A stretch of DNA of 64,000 nucleotides from assembly GCA_033439255.1 (NCBI GenBank), contig CM065891.1, positions 1,426,001 through 1,490,000 on the forward strand, in the 5' to 3' direction. Within the stretch, counting starts at the first letter, position 1. Each line of letters starts with the position of its first letter. Positions 1-64,000 of the stretch are shown here, one piece after another. The notes under the pieces were generated by a model that saw only the letters and a program-made list of their open reading frames with translations, searched no databases and was not told where the DNA came from. A program made the position numbers and the translations under genes. The stretch is from Hericium rajendrae (taxonomy: Eukaryota; Basidiomycota; Agaricomycetes; Russulales; Hericiaceae).

Positions 1-1303
1 GCTGGGGACACCGTGGTGTGAGCAAAAGCCGCCGCCACAGTCGCATCCTGCCCTGACGTGTCATTCACATTTCACCAGGCTTCTGCGGCTTTCCCAGAAA
101 ACACTCTTACCAGCTTCGAGGCCGCCATACGCGATGGCGCAGAGGGCATCGAGACTGGTAATTTGCTCTGCTTGGCTTGCCGTTGTATCCCGTAACCGTC
201 GCTGCCAGACGTCCACGTCTCATTGGATGATGTCGTTGTCATGTTCCATGACCCCAGTTAGTATTTTTATCGTTGCGATGTCAGAATAACCTATTCATTA
301 ATATCCGCCGTAGGCCTGGAACGGACTACTAATGGGAAGGGTAAGTTATACACTACCTTGTCAGTATCAAAAGGCTGACTGTGTTTCTCAGGTCTGATCA
401 GAGAGAATAACTGGCATGGAGAAGGGGGCATGGAGCACGCCGGACTATGAAGACCCCCAAGCAGCCAATCCCCACATTCGCAGAGACCGTTGCGCTCCTT
501 ATGAAGGTTCGCATATCCACGTCGCAACCGAGACCGCATGCTCACGTGATCCACAGCCCGAGAACCAGCACGTCCGCATTGACGTCGACGTGAAGCCGGA
601 GAACGACCCGCCGCGCCTCTTCGCGCTCATGAACAAGATCATCCGCGCGCATGACGACTGGGAGACGCTCCTCGCGCCGCGCATCATCCTTGGGCTGTGG
701 CACCCGCGCTTCATCGGCCCCGCCAAAACGCACATGCCATACTGTCGCCGCTCGTACATCGGCGATAGCCCGAGCCTCGCGCGGCAGTATTTCTGGCACG
801 CCTGTGAGATTTTCTCGATGTCGTTCCCGTCGCTGTCCACGATCGACGGCATCAAGTAAGAGCGCGTCTCATGTGTGTGCGCTGGCGCTTATGTGCTGGC
901 AGGTTCCGCAGGGAGTGTAAGGCGGCGGGCAAGAGCCTCATGGTGTGGACGGTCAACGAGCCAGCGCAGATGATGGAGGCTGTGCGCTGGGGCGTCGACG
1001 TTATCCTGACCGACAGAACCAGGGCCTGGCTCGCGATGCGCGCCGCCCTCGCCGGTGCGCCATTCTCCCTCCCGCATCGCCGTTATTAATGCTGACGAGC
1101 CGACAGAGGACTACGACACGGTCAGCAGCCGGTACAAGCGCACGTTCCTCTGGACGACGCCGTCGTACTACTCCGCCGTGCAGTACGCGATGATGCTCAA
1201 CAGCAAGCGCCAGCTCGAGCGCGTCGCGGGCTCGTTCGACGCGCACCGCGCCTTGCAGGATGAGGCGCCGCTCGGCGCCGCGCCCAGCAAGGCGCTCGCC
1301 TGA
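1..1303 (+). pseudogene. Glycerophosphodiester phosphodiesterase (GDPD family, Pgc1-like), 5'-partial, frameshifted
   Basis: This gene would hydrolyse glycerophosphodiesters or phosphatidylglycerol-type lipids. Reading exons 1-17, 79-157, 209-256, 314-340, 392-506, 557-855, 903-1054 and 1107-1303 gives the family signatures in order: WGHRG, ASAAFPENTLTSFEAA, DVHVSLDDVVVMFHDPS, LERTTNGKG, LIRENNW, PENQHV, GLWHPRF, VWTVNEPAQMMEAVRW and a C-terminal FLWTTPSYY block. All introns obey GT-AG, and phases match across every junction. Exon 1 continues left of the window. In exon 5 the frame breaks near 438-441: GMEH is followed by A-G-L-stop, whereas adding one base after CAC restores RTMKTPKQPIPTF. 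That is either a real 1-nt deletion or an assembly error. Family assignment is firm; the exact substrate is inferred. Confidence 0.85.
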
Positions 1304-2076
1304 TTATCTCGACTGTCGCATTCATATGCATCGCATTTAGACTTATCATTGTACTTATTCGCACCGTATTCCCGTCTCCGTCCTCATTAGCATCGCATCC
1401 GCATCCACCGTCTTGTTCCCGTCGATCCGCATTGTACAGTAGAGTGATATGTTAGAGCCGCTTATACCTTGGATATACATAGACATTTTGACCCTCGACT
1501 GGACTGATCAGTGCTTGCTTGCAAGCAACTTGTTCTCGCGGGCATGTTTGGGCAGATAGCATTACAAGTTCGATTCAACATCGACCGCTTGTAATTTGTG
1601 GAGAATCCAGTCTTTTCGAAGCTTCAGCTTGTTTATTCAATTCGCCCGATGTCTCTGTGAGTACCAATGCCTTGCAGACTATTTCCGTCGTCCACGTTAG
1701 TGATCAGAATCTAGAAAACATAACAATAATAATTTGACGTGAACACAGTGGCCGCTACGTATACAAGGCACTAGATATAGAATGGCAGACGTGGGACATG
1801 CGATTAATGCACAGCGCTGTGGAGGTTTCAAAGGAATTTGCTTTGGAGTACTAGAGCCATACACGCACATGCTACAGGACTGACAGACGTAAACAAATGA
1901 AACAAACGACAGATACTAACAGGATCGTTTACAGTCCAAGAAAGGACTGCGATATGCAGGACGGGGGGGGAAGGGGAAAGGATAAAGACACAAAGGGTGG
2001 TACGATGGTCTGACCAAGTGTAAACAAAGTACAACCTCAAAACACGGGAAGGAGTGGGAGGAATCGGGACAGCCTA
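1304..2076. other. Intergenic region between convergent genes
   Basis: AT-richer sequence between the stop codons of the GDPD gene and CCR4. It holds no open frame with coding character and must contain both 3' untranslated regions. I see no repeat or RNA gene in it. Confidence 0.6.
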
Positions 2077-4543
2077 TTAATGGGAGGAGGAGCCGGGGAA
2101 CACGGGCGGTGGCGGGCGAGGCAGCGGTTCCCGAGGGGGTTTCACTCGGAACTCGGCGGCGATGGAAATGTGGCTGCAAACGCAAGGTGAGTACGTGCCC
2201 GGGACATTGGCCAAAAAATAAAACTTACTCGGATGGGAAGTGTGGATGCGGGAAGCCGACCACCTTCTCCAAGTACGCCTTGTCCACTTCGCCCAGGACG
2301 GCGTTGACGGATAGACTTCCGGTCGAGTACCAGATATAATCGATCGCGCCCTGGAAGCTCGGCGTGTAGTTCGTCAACGGCAGCTCTCCAACACCCGCAT
2401 ACGCGCTCTTCAAACCCAGACGATGCTTCAAACCTTCGGTGGTATACCTTCCGTAGTGATGCGACATGAAATCCGGGTGGTCTGGCAAAACGCTGCCGTT
2501 CGCGAAGAACTCGTAGACACCACTGGGCGGGATCGAGTTGTAATCACCACAGATAATCGTCGGGATCTTGGTACCGTCAGAGTACATAGGCGGTGGTCGA
2601 GAAGGTGACTCCGTTGGTGAAGATCCATCCTTCGGTGGCGGTGTGGGCAATCGAGGCGGGTACTTCGAAAAGTGATGGGCGACCTTCTCTACCTCCTCCA
2701 CGAGTAATGCGACCTGCACGAGCTTGACATCACGATATGCATGGTCCCAGTGACAGTGTGCATTAGCGACGATGAGACGTGTGCCCGTCTTCCGGGTTTC
2801 GAAAAGGCAGATAGTGGCAATGTTGTCCTTCACGAGAACTCGGTTGAACATGTCATCTGTCTTCTTGAAATCCGACCGCTGCATTGCCACGGTGCTGAAC
2901 TCGACGAGATGCTTCTCTATCAGCTGGTATCTAGTAGAAAATATAGCGATGAGCGCAAGCACACGCGAACAGGTAAGAAATTTACGTACTTGTCCCGCTT
3001 GAAGAACGTGGCACACCCGTCTACCAACCGACGATCTATATCGTTCATCGTCTTGTACCGTGACTTTGGCCAGTACACGCCTTCGTAACCGCGCTTCTCA
3101 AACTCCTTCACGAAATAATCCTCGTATTGAGCAATGTCGACTTCCTGCAAGCACAGGAAGTCCGCATCATTGGCGGTGATTTCCGTGAAGATAAGCTCCC
3201 TTCGGTACTCCCAGGAAAGGGCCCAAGACGGTGTGTAGCCGTACAACCGCTCCGTCGCACATCTCTCGCAGAGGATGTTGTACGAAAGGAGGCTGAACGT
3301 CTCCACGCTCGGGTCGGCATCGATGGCATCCCGTTCAGGAGGACTGATGAGCTGTCGCCATTGTCGCTCTGGTGGAGGGGGAGGAACAGGAGCCGAATCG
3401 CGGAGATAAGAGATCAGAGCTTGAGTGCCCTCTTTCTGCACGATGGCCTTCAACGTTGAATCCAAGGGATTGCCTTCTACGCCCAGTGTCTGTAGCTGAT
3501 GCAAGGTACCAAGCTCTGACGGGAGACTGGATAGATGATTATCGAATAGATAGAGCTCTTTAAGCTGCGTAAGCATCCCGATCTCCGGAGGGAGGGTGAC
3601 GAGACTGTTCCCGGAGAGATCTAAGAGCTCAAGGTGGCGCAGCTTTGAGATCTCGGGAGGTATTGTTGTGAGGGCGTTGTGGTTCAGATAGAGGTTGATC
3701 AAGAAGGTGAATGAGAAGAGTCCCGACGTGGGGGAAAGATTCTTGATCTGCACACCGCCCATGTCCAGAGAGCTCCATGAATTCTCCGGAGGCGCGGCCG
3801 TTTTAGACCGAACTTCCCCTACGGGGGCCACCGTGGAAGAGGGATGATTGAGTGCACTGGAGCCCTTTGGAGAAGGCTCTGTACCGTTCGTTGTCCCGTT
3901 CGCGGTCGTGCCATTGGTTGCATCTGTGGCGACACTGGCAGAGCTCACCGAATCCTTCATCACGCCGTTCGTTTCTGGCGGAGGCTTATTGGGATTGGTG
4001 ATGGGGATCGCGGACTTGGTGACTGTACGAGAGGCCATAGCGCTCGCTCTAGCACGATGGTGGGGGGAGCGAGAAGCACGGATGTTCTGTAAATATAACG
4101 ATAAAACAATGAGCTATGTTCCTTTGAAATACGGCCACCCCCGCAGGCGCCGAGGCAACAGAGCAGGAGGCGACGGAAAAGGGAATGAACGAAGTACTCA
4201 CCTCACACTTCAACAATTGCTGCTGCCAATGCGGGGTAATGATCTGACTCGCCGCGCTTCCCGGGGAGCCCTGGCCCATACCAACGTGCTGTCCATGCAT
4301 GCTGACATTTCCGTTCGTTGGAGGCGAAGGGAAATGCGTGAGGGAGTTCTGATGGTGGTGCTGCAAGGTTGGGATGTGGTGTTGCATAGGGTTGACTCCA
4401 TTTGCGTAGAGTGCGTAACCGGGTGAAGGAGGGGGAGGATGGGGTCCAAAGGAATGAGTGTGGGTGGGACGAGCCCATGGGGATTGGTCATGGTGTGCTG
4501 CGAGTTTGTGGCCAATGCCCGGCGATTGCTGAGGGTAGTACAT
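2077..4543 (-). CDS. CCR4: CCR4, catalytic subunit of the CCR4-NOT mRNA deadenylase
   Basis: CCR4 shortens mRNA poly(A) tails in the cytoplasm as part of CCR4-NOT. The N-terminus is rich in Pro, His and Gln, ending ITPHWQQQLLKCE. A leucine-rich repeat domain follows (NLYLNHNALTTIPPEISKL, LDLSGNSLVTLPPEIGML). The EEP nuclease domain shows SYNILCERCATERLYGY, the catalytic Glu in LCLQEVD, RYKTMNDIDRRLVDGCATFF, the HCHWD block, GDYNSIP and a final SDH. Introns on the minus strand lie at 4087-4201, 2931-2989 and 2174-2228, and each restores a conserved junction (KCE/NIRASRSP, KRDK/YQLIEKH, FPS-D-HISIAAEF). The stop is TAA at 2077-2079. The first in-frame ATG is at 4543, but in-frame residues up to 4630 look coding (HLSLHRLQQDYLAP). 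A 5' exon carrying the true start may therefore be missing. Confidence 0.93.
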
Positions 4544-5207
4544 CGCATCGGGCGGGGCTAGATAGTCCTGCTGAAGTCGATGGAGCGAAAGATGCGCGCT
4601 CGACGCTTGCAAAGGCGTAGCGGTAAGCACGGTGGATCGACTGGGGGCGAGGACAAAGGAGCCGATAGCACCGACACAAAAAGGGATACCAAGGGCGGTC
4701 CAAACAAGTTATGAGACAACAAGAAGTGAGATGATGAGATCGGCAATGGAAGACAAAGGGATGTGATGGTTACCGATAATCAAGGGAGTTGGTTGGTGAA
4801 GTAGTCGTCGCTGGTGGTGGAGAGTGGTGAAGAGGCTGTGGACGTCGAGAGTCAAGATGAGGAAGCACCGACTCCGACGCCAGGCCCGACGCGTCACACC
4901 CAACAGCGTACGGGGCTGTCACGAGTGTGACCGAGGGGAGTCTCAATTAGTCAGCCACCGAGTGGCGCAGGCGAGTCAGCTGTATTTTCTTTTTCTTTTC
5001 TTTTTCTTTTCTTTTCTGCGGTAGGCGCTGCAGCGAAAGGACCGTACGATGCTGTAATTTATTGCATCTCTATCTGATTACCATTTTCCATGCCATTACA
5101 TTACTAGCGTGCTCTTCGCTTTCTTCATTCCCTATATCTACCTCCCCATATCATTCCGTCCTGTACGGATCCTGCTTCTAACTCCCCATCGATACCCTTT
5201 TCTCACT
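4544..5207. promoter_or_regulatory. Divergent promoter region of CCR4 and the decarboxylase gene
   Basis: The head-to-head space between CCR4 (minus) and the diphosphomevalonate decarboxylase gene (plus). It contains a pure pyrimidine run at 4984-5017 (repeats of CTTTT/TTTCT), typical of fungal promoters. A probable intron in the CCR4 leader could run from the GT near 4772 to the AG near 4645. No separate gene is visible. Confidence 0.5.
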
Positions 5208-6517
5208 ATGTCTGTATACCAAGCTACCGCCTCCGCGCCCGTGAACATCGCCTGCATCAAGTCAGTATAGCTTTCACCGCCAATGTGCCTTTGTAACATC
5301 CTTCCACAGATACTGGGGCAAGCGCGATACAAAACTCATCCTACCCACCAACTCGTCGCTGTCTGTCACTCTCGACCAGGACCACCTGCGCTCGACCACC
5401 ACCTCGCGCGCAGACCCATCTTTCAAACAGGACCAGCTTTGGCTCAATGGCAAGCTGGACGAGATCAAGGAGGGCGGGCGTCTCGCCACATGCATTGCGG
5501 AGATGAAGCGTCTGCGCCGCGAGTATGAAGCGAGCAACCCCAACGAGCCCAAGGTACATTCTTTCCTTCATCGATGCCTGTACATGCACCCATCGCCCCC
5601 AGATCTCCCAATTCCACGTACACATCGCCTCGCGGAACAACTTCCCCACCGCCGCCGGCCTCGCATCCTCCGCATCCGGCTTCGCCGCCCTCGTCGCGTC
5701 CCTCGCGCAGCTTTACAGCCTGCCCGCGTCCCCATCCACCCTGTCCCTCATCGCGCGCCAGGGTTCCGGCTCCGCCTGCCGCTCGCTGTTCGGCGGCTTC
5801 GTCGCGTGGCAAATGGGCGAGAAGGCCGACGGCTCCGACTCGCTCGCCGTCGAGGTCGCGCCGCGCGAGCACTGGCCCGACATCCATGCACTCATCTGCG
5901 TCGTGTCCGACGACAAGAAGGGCACGTCCTCGACGTCGGGCATGCAGCGCACCGTCGAGACCTCGCCGCTGCTGCAGCACCGCATCAAGCACGTCGTGCC
6001 GGAGCGCATGGCGGCCATTTCCAAGGCGATCCTCGCGAAGGACTTCGACGCGTTCGCGCGGATCACGATGCAGGACTCGAACCAGTTCCACGCCGTCGCG
6101 CTCGACACGGATCCGCCGATCTTCTACATGAACGATGTCAGCCGCGCGATCATCGCCCTCGTCACGGAGTACAACCGCATGGCCACCGAGGCGGGCGGCA
6201 AGATCAAGGCGGCGTACACGTACGACGCCGGCCCGAACGCGGTGATCTACACGCCCAAGGAGAACATCAAGGAGATCGTTGAACTCATCGTCAGTTACTT
6301 CCCGCAGGCCGAGGCGTTTAAGGATCCGTTCGGGCTGTTCGGCGCCGCTGGTGCGCAGGGCAAGCTCGTCGAGGGTTTCAATCCCGCTGTGGCGAAGAAG
6401 TTCGAGGTGGGCGCGGTCAAGGGTTTGATCCACACGCGCGTCGGGGATGGGCCGCGCAAACTCGGAGAAGAAGAGGCGCTGTTGAACGCTGAGGGCATTC
6501 CGACGTACTTGGCTTAG
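5208..6517 (+). CDS. MVD1: Diphosphomevalonate decarboxylase (mevalonate pathway)
   Basis: Converts mevalonate diphosphate to isopentenyl diphosphate using ATP, a step of sterol and isoprenoid synthesis in the cytosol. Exons 5208-5260, 5310-5553 and 5603-6517 join in phase. The protein opens with the ATASAPVNIACIKYWGKRD signature and continues LPTNSSLSVTL. The GHMP-kinase-type glycine/serine loop NNFPTAAGLASSASGFAAL is present, followed by RQGSGSACRSLFGGFVAW, the DKKGTSSTSGMQRTVETS segment and the YTYDAGPNAV motif near the C-terminus. The ATG at 5208 starts directly before the signature, as in the yeast enzyme, and the length (about 400 residues) is normal. Exon 3 is strongly GC-biased at third positions, suggesting high expression. 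The stop is TAG at 6515-6517. Confidence 0.97.
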
Positions 6518-7193
6518 AATTACACGCGGAATTTACAGGGTTAGAAGCTGTGTATTTATGATACCTTTATAGAGGCATTTTCGTCAATAATCAATCTGTA
6601 CGGTTTACTGAAGGATCCATGAGCCCGATTTTAACGGGAAATTTGAAAATCGATCAATCTCCGAGCAGATCGTACACATAAGATGGTCGTCGTTATGTGC
6701 TTGTATCTAAGACAAAGCATGGATATTAGGGCCAATCTACTCGGGCGCACCTGTTATGACTTTGAGACTGATGAACACAGCGATAAGTTCCAGAACGTAA
6801 CATTCCATGTCTATCGACAGACATGTACACAAGCAACTAATGGTCCAGAGAACATAAGCATATCCACGAGCGGATCCGCGGCCTCTAGCGCAGAACCGCC
6901 CTGCAAACCTCTATGCGCGCACATCTACAAAGCTGCGAAACAGAAAATGGATGAGCGAAAGCAGACGAAGACTAAATCCGCACGACGGACTGAGTGGCGT
7001 TGGGAAGTATTAACCCGTCGCATGGGTTTGGCGGATCAATGAAGTCTGTCGCCACTCCGAATTCTGTTTGAAAAAACACGTCAGACCCAGCCGGGGAAAG
7101 AAGAAACGTGAACCGCACCTCTGCATGCGGCGTTCTACACTATTAACAGGAAAAATGGGTCAGATGGCGATGGGCGTATAGAAGGGCAGGGCC
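6518..7193. other. Intergenic region, no gene recognised
   Basis: Contains the 3' end of the decarboxylase transcript. The short open frame at about 6683-7042 has no coding character (no family resemblance, low-quality composition), so it was not called. Confidence 0.5.
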
Positions 7194-8532
7194 TTACTTG
7201 CGAGCATCATCCCCGACAGAACCGAGCTGTCGTCCGTGCAAGGAGCGACTCGAGTCGGCGGCATCCTGTACATCGCGGCGGTTCCAGGCCGGGGCCGCGT
7301 AGCCCACCGATTGCATTAGAACCCCGAGCTTCCAGATTGTCTTCTGGTAGCGCACTCGCGGAGACGCTGGATGCGTAATCGATGAAGGTCGGGGTGCTTG
7401 TGGGCTCGGCGAGTATGGCATCACTGTGGCCAGCAAAACATGCTGCCGTCAATGATTGTACAGTTTCGCAGGACCGTATAGGATTCACCTGTCGCTGGCT
7501 AAGAGCGCATCATCCACGCCGCTCTGCTCAGGACCGGCTCCTACATCGCGAAGCCCCCCAATCAGATCGTTCGACGGCGATGCACTCGCGGTGACACTGG
7601 ACGCATAATCAGCGAAGGTTGGCGTGCTTGTAGGCTCGGAGGTACGGCCTCGCTATCCATCGAGGACATGCCGTAGTCAGTGACTGCAGATCTACACAGA
7701 ATCACATCAGACCCACCTATCGTCGGCTGGGATCGCATCGAGATCATCCACGTCGCGCTGTTGAATAGCGTCATGTACGTCGCGGTTCCATCCAGGTATG
7801 GACTCGGCTTGAAGGAGTTCTCGGTGCCACTGGATGCAGAGATTTCGCCAGCGTCGGACGTCTCGGTTGGAAAGCCGAGCACGACGCTTGAACCCGTTAA
7901 AGACACTCAGATGCCCAGAAGCATCCAATGCGTGCGAGACGCCGGGCAGAACCGCAGTCGAAGTCGAAGCTGGACCAAAGGCATCGACAGTGGTGGCCGT
8001 AGCCGTTTCATTGGTGGGCACAGAACTAGCTCCAGTGCCGCAGCTCACGTCGCTGAGGCGCATGGAATAATCAGCGACGAAAGCATGATGGAAGACCACG
8101 TGTGCAAACCTTGCTTCCGCAGACGCAGAATCGTCGGCGTCTCTGTTAAAAAGCCCAATCCAACGTTTGAACCCAACGAAGGTGCTCAGGGCCCCAACGC
8201 TCTCATTTGTGTCAGGAGAATTGCTGGGCTGTGCTGTCGAAACTGGACAAGGGATGATGATACTGGTACTCGCAGTGTCTTCGTTGATAGATGCAGAAGG
8301 ACAGAGGACGCAGAAGGCACCACAGTACTATTAGTAGTGCAGGACCCGGTCAGGGCACTGCAAAGGTTGTTAGAAATAAAAAGCGATGATTTAGAATACT
8401 AGATACGAACCATAAGTCTGCAGACACCAAATCGAGGGGACTATCACTGCCAGAGTCCTGACGAGCAGGACCTGTAGGCAGTGCAGAGACACTGGAGAGA
8501 CCGAAAGCAAGGGCAAGGATGGTAGTGCGCAT
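7194..8532 (-). CDS. Putative secreted protein built of degenerate internal repeats (structure uncertain)
   Basis: I do not recognise this gene. On the minus strand an ATG at 8532 opens a clear signal peptide (MRTTILALAFGLSSVSA) followed by LPTGPARQDSGSDSPLD. A probable intron (donor near 8410, acceptor at 8361-8362) leads into a Ser/Thr/Val-rich region. Downstream the peptides recur as diverged tandem copies. FVGFKRWIGLFNRD and FNGFKRRARLSNRD lie near 8190-8150 and 7905-7860. AEPTSTPTFIDYASSVSAS (near 7390) repeats as SEPTSTPTFADYASSVTAS (near 7620). WNRDVHDA and WNRRDVQDA also pair. The repeats fall in different frames, so either several small introns or frameshift decay separate them. Start and signal peptide are credible; the downstream exon structure and stop are guesses. 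Confidence 0.4.
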
Positions 8533-9254
8533 GTCGGCTATGAATAAGCTATAGATCCCTCGGACCAGCAGAAGGACGCTTGAAATAGGTCGAAGAACGT
8601 GAATGAATGTATGGATTCTGGATGAGCACGCAAGGTAACCAGTACCAATAGAGCAAAGCGCTAGCGCGATGCTTGGGAAGGTGAGCGGGAAAGGTGAAAG
8701 CGGCTGGATGGCTACGTGTGCAGGCGATGGGTTTATATGAAACCACTGCACCTTGATTGATATAAAATTCTGGGCAGTGCGTAGGCCTGGAGCTCGAGTG
8801 CACAAAATCACCATATGCACAGGGTGATCCGTCGCTGATCATCCACCCATCTGTCAAGGGGCCAACAACATGCCGGGCCCTGGTGCAGCAATCAATCAAC
8901 GCGCCGATGCATGAAAAGATGGAGGTACGTGCACAGGACCCGGTTAGAGTAAGTTATGGGCGCAAAGACCACAACTACGCACGGCCTGAGACCCTGAAGG
9001 TGATATCTGGTATCACGACCCTGTCCAGGATCATTGATGAAAATGCTATCAGTCCATTCGTGTCTGTAAAAGCTCCAGCCCCAAGGAGATGATGATTCGG
9101 AGGAGGATATGATGTGGGCGCTGCCCGGAGCGTGACTGCGTTCTATGTCCGCTTGTTTGTTGACTTTGCAATTGTGGCTTCGCATCACCCATCCAGCTCA
9201 GCGCCCGTCGCACACATCGACATCGCTCTGAGAACTTCAGGTCGCCTCTGGAAC
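8533..9254. other. Divergent intergenic region
   Basis: Lies between the putative secreted-protein gene (minus) and the dehydratase-like gene (plus). It presumably holds both promoters. No further coding frame, repeat or RNA gene is apparent. Confidence 0.5.
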
Positions 9255-10220
9255 ATGCTCGTCAGACGCGTTATCAGTATCTCTGTTGTCAGGCCAACTT
9301 TCCGTTCGACTCGGCGCACTGCATTATGCCCACACATTTTGAATCTCCATCGAGAGACACTCCATTCCTTTCTCGTTTGAATTTACGCAGCCTCTCACGC
9401 GGGTGAATCCATATCGCCCACACAAAGTCAGGATCCAGCACCAGTTGATCTTGATCGCTCATCTGCCGTGCCGGAAGACACCGTCGTGGGTCGCGACGTT
9501 ATTCTTCCCGACCTCCCCGAACGCATGTCCTACTTCTACATCTCCAAAAGCGACTTCGAAAGATATTTCAGACCCCTATACCTTCGTGGATGGGGAATTT
9601 ACCTCTCTCCGAGCGCTGCACCTGTGTTGCTCAAGAGTTTTCGGTTCCCTACCGATAAGGCTTTGCTAGAGTTCGTCGCGGAACTCGGGAAGTCCATAGT
9701 CGAGGTCCAGGTAAGCATGATCTTATCCTTGTGTCTGTGATGCGCCTTCTTACATTGCCGCTTTTGTGCCGCTCAGCATCATCCGGCGGTCCGATTCAGT
9801 CACGTCACCCTTAACTTGTCTACGCATACCCGCGAAGCACGCATGCGCACCCCTGGTCCAGAACCAATAAACCAAGTTCGCGTGCACGGCTTGACTCTCA
9901 AAGACGTTCAAATGGCATATCTTGCGGAAAAGCATTATGAGGCATCGTGCAATGCCAATGGATACCAACCTGACTATCGCGCTTCCAGACATCATACGCC
10001 TTCGTCCCTCGAAAGTCTGATATCAGAATGGGGTAAACTCATCTACGCCCTGAGCGGCAGTGATGCAGCGAGGAAGGCGGTGACGGCGACGCGGGACACT
10101 TACGACCTGACTGTGCGCGCTATGGTACGTTATAAACTCACCCTTACTGGAATATGGTCTGAACCATGGAGTTAGAATTTCGCCAAGGGGGCCAGATGGA
10201 ACCAGACGAAAACACAATGA
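9255..10220 (+). CDS. Pterin-4a-carbinolamine dehydratase-like (PCD/DCoH) protein
   Basis: PCD recycles 4a-hydroxy-tetrahydrobiopterin or acts as a small regulatory dimerisation protein. Exon 2 carries YFRPLYLRGWGIYLSPS and a phenylalanine-rich strand (LLKSFRFPTDKALLEFVAEL). Exon 3 begins with the diagnostic HHP motif (QHHPAVRFSHVTLNLSTHT). A GLTLKDVQMAYL block follows, the usual 'TH-x-GLT-x-D' core interrupted by an extra stretch of about 25 residues. Proposed exons are 9255-9276, 9391-9710, 9777-10124 and 10176-10220, all in phase, giving 244 residues. The first exon is the least certain: the ATG at 9255 encodes MLVRRVI and the junction skips an in-frame TGA at 9377-9379. A basic, acid-free leader hints at mitochondrial import. 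The fold is fairly sure, the activity is not. Confidence 0.7.
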
Positions 10221-10669
10221 CCAGGTTCACGTCTATACACCCCTCCTCCTCCTCTCCCCCTTTTTTCCCCTTCCCATGTGCCAAAGACTGTCCAGCCATG
10301 CACACCTCCACCTCTGAACGTCTGACATTGTAATACGTTTACCATTGATTTGCGAGATCCGGGTTACCTAGGAATTCATTATACGAGTAGAGCAGCCAGC
10401 GTGGGGTCGGCGCGATGCTCGAGCAGCAAGGATGGATCGGTGCGAGAACCGTTGGAGGCTAGCGACCAAGTTTTTGATTTATCTTCGGTGCGAGGTTCGA
10501 AGTTCGCTGGTCTACAGTCAATCCGTAATAAGTAATCCGGATTACTGACAGCTTTCAATGATATCGACGCCCAACATGCGAGCTAATGCCTCTACAATGT
10601 CCGGATTACAATATGGTATCGAACACCCTGTCAAAAATGAGAAAGCGATGGAACTCCCGTTGTCCGCAA
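10221..10669. other. Intergenic region between convergent genes
   Basis: Sequence between the dehydratase-like gene and the beta-mannosidase stop codon. It has a short pyrimidine-rich patch near 10240-10275. No gene or repeat is recognised. Confidence 0.5.
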
Positions 10670-13600
10670 TTAGACGTGAGTGTTATTCCACACAGATCTC
10701 ACCACGAAGTCGCTCGGGTCAGGCAACTTGTTCTTCGAGAGCAATGGGTTGAAGTTGAAGTTGACTTAAAGTGCAGCAGCCGTCAGAGCATTCAGACTCT
10801 CTAGAGACACAAGACACTTACGTGTACGGTCCTGACCGGGAACGAGGTAGAAGGCATTGGACGGCAGCCTCATGACGGAGTCGACGAAATAGCCAACGGT
10901 GCCAGACGGATGGTCAAGCCAGGCCCAGGCAGCCACGCCTCCTTTGGCCGAAAGCGTAAATGTAAGGTTGTCGCTGCTAGTGACACTGATTTGCGGGTCT
11001 ATGAGAGCAGCATCGGCCAATGACGTCGGGGTGAACTACGTCCACATGCGAGTCAGCCTGGCTTCAACAGTCCTGGAAGAGAGAAATGACGCACATATTG
11101 CTCATTCGTTACTGTCCTGTTCTCGACCTCGGCGGTCAAGTTGAGCAGCAGCCAGACATCCGAGGCATTTTTGCCAGATGGCAAGATGTTGGTGAGACCC
11201 TGCCCGGAAAAGAGGAGCGAATTGTTCAGGGTCGGCACTGTGAAGTTCTGCTGTGTCGAGTTCAATGCATTGCCCTCCCAGTCGAACCACGTCCACTGTG
11301 CCAGGCCGCTCACATCCTCCCACCGATCCGACGTCACCAGGATCTCAAGCGTCTCGTTCTGGGCTGTCCAGAACGGATTGATCACAACCGGAGAGAAGAT
11401 GCCCGTAAGTGTGTACTGCAAGGCCTTCCACCTCCCCGAATACTCGATGCTAGACCAGCTCGCGCCCTGCCAGATGTCGTTCAGCTGCCACACGAGCGCA
11501 CCGAGATTGTTCTCGCCTTGGCCCGCGCCGCGGCGGTACCAAGCGATCTGCGAGTCCATAGTCATTGCCTGGAAGATCTGCGTGCTGTAGCACCACTGTG
11601 CGAATGTCTGGTTCGAGTCGCTCGTCCCGGGAGTTGGCAGCCACAGCTCGACGGCGCTGGCCATTTGCTCTTGGCCTTGATTTGCATTCGGGTTCGGGAA
11701 GGCAAGACCACCTGCGGGCGGGTGATGGTCTCGAGACATGACGACAGGAGAGTTGAAGGAGAAGTCAGATGCATTGGTCAACGCTTCTTCCCAGCTGTAG
11801 AATGAAGGCATTGAATGGAAGCTAAATGGTGGCGCGCGGGTTTAGTGAAGGGATATGGCAATCTCGGCTGATTTCCTCCTTACCCGAATTCGTTGACAAA
11901 TCTAGAGACGGGGAATGTGTCGTAGTTGAAGGCCTGCGAGGCGTCGTAATTGTATCGTTCTGCATCTTTGGTGAGGAATGAAAACGTCAAGAAGGTGTTT
12001 GCCAAGCTTACCGCTGTTCCCATAAATTTCGCCAGGAGTTGCATTGTCGAATCTCAGCACCAGAGGATCAAGGCTCAGGACGCCGTGGATGGTCGAGCAA
12101 TCTGTGTAAGGCACCTAGACGCGACTTCAGCATTGACGTGGACAAGTGTATCTTGGAACTAGGTACACTCACTGAACTGGTTTCCTCATAAGCGATGTCG
12201 TGTAGGAGATCTTGGAACAGTGTCACATACTAAGCAGAATAAGAATAAGATCATGAGAACAGTCTAGATGTTGGGTGTTGTAGACTCACTTCATTCAAGT
12301 AATGCGTTCCGTTCGGCGCACTCGCGTTCACCTGCGTGACAATGCCCTCGATCTCATTTCCACCTGCCCACTGCACATTGCTGGCGTGCTTGTTGATGCG
12401 ACGAACGTTTTGTCGCACCTCGGTGTCGATCGAATCCAGCAGGAAGTCATTCAATGCGTAAAGCGAATCGGAGAATATGAACTCAGACCACGCCAAGATA
12501 CCGATCTCGTCGCAGACCGCGTAAAATGAGTACGTGTCTGTCGCATGAGGTGGATAATTGGGCGTAATCGCCGCAGAAGTCGACGAAGGTTGGTATACGC
12601 CACCACCCCACACGCGAAGCTATTCAGGTCAGGTAAGACTTGATTACACGGATATGATGTGATTAAGGGATCGGAACGCACCATGTTCTGACCACTGGCC
12701 ACGGCACTCTCTAACACCCACCTGACCTCCTCGTCCGTAGTTCTTGCGTAGAATGGGTCAAACGGAATGATATTCGTTCCGAGAGCATAGAACGCCTTCC
12801 CGTTCACTTCGAAGTGCCATTGATCGCCTGGGGTAATGCCGCGCTGGGTGACTTCGTCGTCTGGATAGCGTGTCTGCACGAGCCGTATCGTGCGGAATCC
12901 GACAGGGGTGGTGAACGAGATGTTGTCCGACCCGGTGCCGAGGTCCAAGCTGATCGTGAGGTTGTATAGCTTGGGAGTACCGAGGTTATGGGGGAACCAG
13001 CGCTGGGGCAGACTGTCGTCAATGGTCCAGTTGGCCTGCACCCAAGTCGGTGTGCTGACAATGGAAGACCCGTTGCTTCCCAGGGCAGGGATCGCATTGA
13101 CAGCGATCGGGTCCGACGTAAAGTTCAATTCGGCGATGGAGAGCACGAGCGACGGGGACGAAGCTGTGACAGCGGAATGTATCCCAAGGCTGATGTTGAA
13201 GACCCAAGGTGCTGTCTCGTTCAGATTGCTCTGAGAAGCATCAGCGTAGCCTTGCTTGTAGATGTCAATGGAAGATTCGGATATCAACACGGGCGACTTG
13301 ATAGTATTGCCCGGAGACTGAGTAGGGGCGCCGGACGGAACAGATGATGCGCTACTTATCGCGACTACGCTGGTATGCAAGATTGATGTGAGGACGCTTG
13401 TTATAGCTGTCGAACCGTTCGGTGGTACTGCAGCGCTATCCAATGCCGAAGATGATACGGCGCGTTTTGCGATGGTCGTGATGTCGGATGGCATTGATAT
13501 GGAAGCAGAGATGCTCATTGTAGTGCTGACTGGCGTAGATGAAGCATTAACGAGAGTCGATGAGGTAGGTGAAATGCTGTTGTCGGAACCAGTCAGGGTA

Positions 13601-14454
13601 ACGAAATAAGCCGGTTTATGGACACCTGAAGGGACAAATGCTGGGCCCTACATATTGCATATTATGAACCCCACCAAGGACAGCAAAAGACCTGAGACGT
13701 ACCCAATCCCATCCAAAGTCGGATTGCACCTTTCGAATCCAGGCGCGGATTCCGGGAATCTCAAAGTCAAACTGTTTCACAAGGTAAGTACACGATAGCG
13801 TGGAAGTGACAAGTGTAAGTGACTAACGTTCTGCTGTCCGGGAAAGATTTCTGCATCCGGTCGAGCTGTGACATTCACGCCGTAATACCAAGCCGATTCA
13901 AATGCGATCGTCAAGTTCGTGTTGTTTCCCACAGGAGAGGCTAGCAAGTCGGAGACATCGAAGACATATTGCTGAAATTCGTTGTTGACCCACGCAACTG
14001 GATGTCCTGCGAGCGACTATAAAGGACAATCATAAGTAAAGCTCCGGCTGAGAGACTCATCGCACTTACGATATTGGCAATCGTATCAATGCCATAGAAA
14101 ACAAGCAATGTTTTATCCGACGAGTTCGTTGACGCTGCCTGTGTGAATGAGGAAACATCGGCTGTGTATGTCCAATTGTCATAGATTATCCATCTTTGGT
14201 CAAAATCTGGAATCATTGAGCTTCAAGCCAAGAACAGTTGAATAAAACATACCATTGGTCTCCAATAGAGGCTCAGTTATGACTCCAGCACGTAGAAGGT
14301 CGAGGTGGACTTGGGAGGGCACCGATCCCGGAACCACGACGGAACCATTCTGGCTACTCACAGACCATTGCAAGTCTGAGAGGCTGAACACGTCCGCAAG
14401 TGCCACAATGGGTAAGAGCATTGCTAGCAGAGAATGATAGAGGCGTCTCCCCAT
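10670..14454 (-). CDS. Secreted beta-mannosidase, glycoside hydrolase family 2
   Basis: Releases mannose from the non-reducing ends of mannan oligosaccharides outside the cell. The ATG at 14454 gives a signal peptide (MGRRLYHSLLAMLLPIVALA) before DVFSLSDLQWSVSSQNGS. The substrate-binding domain has VPSQVHLDLLRAGVI, DFDQRWIIYDNW and SLAGHPVAWVNNEFQQY. The core has WHFEVNGKAFYALGTNIIPF, the general acid/base in WAGGNEIEGIV, VPYTDCSTIHGVLSLDP, and the nucleophile in SRFVNEFG followed by FHSMPSFYSW. VWQLNDIWQGASWSSIEY lies further on. About ten short introns separate these blocks. The last one (near 10748-10808) joins VPGQDRT to a final exon ending SVWNNTHV, with TAA at 10670. A Ser/Thr-rich stretch of about 100 residues (about 13285-13590) follows KPAYFVTLTG. 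The family is certain; individual splice borders are approximate. Confidence 0.95.
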
Positions 14455-15159
14455 GGCTTGCAGGGATGAAGGCACTTCATTCCTTGACAGACCCAGGCTT
14501 ACTTATAGCGGGCGAGAACTTACAAGAAGTACGTTACCATGATCTACCAGGTGATGGCTTGCCCGTCATAACTGCGGAGTTACGTATATATGATACGAAG
14601 CAGTTGCAAAGATCTACAGCGCAAACGAGTCCTGTGGGCACCTTCCAGATGATCTTGGAGCGGGCCGTGCAAAACAGCGCCGCTCACGAGGCTGTAGAGA
14701 GAGAGTCAGGAGACTCTCTAATTTAGGGAGTGCTATATCGTCATCAGAGAGCATGTCGCCAACGTCTTCCTTCCTTCCTTCTTCTCGATGCATGTGGTCA
14801 TGTCCCCTTTGAACACCTGCCTGAGCTGCGAGTCCAGTTTTGAAGCTGCAGTGCTGGAGATTCGCTCAAGCTTCGTATAGAAGTTGAAAATTCATTCAAG
14901 AGCGTGCAGATAGAGGAAGTTGAGGATATCAGTGCAAGGCGGTGAACATCTTGCAAGAATAGCGGTGGCCGAAAGCATTTCAAAAAAATCAAATGCAACA
15001 CTTGCCGCGGTGCGCGTGGAAAGCGTCTGCAAGCGCTCGGTTAGACGATCACGGCACCCTCAGAAGCCGCGCTGCGCTGGAAGTTGAGACTTGCCTTTGA
15101 CTTTCAGCTTCAACGTCGAATTGGTAGTTGTCCGCCTCATCATTTGGGCTACGTTGACT
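14455..15159. promoter_or_regulatory. Divergent promoter region of beta-mannosidase and F-box genes
   Basis: Head-to-head space between the minus-strand beta-mannosidase and the plus-strand F-box gene. A TTCCTTCCTTCC run near 14767-14780 is the only simple-sequence feature. No coding frame of quality is seen. Confidence 0.45.
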
Positions 15160-16898
15160 ATGTCCCGGGAACGGTGTATTCTCTCCTTTTCTCCAGAACT
15201 ACTCGTCGAAATTCTCAAGGAATTGGGATACGAAGATCTGATAGCTTGCTCGAAGGTACGTGAAGTACTTATTTGTCTCCACATCAGTTGTAGCTCAACG
15301 TATAGCATCTCATCCATATTTAGTCATGCAAACACTTTCATAAGTTGGTCAATCATACAGACCAGCTAATGTATAAGATCGAGCTCCGCGTCGACGGGTG
15401 TGTGGACGGACCGCCCAGCATTGTGGGCTCTGGTGAACGGCTTGCACTCCTTCGTGACATGCGGTCCCGCTGGCGCTCTTTGGTTTCCCTCAAACACGAG
15501 ATTATCCAACTGCCCGGTCCCTGCGAGAAACGCGAAGATTTGCACTATGCTCAAGGCGTCTTCGCCCAGATTATACGTCACCCCAAAGGCCACCGCGTCA
15601 AATGTTCAGTGACGGGTACGACACTGCCCACTCGCACTTCGCAGGCCAAAGATTTTGGTGCCATCATCGACGATTACGAGCCGCAGCCCTATCGTAGTTT
15701 TGCTGTAGATCACAATGCTGATCTGGTCGTCATATCTGAAGCCATACCCGATCCCGAGCTGGAAGAAATGGGCTTCGCTCGACTTACTTGTATCTCCGGT
15801 CTATCAGCTCAAACGGCAGGCTGCCACATCCAGCTTGCCAGCAACCTGAGCTGTTGCTAGAGTTGGAGGACTGCGACGATGGTGATATTACTTGCCAGCC
15901 GAAACTCGCTGGCGATACCCTTGGCGTTCTATTTGACATTCGGGGTTTGCCACACCTGGTAATTTGGAATTGGCACACTGGCAAAATGTTTGTTGTGCGT
16001 CTTTTACTTCGACATCTATGCAGGTCTGATGCTCACGCAAATCTGCGCATAGTACATTCATAATTTCAGCCTTCCATTCTTCATCAATGACTTTGTGTTC
16101 CTTTCTCCCCGTATTTTCATCGCGGCTACTTCGAACTGTGGCCAATCTCAAGACAGTCTTGATCTGATCGTTTTTCTTTCGGGGAAGCGGAATCAGGAGT
16201 ACCTTATAACGACATTTTGGCTGATGGCTCAGTGAAGCATGTTATGACCTTATGTCTACCGGAAGTCGGTGACCCAGACCGCTTCGACCAGGGCTCCCTT
16301 TCCACTACCGCTGGCTGGCCCTACAGCTCAATGCCTTTCAAGGCAGATGACACTTCTCTCATCTTGGTCTATGACTTGATGGGTGCAGGATCTGATCTTG
16401 GTCGCGAAGATTTGAGGATAGTCGTGCACAGTGACGTTCTGCCCTACGTCAAGAAGTCCTGTTCCCTAGGCGCTACACATGAAAGCCGACACATACCCTG
16501 GTCAGCATGGGGTCCAAAGTACACTAGAATGTTTTCGGTTTCTAGCCTCGGTTGGACTTTCTATCAGCAGCATAGGTCTGGCTGTCCACGTATTCATCTC
16601 ATTTGATCACTGACGCTGTCGAAGATATGTTCCTGTCCATGGCGAGCGACTGATATCAACGTTTCCAGGACCAAATAACGAAGTGATTACCCAGCTCATG
16701 GATTTCAATCCTCGCCGTCTCTCTAGAGAGAACAAGAGCTCGGGCAACCCATCGTTTGTCATCCAACCTAGTACAATAAGTGTTCCGGTCTTCGCGGGCC
16801 CAATCACCACAGCGATGCCATACTCCATGCTAAGAGTACCGAACGCCGAATCGTATTACGGTCTTCTATTGGATGAGCAGCGCTTGGTTGGATTATAA
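15160..16898 (+). CDS. F-box domain protein
   Basis: Probably a substrate adaptor of an SCF-type ubiquitin ligase. The ATG at 15160 starts MSRERCILSFSPELLVEIL, a typical N-terminal F-box. An intron (about 15256-15323) joins LIACSK to SCKHFHKLVNHTDQLMYKI in phase, completing the F-box. Residues after it follow the pattern of agaricomycete F-box proteins with a beta-propeller-like tail (RLALLRDMRSRWRSL, FGAIIDDYEPQPYRSFAVD, GDTLGVLFDIRGLPHLVIW, DFVFLSPRIFIAATS, RYVPVHGERLISTFPGP, MPYSMLRVPNAESYYGLLL). The stop is at 16896-16898. Between about 16150 and 16215 the frame changes from KRNQEYLITT to GVPYNDILADGS without an obvious intron, so the model there is unsure (short intron or frameshift). 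Substrate unknown. Confidence 0.72.
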
Positions 16899-18776
16899 AG
16901 GTCTGCGTGTCTCGTTAAATGCCTGTCCATTCGCTCTGACAAGTCTTATACAGATCGAGAATTCCGGCCACGGATCGAAAATACCGGCCGAGATGGATGT
17001 ATACATTTTCTGAGGCGGGATTGGAACATCGATAACCATAGAACCATAGCTTGTTCGTTTTCCGCACTTGGACCGCACTTACTGTAGATCCATACAAGTC
17101 GTGGTGACATCATGTACTTCACCAACGGACCACGATCATGTTCTGAAAATTGTCGCACATATTCAAAGGCTTCAAGGTCTGTGTCACGGCTTCATGGACA
17201 GAGACAGATTCATGACGAGCTAGATATACTCGTGGATAGATCGATGAATGAAGAAGAAAAACCCCGATGGAACCAGATATGACAACCACAGGCGACCTCC
17301 ATTAATGGCCCGGAGTTACGAAAACCTTCGGCCTGCGACATCTCCCCCTCGCTATTGAGCGCGGCCCATTCATCCATCGACGCCCCTCTTCAGCGTCGAC
17401 ATCCGTGCGCCCCACTGCCTCGGGAACGCCACCACCTCCCGCGCCCGTTGCCATACGAGCGGCTCGGGTGCTCGCAACACAGCGCCGTTGATGTCCTTCG
17501 CGTCGACCACCAGCGACTCGTCGACGCCGCCCTATGCTTGATCCTGGACTACAGTAGATCCTGGACAACATGCAGTCTACCAGTGACCCCCCATAAAATC
17601 GTTCTGGAGTCAGTCGCCGCCGTCGACATCCAACCTTAGTCTCCGTCTGCTTTCAGTTCTCGACGACGGATAGTTTCGACGTCACATGAAGTCCTTACGA
17701 CACCCTGCTGCGCTTGGACGCTCTATCGCATGACCGCGCAATCTCTCGGGCAATTCTCTCCAGCAGTGTTTATCATCAGTCATTTGATTGTGGGTGTTGT
17801 TCGAGACGTTCAGGATGAAGCTCACAGTCCGCTCTTCAACTCTCATCACTCTTGCTTCGATCAGCTCCGAGTTGCGTGTCGTCTTTGCGACTTTCTCCCA
17901 AGCCGGTTTTCAGACCTTTTTTGCCTCGACATTGGGAGATGCAGCAAGCGACCTGAAAAAGGCGATGACGCCAGAGCTCTCGCGGTGGACCGAGGATAGC
18001 GGAGTGAGAACGTGCCCGGTTTGACTGTCGGAATCACACGGTTGTATGGCGAGAGCGAGCTCGGTGGAGACATGCGGATGTCGACGTCGCGGGGGAGGAG
18101 GACCTAAAGCTTCCTCAGCCTATGGCGAAGCGAGCACCGGGGCGGATAGTCCTGAAAGAATGGTGGTGCAAGTATCTATATCGATGGCGGTCAGAGGTAT
18201 GGGGACGCTGATGCTATTCGACGCCTGAAACGAACGTTGAACATGTTCGAGCGCGGGTGGCGGCCTGGAATCTTACTCAAGACGACTTTCCAAGAAGAGT
18301 GTTACCAGAAGCTAATGTTCATGGAAAACAATCGGCTTTAGTCGGGCTTTAGCGTCGAAAAGACTTGCATGCGAACTGTGTCAAGTACAGGGCCCGTACC
18401 TGACAAAAACTGGCGGTGCAGCTGGACCGACTGACACGGTATTCGATGTAGATGTCTTTAATGACATCAAACCATTTGTGTCGATTTGCAGTTGCACAGA
18501 AGTAGAACGGCCAGAGCTGAAGCGCTGAAATTTGGCTGAAACCCAACAAACTGCGGAGCGCTTGTTCGCACTTAGGCACCGAGAGCGGAAGCAGGCGACC
18601 CAAGGTTTCTCTTTTGGGCCGTGTACATGGCATCATCGCAGCCCCACAGCTGAACCCCTCAGATATCTAGTGCTCTTGTCGTCAGAATTAGTACTTCAGA
18701 TCTATTCCTCTCACCAGTGATCATTCTTCACACACTTCGTTCAACGTTGAGCTCAGCTATCAGACCTAGTTCTAGC
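16899..18776. other. Gene-poor stretch, possibly eroded sequence
   Basis: About 1.9 kb without a gene I can support. Patches near 17300-17540 and 18000-18130 have coding-like GC content on both strands but no recognisable domain or splice pattern. They could be remnants of dead genes or non-coding DNA. Confidence 0.4.
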
Positions 18777-19214
18777 ATGTCAGGCAGTAAGCGATTTCCC
18801 GATGTTAATGAAACGAGATCTGATCAGTGGAGCATAGGATACATCGTTGTGTTCAAGAAGACCGCTAGTGACGCAGATGTGCAGAAATATGTCAAGGACG
18901 TCACTTCGAACGGTAGGTCAACTGTCTTCTAAAAAACGTGAAGCTAACTTATGTCGGTACGCAGGTGGCACTATTCATAATGAATATACCTCGGTCATGA
19001 AGGTACAGTTGGTCGATATTACCATCGATCTACACTGACGATGAATACCACACAGGGATTTTCTGCACAGATCCCTGATAGCTTCCTTCAGACCCTTCAA
19101 TCCAACCTCCAGGATGGCCCCATTGACTACATCGGTCTGTTCTTTACGAGCGCTGGAGATGACGATACTGATATCGCCCGAACAGAGCCCGACAGCGTCG
19201 TGCACACTCAGTAA
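18777..19214 (+). CDS. Peptidase inhibitor I9 (subtilisin-propeptide-like) small protein
   Basis: A small intracellular-type inhibitor resembling subtilase propeptides, like fungal proteinase A inhibitors. Exons 18777-18912, 18965-19002, 19056-19134 and 19186-19214 join in phase (junction codons G-G, K-G, E) to give about 93 residues. The I9 core is visible: SIGYIVVFKKTASDADVQKY, GGTIHNEYTSVMKGFSAQIP, LQTLQSNLQDGPIDYIEPDS. There is no signal peptide and no protease domain downstream, so this is a free-standing inhibitor, not a truncated protease. All four exons are short, with introns of about 50 nt. Neighbouring genes give no functional hint. The target protease is unknown. Confidence 0.88.
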
Positions 19215-19797
19215 ATCGATCCCTTGCCAGGAGTCGAAGTCGGTTACGACAAGGACGGACAATATATGTGAGATGATAGGAGGTTTGTACAATAGAAACA
19301 GAAGAAATTTGGAGGTTTAAAATGTTGATTTAAAATCGAAGATATTGGACTTCCTTCCTAAGGAATTATACAAAAGACAGAGAAAGAACAGAGAAACGCC
19401 ACCACCGGTGAGTATAGTATTAGGTCGTGCGCATGGCTACGTTATTCTAAGTTAAAAATAAGTATTCACTCACGAAGAGCGAGCGAGCGATCAGATGTCA
19501 CCGGTCACCCGTCATTGTTTAGAAAAATAGAGGAATTATTGGAAAATGCTGGGAAATGAAGATACAAGAAAGAACCTAAGGGCGATCGATTGAAGCAGCA
19601 CGCAGGTGCTCAGACTGCTAGATTGTAGGTGGTTGTAGGAGTACAATATTGCACGTGCGTCATACGGGGTGTGGTTTGGATTAGCGCCCAGTATCCGTTT
19701 GCTGGCTGGCTGTAAGCCCGATGTTTTCCAGCACCAGCCACTTTCAGACTCTGATGTTCATTTGACTCAGAGCTGCGATACCTCCTTTCAGATAACC
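19215..19797. other. Intergenic region
   Basis: AT-rich sequence holding the 3' end of the I9 gene and the promoter of LSB6. No gene, repeat or RNA feature recognised. Confidence 0.5.
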
Positions 19798-22700
19798 ATG
19801 CCCAATCGTTCTGAATACCAGCCTATTCCTCAGGGCGATGAGGAGGAGTCCGAAGCAGACGTAGGAGAGGAGCTGCCGCCACCCGCCACGGCCAATTCGG
19901 CCTCGCGACGAGGAAATGGTCTGCGGCGTGCCAACCACCCTGGACACATTGATCTCGGGAAGTTGGATAAAGCTTTCAAAAGGTGAGGCAGATTTCATTG
20001 TATCTTGGTGGACTGTTCGAGGCTCAGCATTGTCTAACCACTACGCAGATGGACGGAATCTATAGCACAGAAAATGAAGCGCAAGAAGAAGGCGGAGGAG
20101 GTCCAGACAAAGAAAGAGATATTCAGGAGCGTCTTTGACCCTCCTGTCCTTGCGACCATTTCTTCAGGCCCAGTGCGTTTCCTCTATAACCTTGTCGCCG
20201 CTCCTCTAAACCATGGATCGCAGCTCAAGACACTCGACCACAAGCCTCCCATGACACAAGTTGATTTCGATGCGTGCGTGAAGCACCATACTTGTTAATT
20301 CATGTACTCATTATGCCTCAGACTAGTGCAGGCGGTGAAGCAAGCCATTCAGGATGGCGTCCATCCAAAGATGATCACGAAAGGATCCTCAGGCTCATAT
20401 TTTGCGCGCGCCAAAGTCGACGGGAAGGTTCAGACTGTGGCGTTAGTGGGCTTACTATATCTTGTCTGACGTATCTGACTTCACATATTCCTAGCGTCTT
20501 CAAGCCCAAGGACGAGGAGCCGTACGGGCGGCTAAATCCCAAGGTAGGTCGGGAACGACCGTTTCCAACGTGGCTTCTGACACAATTGATGTTTCCAGAC
20601 GACGAAATGGATTCACCGACAGTTCCGTTGGATCATTCCGTTCGGGCGTAGCTGTCTCATCCCCAATCTGAGGTGAGCACTCCTTTGTAGGCCGATTGCC
20701 AAGACTGAAGTCAGCAATTCGAAGTTACATCTCTGAAGCTGCAGCTTCATTACTGGATCAGCGACTTAATCTGCACATCGTGCCGCGGACGCAACTGGTC
20801 TCGTTATCCAGCCCGGTAATGATCTTGACATGAAGAGGAGCCCACGATTCTCATCAGTCCGAATAGGCATTCTTCTACGACTGGATAGACCGGACGGCCC
20901 ACAAGAAAGGAAAGCCTCTTCCAGAGAAAATTGGCAGCATGCAGTACTTCTTGCACGGCTTTCAAGGTAAGCTCGTAGTCGCTTTGACTTTATTAATTAT
21001 GTGTGAACCTTTGTATGGCAGATGCGTCTGACTTCCTTCGGAAGCACCCCTGGCCCGGACGATCGATAGCCGATACATTCGACGACTCCACGCATCGAAG
21101 AGGTAATTTCACGAAGCGCTTCCTGGGTGCACTGAAGATTGTTTGTGGCAAGACGGGAGCTGAGGATGAGGGTTATGATGAGGGAGACGCAGAGGATGAG
21201 CGTGTACTTTATGATGCGACTGAGAGTGATAACAGAAGACCGTTTTACTGGTCTTCGACACTTCAACAAAGCTTCCGTGAAGAGTTGGAAAAGTGCGAGC
21301 CTCTCCTTCCCACTGTTTAAATTGTACTGATGCACTCACATCTTCCAGGCTGGTCATACTTGGTATGTGATCTCAACGTGGGCGATGCCTTTGTGTTCAT
21401 CGTATTCTGCAGATTATCTCATGCTGAACACTGATCGCGGTGCTGACAACTACATGATCAAGTACTGCGAAGGTGAACACGAGAAGTCACTCATTGATGT
21501 TGCCCCTTCGCGGACCGCTCAGCTCGAAATGCCTATGATGAGCGAGCTCAGACGTACATCCCCGACAGCCTCTCCACCCAACATCTCCTTTACCAGCCCA
21601 CCCCGAACGCACTGGACAAATTCAAGTTCCCAGTCTCCCTATACCCGACAACCACATATCCATATTGCTGCAATAGACAACTCACTCTCTTTCCCTCACG
21701 AGCATCCGCACGGCTGGAGATCGTACACGTACGGCTGGTTGTATCTGCCCGTCAGCGTCATCGGTCGACCCTTTAGCGAGAAGACCCGCAATCACTTTCT
21801 GCCTCTGCTCACGTCAAAAGCGTGGTGGGAAGAAACGACCTTCCAGTTGAGGAAGCTCTTTGCTGTTGATCCTGACTTCCACCCGAAGATGTTCAACGTG
21901 AGTATTGAGTGCGTTCACGCTGCCTCCCCTGCTAACAAGGAATAGCGGCAATTGGCTGTCATCAAAGGTCAGGCATGGAACATTGTACAGTCTTTGAAAC
22001 ATGACGTGCGTATTATTGCCCTTATCTTGCTACCTTTCTGACAGAATTTTCCTCCAGGACGAAGGTATGAGAGCTTGCCCACTTCCTCCTATTCTACTTT
22101 GTTCTAATCCGATCCAGGTCCTTTGGAACTCACGCGGCGCACCAAGGCCCTCGTCTGGGACGATGAGATTGAGCTTGCAGAAGAGACCATCACCGAGCTG
22201 GCTAACGGCCCCTTAAGCTCGCCTCGCCCGTCCGTCAACACGCTGCCCCTCCCAGACCAGCGGCACCGCAAGCGCTCGCAAAGCCAGAACGCAGGCGACT
22301 TCCCGCCGCCGATGCGCCGCATGAGCACTGACATGGCGGGCGTCGTGCGGCCCGTGCCGTTCTCCGCGAAGTTCGAGCGCGTGCACCCGGGCACCACGGG
22401 CGTCACGGTGCTCGAGCACATGGAGCGCCTCGATGCGGTCGAGGCGAGCCTCGAGCGGCTCGCGGTGGACAGCCCAATCGCAGAGGAGGAAGAGCAGGAC
22501 GTCGCAGAGTCGTCGGCGCGGCCTGCAAATGCCGCGGACACGCCATCTCCACTCCAGCTCGCGGGAGATGGTGAGGCATTGCCTGCTTCTGCACAGGGAA
22601 GCGGATCGCAGCTTGCAGCTGTTCCAGAGACTTCGCGTTCTGCGTCTGCGTCGTCGACGCTTGAAGACGAAGAAGGCGATGTTGCAGAGCTGTCAAAATC

Positions 22701-22935
22701 CTTATCGCATCTGGAGATGCCCTCGTCCGCGCCATGGCATGGCCGCTGGACGAGCCAGTCATCAGCTGATCGGCAGACGCCTCAGGGACTGGATTGGATG
22801 CAGGAGGAGCCAGTGAAGAAGCGGACTGTAGTCACAGAGGTAAGTTGGCTTGTTGTCTCCGTGGCGTCGCGCTCACATATCTGTTTTCAGCGTCTTGAGA
22901 TGATCAGCCCTAAACCATTCTTCTCATGTTGTTGA
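19798..22935 (+). CDS. LSB6: Type II phosphatidylinositol 4-kinase (LSB6)
   Basis: Makes phosphatidylinositol 4-phosphate on endosomal, vacuolar and plasma membranes. The ATG at 19798 begins MPNRSEYQPIPQGDEEE. The kinase fold is spread over about nine exons. The glycine-rich region is KGSSGSYFARAKVDGKV with the lysine of VAVFKPKDEEPYGRLNPK. The type II hallmark is FGRSCLIPNLSYISEAAAS. Further blocks are LNLHIVPRTQLVSLSSPAF, KIGSMQYFLHGFQDASDF, and the catalytic loop LVILDYLMLNTDRGADNYMI; then IDVAPS and IAAIDNSLSFPHEHPHGWRSY, the activation segment. A long acidic, disordered tail follows. The last intron (22840-22890) leads to RLEMISPKPFFSCC, whose terminal Cys pair is a probable lipidation site. 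Length and domain order fit fungal LSB6. Confidence 0.93.
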
Positions 22936-23228
22936 TCCAGCTCGACATTAGGTGCGTAGCTGTATGCAAGCTCAAGAGTTATAATGGCTATCTTTCGGGA
23001 CTTGATCGGCGACTCGGGCCTGGTACTCCGCGGTCTCAGTAGGGATACTCATTGGCGACAGTTTTGTCCAGACGGACAGATGGACATTTTTGGTTGTAGG
23101 AATATAGAATAATTCCACTAGACTATCCTATGACAATGTCATTGCAGGGTTCAGGAGTATAGACGACACGTTTTGCTTCGTTTTGCTTTATCGCTCGTCT
23201 GATGTGAGCAACGTGTCCTCCTGTTCTG
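22936..23228. other. 3' flank of LSB6 up to the LINE insertion
   Basis: The host intergenic sequence between the LSB6 stop codon and the left target-site duplication. It resumes at 46974 on the other side of the insertion. Nothing else recognised. Confidence 0.5.
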
Positions 23229-23235
23229 TTCTGAC

Positions 23236-23242
<7 letters not shown>
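23229..23242. repeat. Target-site duplication of the LINE, left copy
   Basis: TTCTGACATATTTT here is repeated at 46960-46973. The last four T are ambiguous because the LINE tail also reads as T on this strand, so at least 10 bp (TTCTGACATA) are duplicated. Confidence 0.75.

Positions 23243-23272
<30 letters not shown>
23239..23272 (-). repeat. LINE poly-A tail
   Basis: A run of 34 T on the plus strand, read as A on the LINE strand, directly between the left target-site duplication and the LINE 3' UTR. Confidence 0.9.
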
Positions 23273-23273
<1 letters not shown>

Positions 23274-23443
23274 GACAAGCCATGTGCCTAGGAAGCGACT
23301 ATATCGTGTAACACGACTCCAGTCCCCCCTAAGCGGCTTAAAGCATACCGGTTGTAACGCGGTATGGTCCGAGGAAAAATGCGCAAACGCACGAACGACG
23401 TATGCGAACAGTGTGGGGCTGCCGCCGCCGCAGGTAAGTCCCG

Positions 23444-26400
23444 TTAAGTAGGGCCTGCAAAACGACGAACACCCACTAAAACCTCAGGGTTGGTGAACCA
23501 TCTGTCCGCCGTGCGGTCAAGCACAAGGTTCCAGGTTTCTTTTACTCGCCGCTTGGCGCCTTCAGTACGTAGGAGTCGACATGCCGTGACGCGGTCAATT
23601 GTAAATTTCTCACTGAGGGCACGGTGCCAGCGCCCAGTGATCTCAGTAGGACTATGGACACGGCCACCCATCTGGCGTTCACAGCGGAGGACCCATATAA
23701 GGTACGCAGATACAGAAATAAGGATTTGGAGTAGGCGACTAGCACCGGCATGCCGGGTGCCGTTGGCACGAAGGTGCTCAATTTTGCCCACAGAGAAGAT
23801 AAGGCCGAGGGAGACATTTGGCCAGGAAGCTGCACCATGGGGCCAGAGATCCTTCGCGAGGTCCCATATGAGCGTCGGGGTGGCACCAGGACATTCGGTG
23901 AGTATATGGCGCATGTTTTCGTCGGGGTCGTGGCAGGCTGAGCAGATTGCCCAGTGTTCATGGCCTTCAATGTGAGACCAGTAGCGACCGACACGGTGGA
24001 CATTGTGGAGACCTTTGTAACTGAACTGTTGGAAGGGACGGGGAGGACTTTGTGGGTGCAACTTGTCCAGATGGTTGCAGGGGTTTCGTCAGCACCGCTG
24101 TGGGCCTCGAGCGTGGCACGGGCCATGTCCACGGTAAGTATGGAGCTTCGCCGGTCAGGTGGGGGCGTCAATTCTTGGACACCACGGTAGGCAATGGCCT
24201 GCGTGATTGTGACGAGTTTTGCGCCTGAGATTGTAAAGGCCGTCGGGACATGTAGGCTAAGATGGTCAGGAATGTTTTTTGCAGCACCGGCTTTGGCGAG
24301 TTCATCAGCCTTTTCATTGCCAGGAATACCAGAATGACCTTTGACCCACTGGAAGTGCGTGGTCACAGTTCGAATTCGAAGCAGGTATACGGCGCGGCGG
24401 AAGAGGTCGCGATTGCTGATACCTATCCAGCCGCGGTCCTCCCACTCCGGGAGGTGATAGGTGAGTCCATTGATGACGTATTCAGAGTCAGTAGCAATGG
24501 TGATCGGGACGAAGTTCTCAACTGCCTCGAGGGCGGCTATGACGGCCGCGAGTTCCCCAACCTGGTTGGATTGGGCGGGGCCAGGGATACGGAGGGACCG
24601 GTTGTGAGGGTGGTTATCAGCAACCCAAACACCGCTGCCGCACTTGGCATTTGCCTTCCCATTGTTGGAGCAGGAGCCGTCGGTGTACATGGTGAGGTGT
24701 TCATGGAGAAGATTTTGTCCAACATGTGGGGTGTGTAGGCGTGTCGCCGGACCGGCCGTTAACAGGGCAGGGTCGGTGAAGGCGCGGAAGCATTCGGCTA
24801 GCGATGTTTTGCAGGTAACACTCGGGTCAAATAGGATTTTACCTTTGACTTCGCGGGCACGCAGGTTGGCGCTTTTCCGATTAGGTGTAAGGGACAGGCC
24901 ATCGTCATATACAGGGCGGAGAGGGTTATATTTGGGGCGGATGGCCAAGATAAGCTGTGTCGCAGCAGCAACACAGAGATGGGGTTTGGGGCACCCAGCT
25001 GCACGGTCATCTATGCATGCAGTACACTCACAGGACGGGTCAAATTGGTGGACAACGAGGGGGGCAGCAGTAGAGCAGCGGCTTGTGACCCGCAGTAAGT
25101 CGTTGACTGTGATCGCGCGATGCGTGGTTTGAAGGCAATGTGTATGGACATTACGGCGTGTTTGTTCAGTGCCCAGGTGGTACCAGGCGGGTAGTTGTTC
25201 TTGGAGGTGGCGTGTTAGCTTCAATGCAGCAAGGGAGACAGAACAAGTCTTAGCGGCTTTCAGCATTTCCATGATATCGTGCGGCATGAGCTCAGCACGC
25301 GGGCCACGTAGAGGGGGAGACCAACTTTGAAGGAAGGTATTCATAGTGTCCAGGTCAGTGAATCGGGTGGGAGCGAGGCGGCGGATCAGAATGTCTGTAA
25401 CAAATGCCCAGGTTGGGCGCGACGGCGTCAAGTCAAGATACGACTTCAGCCACATGATATGGATGGCTACGTTGCGGGCCTTAATGTCGAGGAGGTTGAG
25501 GCCGCCCTCGGCCGCAGGGCGATGGAGATATATGGCAGCGACTGGCGGGATTCGTTTGCCAGCTCACATGAATTTGTCAATGATCTTTGCAAGTTCGTCC
25601 TCAATACGGCTAGGCATACCCTGGACTTTAGCAAGGTACTGGGTCATGCCGCCGACGAACATCTGGACAATATGTCGTTTACCAAAAAGGGTGGGTTTAC
25701 TGAAGGACCAGCGCTCGAGGGCAGCATTGATTTTGTCAAGTACAGGGCCCCATGGGTACACATCGTCAACGCCGTTGCCAATCCAGGCGCCCAGGTAGCG
25801 GATTGGATCACCTGTTCGAACGATACGTATGCCTTCATGTAGGACGGTGACATCATCACGATGCAGGCGTCGGTTGTCGTAAACCCATTGCCGGTGGGCA
25901 GGGGTGCCGATAGGTATGATTTCAGTTTTGTTTATGTTGAAGCGTGCACCAGAAGCAGCACACCACTTATCAAGGATGAGCTTAACATCGTCATAGCGAT
26001 CATTTTCACTAAGATACAGGGCGGTGTCGTCCGCAAAGAGACTGATGAGGACTTTTTGTGGAAGGAGGTCACCGGGGATGGTGAATCCTGTCAGGGCGGG
26101 TGAGTTGCGCATCATGCATGCAAGCGGTTCGATAGCTAAGTCAAAAAGTAGGCAAGAGAGAGGGTCACCTTGGCGGACGCCACGCGTTACACTATACGGG
26201 GTACTGAAAAAACCGTTGATTGCAACCTTGGTATGGGCCGTCTCGTATAGGGAGCGTACAGTTTTAATGAAGATGGGGGGTAGATTATATTTTTGAAGGA
26301 CTTCCCAGAGGTACGCATGGTCGATCTTATCATAGGCTTTTTCTTGGTCAAGGGCCATGATGACGCCATTTTGGTCGAGGGCTTCAGCAAAGTCAATCAT

Positions 26401-28890
26401 TGCTTTGGCTAGGCGTGTCTGGTCGAAGATGGATCGACCGGGGATAAATCCGGCCTGGTTCTCGTGGACCATGACATCAACAGAACATGCAAGTTGGGAG
26501 GCGAGGGCCTTGGTAAAGAGCTTGTAGTCCGTGTTCAGAAGGGTGATGGGGCGGTAGTTGGAAATCTCAGTTTTTTCATTTTTCTTATAGATCGGGCACA
26601 TCCAGCCGAGACTGAAATCAGAGTCCTCATGAACACCATGGATCTGGATATCACGGAAGACTTGGGTGAGTATTTTCACGATGTCGAAGGAGCGCGCTGT
26701 CGGGTTGGCTTTAGTGAGCTTATTATGCACGTCATTGAGTTTTGTCCAGAGCTCATATGGGCAGCCGTCGACTCCAGTAGCGGTACCGTTTTTTGAAGTC
26801 TTCAGTGCCTGGGCAACGTGAAGACCATCGAGGAGGTCAGTAAGTTCAGTACGGTGTCCATCCGGTAAACATTGCTCGTCAGGGATTGCAGCAATGACGG
26901 CATGGATATTATCCACAGGGGTCATGCCATCTGGAGGAACGATACGGCCCTGGTCTTGGAGGTCACGGTGGTACGTACCAGCCAGTTCAGCCATGTGTTT
27001 GGAGTTAGTTTCATATCGTGGTGGGGCGGCATCACCAGGAATACGAAGGCGTTTGATCTGGTCGCGTGGTTTGTGCTCCTTATTGATTGTCGTCCAGTAT
27101 TTGTTAACTTGTTCACCTTTAAGATTCCATTGCGCCTTAGATTTGTCCCGTTCCTGAGCACGTTTCTTCGCCTCAAGATGATCAATTTCTTGTTGGATCA
27201 AAGCTTCAGATGCACGGATGTCCTCGTTGGTGTCAAAATCCGGACGCCGCGTAAGGGAAGCGGCATCTTTAGTAAGTTTTTTGATTTTCGTGCGGACCTT
27301 TCCAACGTTATTAATGGCGTATTCCCGTGAAAAGGTGGCGATCTCAGTCTTAAAGGCTTTCCAGAGCGTCTGAGGGTTCGCTTCTGGCACGCGAGGGCCG
27401 GTGAGGCCTTGGAGGTTAGCGGTTAAGGTGATGCCCCTCGTTATGATGTTTGATATGAATTTCTTGTCATTTACAAGATGCAAGGGTAGAGTCCAACGGC
27501 CCTTCCCTTTGAGCGGTGCATCAAATGGGGCAAAGCGAACAGTAATCATGGAGTGGTCGGTGAGGAGGCCAAGTTGGTGGCAGCCCCATTCAAACAGATT
27601 TTCTGATTGGGCGCGGGAGGCATAGATGTGGTCGAGGCGAGATGTATAGTATCCCCCGGCATTGACATGGGAACGGAATGTGAAAAGGCGAGCAGACGGG
27701 TGAGTGTCACGCCAGGTGTCCTGAAGGTGGTGGGCGTCGCGGAACGTGCGGAGCGCAGCTACCGCCGGAGGATGAGAGATATGCGCTGGTGCGCGATCAA
27801 TGGCTTCTTCGACAAGGTTGTAGTCGCCAAGCATAAAGTCGGGGTGAGGGAGGGCGGCTGCTCGCCACTTAGCAGACAAGGTTGACCAGAAGGCAGCGCG
27901 ACTATCGTCAGTGCCTTGCGTTGGACCATACACATTAAGAAGGGTGAGGCGGGCATTGCCTCGCCATCGAATGGAGAGTGCTATGGCACGTCCAGGAACT
28001 AGAACAGTAAGCACATAATCATCGGGGGTGAGGACATCCTTATTAATGACAAAGGCCACACCAGCAGAGACACCAGGTCGATCAGGGTCTCGCGAGTTGA
28101 GGACAAGGAGTCGTTTTGAGAAGAGAGTGTCAATACTGGACTCGTGCTCGAGTTGGAGGTGCGTCTCTTGAAGCGCAAGAATACCAATCTTATGGCTACG
28201 GACAGCGTTATTAATCTCAGTCCATTTAGATATTGGGCTCCAGCCAAATTGGGCAGAAGCCCGGCCATGCATATTCAGCGTCGCTAGCTTGATGTTAGCA
28301 CGTATTTTAAGATCACCATGAGGGTGATTGTCTGGGCGGCGGGGCCCGGGTTCAGGTGGCGGGCTAGGGCTTTGCGGTGGTTCAGGCGCCGGGGATGGCA
28401 GCGGTGATGGTGAGGGCTCAGGTTCAGGGCTCAGATCGTCGGGTGTGTGGTATCTCAGATTCGGGATTTCAGGTTCAGGGCGTGCGTTATCAGGGGTTCG
28501 AGGGTTCGGTATGGGTTCAGGTACTAATGGTGGATGTGGGCTCGGAGGGGTTGCCAGTCCATGAGTGGACGGCACAGCATTCACTTCCGGGAGCGGCATA
28601 CTGACCCCACGACCGGGAGCTGCCGGTGAACTTTGCATTCGATTTACACCTCGCTCAGGATGCACTCCGGGATATTCAGCTGGATTGGTGGGGTGCTGTA
28701 ACCCGCGTACGAACGGCCCAGAGCCCGTTGCACAGAGGGGTGCCTCCCCTCCCACGACTCCATCTCGAACGATGCGTTCGGGACTTCGCAGTCTGCCCTC
28801 CCCCGCAACACAAGTTGCAGCAAAAGGACCTGGTGTTTTGGCTATATTGGGGTTTGTATAGTGTGTCATCGGTAGTGGGCGGCCGTTCAT
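23444..28890 (-). pseudogene. LINE ORF2: AP endonuclease, reverse transcriptase, RNase H (inactivated)
   Basis: The ATG at 28890 opens a Pro-rich leader, then the endonuclease (KLATLNMHG, LALQETHLQ, LLNVYGPT, FMLGDYN, SRLDHIYAS, LLTDHSMITV). The reverse transcriptase follows (NYRPITLLNTDYKLFTKAL, AGFIPGRS, MALDQEKAYDKIDH, RGVRQGDPLSCLLFDL, and the FADD active site near 26030-26040). After the RT an in-frame TGA at 25564-25566 interrupts IIDKFM-stop-AGKRIPP, probably from TGG. The same frame resumes through RNase H (TMYTDGSC, TIATDSEYVING, FQWVKGHSG). Near 24065-24090 a 1-nt deletion shifts the frame into RPFQQFSYKGLHNVHRVGRYW and a CSACHDPDENMRHILTECP zinc-binding tail, ending at 23444. With two lesions the protein cannot be made whole from this copy. 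Confidence 0.9.
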
Positions 28891-29251
28891 ACATCCTATA
28901 CACCGTGGACCAACGTGGGTATAGACCGGGCAGCTGAATAAACCCTATACGGACGCCACGCGCAGTAGGGTGCGGCAGATGCTCAGCACGGGCCAGAGCA
29001 TGTACAGCAGGTTTTTACTTAGTTGGTTTCTGTCGCAAAGCAACTTTATTGCACAAAAACGATGGTCAACGGGTACAGGGGGAGCAGATAAGTACTAGGA
29101 TTTACTGGGGTACAGGGCGGAGGAAAGTGGGCATAAGAGACACGACAGAGAAGTAGTACGAGGCAGACCGGATGTGAAGAGTTTATCAGGAGTTTATACG
29201 TTGTAAAGAAAGAGGGCGACGAGGCGGCGCACGAGACACAAGCGGCAGTAG
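28891..29251 (-). other. LINE spacer between ORF1 and ORF2
   Basis: About 360 nt between the ORF1 stop and the ORF2 ATG on the LINE strand. It carries no credible coding frame, so ORF2 must be reached by internal initiation or reinitiation rather than by frameshift from ORF1. Confidence 0.5.
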
Positions 29252-29844
29252 CTACCCATGTCCCCACCCCCAGCGACCATTATAACCGCCACGGGCCGGG
29301 GGGGGTCCATTTTGGAAGGGCGGGGCCCTCGGGGCTTCCATGTCACGGGACGCAGGGATCTCCTGTACCGGAGGACCATTCCATTGCGGGATTGAAAAGA
29401 ACGGGCAAAGGCCATGGGGGTGGTCGTCGCCATGACAGCCGGCGCAGGAGAACGTACGCGCGGATTGCCCAGTACCATGAAGGAAGGTGGAGATGGGGTT
29501 CGAGTGAAGCCAGGCTTTGATCTCGTTCCAGCCCCACTGTGTCTTAGCCGGAGAGGCCATGTAAAGACGCCAGCAGGTTTGACGGTTTTGTGACTCCTGA
29601 GCCATTTTGATCGGTCGAATGGTGAGTGAGGCGAGGATATGGGCGACGCGGTCAGCAGGGAGGAGTAGAGAGAGCGCCTTCGCGTCTTTGCTGACGCGTT
29701 CTAAGACATCGCGGAAGCTGGAGTTGGCGAGGGAGGTGCGTAAGTCCGTGGTGAGATCAGCCGTGGTCGCGCTCGGGTCGGTGATGGAAGACGCCGTCGA
29801 GAATCCTTGAAAGTAGCCAATGAAGGACGGGACATAGCGCGCAC
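29252..29844 (-). pseudogene. LINE ORF1, C-terminal fragment (zinc knuckle)
   Basis: From the Gypsy border the minus strand reads ARYVPSFIGYFQGFSTA in the same frame as SLTIRPIKMAQESQNRQTC. A zinc knuckle of C-x2-C-x4-H-x4-C type (CAGCHGDDHPHGLC) follows, with a Gly/Pro-rich tail ending GWGHG. This is the RNA-binding, Gag-like ORF1 of the LINE. Its N-terminal part lies at 43637-44721 and ends IIHDRA. The two pieces belong to one ORF cut by the Gypsy insertion. Confidence 0.82.
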
Positions 29845-30348
29845 TGTCGCGTTCACGAAAAGTTCGTAAACTCGACCATGGACTTTCCCTGAATCAGCCC
29901 TACTATCATTCGACTGCTTGATCCAGCGTTTCATTAAGATGGCCGACTCCTGAATAGCTGAAGGTGGGTTCAGATCAAGATTCATCAGGTCAGCACTGAA
30001 AGAAAATGAAATTGAATATAATCCCTAACATCATATAATATTATTACGACTCACGGAAAATTGACGAAGTTACGCATCCCAGCTAGCCTCAATCGAACAA
30101 TCTGGGTGCCCTAGAAGGAGATTCGGAGAATAAGCAGCATGAACGAGGGACTCATTGGATAAATGGAAACTTGCATCGCTCTGGATAGCGGTCGACTGGA
30201 CCTTGGCGTGGATTATTTCGCCCGTGGAATCCCAAAAATACACCCATTGACCATTCTAACAGGAAAACAAGGGCATGAGACATATCAGGATAAACTCAAG
30301 TTAAAGAACCCTTACCTGAAAATTAAGCAGAGGATTGATGGTGTCCAT
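29845..30348 (-). pseudogene. Left-LTR copy of the antisense intron-bearing gene (read-through C-terminus)
   Basis: The same gene as at 41417-41935, with exons at 30316-30348, 30175-30255, 30055-30110 and from 29995 downward. In this copy the reading frame leaves the LTR at 29845 and runs into LINE ORF1 sequence (VNAT followed by VRAMSRPS), stopping only at 29701. The native end (SAGN-stop) is supplied outside the LTR only at the right copy. Splice signals are unchanged. Confidence 0.5.
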
Positions 30349-30377
30349 AGTCTAAGCAGCCAGAAGTGGGAGGCAAG

Positions 30378-31524
30378 ATGAGAGTACTTGTAAGAGATAG
30401 CGAAACGTGCGTGGAGCATTGTACTAAGCTCAGCCACCAAATTAAAAAGGAGGCCCAGATCGAACAAAGTGACGGCAATCGAAGCATACACCGCGGTGAC
30501 AAGAAGAAGGTCTCGGTTAAGCATACCTTTACGTTTGATGGACTTCTCAGGCCCAGAAAAAGTCAAAGCACTTCCTCGACGAACCAGGAACACCAACCTA
30601 TCCTCGCAACCACAATGTTCTTTCTTCGTCGCCAGTCTCACAATGGGTCCCCCAGCCTGAAAACCAGCTTTTGGTTCACGTTGAGCGTCAAACCCGCACA
30701 ACCGTGGAAAATGTTTCCATTCTTAGCCCACGCTTCTCTCTGCAGTACGATCCGACGGAAGACCGAATGCAACTCGAAACACCTCCTCCTATATACCAGC
30801 CCTCTCAATCTCCCTTTTCTCATATCATACATCCTGATCAGCTCGCCCGCTTCCTCATCCCAGACTACATTCTGACAGACCATATCATAATTCCCACCCA
30901 GCCAGGCAAGCCGAGCGCAAGCCTCATACGTAAGGAGTGCCCTCTGGGTTCATTCTACTCCATCAGCGCCCCTCACGACCTTCCTTCATTTTTATCTCGG
31001 CGGACTTGATCGAGGAAAACGTGAACAATCCATGGGTCTGTGTCGTCCGACCAACACGTGATGTGGCCGTGGGAGAAAGATTGGTAATAATGAGTGGAGA
31101 AGAAGGATATTGCGTATCAGGGATGGTGGAGGAGTTGGTCAGCGCAGGATTTAGCTGGATGCAGTTCAAGATCAGACGAGTCCCAGGGATCATCGACACG
31201 CACGGGCTAGGATGGGAAGGAAACCATCTGTTCATTTTCATCCCTCGGATCTGGAGTATCACATCTTCATCACTCGCATCACGCCTCATCGCCTGGACAG
31301 GATATAGAAAGATGGACATACTCGGTCGGTTCAACCCTTACGATCACATCCATACCTACTTCCCCCCTCACCTCAATTCCTCGATCCCACTGCCGCGGAC
31401 CACCGCATTTTTCTCCTACGTCAAAAGGATGGAGGGGATCAAGGCAGCACAGATTTTGAACCGTGAATCAAGGTACTACGTCAATCTGGAAGGATGGGCA
31501 AGGATTCAGAGCAGGGAAGCTTAA
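30378..31524 (+). pseudogene. Left-LTR copy of the U3 sense ORF, two frameshifts
   Basis: Corresponds to the intact 382-codon ORF at 41965-43113. Here a C is missing at 30649-30653 and another at 30983-30984. The frame therefore breaks after SHNGSP, resumes in a second frame (LVHVERQTRTTVENV) and again in a third (FIFISADLIEENVNNP). The C-terminal end LEGWARIQSREA is unchanged. Confidence 0.8.
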
Positions 31525-31577
31525 TGAGAAGAAGAGGCCCAATGTGGAAAGGTGCTTATTCAAAGGGGGTTACATCC

Positions 31578-31710
31578 GCTTACTCGCTCAAAAGGGGTCG
31601 CTGAGTCGTTCTAGTCCGATTACCAATTTACATTTTGCTTACTCGTTCTTTACAAATATGCTGAGTCGTTCAGTTCGTCGCTGATTCATGTGTTTAACTG
31701 CTGAGTCATC
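31578..31710 (+). promoter_or_regulatory. U3 enhancer-like repeats with TGAGTC motifs
   Basis: Two units spaced 60 bp apart begin GCTTACTCG and end CTGAGTCGTTC (31578-31611 and 31638-31671). A further CTGATTCATG (31681) and CTGAGTCATC (31701) follow. TGAGTCA matches the Gcn4/AP-1 bZIP consensus. The array sits about 90-220 bp upstream of the TATA box and recurs in the right LTR at 43167-43299. Confidence 0.5.
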
Positions 31711-31797
31711 TGATTTGAAGTTTAGTAATACGCTCCTTTACTTACCAATCGAATTTGGGCTGGTTAGTCAGACATGTACAGCCTCGGATTCCTCTAG

Positions 31798-31806
31798 TAT
31801 ATAAAG
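31798..31806 (+). promoter_or_regulatory. LTR TATA box
   Basis: TATATAAAG, about 60 bp upstream of an AATAAA signal (31860-31865). Together they bracket the expected R region. The same pair is at 43387-43395 and 43449-43454 in the right LTR. Confidence 0.7.
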
Positions 31807-32051
31807 AACCAGACCAAGGGAAAGAAATCCCTTCGAATAGACGCTATTCACCCCTGTGCAATAAAGTTGCATAAGACTGCCTGACTGCCAGACTGCTGTC
31901 CTGAATATCTCAGGAAATATATTCTGAATAAGTGTGCGACGAGCGCAAATTTCGGAAATTTAAATCCTCCCATTTGAACCACTAGGTGCACTCGGGAAAG
32001 ACTGAAAACCCAGTCCATCTAGGCTGATACCACATTTCAGCGCGACATCTT

Positions 32052-32069
32052 TGGAGCCCACCGCGAGGG
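32052..32069 (+). other. Putative primer-binding site
   Basis: TGGAGCCCACCGCGAGGG starts 4 nt after the left LTR. It begins with TGG, the complement of a tRNA CCA end. The tRNA was not identified. Confidence 0.45.
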
Positions 32070-32301
32070 AGGGTAATTCTGAATTTGCTCCGCGCCACGT
32101 TCCAGCATCACGGCGACATCAATCGCATTCGACGACATCAGGACACCCTTCTCCCCGGAACCATCTGACTCTGAAGGATCATTCTCCGTACCGAGTACTG
32201 TTTCGAGCTGGAGATTCTCATTACAATCACCAAGTCCCACACCATCAAACATAGAACTACAATTTCTCATACCGACACTAACTATACACTCAGAACCCGA
32301 T

Positions 32302-35300
32302 ATGCCAGGTAATCTGTCTGAACAGGTCCCTTCTGGAGAAGGGATGTACGGAAACTACGGATACACTAACGATGGATATCACTATGGTTTGAATACGGCG
32401 GTGCCAGTGCCAACCGCTAACCCGAATAGCCCAATCCTATCGGTTTTAACTATGCCTCTACCCGGAACTAAGAACGCCCCCTTGAAATTCAAAGGAGAAT
32501 ACAATTATGTTGAACGCTTTATTGAGCACTTCGAGAAACTCTGTACGCAGAATAATGTGACGTCAGACCGAGAACGATGCACTGCGGTAAAGCAATATTG
32601 CTCCCGAAACGTAACCGAGGTAATCGAGGGACTGCCGAGTTACCGGAAACCGAACTGGGCAGCATTAAGGAAGGATCTGATGACTTACTTTGATGCTGAT
32701 CTCTACTCTCAGCGCTTCAAGAAGCGTGACTTAATTGCCTTCACGAAAAAGACGAAGCATAAACGAATGAATGATCTTGGATCATGGCGAAAGTACACAC
32801 GGGGTTTCGTCAAGATCGCGGGTTGGTTGCGAGACAAGGACAAGATATCCGAGGCTGAAGAAGCCATCTACTTCTGGGCCGGAATAGGACGAGGGCTGAG
32901 AGATATCATAGAAGCAAGATATCTGTCGACTCACCCCACTGCAGATCGATCGAAGCCCTTCCCAGTAAATGACATCTCGGCCATTGCGGAAAAGATCCTC
33001 CAACGAAACAAGTTTGACGACATTCTGGAGGACGAAAGCGATGACTTCGGGACTGATTGGTCAGGAGAGGACGAGAGCGAGGAGGAAGATACCTCGGACG
33101 ACGACCTACGGTATGATAAGCAACGGTGGAAGGCAGCTCATAAATCGAGCAAGAAGAGAAAGACACCTAAAAGGAAGAAGGTTAAATACGAGGATGATGC
33201 CAACGAGGAGGTAATAAACAAACCTAGGAGGGCTGGAACGCCGCCTGCACGAGAAGCCGATAACGATGAAGTCGAAGGACTGGTGCGGGAACTCAGCCGA
33301 ATGAAAATTAATGACCCCAATTACGCACTAGTTTACTATCGGGCACTGCGAATGGACGACCGTATTGCCAGCATTGTGGCACCGCCATTTATCGGGCAAG
33401 GAAAGTCAGGAGAATCGGAGGAACGAGGGCGCGATCGGTCACTTACTCGAAATAACTGGACAAGGGAAGGACCTCCTCACATGAGCCAGCCAGGACCAGC
33501 GAGAGGACCTCCACCTCTAACGTTCCCTCCGGTTAGACGAGATGAAATACGGTGTTTTGGGTGCAGAGAAATCGGGCATGGTCTGGGAATCTGTCCCAAG
33601 GTAAACGAGCAGGTAAGTAAAGGGCTGATCGCTCGAGACAGCTCGAGACGACTTACACATGGTAATGGAGCCCCTATACGGCGATCGGGGAACGAAACGC
33701 TCCTCGAAGCAGCGGCTAGAGAAAGAGGTGAAATGGGAAGGTCGAACACCACTCAATCAAACCTCGTCATGGTCGAAGATATCGAGGAATCCGATGATGA
33801 TGATGCTCATCCGGTGTTCCTCATGGCAAATGACTCAGACGAGGAATATTTTGCCTTTCCGGTCGAAAGAACACCCAAGCAATCCACCGCGGCTCGACGA
33901 CGAGTCTTTGATGGAGTTTATCCTCCAAAACGAATACCCCCGGGAAAAAGAACGGGAGGGGATGACTCAAGACCTCTGACGCCGGGTCACCGAACAACGC
34001 AAGCCGCGCGAATTCCGGGAGAACGAATAGGACACCCTGGAACCCGCAAGAAATCAGTAGGAGAAAATCAGAATCCAATATCCAAGAGCCAAGCCCAAAA
34101 ACCTGACCCGAGTAAGGAAAATAACTCCGTACGAGAGGACGTACCTATGGACTGGCGCGCCACGAACAATGATGATTCATCCGAAGAAGATGAGTCAGGA
34201 AAGGAGGATCGACTAAGGCGAATGCAAACGCGATTACGCACCAGTAATGTTCAACCAACCATTGAACAACTAGAAGATGTCGTACCCACGGCAATAACGC
34301 CACAGCGACCGATTGATACGAGGAGACCGGCATTTGATCCCAAGGATGACGAGGATATCCTTGAGGAAATGACAAATCGCCCTCAGAAAGGGGCGAAGGG
34401 ACCCAGGACCATAAGCAAGACGATCGAAAAGGAGAATAAGTCAAAAGCTACCATCAATCGTAAATCCGCAATCTCGGTCGACCCTTCGCGGGTCCTCGGA
34501 CAAGTCCTGAAAACGCCGGTACAACTATCAATAGGAGATATCTTAGGATCATCGAAAGAACTTCAAAACATTCTAACGGAAAATATGAAAAGGAAATCAG
34601 TAAATGTAGCTCTCGTAAATAAAGCGGAGACTCGCCAGACTACAATTAATCGACCGCACAGACCCCTTATTAAAGTCACCTTGCAGTTTAAGGGACGAGG
34701 GATTGAGGCAATCATAGATACGGGGTCCCAGTTGAATATTTTGAATCGTCAAGTCTGGAAGGACACCGTGCAGCTGCCGTTAGATATATCAAAGAAAATT
34801 GACATGCAGGATGCCAACGGGGGAACTGAAGCCCTCGAGGGACTTATGAGAAATGTTCCACTCACCTTTGGGTCTGTCGTTACGCACGCAGACTTGTTTG
34901 TGGGAGAACACGTCCCGTTCGAAATGTTGTTAGGCCGGCCTTGGCAACGCGGCAACTTCGTCTCAATAGACGAACGGCCGGACGGGACATATTTGGTGTT
35001 CAAGAACCCCAGCCAGCTGGAGGAACCACTATACGAAGTTGTGGTAGACCAGGAACCTGTAGATTTAGGAGATGTTTACTTTAGTAAAATAGAGGAATAC
35101 GAGAAAGAGGAATTCCGAACGTACCTCGTGCTAGAGAAAACACCCGAGAAGGACGGGCGAGACGACGCCTCAGAAGAAACGTTGCCTGAAGTTAATAAAA
35201 AGGAGATCTCTTGGGAAAATCCTAAGGTCGGGAAGGAAAGAATGGATCTAGACGAATCCAAGGGCAACGAGCGTAAGAATACTTCCCAAAGGGAAGAAAC

Positions 35301-37494
35301 AGACGGGGAAAACACCCACATACAGGAAAGAATAAAAGGGGAGCAGCTGCAACGAGAACGGCAGCAGTTCCACTCGAAACAGCTACCCCCAATGGACTCC
35401 ACCCAAGACTTCCCTATTGTTCACCCGCCTGCGGATATTCTCTTTAATCCTGACCGACCTCCGATTCCTCAGCCTATGCGCATGCCATTCCGAGGTAACA
35501 CGTTAGTAGATCGTGTACGCGCCAAGTTGCTCACTTACCTGGATCTAGCGTGGCCCGACCTGGATGCGCACGCAATGCGAGGCGCGTTGAACCGGATGAC
35601 CGACCGATTCACCGAGCTGGAGGACCATCGCCATTTCCTCACGATAAGCATCACCTCTAACCACGGACTGAACCTCGGGACCGGGTGGGATGGAGCGACG
35701 CAGTACCGCGATGCCTTCCTCGCCAACGCACAGTTTATCTGGAGGGACCCGAATAACCCGGATGAAGGCGGAATCGAGTTCGGACAGGTTTACGCTCGTG
35801 TCTTCAACGAGGCGCGTCGCGTCGCGAACAGATCTCCGGAGGATGAAGGACTCCCTGGGCTCCCGTACGGAGTGTTCACTCGTCACGGTAGGATTCCAGG
35901 GACCTTTCCAGAAGATGACCCGGTGGAAGGATATTCGGTGAACCCCGACTCCCCTGGTCAAGACTCTACGAACGCCGGCGACACGAATGATCCCACGCCC
36001 CTTCCCGGTCAGAACGCTAATCCGTCCCCTGATTCGAACAATTCGATCTCGCCAACTGCTCAGCTCAACGGGACGTCTACAACTGACACCGAAGCCGATG
36101 ACGAAGGGGACGGGGAAGTTCGAGTTACTCGCCCGCGTTTCTTTCCAAACCCTAGATATTTCGAGCTTCGAGGAACCCCCATCAGCGTCGGAACTGGCAC
36201 CACGGAGGCGACGATCTCTACTGACAGCACGTCTGTTGCATACTCCCCCGTTTCCCCACCTGACGACTCCGACTCAGACTCGGACATGCCATCGTTAGTC
36301 ACCTTATCTACCTCCGACTCGAGCTATAATTCCTTTCCAGGAACCCCGGACTCGTTGCCGCTCATCAAGGACAGGGGAATTCAAGTTCGGCAAGCCGAAG
36401 AAGATCAAGTCGATCCGGCGACGGGCAAGGAGTTTAGGTGGGGAGACGAACCGATCGACCCTCGACTGGCTAGAATCTTGCAGGGGAAGGTCTGCGTGAA
36501 GAAGCCCTCCCTGGTCTCTATTCGCGCGCGCTTCACGTCTGACGATCTGACTCTCGACCCTGCCTCGGAAGAAATATCTCAGACCGCGGCTACTTCACAA
36601 AGTCTCGACACAGCCCCGGCAGGGGTCGCGACGACTCAGGCGTCAAGCAACGCGAGCTCGAATTCAACCGAGAACTCCGGTTCGAAGGAAGGGAGCCAGC
36701 TGGATCTCCTCTACCCAGGGCAAGACGACGTGGCTACGATAGTGGAAGAACTAAAGATGGCAGCGAAGAAGGAGAAAGAGAGGCAGATGGAGATAGATAA
36801 GGAGAACCTGCCCCCGATCTACGTTAAGGACAGCGGACTGGCGCACGGTCCCCTGAGGGGCGTGCCTGCGAGCAGCGCGAGCGAGCACTCCGTCGAGCGT
36901 GGACGACACCTCCTTAACATCGAACCTATGCAGTACCCTCACGACTTCGTTAAGCCCGGCCGCTACATAAATAAGGTACAAGGCGCGCTCGACTTTCTCG
37001 TTCCCGGACGCCGTACCCTGGCAGACGATCCCTTTCATCAGGACGCGGTCCCTTTATACGCATTCTGGCGACAGGTCTTTCAGACGTTTCTTATCGTGCT
37101 CAAGGACAACTTGGGGGCAGCTCGGCGTCATTACGACAGCGAAATCAAGGAGCTCGCCGACATATTTAACGAGCCCGCTATCGTCTTCATTCAGGACTTC
37201 GCGGTTGACGACCCTCGCCTACCCCCGAGCGTGTTTCTCCGACCCTCTGAGGCCGGATTTCTGCGCTCCATGGCGGAGTTCTTTCGGTTGCAGGGACGTA
37301 AGAATTATGCTATCGCAGCGCATCAGTTGCTCTCGACCCACTTCGGGGACGATTATCTTATCATACGAACTGTGGGCACCGGGCTGCTCGACGGATTGCA
37401 ACACCCGGGGCTCATCACCCTGCATGACCGCGAATTTAACGAGTTGCAAGGGCTCGTCGACGAGTATATCATCGACGAGAAGATCTTCGTCTAA
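32302..37494 (+). CDS. gag: Gypsy gag-protease polyprotein with long C-terminal extension
   Basis: A continuous ORF of 1730 codons from ATG 32302 to TAA 37494. Residues about 65-200 are a Ty3/Gypsy gag capsid-like domain (RFIEHFEKLCTQNNVTSD, LRKDLMTYFDADLYSQRFK). A disordered acidic segment follows. A CCHC zinc knuckle lies at residues 418-431 (CFGCREIGHGLGIC). The retropepsin active site DTGS is at residue 806 (IEAIIDTGSQLNILN), with a GRPWQRG block near 880. Beyond the protease about 800 more residues continue, including a repeated-looking acidic tail, a module near 1070-1200 (LDLAWPDLDAHAMRGALN, FAQVY-like) and a C-terminal helical module (VPLYAFWRQVFQTFLIVLKD to DEYIIDEKIFV). I do not recognise these extra modules. 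The end overlaps the pol frame by about 290 nt. Confidence 0.92.
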   Translation: MPGNLSEQVPSGEGMYGNYGYTNDGYHYGLNTAVPVPTANPNSPILSVLTMPLPGTKNAPLKFKGEYNYVERFIEHFEKLCTQNNVTSDRERCTAVKQYCSRNVTEVIEGLPSYRKPNWAALRKDLMTYFDADLYSQRFKKRDLIAFTKKTKHKRMNDLGSWRKYTRGFVKIAGWLRDKDKISEAEEAIYFWAGIGRGLRDIIEARYLSTHPTADRSKPFPVNDISAIAEKILQRNKFDDILEDESDDFGTDWSGEDESEEEDTSDDDLRYDKQRWKAAHKSSKKRKTPKRKKVKYEDDANEEVINKPRRAGTPPAREADNDEVEGLVRELSRMKINDPNYALVYYRALRMDDRIASIVAPPFIGQGKSGESEERGRDRSLTRNNWTREGPPHMSQPGPARGPPPLTFPPVRRDEIRCFGCREIGHGLGICPKVNEQVSKGLIARDSSRRLTHGNGAPIRRSGNETLLEAAARERGEMGRSNTTQSNLVMVEDIEESDDDDAHPVFLMANDSDEEYFAFPVERTPKQSTAARRRVFDGVYPPKRIPPGKRTGGDDSRPLTPGHRTTQAARIPGERIGHPGTRKKSVGENQNPISKSQAQKPDPSKENNSVREDVPMDWRATNNDDSSEEDESGKEDRLRRMQTRLRTSNVQPTIEQLEDVVPTAITPQRPIDTRRPAFDPKDDEDILEEMTNRPQKGAKGPRTISKTIEKENKSKATINRKSAISVDPSRVLGQVLKTPVQLSIGDILGSSKELQNILTENMKRKSVNVALVNKAETRQTTINRPHRPLIKVTLQFKGRGIEAIIDTGSQLNILNRQVWKDTVQLPLDISKKIDMQDANGGTEALEGLMRNVPLTFGSVVTHADLFVGEHVPFEMLLGRPWQRGNFVSIDERPDGTYLVFKNPSQLEEPLYEVVVDQEPVDLGDVYFSKIEEYEKEEFRTYLVLEKTPEKDGRDDASEETLPEVNKKEISWENPKVGKERMDLDESKGNERKNTSQREETDGENTHIQERIKGEQLQRERQQFHSKQLPPMDSTQDFPIVHPPADILFNPDRPPIPQPMRMPFRGNTLVDRVRAKLLTYLDLAWPDLDAHAMRGALNRMTDRFTELEDHRHFLTISITSNHGLNLGTGWDGATQYRDAFLANAQFIWRDPNNPDEGGIEFGQVYARVFNEARRVANRSPEDEGLPGLPYGVFTRHGRIPGTFPEDDPVEGYSVNPDSPGQDSTNAGDTNDPTPLPGQNANPSPDSNNSISPTAQLNGTSTTDTEADDEGDGEVRVTRPRFFPNPRYFELRGTPISVGTGTTEATISTDSTSVAYSPVSPPDDSDSDSDMPSLVTLSTSDSSYNSFPGTPDSLPLIKDRGIQVRQAEEDQVDPATGKEFRWGDEPIDPRLARILQGKVCVKKPSLVSIRARFTSDDLTLDPASEEISQTAATSQSLDTAPAGVATTQASSNASSNSTENSGSKEGSQLDLLYPGQDDVATIVEELKMAAKKEKERQMEIDKENLPPIYVKDSGLAHGPLRGVPASSASEHSVERGRHLLNIEPMQYPHDFVKPGRYINKVQGALDFLVPGRRTLADDPFHQDAVPLYAFWRQVFQTFLIVLKDNLGAARRHYDSEIKELADIFNEPAIVFIQDFAVDDPRLPPSVFLRPSEAGFLRSMAEFFRLQGRKNYAIAAHQLLSTHFGDDYLIIRTVGTGLLDGLQHPGLITLHDREFNELQGLVDEYIIDEKIFV

Positions 37495-40400
37495 GGTCTG
37501 TCCCGATTCGGTATGGAGAGAGTCTGAAGCTAAATTCCCCGCGAACGTCTGTAGTGATCGATGTAGCTATTCGCGGTGCTTCGGCGCCTGCTCCTCAAAC
37601 GATCCCCGACTCATGCAGTATTTTCGAGTAGCACGGAGAGCGCTCGAACGTCTTGGTTTCACGATATTCGGTTCTATATTTCCCCATCTCGAATCCGTTC
37701 ACTGTAACACTACTTCCGGCTCTCTTTTAGAAGACTCCCTTCGACCTATATATGCGAATCTCAACGGTGCTTCTCTACTCAGTATGCAAACTCCTTTTCT
37801 AAGCCCGGGCAACTTACCATTTACAGTCATCCTTAATCCATATCTCTCGCCATCGCCCGTGGCGCTATGTCTCTCTCTCTCTCCCCATCGTGATAGCTTA
37901 ACTAATGTACGATACTACATTGACAGAAGTCGGCCGGACGAAGAGTCCGAACGTCGAGTTGTACGATACCTTTCGGATAGAAGGAGTTTCCTGCCAGACG
38001 AAGAATCCGAGCCTTATGTACAATATGATAGAAATTACGAACTGACCAAGAAATTCAGTCATGTTTCCTTGTATAAGCCGGTCCCGCGGGAAAGTCTATC
38101 GTGTTACTGGTACTCGATTAAAAGTTCCTCTTCACTCCCAGTTACGTCAGATTCAGAATTACCTCTCACTTATCAATCCTTGACGGCCTATAAACGAGTT
38201 GACAAGAAAATAAAACCCGTAGCAGGAACGTTTCCCGAATCAGCGCGAGTACATCGGCGCTTCCCTGAAGATCCACTTCAAAGCCTGCCTCCATTGACAC
38301 AACGACCACCAGAATTCGAACCTAACGGGCGCATAACGTCGGAACGCCTCGAACTCTTAAGTATCAACAGTGAAGGGTTCCTCTGGCCAGAAGAGGAAAA
38401 GCTATTCAAACATATTATGGTCCTAAACCAGGAAGCACTCGCCTTCGAAGAAACGCAACGAGGAACATTAAAGGAGTCATATTTCACGCCGTATATCATT
38501 CCAACCATTCCTCACACGCCGTGGACTTACAAGAATATTCCCATTCCTCCAGGGATCAAAGACAAAGTGATTGACCTCTTGAAGGAGAAAATTTCAGCTG
38601 GGGTATACGAGCCATCCCAGTCCGCCTACCGATCACGATGGTTTTGCGTGTTAAAAAAGAATGGAAAGCTACGTATAGTCCACGATCTGCAACCGCTCAA
38701 CAAAGTAACCATACGCGATGCAGGTGTACCACCTATTTTGGACAATTTCGTCGAACCATTTGCAGGGCGAGCCTGTAGTACTGTCTTTGACCTTTTTGGG
38801 GATTCGACGCCCGAAAAGTCAACCCAGAGAGTCGAGACTTAACCGCATTCTTGACACCATTAGGTCTGCTCCGGATCACCTCAATGCCTATGGGCTTTAC
38901 CAACTCTCCGGCAGAATTCCAGAACTGCATGACCTTCGTCTTACAAGATGAGATCCCCGACCACGCTAATATATTCATCGATGACCTTGCCGTGCGTGGA
39001 CCAAAGACGCAGTACCTAGACGCAAATGGAAATCCCGAGGTGCTGACAGAAAATCCAGGAATTCGCAGATTTATCTGGGAGCACGTGGTAGACGTGCATC
39101 GGATCATGCACAGGATCAAGGAGGCCGGGGCCACTTTTGCACCAAACAAGGTGCAGCTCTGCAGGCCAAACGTGGTGATTCTTGGACAAACATGTACGCC
39201 CGAAGGGCGAATACCGGAAGACAAGAAGGTGGAAAAGATCACGACATGGCCACCTCTGAAGAATCCAAAGGAAGTACGTGGATTCCTAGGACTCTGCGGT
39301 ACGGTACGAATATGGATCCCACGATATTCAGAGATAATACGGCCCTTGACAGAACTAACACGGAAGCAGGTCGAGTTCGTATGGGACGAACGACGAGCAA
39401 AAGCGTTCGAACGCCTAAAGCAACTAGTATCTAGCGCGCCTGCATTACGTTCAATCGATTACAATTCCTCCAATCCGGTGATCCTTTCAGTCGATTCCAG
39501 CTACATCGCTGTAGGATTCATTTTATCGCAGCTCGACGACGAAGGAAGACGCCGGCCTGCAAGATATGGGTCACTCCCCATGTCCGAAGTTGAGTCGCGA
39601 TATTCCCAACCAAAGTTAGAACTGTTCGGCTTATATCGAGCCCTAAAACATTACAGTATCTATATAATTGGAGTCAAGAATTTCTATGTGGAAGTGGACG
39701 CCAAATACATCAAAGGCATGCTCAACTCCCCGGACCTCCAGCCAAATGCTGCGGTAAACAGATGGATTCAAGGAATCCTAATGTTCGACTTCACATTGAT
39801 CCACGTATCTGCAGAAAAGTTCCGAGGGCCGGACGCGCTATCTCGGCGAAGCCCGGCAGACGGAGAAGAACTGGAATTTGACGACGATTCGTGGCTTGAC
39901 AACATCGCCCTATACGCGACCACGAAAACGCCTATAGCAAGATCGGAGGAAGAGCACCGGGCTCGAACCCCCGCTCAATACTCAACGGACGAGTTACCCT
40001 CGTCGTTCCCCATCACCAGACGACTTGACAATACTCTTGAAGACATTCGTAGGTTCCTTACAACTCTTCAGTACCCAGATTATATCAAATCCACAAAAGA
40101 CGATATGCGATTTATTCAGAAAGCCTCGAAGTACTTCGTCAAAAATGGAGCAATGTTCAGAAGAAATGGTACGCGAGCACCCGTCAAAGTCATCCTCCAA
40201 AGGAAGGGACGCATTGATCTTATGACTCAGGCACACGAAGGATTAGGACATCGGGGAGAACAGTCAGTATTTGAAACTCTAAGGTTGCGATTCTTCTGGC
40301 CGCACATGCGAGCAGACATACATCACCACATACAATCATGCCACGAGTGCCAGCTCCGGAGTCTGAAAAGAATGCAAGTCCCCTTGACTGTATCTACGCC

Positions 40401-41376
40401 TTCAGCATTATGGGTAAAGGTGTACATTGATCTAATGAATATGCCTAAGACTTCTGAGAAGAACGGGTTCAGATACATTGTAGCTGCGCGAGATGATCTA
40501 TCGCGTGCGTCAGAGGGAAGAGCCTTGAGAAACAAAAATTCGACTGGAATTGCTAGGTTCCTTTGGGAACAAATCTACTGCCGCTACGGAGCTATAGGAC
40601 AGATTGTTACTGATAATGGATCCGAGTTTCAGCTTGCCTTTCATGAGCTAACCGAAAAATGGGGGATCCCACATGTCACCATCTCTCCTTATAACTCTAA
40701 GGCCAATGGGGTAGTTGAACGCGGACACTATATAATACGGGAAGCTATCGTTAAATCCTGCGAAGGAAGAATAAATCAGTGGCCCAGCAAAGTAGCTCAT
40801 GCTTTCTTTGCTGATCGAATCACCGTAAGTCAAGTTACAGGATTCTCCCCATATTTTTTGCTCCATGGAACACATCCGGTACTCCCTTTCGACCTGACTG
40901 AAGCATCGTTCCTTGTCGACGGATTTCAGGCAGGAATGAAACCAGAAGATCTCCTGGTGCTAAGGATTAGACAGCTTGAGAAGAGACCTGCGGACATCGC
41001 AGCGGCGGCACTATGTCTTAGGAAGTGCAGATTTCGATCAAAGGAAAAGTTTGAGAAGAAGTTCGCCAAAAGGCTTCGACGTGATTTCTATCAGCCCGGA
41101 GAACTAGTCTTAATTCGTAACTCGGCGGTGGAACAGAGCAAAAACAAGAAGGCCAAGCCCCGATATCTTGGGCCATTCATCATTGACCGACGAACACAAG
41201 GAGGATCTTATGTTCTAAAAGAAGTAACCGGCACAATCAAACGAGACGCGGTTGCAGCATTCAGACTTCTGCCTTACATATCACGCGAAGGGACGAGACT
41301 CAGACAACTGGCCACAGAACTAGCCAACCGAGAAGATGGAGACTCTAATACTGAAGACAGTTCAGAAGAAGACTAA
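37205..41376 (+). pseudogene. pol: Gypsy pol: reverse transcriptase, RNase H, integrase (one frameshift)
   Basis: The pol frame is +1 relative to gag, opens inside the gag end and has no ATG near its start, so frameshifted translation is likely. A linker leads to KRVDKKIKPVAGTFPE. The RT reads GVYEPSQSAYRSRWFCVLKK, IVHDLQPLNKVTIRDAG, and motif A TVFDLF, where one T is missing from the T5 run at 38793-38797. Adding it gives the usual WGFDAR continuation. The next frame carries SMPMGFTNSPAEFQ and the catalytic FIDD. RNase H begins VILSVDSSYIAVGFILSQLD. Integrase has an HHCC domain (HEGLGH, CHECQ near 40231-40355) and the D-D-E core (VYIDLM, VTDNGSEFQ, GVVERGHY). The tail matches fungal Gypsy integrases (FIIDRRTQGGSYVL). 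The stop is at 41376. Confidence 0.93.
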
Positions 41377-41431
41377 ATACAAATCCAAGAAGCAGGCAAC
41401 CAGAGACGGTTGCAATTCAATTCCCCGCGGA
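41377..41431 (+). other. Short spacer between pol and the right LTR
   Basis: No purine-rich tract is present. The last bases are AATTCCCCGCGGA; AATTCCCCGCG recurs at 37533-37543 just after the gag stop. On the minus strand this spacer supplies the final codons and TGA of the antisense LTR gene. Confidence 0.6.
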
Positions 41432-41935
41432 TGTCGCGTTCACGAAAAGTTCGTAAACTCGACCATGGACTTTCCCTGAATCAGCCCTACTATCATTTGA
41501 CTGCTTGATCCAGCGTTTCATTAAGATGGCCGACTCCTGAATAGCTGAAGGTGGGTTCAGATCAAGATTCATCAGGTCAGCACTGAAAGAAAATGAAATT
41601 GAATATAATCCCTAACATCATATAATATTATTACGACTCACGGAAAATTGACGAAGTTACGCATCCCAGCTAGCCTCAATCGAACAATCTGGGTGCCCTA
41701 GAAGGAGATTCGGAGAATAAGCAGCATGAACGAGGGACTCATTGGATAAATGGAAACTTGCATCGCTCTGGATAGCGGTCGACTGGACCTTGGCGTGGAT
41801 TATTTCGCCCGTGGAATCCCAAAAATACACCCATTGACCATTCTAACAGGAAAACAAGGGCATGAGACATATCAGGATAAACTCAAGTTAAAGAACCCTT
41901 ACCTGAAAATTAAGCAGAGGATTGATGGTGTCCAT
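41417..41935 (-). CDS. Antisense intron-bearing gene in the LTR, 111-residue product of unknown function
   Basis: Not a recognised family. Four exons on the minus strand (41903-41935, 41842-41762, 41697-41642, 41582-41417) join in phase. Exon A reads MDTINPLLNFQ. Exon B reads NGQWVYFWDSTGEIIHAKVQ and ends QSD. Exon C begins GTQIVRLRLAGMRNFVNF. Exon D begins ADLMNLDLNPPSAIQ and ends VNATSAGN with TGA at 41417-41419. Donor/acceptor pairs are GTAAGG/TTAG, GCAAGT/CTAG (a GC-AG intron) and GTGAGT/CAG. The WVYFWDSTG...GTQIV pattern suggests a small beta-barrel of SH3 or Tudor type, but that is a guess. The only LTR substitution I saw falls here and is synonymous (TCG/TCA, Ser). The last four codons lie outside the LTR. 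Confidence 0.5.
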
Positions 41936-43636
41936 AGTCTAAGCAGCCAGAAGTGGGAGGCAAGATGAGAGTACTTGTAAGAGATAGCGAAACGTGCGTG
42001 GAGCATTGTACTAAGCTCAGCCACCAAATTAAAAAGGAGGCCCAGATCGAACAAAGTGACGGCAATCGAAGCATACACCGCGGTGACAAGAAGAAGGTCT
42101 CGGTTAAGCATACCTTTACGTTTGATGGACTTCTCAGGCCCAGAAAAAGTCAAAGCACTTCCTCGACGAACCAGGAACACCAACCTATCCTCGCAACCAC
42201 AATGTTCTTTCTTCGTCGCCAGTCTCACAATGGGTCCCCCCAGCCTGAAAACCAGCTTTTGGTTCACGTTGAGCGTCAAACCCGCACAACCGTGGAAAAT
42301 GTTTCCATTCTTAGCCCACGCTTCTCTCTGCAGTACGATCCGACGGAAGACCGAATGCAACTCGAAACACCTCCTCCTATATACCAGCCCTCTCAATCTC
42401 CCTTTTCTCATATCATACATCCTGATCAGCTCGCCCGCTTCCTCATCCCAGACTACATTCTGACAGACCATATCATAATTCCCACCCAGCCAGGCAAGCC
42501 GAGCGCAAGCCTCATACGTAAGGAGTGCCCTCTGGGTTCATTCTACTCCATCAGCGCCCCTCACGACCTTCCCTTCATTTTTATCTCGGCGGACTTGATC
42601 GAGGAAAACGTGAACAATCCATGGGTCTGTGTCGTCCGACCAACACGTGATGTGGCCGTGGGAGAAAGATTGGTAATAATGAGTGGAGAAGAAGGATATT
42701 GCGTATCAGGGATGGTGGAGGAGTTGGTCAGCGCAGGATTTAGCTGGATGCAGTTCAAGATCAGACGAGTCCCAGGGATCATCGACACGCACGGGCTAGG
42801 ATGGGAAGGAAACCATCTGTTCATTTTCATCCCTCGGATCTGGAGTATCACATCTTCATCACTCGCATCACGCCTCATCGCCTGGACAGGATATAGAAAG
42901 ATGGACATACTCGGTCGGTTCAACCCTTACGATCACATCCATACCTACTTCCCCCCTCACCTCAATTCCTCGATCCCACTGCCGCGGACCACCGCATTTT
43001 TCTCCTACGTCAAAAGGATGGAGGGGATCAAGGCAGCACAGATTTTGAACCGTGAATCAAGGTACTACGTCAATCTGGAAGGATGGGCAAGGATTCAGAG
43101 CAGGGAAGCTTAATGAGAAGAAGAGGCCCAATGTGGAAAGGTGCTTATTCAAAGGGGGTTACATCCGCTTACTCGCTCAAAAGGGGTCGCTGAGTCGTTC
43201 TAGTCCGATTACCAATTTACATTTTGCTTACTCGTTCTTTACAAATATGCTGAGTCGTTCAGTTCGTCGCTGATTCATGTGTTTAACTGCTGAGTCATCT
43301 GATTTGAAGTTTAGTAATACGCTCCTTTACTTACCAATCGAATTTGGGCTGGTTAGTCAGACATGTACAGCCTCGGATTCCTCTAGTATATAAAGAACCA
43401 GACCAAGGGAAAGAAATCCCTTCGAATAGACGCTATTCACCCCTGTGCAATAAAGTTGCATAAGACTGCCTGACTGCCAGACTGCTGTCCTGAATATCTC
43501 AGGAAATATATTCTGAATAAGTGTGCGACGAGCGCAAATTTCGGAAATTTAAATCCTCCCATTTGAACCACTAGGTGCACTCGGGAAAGACTGAAAACCC
43601 AGTCCATCTAGGCTGATACCACATTTCAGCGCGACA
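41432..43636 (+). repeat. Right (3') LTR, 2205 bp
   Basis: Second copy of the LTR, starting TGTCGCGTTC and ending CAGCGCGACA. It carries the intact sense ORF (41965-43113), the antisense gene, the TGAGTC array, the TATA box (43387-43395) and AATAAA (43449-43454). Confidence 0.95.
41965..43113 (+). CDS. U3-encoded sense ORF of the Gypsy element, 382 residues, unknown function
   Basis: An uninterrupted ORF of 382 codons inside U3 of the right LTR, on the same strand as gag and pol and about 590 nt downstream of the pol stop. Genomic RNA made from the left LTR would therefore carry it at its 3' end, the place where env or accessory genes sit in other retroelements. I recognise no family. The N-terminal 80 residues are basic and low in quality, so the true start may be the later ATG at 42202 (MFFLRRQSHNGS). 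The rest looks like a folded protein (PENQLLVHVERQTRTTVENV, SFYSISAPHDLPFIFISAD, NNPWVCVVRPTRDVAVGERL, GFSWMQFKIRRVPGIIDTHG, GRFNPYDHIHTYFPPHLN). No signal peptide or clear membrane span is seen. Confidence 0.55.
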   Translation: MRVLVRDSETCVEHCTKLSHQIKKEAQIEQSDGNRSIHRGDKKKVSVKHTFTFDGLLRPRKSQSTSSTNQEHQPILATTMFFLRRQSHNGSPQPENQLLVHVERQTRTTVENVSILSPRFSLQYDPTEDRMQLETPPPIYQPSQSPFSHIIHPDQLARFLIPDYILTDHIIIPTQPGKPSASLIRKECPLGSFYSISAPHDLPFIFISADLIEENVNNPWVCVVRPTRDVAVGERLVIMSGEEGYCVSGMVEELVSAGFSWMQFKIRRVPGIIDTHGLGWEGNHLFIFIPRIWSITSSSLASRLIAWTGYRKMDILGRFNPYDHIHTYFPPHLNSSIPLPRTTAFFSYVKRMEGIKAAQILNRESRYYVNLEGWARIQSREA

Positions 43637-44721
43637 GCGCGGTCATGGATGATGAAGGTACCGTTACGGTGGGCGAACACCTTATGGTCGACAAGGAACT
43701 GTGTCTGCTCCGCATCTTGTCCATAGATAAGGAAGGCAGGGGGACGCTCATGGCGGGGGATACTCGGTCGGTGGGAGGCGGGGTTCGCCGGTGCAATGCG
43801 GGCATTAGTGATGCCCTCACGGAGTAAGAGAGCTTCGATCCATACAAGGGATTCCTCCTGGCGATCGAGCGCAGTGCGGTTGAAGACGTGAAGGATGCAG
43901 CCGCCTTTGATGGTGCGTCGCCAGTGCTCAAATTGAGTGGGGTCCTGGGCGTAGCAGGGTCCTAAGGGGTCAAGGAAAGTGGGTAACACCCACCCGCCAG
44001 GGGGTGCGGGGGTATTGGAGTCCCAGGTTGCGCTGCGCGGGGCGGGGGCAGGGCCGAGGTGCGGCTTCGCAGCCGGCGCGAGCCAAGCACTCCATTCGTC
44101 CTCATCCTCATCCTCGACTGTAGGCGCAGGAGGAGCGGAGGCGGTCGTGGTGTTAGAGCCGGACGGAGTAGGGGGCGGAGCGTTTTCACGCAGCGTGGTG
44201 AGGACGAGACGTGAGTTGTCTTGCGGGTCGAGCGCATAGGCGCGCTTGGCGACGTCACCTGTGGCAGAGGCGGGAACAGTAGGATCGGCTGGCACAGGGG
44301 TGGCTGCATTGATGAGGTCGATGTATTGTTGGTCAAAAGCGGGGGAACCCTGTTTCGTCCCTCGGAGGCTGGTCGGTAAAACCGGAGATTGCGGGGGTAG
44401 AGAAGGCGCGGCATGAGCAGACGAGGGAGCGTCGACGGCCATGGGGTCATCCGGGGGGGCGGTTTGAGCGTCAACAGGGACGTTGGGCACGGGAGCGCTG
44501 GGGGCCAGGAGCGTTTCCGCTGCAGGTGCAGGCGTCGCCACAGCAGCGTAGGATGGAGCAGGGGCGGCGGGGGCGGTAGGCTGAAGATCACCATTCGGCT
44601 GCGTCGTGACTGCGGTACTGCTTGGCCTCGCACGCTTGCGCGACGGCGGGGTCGGGGATGGCGGGGACGCCGCGGGGGTTGTCTTAGCGGGCGGCGCGGC
44701 CGCTGGCACTTTTGGGGCCAT
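43637..44721 (-). pseudogene. LINE ORF1, N-terminal fragment (Gag-like)
   Basis: The ATG at 44721 begins MAPKVPAAAPPAKTT, a long Pro/Ala/Ser-rich disordered leader with an acidic patch (VEDEDEDEWSAWL). A folded part follows (GWVLPTFLDPLGPCYAQDP, FEHWRRTIKGGCILHVFN, RPPAFLIYGQDAEQTQFLVD). It breaks at the Gypsy border after FIIHDRA and continues at 29844 downward. An alternative in-frame ATG is at 44808. The leader and order (disordered, RRM-like, zinc knuckle) are typical of fungal LINE ORF1. Confidence 0.82.
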
Positions 44722-45483
44722 GGGGAAACCCGGGTGCAGTGGCAGGTAGAGTACAGGGAGAGTGGTTGGGTTGGGACGACAGAGGGGGTTCCAGGACACC
44801 GTTATCATGGCTGGAGGGACAGAGACTTTATACGGGAAGCAGGAGATAAGTAGAGTGAGCCGGTTTGCAGTATGGCGGCGTGATTCGGCAAGGTGCGCGC
44901 GTCGCACTAGAGTGTGGAGTGCTAAGTATGCAGGATTGACAGCGGTCGGGTCATTGTAGCGACGGGCAATGGGGCGTGAGGGAGAAATAGTCCGTAGGGG
45001 GTTCGGTGAGCGTACCTTTTGGCCGGATGGGATTGCGTGGCCTTCTTGATCAGCTTGCGGAGCGTGTCATTGGAGGGACAATGAGGCGATGAGGGCGGGA
45101 GACGGAGAGCGTGGGTAGGGGAACACGATAGGCGGGTGAGCAGTCGGCGCGCCGGGGGGTACCGGTTAGGTGCGGGGATCGTCGGGAAGGCATCCGAGGT
45201 GGCTGGGGTTCTTGGTTCAGTGTCAAACGGTGGCTGGGGTCAGTTGGGTCGGGAAGTCAGGTAGCTCCTAATGGCTGGCAGCGTATTCGGACGGGGTGTG
45301 CATACAGTTCTTCCGTCGAGGGGGAGGAGAAGCATAGGGTGGAGGGTGTCAGAGGCATCAGGCCAATATCGGACTTATGTGCGGAGGGTAGAATTTTACC
45401 CGAGGTGGGTGAGCAGTTTATAAGACGTGAAAGAGGCATAAGCGCTAATTTAACAACTTTGTCACTCCTTCTTCCTCCCAGTA

Positions 45484-46161
45484 ATGGAGGCTCCAACAGT
45501 TAAACCGTCTGGTCCAGTCCTTCATTTTCCTTACATTGATCATACCCGACAAGCTCCTCCTCAGCATTCTAGGAAGGAATATCTCCGCGTTGCCGGTGCT
45601 CAATCCCTCGGGGTCAAGACGGGGATCTTCCGGATCATTCATGAGCCCATTGTCGTGGGTGAGAGTGCTAGACACATTATCGTGGTGGAGGCATGGGAGG
45701 AGCGGATGAGCGTTGGTCTTACCATTAGCTGGCGGAACAACAATCTGTGGCCCAAGGCGCTGGTCCATTGCGAGTTGGCGCAGGTTGGTGACTACGTTCG
45801 CTTCATGGCTAAGGGTGTGGACCCCTTCACAGGCATGGAGGGTATGCTGTACGTGTGGTGCCCGGTAATCTGGGCTGTGACAGGCTTGCCAGGAATACCG
45901 CCAGTGTTCCCGTCAACTCCCTGGGGGTTCATAGAGGACGAGCAGGAGGGGACGACCACTGCATCGACGTCAGCTAGCGAGTCGCCCACACTCTCAGTCC
46001 CACCCCCCCTTCACGCTGTCAGCAGCACATCTCTGGTACAGGGAGAGGAGGCCGACGTCTCACCAGGTTCAGCTGGGAGGGCTGCTAGCATGGGCCGCAA
46101 GCCACGCAGGGGAGGTGGATTGAGAAAGGTGGGGTCTTGGTTGAGCAGCCTCCGGTTTTAA
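45484..46161 (+). CDS. Antisense ORF in the LINE 5' region, 225 residues, unknown function
   Basis: An intronless ORF with a clean ATG at 45484, opposite in strand to the LINE and wholly within its 5' region. The first 150 residues look folded (VLHFPYIDHTRQAPPQHSRK, FRIIHEPIVVGESARHIIVV, LTISWRNNNLWPKALVHCEL, MEGMLYVWCPVIWAVTGLPG). The tail is Ser/Thr-rich and ends basic (RKPRRGGGLRKVGSWLSSLRF). I recognise no family. It could be an accessory ORF driven by an antisense promoter of the LINE, comparable in position to primate L1 ORF0, or a captured host fragment. No minus-strand ORF of similar quality competes with it. Confidence 0.5.
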   Translation: MEAPTVKPSGPVLHFPYIDHTRQAPPQHSRKEYLRVAGAQSLGVKTGIFRIIHEPIVVGESARHIIVVEAWEERMSVGLTISWRNNNLWPKALVHCELAQVGDYVRFMAKGVDPFTGMEGMLYVWCPVIWAVTGLPGIPPVFPSTPWGFIEDEQEGTTTASTSASESPTLSVPPPLHAVSSTSLVQGEEADVSPGSAGRAASMGRKPRRGGGLRKVGSWLSSLRF

Positions 46162-46959
46162 TGCCAGCAGTGAGTCATTCGCTGGCGTGTAGGTGTATTT
46201 GGTTTTTTATTTTTATTTTTTATTTGAAGGTGGTGGCGGTAAGCTGTTGGTGCGGGATCGTAGCATGCGGGGGCGGGAAGTGTGTTTAGGCATTGATTCG
46301 GAGTGTAAGTGGTTATCTTATCGGAGAGATCGCGCGGCACGGTGGCTCATTTCGTCATCAGGTGTGCATCGTGGGCCGTTGACCGGCCCGGTGAGATTCG
46401 TGTTGATTGGGTGTCAGGGGCGCAGGCGCTTGCGTCGTCGTCGCCGTCGCCGTCGTCGTTGTTGTTGGTTGGGAGTCTAGGAGTGTGTCGGTAGCAGCGA
46501 GGTGTGCAGGTTCTCTCAGATGTCATCCTTTGTCGTTCATTCTTGCTACGCTGTGGCTACATCTTCCGCGGACTTTTTAATACATCGTGACGTTCCTTTC
46601 ACTCCGGTTGCAAGATCGAGCTTTCGTGCGGGCGACACGCGAGTTATGTGTGATAACGACAGCGGGCAATAGGGCTGGTGTTCAGAGGGAGAGCAGTCAT
46701 CGGGTCGTCTTAACCGCGCATGTACGTTCAGTCGTTGGGTTCATTGGACAGCGTGACAGTGCCACTAGTTTCTGCCGCATGTCTCGACCTCGCAGGCCAG
46801 CAGCATGACGACGGGGCAGTCGAGTTTTCAGATCGTACGGCCTACGCATAGATCACTGGTGTACACAGTGACTACGGGGTAGGTCGTCGTGTCTGTCCTT
46901 GCCGCTATGCAGCGTGGGAAACTGGACCATGGTTGTGGTTCAGGTGCAAGGAGCCCCCC

Positions 46960-46973
46960 TTCTGACATATTTT
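46960..46973. repeat. Target-site duplication of the LINE, right copy
   Basis: TTCTGACATATTTT, matching 23229-23242. Host sequence resumes to the right, 160 nt before the CUS2 stop codon. Confidence 0.75.
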
Positions 46974-47136
46974 CCATTCGCTTCACGTCGAAAATCATGA
47001 GTACGCTCATCCAGATGACCTACGCTGATATAAACTCGTCAAGTTCGCAAAGCATTACTATATGCATAGATCCTGCACGCGAGGTAGATAACACTATTGC
47101 ACAGAGGTTCAAGCAAGAACAGGCGGAGTCGATGGT

Positions 47137-48705
47137 TCAGTCTCCTTCCGTCATGAGCCATTGTGCGAATTCATCCAGACGCTTCTTCTCTCCTGCCTCA
47201 CCGCTTTCATCTATATCCTCTCCGGCGCCGCTGCGCTTGAAACGTGTCTTTCCTGCCCATAACGACGCCTCAATTCTCCGGCCTGCAAAGAATCGTCCGT
47301 TCATTTTCTGCGGTATGCCATGAGTATTCAGGCCTGCATGAAGTCGACAGGACGTACCAAAACGCAAGCTTGCGCGCTGAGCGGCTCGCGAAATTTGACA
47401 GTCATGATCCCATCCGGTTCTCTCTGACAGAAGAAAAAGGTCAATCCAGACTGGTCAGAATAAAAGAGGAATACAAGTATACTAACATCGTATAAAGCCA
47501 CGTTTGTCACCTCTCCAAGGGATTCGCATTCCTCCCGGACGTCCTCCTTGAGATCAAGTAACAGCGTCGGGTCCTCGTCCAGCTCCTTTAAGGTAAACAT
47601 ATGCTTCAAGACCACGACACGACTATTCTTGTTTGGTTCGGGACGCAAGTCATTTGCCGTCCGTGAAGGACCAAACTCGTCGTCGTCATCCCAGTCTTCC
47701 AACTTTCTGCAGGGCAGGTAGTAATGGATCAGTAGCAGTCAAACACAAACAGCGAATTGAACATAAACACACTTCTGCATCTTCCCAATTCTTTTCGTAA
47801 TAGCCTTCTTACTGATAGTCTTCCTCTCCTTCTGTTCACCACCACCTGCTGCCGTAGTCTTGTGCCCAAACTCTGCCTTCTGAACGCGCATTCGAGTCGT
47901 CGGGTCGCCCAGTCTCAACTCCGCATCGTCCAGGATGTTGAGGGCAAGGTTCACCGAATCCTCTTTGAAGTACACGATCAAAGCTTCTCCGCTGAACGCG
48001 CCGCTGTCGTCGCCCTCGCGCGCATACATCTTCACCTTCCGTTCGCCGTCAAAGTCCTCTTCGATTAATCCACATTTGCTGAAGCGCTCAACAAGCTCCT
48101 CGTGGGTCGTGTCCAGCGGAAGATTGGTAACATATACAGCTGTATTCTTGGATTTGCGTTCGGTGGGCACTCCATTGTCGGTCTTCGACCCTTTTCCGCG
48201 TTTGATGGACGGCCCAGGTTGAGGCTGGCCGACCGTGCTCGAAGTGTAATCTTCCGGCTCTTTGCGCTTCTTGTGGATTCGCTTGGCTACCGGTGCAGCA
48301 GGGGCCTGGCAGGCATAATGAGCCAATGTCGCGTAGCTAAGTCAATTGGTGGCCGTACCTCCTCATCGACCCCTTGCACGGAGTAAGCGGCTTGTTGGCG
48401 CTTGAGTAGCTCTTCATCAACCTGTGACAGCCAGTTCGATCGTATCGGAGTTCTCATGTCGTCTCCGCGTACGCGGAGGGTGGCAAGAAGGAAGAACAGG
48501 GTGTACTGACCAACGGAACCCAGGTGCCCTTCGCGGGGTCGTACTCCAATTCGCTGCCGTCTTCCTCCTCGAGGCGCCATGTCCCGGCCTGTCTGTCATA
48601 GTGGATGCGTGGATCTGTCGCGAATGCGGCTGCCTGTGTCTCAGCAGAAGAGCCCGCGGCCGTCGAGGGCAACGGCGCGGATGGGTTGGTCGATGTGCTC
48701 GACAT
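47137..48705 (-). CDS. CUS2: CUS2/HTATSF1-like splicing factor (U2 snRNP assembly)
   Basis: CUS2 binds U2 snRNA and SF3b and acts before prespliceosome formation in the nucleus. The ATG at 48705 begins MSSTSTNPSAPLPS. A WW-like/OCRE-type segment follows (IHYDRQAGTWRLEEEDG, LEYDPAKGTWVPL). Exon 2 (48421-48359) adds VDEELLKRQQAAYSVQGVDE. A basic linker leads to RRM1 (TAVYVTNLPLDTTHEELVE, GEALIVYFKEDSVNLALNIL). RRM2/UHM follows LEDWDDDDEFG (RVVVLKHMFTLKELDEDP, LGEVTNVALYD, DGIMTVKFREPLSAQACVL, KMNGRFFAGRRIEASLW). The end is DEFAQWLMTEGD with the stop at 47137. Introns restore each RRM in phase. The UHM core is preserved. Confidence 0.92.
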
Positions 48706-49277
48706 GATGTCGGACGCGAAGGAGGTGTTTGGCGATGTTTACGCGTACGTCCATGGACGGCTCCAGAATATATCGCGTCGCGGTACGGTCAACAGAGAGT
48801 TTTCGCAGCCCTCCGACTCGAACCAGTACTTACTGTAGTCTCTCACAGGCAGACCTTGAGGGAGAGATGATGAGGATCACGAATGAGCCAGTCGAACCCT
48901 AGGTTCATTAGTTGCTCCACGCTGCTTACAGCGGCATCCCAGTCGGACTCGGCGCCCCACTAGTCGAGTCAGAGTCGGAGTCGGTCAGCGCGAGAACTCT
49001 CTAACGTCACAGAACGGCAGTACGAATATGCGGGGTAGAAATACCCCGCAGTACACAACTCAGTACGTCCTCCTTGTTCAAACACTCCCCTCGTCTTCTC
49101 TAGGTTTCCTTGACATTCCCCCGAAATTTCTGCGCAATCCTCGGCCGTCGCAGATTCCTCGCTCCGAAACCTGCACATTCGTTTATGGTTGCCTACATTC
49201 GTGTGGCCTATAGGTCAGTATCCCGCAGTCCTGTCCATTGTCCGAGCTCACCTTGTTGTCTAGATTTCTGAAGCGCC
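48706..49277. promoter_or_regulatory. Divergent promoter region of CUS2 and the BTB gene
   Basis: Head-to-head intergenic space. It has an imperfect repeat of AGTCGGACTC/AGTCAGAGTCGGAGTCGGTC near 48942-48990. No gene recognised. Confidence 0.4.
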
Positions 49278-50460
49278 ATGGAACCAACTCAGTGGGATTA
49301 TATCCTGAAAAGCGTCACTGAGGGTTTGAATACACCTGCTCCTGTGGGGGGCAAGGTCCTCGAACGGCCGAAGCTCGTCCAGTCTGTGTCGAGTCCCCAG
49401 ATATTGACACCTCCGGTGTGTTGGCATTATCGCCGTCAGATGCTGCACGACAAATTACGCTTATCACTTCCAGGACTCGGCCGTGGGGTCCCCTGAGCAA
49501 GATCGCGAGTTGGTGTCCGTATCTACGGCCTTCCCCCCTGGAGCGAATCTTGACGTCGCTCCAGCCGACATCTGCCTTCTGTCCTCAGATTCCGTCTTTT
49601 TCTATGTGCATTCGCATCGGCTACTCGCCGCGTCCTTCAATAAATTCAATGCGGTCCTCCCTTCGCCTATCCCGTCCATTCAGCCTGGCGAGGAACCCAA
49701 AATCTTCATTGTTCCTGAAGATTCTGCAGTCATGAATGTTCTGCTGCACACTATCTACAACATGTCAGCTGCACACTATTTCCCTCCCACGCAAACCGTC
49801 GTGGCTGCTGTAGAAAGCATGGTCAAATATGGAATCCCTATCAAGACATTCATTTCCCCTTCGACTCCACTGTTCCTGCTTCTTTCTGCCACAGCCGTTA
49901 TCAATCCCATCGAAATTTACACTCTTGCAGCTTCATTCGATATCCTCGAACTGGCGGAAGTCACGTCCACACACCTGCTGTCATACCCCCTTGCATCTTT
50001 GACCGACGATATGGCGATAAAGATGGGACCGGTATACCTGAAGCGTCTGTTTTTCCTACATCTCGGACGCATGGAGGCATTTAAACGGCTGTTACTTCCA
50101 CCACCCGCGAACCACACAGCTACCGCTACATGTGACGTGGAGAAGCAGCAGAAGTTGACTAGGGCATGGACGCTCGCGGCCGCGTATTTGGCATGGGAGG
50201 CGAAGCCAGGTATGTCGTGCATCAACGCAGTACGACATCAGATAAAATCTTGACAAATTCGATTTCCCAGATCTGAACATCACCGTCATCGAATCAGCTC
50301 TGTGTCCTTTGGCGGATCATCTCACTTGTGAGCAATGCAAGTGCTTGCTGAAGGATCGGGTGATGGGACTGGTCATGCAGTGGGCCCTCATCAAGGTGAT
50401 TCCTTTCTTCTGCTTTTCTCGAGTATATCCCGATAGGTTTCTTCACAGAAGACGATATGA
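49278..50460 (+). CDS. BTB/POZ-domain protein
   Basis: Probably a protein-interaction or ubiquitin-ligase adaptor of the type expanded in agaricomycetes. Exons 49278-49415, 49474-50209, 50271-50395 and 50449-50460 join in phase, ending LIKKTI-stop. The BTB core is ADICLLSSDSVFFYVHSHRL, LLAASFNKFNAVLPS, EEPKIFIVPEDSAVMNVLL, HTIYNM. A helical BACK-like region follows (AVINPIEIYTLAASFDILEL). A C-terminal CEQCKC pair may bind metal. The extra N-terminal exon (MEPTQWDYILKSVTEGLN) is short and unusual. No localisation signal is seen. Confidence 0.8.
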
Positions 50461-51383
50461 TCTTGTGAACCATCCTGCCTTCATACTGCTTTCATACTGC
50501 TTTCGTTCTGCTTTCTGCTTTTGTTTTGCCCGAAGCTCAACTGACTTGCCTGGTGCATGTTGGCCCGTTGTCAATTACCTTTTGTGCGTAATACCACGCT
50601 ACCTTGACCTCTCCTGATAGTTCCTGTAGTATCGGATCGCTCGACAAGCCATACATACACGAAGGGCTTGTCGGCATGCCATTCATCGAACTATGTCCTC
50701 GTACTTACCAGTCGTGCATTGTGACTGCACATTGTTATCATGTGAGATCAAACACGATTTATCTCACCATTGTATTGTGTTGGCTGACGGACGTAGCGAG
50801 ACGGTCAATGACTCGGCTGACGGTTATCTTTCCCCATGTTCAAACAACCCAACGCACCGCAGCGCTAAGACATGCTGTGACTCGACGAGAAGGCTCGAGA
50901 GCTGCGAAGTCACGGAGACAGAAGTTGCACAACTACATCGGTAGGGTTTCGGTGCACCAAATGCATGTGCCGATTATGCTCCGGTTTGATGCCCGTATCT
51001 CGGCAAATCCAGTCTGGTAGACGCCAAGCAGACGTCATACATTCGGTTGCAGGGCCGTATGCACAACGATCGAATCGACGTGACTGCGGCGGCAGCTAAC
51101 GGCTGCGCGCGCATCGATTACCCCCGGCGGGATGCCCGAACGAGGAGTCAGCAGCAACAATCTGTGGCCTCGGACATAACAAAGCTGGGATTTCGGCTTC
51201 GTTCGTTCGTCCTGGGTCCTGTACGGGCGGGAGGGCCAAGCAACGTGCACAGTTCAAGATATCGTGCTCTCGCGATCGTGGATTATGCTCTACGTAGGCC
51301 GTATTTATGCGAATATGAACACACACAATGAACGCCGCCCCGCCCCGTATCCTGAGCTCTGCCCTGCTCTTATGCTGCGCGTC
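50461..51383. other. Intergenic region
   Basis: About 0.9 kb between the BTB and O-methyltransferase genes. Short frames are present, but none has domain features or splice continuity. It likely contains the promoter of the methyltransferase gene. Confidence 0.45.
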
Positions 51384-53256
51384 ATGACGACCGTCGAAGA
51401 CACGGAGAAGCGAAAGGCCAATGTCCGCGCGCTCATTTCGCTCATCACCTCTGCGACGGAGGACGCTCTGGCCGCATGGGAGCGCGACATGGGACGCGTG
51501 CCGGATCTCGACGATCTGTGTGAGGACAAGACGCCCTCCCCTGCGTTGCAACGCGCGATACGCTTGCTGGACGGGTCCTGCCACCAGCTGTGCGTGACAC
51601 TCACACCCACTTTCTTCACTGTCATGAATGTATGTACGTCCTTCGGAGACGCCGCTCCGTGTACGCGTCGATGATTGACATCCTTCGGCAGCAAACATGG
51701 AGTCCCATCGAAGCGGCATGCTTGCGGACAGCGGTAGAGGCAAAAGTTGCCGATATCCTTGATGAACGCCAGGAAGGTATCCACGTCAGCGTGATCGCGT
51801 CCGAATCAGGTTTGGACGCATTCAAACTTTCGCGCATCCTCCGGCTCCTGAGCGTGAAGCACTGTTTCCGCGAAGGTGCGCAGAGCTATGTCTCGTAAGT
51901 GATGCCCGTTCACACCTCACTTTATATTTCAGTATCGAAGGATGTTTTTGCCAACAATCGCGCCTCATATAGCTTACGCTCCTCGTCACCGACTTCGTCC
52001 TTCGTAGGCCTCATGATGGGCGAGATCAACCAAAAAGGCCACGCTAATTTATTCGAGGCGCTCTCCGATCCTGAATACGGTCCATCGACTGACGAGCGCA
52101 GATCTGTGTTCAGCTGGGGAATCCGGGATGAGCTGCCTAACGCAAACTTGTTCGACTATTATACGAAACATGTATGTATTTCTTGCGTCACTATCGGAAT
52201 GCTTCTTACCCGTCGTTTCAGCCAGAGAAAGGCGCAGTGAGCATTATGAGTAATTTCTACTCTAGCAGCCTTTCTCATCATCGCACTTCCGTAGCGGTTC
52301 AACCGAGCTATGGCTTCCATTCGCCTAGGCTATGTTAACGATTGTACGTCAACCCATTGTGTTTGATTGCGATGCTGAGCACAAATCCTTTGTAGATTTC
52401 CCTGTCGCCTCTCTCCCAGCAGGAACGACATGGTGTGACGTCGGAGGAGGCATGGGTGGCGCATTGATCCCTGTCGCTCAATCAAATCACAGCCTTCGTC
52501 TAACATTACAAGATCTCCCGCGTGTTCTCGGCCAGGCGGTTCAGGTGCATATCTTGAACTGCCTCAGCATTTCTGGGACGTCGCTGATATGTGGCGTCGT
52601 AGCATATTCGTCAGAAATACCCAGAAGCGCTGCAAAGAAAGCGTATCAACTTCGTGCCACTAAACTTCTTGAAGGAGCCTCCCGTTCCGGATCAGGATAT
52701 CTACTATGTGCGCCCTGCGCCATGCACACAGTAAAACGAAATGCTAACCGGGGCGCGCATAGATGCGATACGTTATCCACGACTGGTCCGACAACGTCAG
52801 CACCATCATTCTCAAGAACGTTCGGAAAGCAATGAAGCCGAGCAGCCGACTGCTTATCCGTACGCGTCTCCCCACCGCCGTGCTAGCAAGCATACTGATT
52901 CCCGCCTCATCAGATGATTTTGTCCTTACGATCCCCGACGACCGGTCGGCGAGCAGATCTGAGCACGTCAATGCACACGCACAAGACGCGCCCCACCCGC
53001 TGCTACCGAACTATGGTGCCGGGGGCATACGGCCGTTTCTAGCAGACATCAAAGTCATGGTAGCAACCAATGCCAAAGAACGTTCTGTCGAGGATCTCGT
53101 TCACATTGCGTTCGTGGGCCTTCATTTTACGCATGCATCTATCGATGTCTATGAAGCAATCCGTTCTTTTACAGGAGCCAGGCTGATTTGGAGTTCGTCA
53201 GGTTCTGGGATTGCGTTGAGACTAGTATGGTCGAGTTCAGGATTGCGCAGGGATAG
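51384..53256 (+). CDS. O-methyltransferase, family 2 (secondary-metabolite type)
   Basis: Transfers methyl from S-adenosylmethionine to a small-molecule hydroxyl. The start MTTVEDTEKRKANVRALISL (ATG 51384; 51372 also possible) leads to the dimerisation domain. An intron at 51630-51691 joins FFTVMN to QTWSPIEAACLRTAVEAKVA. Then come VFANNRASY, YYTKHPEKGARFNRAM, and the SAM-binding motif TTWCDVGGGMGGALIPVA with LRLTLQDLPRVLGQA. The catalytic-His region is MRYVIHDWSDNVSTIILKNV, then LLPNYGAGGIRPFLADIKVM, and the last exon ADLEFVRFWDCVETSMVEF, ending at TAG 53254-53256. At the intron near 51896-51937 the obvious GTAAGT donor and TTTCAG acceptor do not match in phase. A border is therefore misplaced or an indel exists. 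Substrate unknown. Confidence 0.85.
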
Positions 53257-53640
53257 ACCGGCCGTCTGATATCTCCCTTTTCTCACCACTAACTTAGCTC
53301 GCGTACATATTATCTCCTGTCATCATGGCGCTGATACTTGCGGCGTGCAATATGAGAGAAGCGACATGCGAAAGACGCATCCATTCGTGTAGGAGGTTCT
53401 TCGCGGTCACATGACAATCACACAAACGTGTCGAGTCCGCCCGGCGCTAAGTAGAAAGAAGCCCCAGGCAAGTCCAAAACAATTCGAACTGGACGAGACA
53501 AACGTGACTCCTGAAAGGCCTGAAATGCAAGTGTGATCGACTGCGAATGACGGGCCAGACATGCATCCCCTGATCTCGACCATATAACATGCTGCGCTGG
53601 TTTACTGTCTTGCCGTCTTCGTCCACGACACTCCATCGCA
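53257..53640. other. Intergenic region
   Basis: Short spacer between two plus-strand genes, holding terminator and promoter functions. Nothing else recognised. Confidence 0.5.
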
Positions 53641-55239
53641 ATGCAATTGGGCAAGAGTCTCACGGCACTCATCCTTATACGACTCTGCATCACCACATTC
53701 CGTCTCGTAGCCCCCCTGAGCATTGTCTACTTGGTGGGATGCTTCTATGCTGGGACGCCACTCTTCTTGCCCTATCTATGGCTGTATGCTGCCGCAGAAG
53801 CCTTCTTTTATTTTTGCATCTTCATTCCAAGGCGAGTTCGGCTGCAGAAAGTAAGGATCCTTTTTCGCTTTCTTGAACGAGAACTAAGCATATGGACAGG
53901 CAGCGGAGCATCCTCCATTGACCCCAGATGAACGCAAAAGACTCTTCGAGAAGTGCGTGATGTCGATGACTCCGGCGTCGACGCTGCAGTGGTTCCCTTC
54001 TTTAGGGGGACGATCATCCTCGCGCGTGCAACGCGATAATGCCGTAGCTTGGCTCCTATGGGCCCTTTTTGCAAGCGACTTGACTGACTCTGTAGAGGAA
54101 TGGGAAGAGGAGCTCGAACACTACATATCCATCATGGTCAAAGTTCTCGGATATCCCCTAGACAAGGGCTCCAATCCCCACCTGCAGTGCATGAGGCTCA
54201 CGCTGGATCCTGTCATCATGGTCCACAGACCGCTGCTCTGGTACATGGTACGCACTCACGCTTATATGTTGGGGTGTAAGCAGCAGTGACATGGGGCATG
54301 CAGATCGTCGGTCTCGTTGACACCATCACGACGGTCTCGCTGTTCGTCCAAGGGTTTAGGCACTTCGATACCCCAACGTGGTTTAGAGTATTTCCTCCCC
54401 GGCCTTTGCTAGCACTATTCTCAAATACCTCGGCTGACCCGAGGATTCCCTATTGGTACCGGCCTCATCGCTCTACCACGAAGCACCCCATTCTTTTCAT
54501 ACACGGAATTGGAGTAAGAGTAGTTTTTCGTCCGCATATATTCGACTCTGACTACGGGCCGTAGATCGGCCTATGGCTCTATCTCAGTTTCCTTCGTGAG
54601 CTCATCGAGCAAGACCCCGACGTCGGCATCCTCGCCGTCGAGATCCTGCCCGTCAGCATGCGCATTACGGACCCGCCCCTCCCCAAAGACGCAATGTGCG
54701 CGGCCATCGCGCGCATCCTCGACGCGCACGGCCTTGAACGGGTCGTCATCGCCTCGCACTCCTACGGCACCGTCGTCACGGCTCACCTCCTGCAGTCGCC
54801 CGCGCTCGCGCCGCGCATCGCCGCCATGCTCTTAATCGACCCGATCCCGTTTCTCCTCCACCACGCGAACGTCGCGTACAACTTCGTCTACCGCGCGCCG
54901 CGCGATGCGAACCACTGGGGGCTGTGGTACTTCGGGAGCCGCGATGCGGATATCGCGCGCGCGCTGTCGCGCCATTTCTTCTGGCATGAGAACATCCTGT
55001 TCAAGGAGGATCTGGAGAAGCGGCGCGTCGCGGTGGTGTTGTCAGGGGAGGACCAGATCGTCGACACCCATGCCGTGGGGAGGTATCTCACGGGGGAGCC
55101 GGAGCCGCCGCTGCGGTGGAAGGAGGATGGGGTGCAGGTTTTGTTCTCTCCGAAGCTGGATCATGGGCAGGTCCTTGATACGAAGGAGCGGAGGAAAGAG
55201 TTGCTGTCGATTCTGCATGGGTTCGTGAGGTCGGAATAG
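53641..55239 (+). CDS. Membrane-anchored alpha/beta hydrolase
   Basis: Probably an esterase- or lipase-like enzyme of unknown substrate. Exon 1 (53641-53850) encodes an N-terminal anchor with two hydrophobic segments (LRLVAPLSIVYLVGCF-like, then LPYLWLYAAAEAFFYFCIFI) followed by basic RRVRLQK. After an intron come ERKRLFEKCVMSMTP and a tryptophan-rich linker. The hydrolase fold begins KHPILFIHGIG, with an intron inside, continuing IGLWLYLSFLRELIEQDPDV. The nucleophile elbow is ASHSYGT (Ser of G/S-x-S-x-G type). The acid is in LSGEDQIVD and the base in LDHGQVLDTKERR. The last exon is extremely GC-rich in its first half. Similar anchored hydrolases occur widely in Agaricomycetes. All catalytic positions are present. 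Confidence 0.8.
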
Positions 55240-55730
55240 TCGGGCGGCAATCGTATACCGCTAGAAGGCGAATGTCGTTCATAGACCGTTGAAAAGTTCC
55301 CGCTACCTTTGTAGTGGGTCTTAGACCTCGTTTCTGTTGCTCGACCTTTGGTGTCGGATTCCAGATCGGGGCCGCAGTGACTCCACCTCCTTGCATCCTT
55401 CATTCTTTCTCGCTCTGGATACTGTATCGTGGAAAGCAGTAGCAGCAGGGTATGGATACACCAAACTACTGTGTCAGATCGACATGCACATCTTTACCGA
55501 CCTTTGAATTAAGATACAATCTTGCCCTGGATGAACTGCGGCTTGCGAGGAATCACAGAGTGACTTCCCCGGTAACCAAGAGTCCTTTGTGAAGCATTAT
55601 ACAAGAGTACTGTAACAGGTTGGGTATGATCTCGGGCTATTGATACATATGAAAGGAAAGCGTGGCGTCCACTATCCTGCTATTGTAGAAAGAAGAAAGA
55701 GAGATGAGAGAGAGAGAAATAGAAAAAAAA
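55240..55730. other. Intergenic region between convergent genes
   Basis: Contains both 3' ends. A GA-rich stretch (55688-55728) lies next to the Ohr stop codon. No gene recognised. Confidence 0.5.
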
Positions 55731-56425
55731 TTACTTCTTGAAAACCGTCACCTCCGCACCGTCGCCCAACGCGCGACTGTATGGGCAGAGCTGCAGACAC
55801 AGTCAGAGAGCCTCATCAACTAAGAATTCAAGGAAGAACGAACCTCGTGTGCAGAAGTGATAATGGCATCGTCATCGATGCCCTCCACATCGATGTTCAC
55901 ACTCAAACCAAGGCCCTCGCGATCCGTCGGATGCCCGAGACGCACGGACGCGTGCACCTGCGCGGCGTCGCCGAGCTCCTTCTTCCCCGCACGCGCTGCA
56001 AGCCGTATCGCCCCGAGGAAGCACGCTACATAGACACCCGACTTGGTGAGCGGAAAGGTGGCGGGAACGCGGGTGCGGACGTACACGCGTAGCCCATCGC
56101 GAAGAGCTGCTCCGGGTTGGGGCCGTTTCCCTTCCCACCGCTGCAGCGCGGAACGCCCATGTCAAGCTCGAGAGGCGAATCGCCGCCGACGAAGACGTGT
56201 CCCATCCGCCCGTTGCCTTCGGCAGTGGCGCGGATTGTGTACTAACGTTGCGGGTTCAGATGTGTTGCGCAAGCAGTCGCGAAGAGTGATGCGTACGGTA
56301 TGGTCCTTAAGAGTGGGCACGGACCGCTGCTCTAGTGTACTCGTCACAGCAGTGTGATTGTGCGCACGCAGCGACCTGAGAGCGATGCGAAATATTTGAG
56401 GCCTTCTGAAAAGTATGCTCGACAT
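55731..56425 (-). CDS. Ohr/OsmC-family organic hydroperoxide reductase
   Basis: Reduces organic hydroperoxides with a Cys pair. The ATG at 56425 starts an Arg-rich, acid-poor leader (MSSILFRRPQIFRIALRSL) that suggests mitochondrial targeting. An intron joins LKDHT to YTIRATAEGNGRMGHVFVGG. The core has LDMGVPRCSGGKGNGPNPEQ and LFAMGYA. A second intron ends at CTATGTAG and yields SCFLGAIRLAARAGKKELGD with the first reactive Cys. VRLGHPTDREGLGLSVNID follows. The last exon gives LCPYSRALGDGAEVTVFKK with the second Cys in CPYS. This pattern (CFLGA and AHE-x-CPYS) is that of Ohr rather than OsmC. It lies in a run of minus-strand genes for probable mitochondrial proteins. Confidence 0.88.
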
Positions 56426-57284
56426 TTCTGGGACAGGATAATGTGAAGGTGAGAAATGCTTCGGAGGGACAAGGTTTCAAGATATAAGGGGACTGGAGCT
56501 TTAACTGTAATATGCGATGTCTGTCGGCGAGCGGCGCATCATGTCGTCATGAACCCACCCACATTGAAGCAACGTTTCGATGATGTGGCCAAGACCTGTT
56601 CAGTTGCCGGAACAAGGCATGGCAATACCATCTAGTCGTGGACACTTGAGCGCTGTATGGAAGAGTATGAATCATGTTCCTGAAAGCCCGCGACGACAAG
56701 GATCAGTTGAAGACTAGCAACATAAACGAGCCAGATGGACACAAAAGCATTCTGTACCCAGAGTGTTGTTTCCTCATTCCAAGTTTTGTGGTGCAAATGC
56801 TTGGAGCTTCGCGAAAGGCTCCAACTTGCAGTGAGAAACTGGAGAGGTGGGCATGGGAACTTCCGAACATACCACGCTCCGCATAAACGTTCCCGAGTCG
56901 AAGACCTTGACGCCACTTTGCCGGATAAGGATTGTCTCCACAGGACTGCTTGTATTTCGTCAACGTCTCCACAACTCTACGTCGTCCAATGCCTCACTAG
57001 GCGCTATGATGTTTGGTCACGGCGACCAAGAGAACGGCAAAGAACATGTCGAGAAGACGGTCAAGAATGATACAGTAACAGGCCTACTCTTCGTGGCGGA
57101 TGTATGCAGCTGAGAATGATGTCTAATGAACGGAAGATGGATGCGGTGTGATGCAAGAGTAAGTACGGAGTGGTGAATATACAGATGCGATGATAGATGA
57201 TAAGATAGAGCAAAGCGGCAAAAGCAGATAACAGATACCATCCGAATTGATGACATTGGGGACCTCTCGAAAATGCCGGCGCCT
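56426..57284. other. Intergenic region, no gene recognised
   Basis: Several overlapping short frames lie between about 56630 and 57110 on both strands, but none shows domain features. The region should contain the Ohr promoter and the 3' end of the alternative oxidase gene. Confidence 0.45.
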
Positions 57285-58787
57285 TTAAACGCGATTGTGC
57301 TTCTCCAAGATCTCGTGCGACTCGCGCACATACTTTGTCGCCGAGTCCCTGTCGAACTCGAGTATCTTGCCCTTGACATGCATATCAGGTTCGCGCAGAG
57401 CGAAGGGGTTGATATCGTCGTTCTTTAGGTTCGCCAGGCTGTGGTTCACGAAGCGGTGCGTTGACTCGTCGGAACGTACCGCGTAGAGGACATCGAGCAT
57501 CGTCGCATCCGGACGGAGCCGCCAGTAGTCCTTTGCGATTTCAGGTGCGGGCTGCTTCTCCCATTCCGGTAGACGGCCCGCCTCGAGCTCCTTAATGGCG
57601 CGACTGTATGTCACGACGGCCTCTTCTTCAAGATGGCCGACAAAGCGATGACATGTGCGAGGAGATACGAGGTAGGAAAGGACTGGAGAGATGAAACATT
57701 AGCAAATTAGAGGATCAACAAGAGCATGTACGTACAGAATATGTTGTAAAATACGCCTTGGGCACCGAGAATCATGGCCCGGAAAAGTAGTCCGGGATTG
57801 CGCAGGGTCATAAAGGTCCTGCATACATGTCAGCATATAGTAGGAAGAGAAATAATGCAACGTCTACGCTTACATGAGATGCATCCGTTCATTCTCAGCT
57901 TCCTCGAGGAGCGTATGGATCCAACCGGAATCGCGTCTCTGATTAAACGTTTAGCCTGACCCCTCTTATGAAGGAATAGGGGCACTTACCATAAGGCGCA
58001 GACTCCGTAGATGACGGAGTGCCGCAGCGACCATGCCCGGGACGCCTGCAATAGATTCAAGGAAGAGAATCCGCTGTAGAGCATCAGATCAACGTCCGGA
58101 ACATTATTGAAAAAAGTGCTGACATTGAGCCAAGCATGCTCGTCCATGATATATCCCCCTTCTCGAAGCTCTTTCAATGACAATTTAGAGCCCGGAGGAA
58201 TCGGTTTGTGCTTGTACCCCGACACGAGGTCGAAACCAAATCTACAGGAGGCCCGTCGTCAACCGGTGCAATGGGCATTCACGGCTCGCGCAACCCACCT
58301 GAGTAGCTTGCAGAAATTAACTGCGACTTTGTCCGACAGTGTCTTCGCGTCCCGGTGAAGCACCTGCGTCGCCGAGACCCGGCGGTCAGAAGTGTTGCGA
58401 GACAACACGGAAGGAAGATAACGCACGTCGACAGCCTTCAATTCCTCTGAAGTGTACACTGGGTGGAAAAGCACCCAATCACCACGGACCTCTGGGAATC
58501 GGGCATAACATCTTTCTCAACTCGCTGGAGGTCTCCTGCAATAATGCTTATGTCAAAAACCATCCGCTTAGAACAAATGGCAAAGACATACTGATATGCA
58601 GACCTTCCGCTCCCGGGAAGACCTGCTGGTCAGATTTTGCTGACTTCAGCTTGTCCTTGGGGGGCGCAGTCGCAAACGCACGGCGGGCCACAATCCCCGC
58701 CGTCACAGACCGGAGACATGGGGCCGATGCGAAGAGGAATGGGTCGCGCGCGCGCAAAGCCGAGCGACGGACTGTTGTACTGAGCAT
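57285..58787 (-). CDS. AOX1: Alternative oxidase, mitochondrial
   Basis: A di-iron ubiquinol oxidase of the inner mitochondrial membrane that bypasses complexes III and IV. The ATG at 58787 starts a targeting peptide ([32 protein letters not shown]). Then come [20 protein letters not shown] and [19 protein letters not shown]. An intron joins AWLN to [20 protein letters not shown]. The iron ligands are in [14 protein letters not shown] (E, ExxH), [16 protein letters not shown] (E) and [19 protein letters not shown] (ExxH). The C-terminus is [16 protein letters not shown]. Fungal AOX length (about 370 residues) fits. The Ser in RSDES replaces the more usual Ala, outside the ligands. At least five introns are used. 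Confidence 0.96.
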
Positions 58788-59520
58788 AATGTTTTGGATA
58801 GAAAGCTAGTGAAAGCGTGGTTGTTTTATAAAGCCTTGGGGGAGCGAAACGAGGGGCTTTATACAGTCTGTTATACCTATTTCCGTCCTCCTCCGAATCC
58901 AGCCGTGTCCATCCGACACTGTGCGCTCATGATCTTGCGCGGTATTGGCTGATGCGAGCTGTACCGAGCGCGCAGGGATGACTTGTTGCGTTTGCTCGGT
59001 GCAAACGGACGCGTCGAGGTCTTCACGGTCTGTACTAGGGAGGAAGCAGATGTTACGTAGATTTGACGTAGATCTCTGGATCTTCATTATCAATGTCGAT
59101 TTGTCGTGGGAGCGAATCGCGCTATATGCGCGTATGTACTTTCCCGTCTCGGCGGATCGATTGATCAGTTAATCATTTGACATTACCCGTCGTCGTCATT
59201 GGTCGTCGAAACTCGGACTCGTCGACCCGTTGTGCAGCGACCAAGCAGTTCAGACATGATGCATGATCCGTGACATCGGAAATCAACCGGTGAAACATAC
59301 ACTGGCAACGCATGACAGCGCTCAGCGCGTAGGCACGTCCTAGGGACGCACGGGGCATGCAGGACCAGCGGCGCTTGATGTAACCATTCACAATTTGGTC
59401 CAAAGCACGCTAGGCGGCGAGAACGCAAGTGTGGCGAGGTCGCGCGGGAAATGACCTGCACAGCGTGAGTAAGTGAGGGAAAATCCAGTCTATTCCTGGC
59501 CAGTGCTCTAGCTCTAGCTA
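58788..59520. other. Intergenic region
   Basis: Contains the AOX promoter and the 3' end of the complex I subunit gene. No further gene recognised. Confidence 0.5.
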
Positions 59521-60293
59521 TCACTTCACGAGTACCATAGGGAAGTATGCGTTCGGATCGTGGGGTGCGTCCGGCGCCCGTTCGGGTTTCCAGCGTTTGA
59601 AGGAGGTGGAGATGGTAGGCGGGAGTCTGGACTCGGAGTAGGCCTTGCGCGCGGTGGTGATGGCGGCGATGGCTTCGGTGAGGTCCGCGGCCGGCTTAAC
59701 AGTTGCTGGGACGGAGAATGGTTTGGTACCCTCGGCTTTGCCTTCTGACGAGGCAGCGACACTAAGGCACGCGAGATAAGAGCAGGATGTTCAGAAGGAT
59801 GAAGGTATGGTGAAGAATGTGATGTAGGACAAAGGTTAGATCGGTATGAACGTAACGCTGGTCAAGAGTACACGCACGCTTGGGGGATATTGTGCTGGAT
59901 GAGGAGAGTAGCAAGCTCTGGTTGCGAGACGACCGACAACTGTGGGTATGCACGGCGCACGTCGCGCTTCCAGTACGGGTTCTGTGCCGGGTCAGAGGCT
60001 GCATGACGAAGATATGTCAAAACCCATACACATTATACAGGAAATAAGTGACCTTTGGTGGCTGGGGTGGAATACTTTTCAGGCCTGGAGGCAGGAGGAG
60101 GCTGTCGGTTCACAGACTGCAAGGGCAGACCAGACGAGATTTCGGGGTTGACCACGACAGCATCGCCTGCAGGCAAAGAGTGCTCGAACGAGGAGAATGG
60201 TACTTCGAGGATAGAACACATACGGAACTTCTTCCAGAAGCCTTTCGGGCTCAGGTGGTAGCGAGTGGGGTCAGCAAATCTCCTCGTCGCCAT
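59521..60293 (-). CDS. Complex I 21-kDa-subunit-like mitochondrial protein
   Basis: Probably an accessory subunit of NADH:ubiquinone oxidoreductase. The ATG at 60293 gives MATRRFADPTRYHLSPKGFW then KKF. An intron restores R-DAVVVNPEISSGLPLQS. PASRPEKYSTPATK is joined by a second intron to ASDPAQNPYWKRDVRRAYPQ and LSVVSQPELATLLIQHNIPQ. A third intron leads to a C-terminal domain (VKPAADLTEAIAAITTARKA, PPTISTSFKRWKPERAPDAP, HDPNAYFPMVLVK) with TGA at 59521-59523. The N-terminal and C-terminal blocks resemble the two Pfam domains of the fungal 21-kDa subunit, from memory. About 170 residues fits. Position next to AOX and Ohr agrees with a mitochondrial role. Confidence 0.65.
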
Positions 60294-60847
60294 CGTCAAG
60301 TCGTTGAGGACAGTCAAAGCCAACGCGAGGCCAACTCCTGGCCTGAGAATCGCGTTACGTAAGCGGCGGTCTGGCTATAAGTGAGTCCTTGTATATAACT
60401 TCTGCGACTTCTTATCTTCCTGTCGGCCGTTCACCGTATCAGAACCTTGTAGACCTTCACTATGTGCTCGTCCGCATCAACGTTGCAGTCGACGGCGTTT
60501 GCGTGCCGCTCGTAGCGACGATACTGCTAAGTTTTTCCTTCCATGACCTTCGTGGCGGTGAAACGTTTCATAGAGGATTCGCTACGATGGCGCCATCGTC
60601 TGAGCTGTTTTGACGCAATATGGTGTCGCCGCTGGCAGTCACAGTGGCCCACACCGTCCGATCAAACTTAGGGCTTACCGTGACTGTTTGTTACCGTGTA
60701 CAAAATCCGACATCGATGACGAGATTCGTCCGAATCGACGTGTAACCGTTTCTGACTCTGTCCTCGTATAAATTAAAAAACTCCCCTGACTCACCATTTG
60801 CTTAACCTTCCCCTTCACCTCGCCCTGTTCACGACTATATACCAGAC
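60294..60847. promoter_or_regulatory. Divergent promoter region
   Basis: Head-to-head space between the complex I-like gene (minus) and the UPF0643-like gene (plus). AT-rich TATAAATTAAAAAA at 60766-60779 lies about 70 nt before the plus-strand ATG and may act as its core promoter. No other gene seen. Confidence 0.4.
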
Positions 60848-61673
60848 ATGCATCCTTCTCTCAATGCAATCAGGGCCTCCAGCTCGCGAGCGACTACCTC
60901 AGATGTCGCCGAACCACCCTCCCGCACGCCCTCGCCCGCCTCGTCTTCCGTACAGGCGACAAGCTCGTCCCTGCACGACCCACACAAACTACCGTCCTTC
61001 GGCTCGTCCTCCCTCACGAGCCCCAGCCAACCTATACTCTACCTCCCTCCCCTTCTATCATCTTTACCTCCAAAGTATCCGCCACACATACATGCGCCAT
61101 CGTCTATTCGGGCGCCAAAAATTACAGAGACCCATCTCCCCGACATCGACCCCGCCTCGCTCGCGCTTCACAAAGCGCTCCACAACTTCGGGCCCATAAC
61201 GGAGCGCTACGCGCACGCACCGTACGCAGAAGCTTTCAACTGGGACGAACTCGAGCTCCCAGAAGACGAAGAGCGCGAATGGTACTGCGTCGCCTTCCGC
61301 AGCATCCGCAAAGCAGGTAGCGAAGCCGGCCGTGAGTCCCCCCTGCATGCATCGCCCTGCCATCGCTGACCGACCCGCAGCGCTGTACGAGGCGGACAAG
61401 CTTGCGCACGAGGAGGCGATCCAGAACGGCGGGCTGATCATGTACTGGTACGGCATACCGGACGCCGAAACCGGCCTTAACCTCGCGACCTGCATCTGGC
61501 AGAGCCGTGCGCATGCCATCGCGGCGAACGCGGGTCCGCACCACGTGCGTGCGATGCGGCTCGCGGTCGCGAGCTACGACACGTACTCGCTCGAGCGGTA
61601 TCGCTTGCGCAAGCGACAGGGGCAGAGAGGGGTTGAGGTGCTGGATTACGAGAGCGGCGCGGTGGGCTGGTAA
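60848..61673 (+). CDS. Conserved fungal protein, UPF0643-like
   Basis: Function unknown. Two exons, 60848-61331 and 61381-61673, join in phase at GSEAG-P-LYEADKLAHEEAIQNG. The first third is Ser/Pro-rich and disordered. The conserved core then reads HNFGPITERYAHAPYAEAFN, EREWYCVAFRSIRK, GGLIMYWYGIPDAETGLNLA, TCIWQSRAHAIAANAGPHHV, RAMRLAVASYDTYSLERYRL and RKRQGQ. This matches, from memory, the fission-yeast UPF0643 family. There is no signal peptide or membrane segment. The ATG at 60848 is the first in frame. Confidence 0.75.
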
Positions 61674-62576
61674 GCCTGTCTTGCTGCTCGTACTTGTCGC
61701 GGTTTTCGATCTCGTTTCTTGTCGTGCTTTCTTGACTGCTTTCTTGCGCACCGTGTATCAAGCATTTCGCTTTCACTCGGTTACCCCCATATCATAATCC
61801 TTGCGTGGAGTCTCCGGCATAGATTCTATTGCTTTGCATCTCTAAAACAAGCTCGTATGAGGTCTTTGATTCATTACGTAGAAGGTGCGTTCAGCATCCG
61901 AACATCTCGCCAGTCATCTTCAAGAACGGCGCAGGACAAATGCAGGAACTTCTGCTTCTCTGCATATCCGTATAAAACAAAGAACCGACATGAGCCTCTC
62001 TTGTGTATCCATCGTGCCGCCCGAACGATATCAACGAAAGGCCTAGGCGTGGCTCGGTTCGGTGGAAACATCACAGCCTTCAGCACAACGCCTGTATCGC
62101 GCCATCGCTGCATAACGCTTATGTTGCGCCATCGCTGCGCAGCACGTTGCACGATGCCGGTAACTACTAACAAGCCGATTTCTGCTCTGAGTACCATTCT
62201 GAGATGACACCCAGGCCTCGAGTGGACCCCGAGCGCGCAAGCAAGGATTGTCAGTAGCCGCTGCAGTTGTTGATGTGATGCAGGTCATGGTCAGCAGTAT
62301 TAATCACTGCGGCTCCTCTGCTCAATAGACAGAACGATTATCTTCTGTCTGAGGTCAGCTACGGAGACTAGCTCCTCTGTAGCTTGCAGCAAGTCGAATA
62401 CCATGTACGATATGGCGGCTTACTTCTCGCGATGGATGTGAACGCGACTTGCAACTCTAGTCCGATAGCGGACACGAAGGGACGAGGGACAAACCCAATC
62501 TCACGACAGCAAGATCTGCCTATTTGACACGTCTGCTCGAAGTTCGACCAAGTGACACGCCCGCCGTTCAGCCGCA
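61674..62576. other. Intergenic region between convergent genes
   Basis: About 0.9 kb with both 3' ends. A short imperfect repeat, CGCCATCGCTGCATAACG/CGCCATCGCTGCGCAGCA, lies near 62100-62143. No gene recognised. Confidence 0.45.
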
Positions 62577-64000
62577 TCATTCTCCGGGCGTCCAAGATTC
62601 GATGCTGTCCTTCTCATACTGCTCATCCTCTGGCAGGCCACTATCGCGCCTGACGAGTCTCGCATTCATGACGCTGATGGGAACAGCACGCCGAGGTGGA
62701 GTCCGCGGTGGCGAGCCGCCCAGACAGAAATCTACGGCGGGCGAAGCCTGAATACCAAGCTATTAGTACTCGAAATGACCAGGGCGTTGAGACAAACCTC
62801 AAGGACCGTCCACGGGGAACATCCTCCTCTGTAGGTGCCACGTCATTAGATGCGGGAGGCGAAGGCGCAGGGAAAGGTGACGCGTCCGGCACGGGTTGGC
62901 GAACCTCATCCTCGGGACTATCGCGCAGTGGAGAGATGAAGATGCCCGGCGCAGGCGCGAACGCCAGTGCGTCCTCGTCTTCCTCATCGTCAGCCTCTGC
63001 AGCCGGAAGACTGGACGGAGGCGGCTGAGGGCGTGAGCGAACGGATACTTCCCATTCCCCGGCGAGGTCCTCGTCCATACCTTCGTCTTCTTTCTCGTTC
63101 AGGACTAAAGTAGGGATTGAACGGAATGACGGGGCCATGCGCGGGTCGGCGTTGGGTTCAGAAGAACGTTGCACTGGGCTATATGCGCGTTCGTCGCTCT
63201 GCTGGATACGCGGCGACAGGGTTAAGTTGGTCTTCTGGTTGCCACGGACGAACGGTGCCCATCGGAAGTCCAGTTCTCGACGTCGAGCGGGTAGATGTGC
63301 GGTGAGGAAAGAGGTGAGGACGACGGGTCTTCAGTTGGAGAGTCAAAGTAGACGCCGTATGTTGGGCCTGGTTTTGAGAACAGTCCTGAAAGGGATCTGT
63401 GCTTGACGGGAGGATGATTGGGTTCTAGAGGCTCGTACCCCAGCAAAGACGTTTCATCAGATGGGGGAATGTTATTCTCGACGTCTTTGACTGGCCCTTG
63501 TCCGGCGGTAGAATTTGTGTGAGATCCAGTGGGGAGAGGCAGCGAGAAGGCAAAAACGTCGGGTTCCTCGTCATCGGGCGATGCATCGTGGGTGGGAAGA
63601 AAATCACGAGTATTGGGAGCTTGAGGATTTGCTTTTGGGACGCCGTAATCAGATTGTTGGGCAAGCAGAGGAGAGTGAAACGAAAGTGGTTCAGCAGCAT
63701 TGAGAAGTGTAGGGCTGGCAACAGATTGAGCAGATCTAACATGCGAGTGAGTAGTTTCCCTGTCGGAAGCAGATGGATACGCATGAGCAGTGTGAGCAAG
63801 AGAAAACGGATTGTTTATGTCATAGCTAGTTTCACGAGGAATCGAAGGCTTCCGAAAGAAAGTCAGATCCAGGAGAGCGAGGAACAGAAGAATTGACAGA
63901 AGATAGGCTGGGGCAGAGTGCCAGTCAACACGCTGGAATGCTGATGGCAGTGGTTTAATGTGAGCAGAAGCAGCCAGAGAAGCGGTAGATAAAGCAGTGG
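62577..64000 (-). CDS. Membrane protein with disordered Pro/Ser/acidic tail, 5'-partial
   Basis: I do not recognise this gene with confidence. It enters from the right edge on the minus strand as an open frame with a membrane segment (SAPAYLLSILLFLALLDLTFF). A long disordered region follows (TALSTASLAASAHIKPLPS before it; SDYGVPKANPQAPNTRDFLP, PDVFAFSLPLPTGSHTNS, HRSLSGLFSKPGPTYG after it). A frame change near 63270-63350, probably an intron, leads to LDFRWAPFVRGNQKTNLTLS and PTLVLNEKEDEGMDEDLAGE. The final exon seems to be SPAVDFCLGGSPPRTPPRRA to KDSIESWTPGE with TGA at 62577-62579. Its junction near 62730-62800 does not fit in phase as I read it. A nuclear-envelope protein is one possibility, unproven. 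Confidence 0.5.

Follow-up and report, generated by a model that had tools for sequence, protein, structure and literature searches.

The carrier element and the reading frames in its LTR

The window, a stretch of 64,000 nucleotides from the basidiomycete Hericium rajendrae, contains a Ty3/Gypsy element that encodes protease, reverse transcriptase (RT), RNase H and integrase in that order and is flanked by two long terminal repeats (LTRs) of 2.2 kb. The 5' LTR occupies positions 29845..32047 and the 3' LTR positions 41432..43636 of the plus strand, the latter with the ends TGTCGC..GCGACA. A plus-strand open frame of 1803 aa (32083..37494, stop to stop) was taken as gag by its position and as protease by matches to aspartyl protease profiles, the scores of which were near the cut-offs. 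The pol frame (38791..41376, plus strand) gave profile matches to the end of RT, to RNase H and to integrase; RT scored just under the Pfam cut-off (28.1 vs 29.6), RNase H and integrase above theirs. The two LTRs differ by one substitution (29911C/41498T) and two single-base gaps. A clean target-site duplication was not seen at the ends of the element, where the flanks 29839-29844 and 43637-43642 read GCGCAC and GCGCGG. The element sits between two minus-strand open frames (25564-28944 and 43549-45066) which, judged by eye, look like LINE-like frames (endonuclease-RT and first ORF).

On the minus strand of the 3' LTR, four exons join in frame to 111 codons, from an ATG at 41935-41933 to a stop ending at 41417. 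Exon 1 (41903..41935), which carries the ATG, is followed by intron 1 (41843..41902; 60 nt, GT-AG, GTAAGG..TTAG), exon 2 (41762..41842), intron 2 (41698..41761; 64 nt, GC-AG, GCAAGT..CTAG), exon 3 (41642..41697), intron 3 (41583..41641; 59 nt, GT-AG, GTGAGT..TCAG) and exon 4 (41417..41582), all on the minus strand. Intron 2, GC-AG in the window, is GT-AG in the C3 copy of the LTR. The exons match exactly those of the initial annotation, which had also placed the last four codons and the stop outside the right LTR and had called the only LTR-LTR substitution it noticed synonymous. Indeed, the 3' LTR of the window begins at 41432, the substitution is synonymous in this frame and the two single-base gaps fall outside the antisense gene. 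A second copy of the gene lies on the minus strand of the 5' LTR (29845..30348) with its ATG at 30348.

The plus strand of the same LTR carries an intronless ORF of 303 codons plus stop (42202..43113), hereafter the sense ORF; its copy in the 5' LTR (30615..31524, plus strand) has two single-base deletions. These deletions of a single C at 30649 and 30983 (vs 42236 and 42571) break the frame, and the sense ORF in the 5' LTR of the C2 element is apparently broken near the first site too, with the 3' LTRs of both elements open; slippage or sequencing error is a possible cause. Two divergent genes thus share the LTR as one locus. Since the antisense gene and the sense ORF face apart, the 266 nt between their start codons (41936..42201) probably hold a divergent promoter, presumed from this layout, which could serve both genes.

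A six-frame scan over the LTR found the sense frame constrained at about 42107-43157 in all three comparisons. The mirrored antisense register was also constrained, in some windows of the scan equally strongly, but contained 7 to 12 stops. The sense ORF is free of stops in three of four copies, with one stop in C8, and its dN/dS values in five pairs were 0.118, 0.112, 0.097, 0.138 and 0.113. Between the window and C1, synonymous divergence was 2.51 in the C-terminus of pol and 0.54 in the sense ORF, which looks like separate histories of LTR and pol through LTR exchange.

Among the matches listed, distant relatives of the sense ORF often occur as same-strand pairs, most of them 12-16 kb apart as read off from their positions. 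One pair on C2 was checked: a direct repeat of 1557 bp, 99.5% identical and beside pol, contains the sense-ORF relative. At least one further Gypsy family therefore carries a related ORF in its LTR. The paired spacing suggests that many more Gypsy LTRs do so. The C2 repeat ends so close to the start of the ORF that there is no room for the antisense gene, which was not seen in the LTR of that family. At loci with a sense ORF of the window type, the antisense gene or its remains were present in 12 of the 13 listed; the remains lie about 2.9 kb from the sense ORF in C6, and in C4 the sense ORF is split. The one locus without the antisense gene is C1:113137, an LTR copy whose homology ends, short of the antisense start, at the equivalent of position 41979 in the window.

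Conservation of the antisense frame among LTR copies

A search of the H. rajendrae genome (46.8 Mb, 19 contigs) yielded 12 LTR copies; 11 were detected by DNA search and the twelfth, a more diverged one on C8, by protein search. Nine copies, two each on C14 and C2, one on C3 and four on C1, have a frame open to at least codon 90 and retain all three introns, each with an AG acceptor and a GT or GC donor; this set includes families at 87% and 77% DNA identity. The three broken copies are C6, which is without exon 1, C4, which stops early and has lost an acceptor, and C8, with one stop, and all three lie outside the four elements with two LTR matches about 11.6 kb apart. Random stops and broken splice sites in other copies, named in the initial annotation as what would speak against a gene, were thus looked for, and nine of 12 copies proved intact.

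Could a frame of this kind arise by chance, from LTR sequence that happens to splice open? Dinucleotide shuffles of the 519 nt gave a spliced frame of at least 111 codons with at most three introns in 18 of 1000 cases, and the single sequence is therefore only suggestive. Once the copies are compared, the antisense frame is far more conserved than chance would allow: frame and splice sites are retained across families at a dN/dS of about 0.11 while the introns diverge, and relatives outside the window-type LTR, described below, have matching intron positions. On this comparison a chance frame was rejected, and we give it hardly any credence.

For dN/dS, the first 90 codons were used, since five copies stop there or soon after, and the broken C6 and C4 copies were excluded. 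By counting, dN/dS amounted to 0.127 (window-C3), 0.107 (window-C1) and 0.105 (C3-C1). When the substitutions were shuffled, as few amino-acid changes were reached in 2, 0 and 0 of 5000 trials, respectively. At intron sites outside the splice sites, 24/153 (window-C3), 58/152 (window-C1) and 61/152 (C3-C1) differed. A codon model with the window, C3, C1 and C8, the stop of the latter treated as a gap, gave an omega of 0.146 with a lnL of -799.93 vs -840.47 at omega 1, the latter optimised over a grid of three kappa values (2 x delta lnL 81). The dN/dS of the joined frame over element copies, a check suggested in the initial annotation, is thus 0.11-0.13 by counting and 0.146 in the codon model. 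C14 and C2 differ by 1.5 nonsynonymous and 0.5 synonymous changes, and so close a pair says little. The C-terminus of Pol is under stronger constraint than the antisense gene (dN/dS 0.034).

The constraint was then resolved by exon, with z expressing the amino-acid changes relative to shuffled substitutions. In the antisense register, z for window-C1, C3-C1 and window-C3 was -2.0, -0.2 and -2.4 in exon 1, -4.7, -4.2 and -2.0 in exon 2, -2.8, -3.2 and -2.4 in exon 3, and -2.0, -2.4 and -1.5 in exon 4 up to codon 90. Three of 54 values from the introns reached -2 (-2.5, -2.2 and -2.2). One might ask whether a protein overlapping on the sense strand, or structural DNA, causes this pattern, because LTR ends have a function of their own and because one mirrored sense register per exon is partly constrained (z -2.2 in exon 2, -2.7 and -2.8 in exon 3, -2.5 in exon 4). 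Such a partial signal is expected of a mirrored codon register, however, and the mirrored registers contain stops in exons 1, 2 and 4; the three sense frames of 41417-41935 have 9, 10 and 10 stops, their longest open stretch being 62 codons. Only the antisense register is stop-free in every exon. Sense-strand coding was rejected as the source of the constraint on account of these stops, and an overlapping protein or structural DNA is, taken together, a very improbable cause.

A further explanation is that the antisense strand acts as RNA, its transcription silencing or tuning the element, and that the protein is no more than a remnant. Non-coding antisense RNAs have been described for other retroelements, according to the available part of a review (PMC7264820), but the target of selection here is the amino-acid sequence: the protein is conserved, whereas introns and third codon positions have diverged. 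We consider a role as RNA highly unlikely. The claim of the initial annotation that the LTR holds an intron-bearing, protein-coding antisense gene finds support in the retained frame and splice sites and in the signature of selection, which has preserved the gene.

The 3' end of the gene is less uniform. The antisense frame of the 3' LTR extends beyond the repeat in the window and C2 elements and ends at a stop in the internal spacer; in the 5' LTRs of the same two elements (C14 and C2) it continues into the flanking DNA. In five of the nine open copies the stop is inside the LTR, at codon 90 in C3 (one copy) and at codon 92 in C1 (four copies). The initial description of a gene spanning the LTR border therefore holds for the window lineage but not in general. 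From these comparisons we conclude that the antisense gene proper is about 90 codons long and that loss of a stop gave the window copy its tail; past codon 92 or so, the window frame seems to read through the end of the LTR and 15 nt of internal spacer. The C-terminus of the antisense protein varies between families. At its start the LTR has an inverted repeat that is evident in the C8 copy and may explain the likeness of the tail DNA among copies.

Relatives of the antisense gene elsewhere in the genome

A protein search of the genome revealed eight loci besides the LTR copies. Gene models were made by hand for six of them, with introns placed at matching sites, and all six had three introns at matching positions. 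The remaining two are duplicates: L045 of L044 (97.6%) and L050, through exon 2, of L048 (99.5%). Five of the modelled relatives (L044, L047, L048, L049 and L051) lie outside recognised elements; they share all intron positions, encode 63-65 residues with a short conserved tail and evolve with an omega of about 0.06. The sixth, L046, has a longer tail like that of the LTR genes.

The L046 gene lies antisense inside a Gypsy-related element of 5.8 kb (1391-7160 of that locus) with 137-bp LTRs, at an internal position downstream of a gag-protease frame; a long pol frame was not seen in this element. Its gag-protease ORF is related to that of the window (51% over 202 codons), and both elements have TGGAGCCCACC after the 5' LTR. 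Within this element lineage, the antisense gene thus has two locations, one within the LTR and one internal to the element.

The unrooted tree of the antisense family gives no direction of capture. Conceivably, the family is an original Gypsy accessory gene and the five genes outside elements are relics or were adopted by the host. The position of the L046 gene within an element would fit such an origin, as would the location of L044/L045 and L048/L050 in duplicated DNA and the presence, some 1.2 kb from the L051 gene, of a Gypsy pol frame on the opposite strand. On the other hand, the five outside genes are more constrained and have a shorter C-terminus, and among the repeats listed per locus in the flanking stretches no LTR pair surrounds any of them; at L051, a 158-bp repeat at 80% brackets pol and not the small gene. 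An origin in Gypsy elements is, on balance, somewhat unlikely, and capture of the small gene by a Gypsy lineage is the reading we prefer.

At two of the outside loci, an ORF follows the small gene on the same strand. That at L047 (4722-6211) is related to the sense ORF of the LTR (E 9e-8), that at L048 (4878-6239) not significantly (E 5). Near the element in the window, a 235-codon ORF (45454-46161, plus strand) is a distant relative of the L048 neighbour (E 5e-8) and has ten further matches in the genome.

Searches and known systems

Sequence databases held no candidate for the antisense protein, Pfam no match up to E 1 and NCBIfam none; PDB had none for the antisense family. Two of nine family members matched FlgD_tudor, a Tudor/SH3-like small barrel, below the cut-off (best E 0.025, 15.2 vs 26.9 bits), which is only a hint. 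For the sense ORF, none of 662 candidates from sequence databases reached E 1 or lower, the window protein had no match in Pfam or NCBIfam, and the best PDB hits were at E 0.55 and 2.1. Pfam matches within the sense family (four profiles, each in one of seven members; best E 0.016) were taken as chance, as was the single Pfam match of the L054 ORF at E 0.079. A structure model of the sense protein from one sequence had a mean pLDDT of 31.9 and was unusable. Profile comparison of the antisense and sense LTR protein families found no relation between them (probability 0.4%). In titles and abstract starts of the open-licence literature, neither a spliced antisense gene nor conserved ORFs were found reported for LTRs of fungal Gypsy elements, which is no proof of absence for either.

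LTR-carried genes are known on the sense strand, such as sag of MMTV and nef of HIV, which lie within or across the 3' LTR. By layout, the sense ORF of the window resembles them; unlike them, it is present in both LTRs and has relatives in paired places across the genome among the matches listed. Additional ORFs (aORFs) on the antisense strand have been described in maize Grande (gene23), rice RIRE2, Silene Retand and Botrytis Boty; the available part of the review reports them as antisense to gag-pol, near the 3' LTR, present in most copies of a family and without clear database relatives, and locates them internally, after pol and before the 3' LTR (PMC7264820). The window gene is likewise antisense to gag-pol and conserved at the protein level in most copies (9/12 open, omega 0.146). 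In contrast to those aORFs, it lies inside the LTR, and so twice per element, its three introns are conserved, and it has relatives at other loci of the genome. The gene of the L046 element differs from it by its internal position. HTLV-1 hbz and other retroviral antisense genes are expressed from the 3' LTR beside sense genes and have spliced forms, as stated in the accessible part of a second article (PMC10186651). Unlike hbz, which encodes a bZIP protein, the antisense protein had no such match in Pfam up to E 1, and the fungal gene, known here from sequence, is a three-intron gene situated almost entirely within the LTR. LTR retrotransposons of bdelloid rotifers contain extra ORF3s expressed as separate, spliced units, for which the portion of the report at hand describes no antisense or LTR-internal genes (PMC5408684).

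A probable spliced antisense gene, most likely captured with its introns

Taken together, we hold with good confidence that this Gypsy LTR carries a working, spliced antisense gene of about 90 residues, which was most likely captured with its introns and is a probable accessory or regulatory factor. The protein belongs to a family of small proteins in this genome with a fixed four-exon structure, and a Gypsy lineage most likely acquired the small gene in antisense orientation, introns included. Copying of a retroelement uses the sense RNA, in which introns read as their complement cannot be spliced. The antisense introns would thus persist because the RNA that is reverse transcribed is the sense strand. 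The initial annotation had argued in the same way, and the argument fits the LTR, where the antisense gene has three introns and the sense ORF is unbroken by any. Transcription of the antisense gene would start in the interval between the two start codons, and its introns would be removed from the antisense transcript. Since the antisense protein has no match in Pfam, NCBIfam or PDB, its function is argued from analogy: by comparison with the aORFs and the retroviral antisense genes, as far as the sources seen in part describe them (PMC7264820, PMC10186651), it probably serves the element in a regulatory or accessory capacity.

More tentatively, and with less than even confidence, the LTR may be a two-gene control locus with a shared promoter, in which sense and antisense factors regulate the element as in HTLV and the sense gene, to judge by its paired places, recurs in the LTRs of several Gypsy families. 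The adjacency of relatives of both genes at L047, outside recognised elements, suggests that the two proteins cooperate; the proposal loses some weight because, of the two loci L047 and L048, the former alone has an ORF significantly related to the LTR sense ORF next to its small gene.

Loss of introns is the norm for entities that are copied through RNA, and a backward-facing gene that keeps three introns in an LTR is a clean natural case of the way in which retroelements can carry genes with introns. The LTR, usually deemed purely regulatory, has coding capacity on both strands here, and similar genes may be missed elsewhere.
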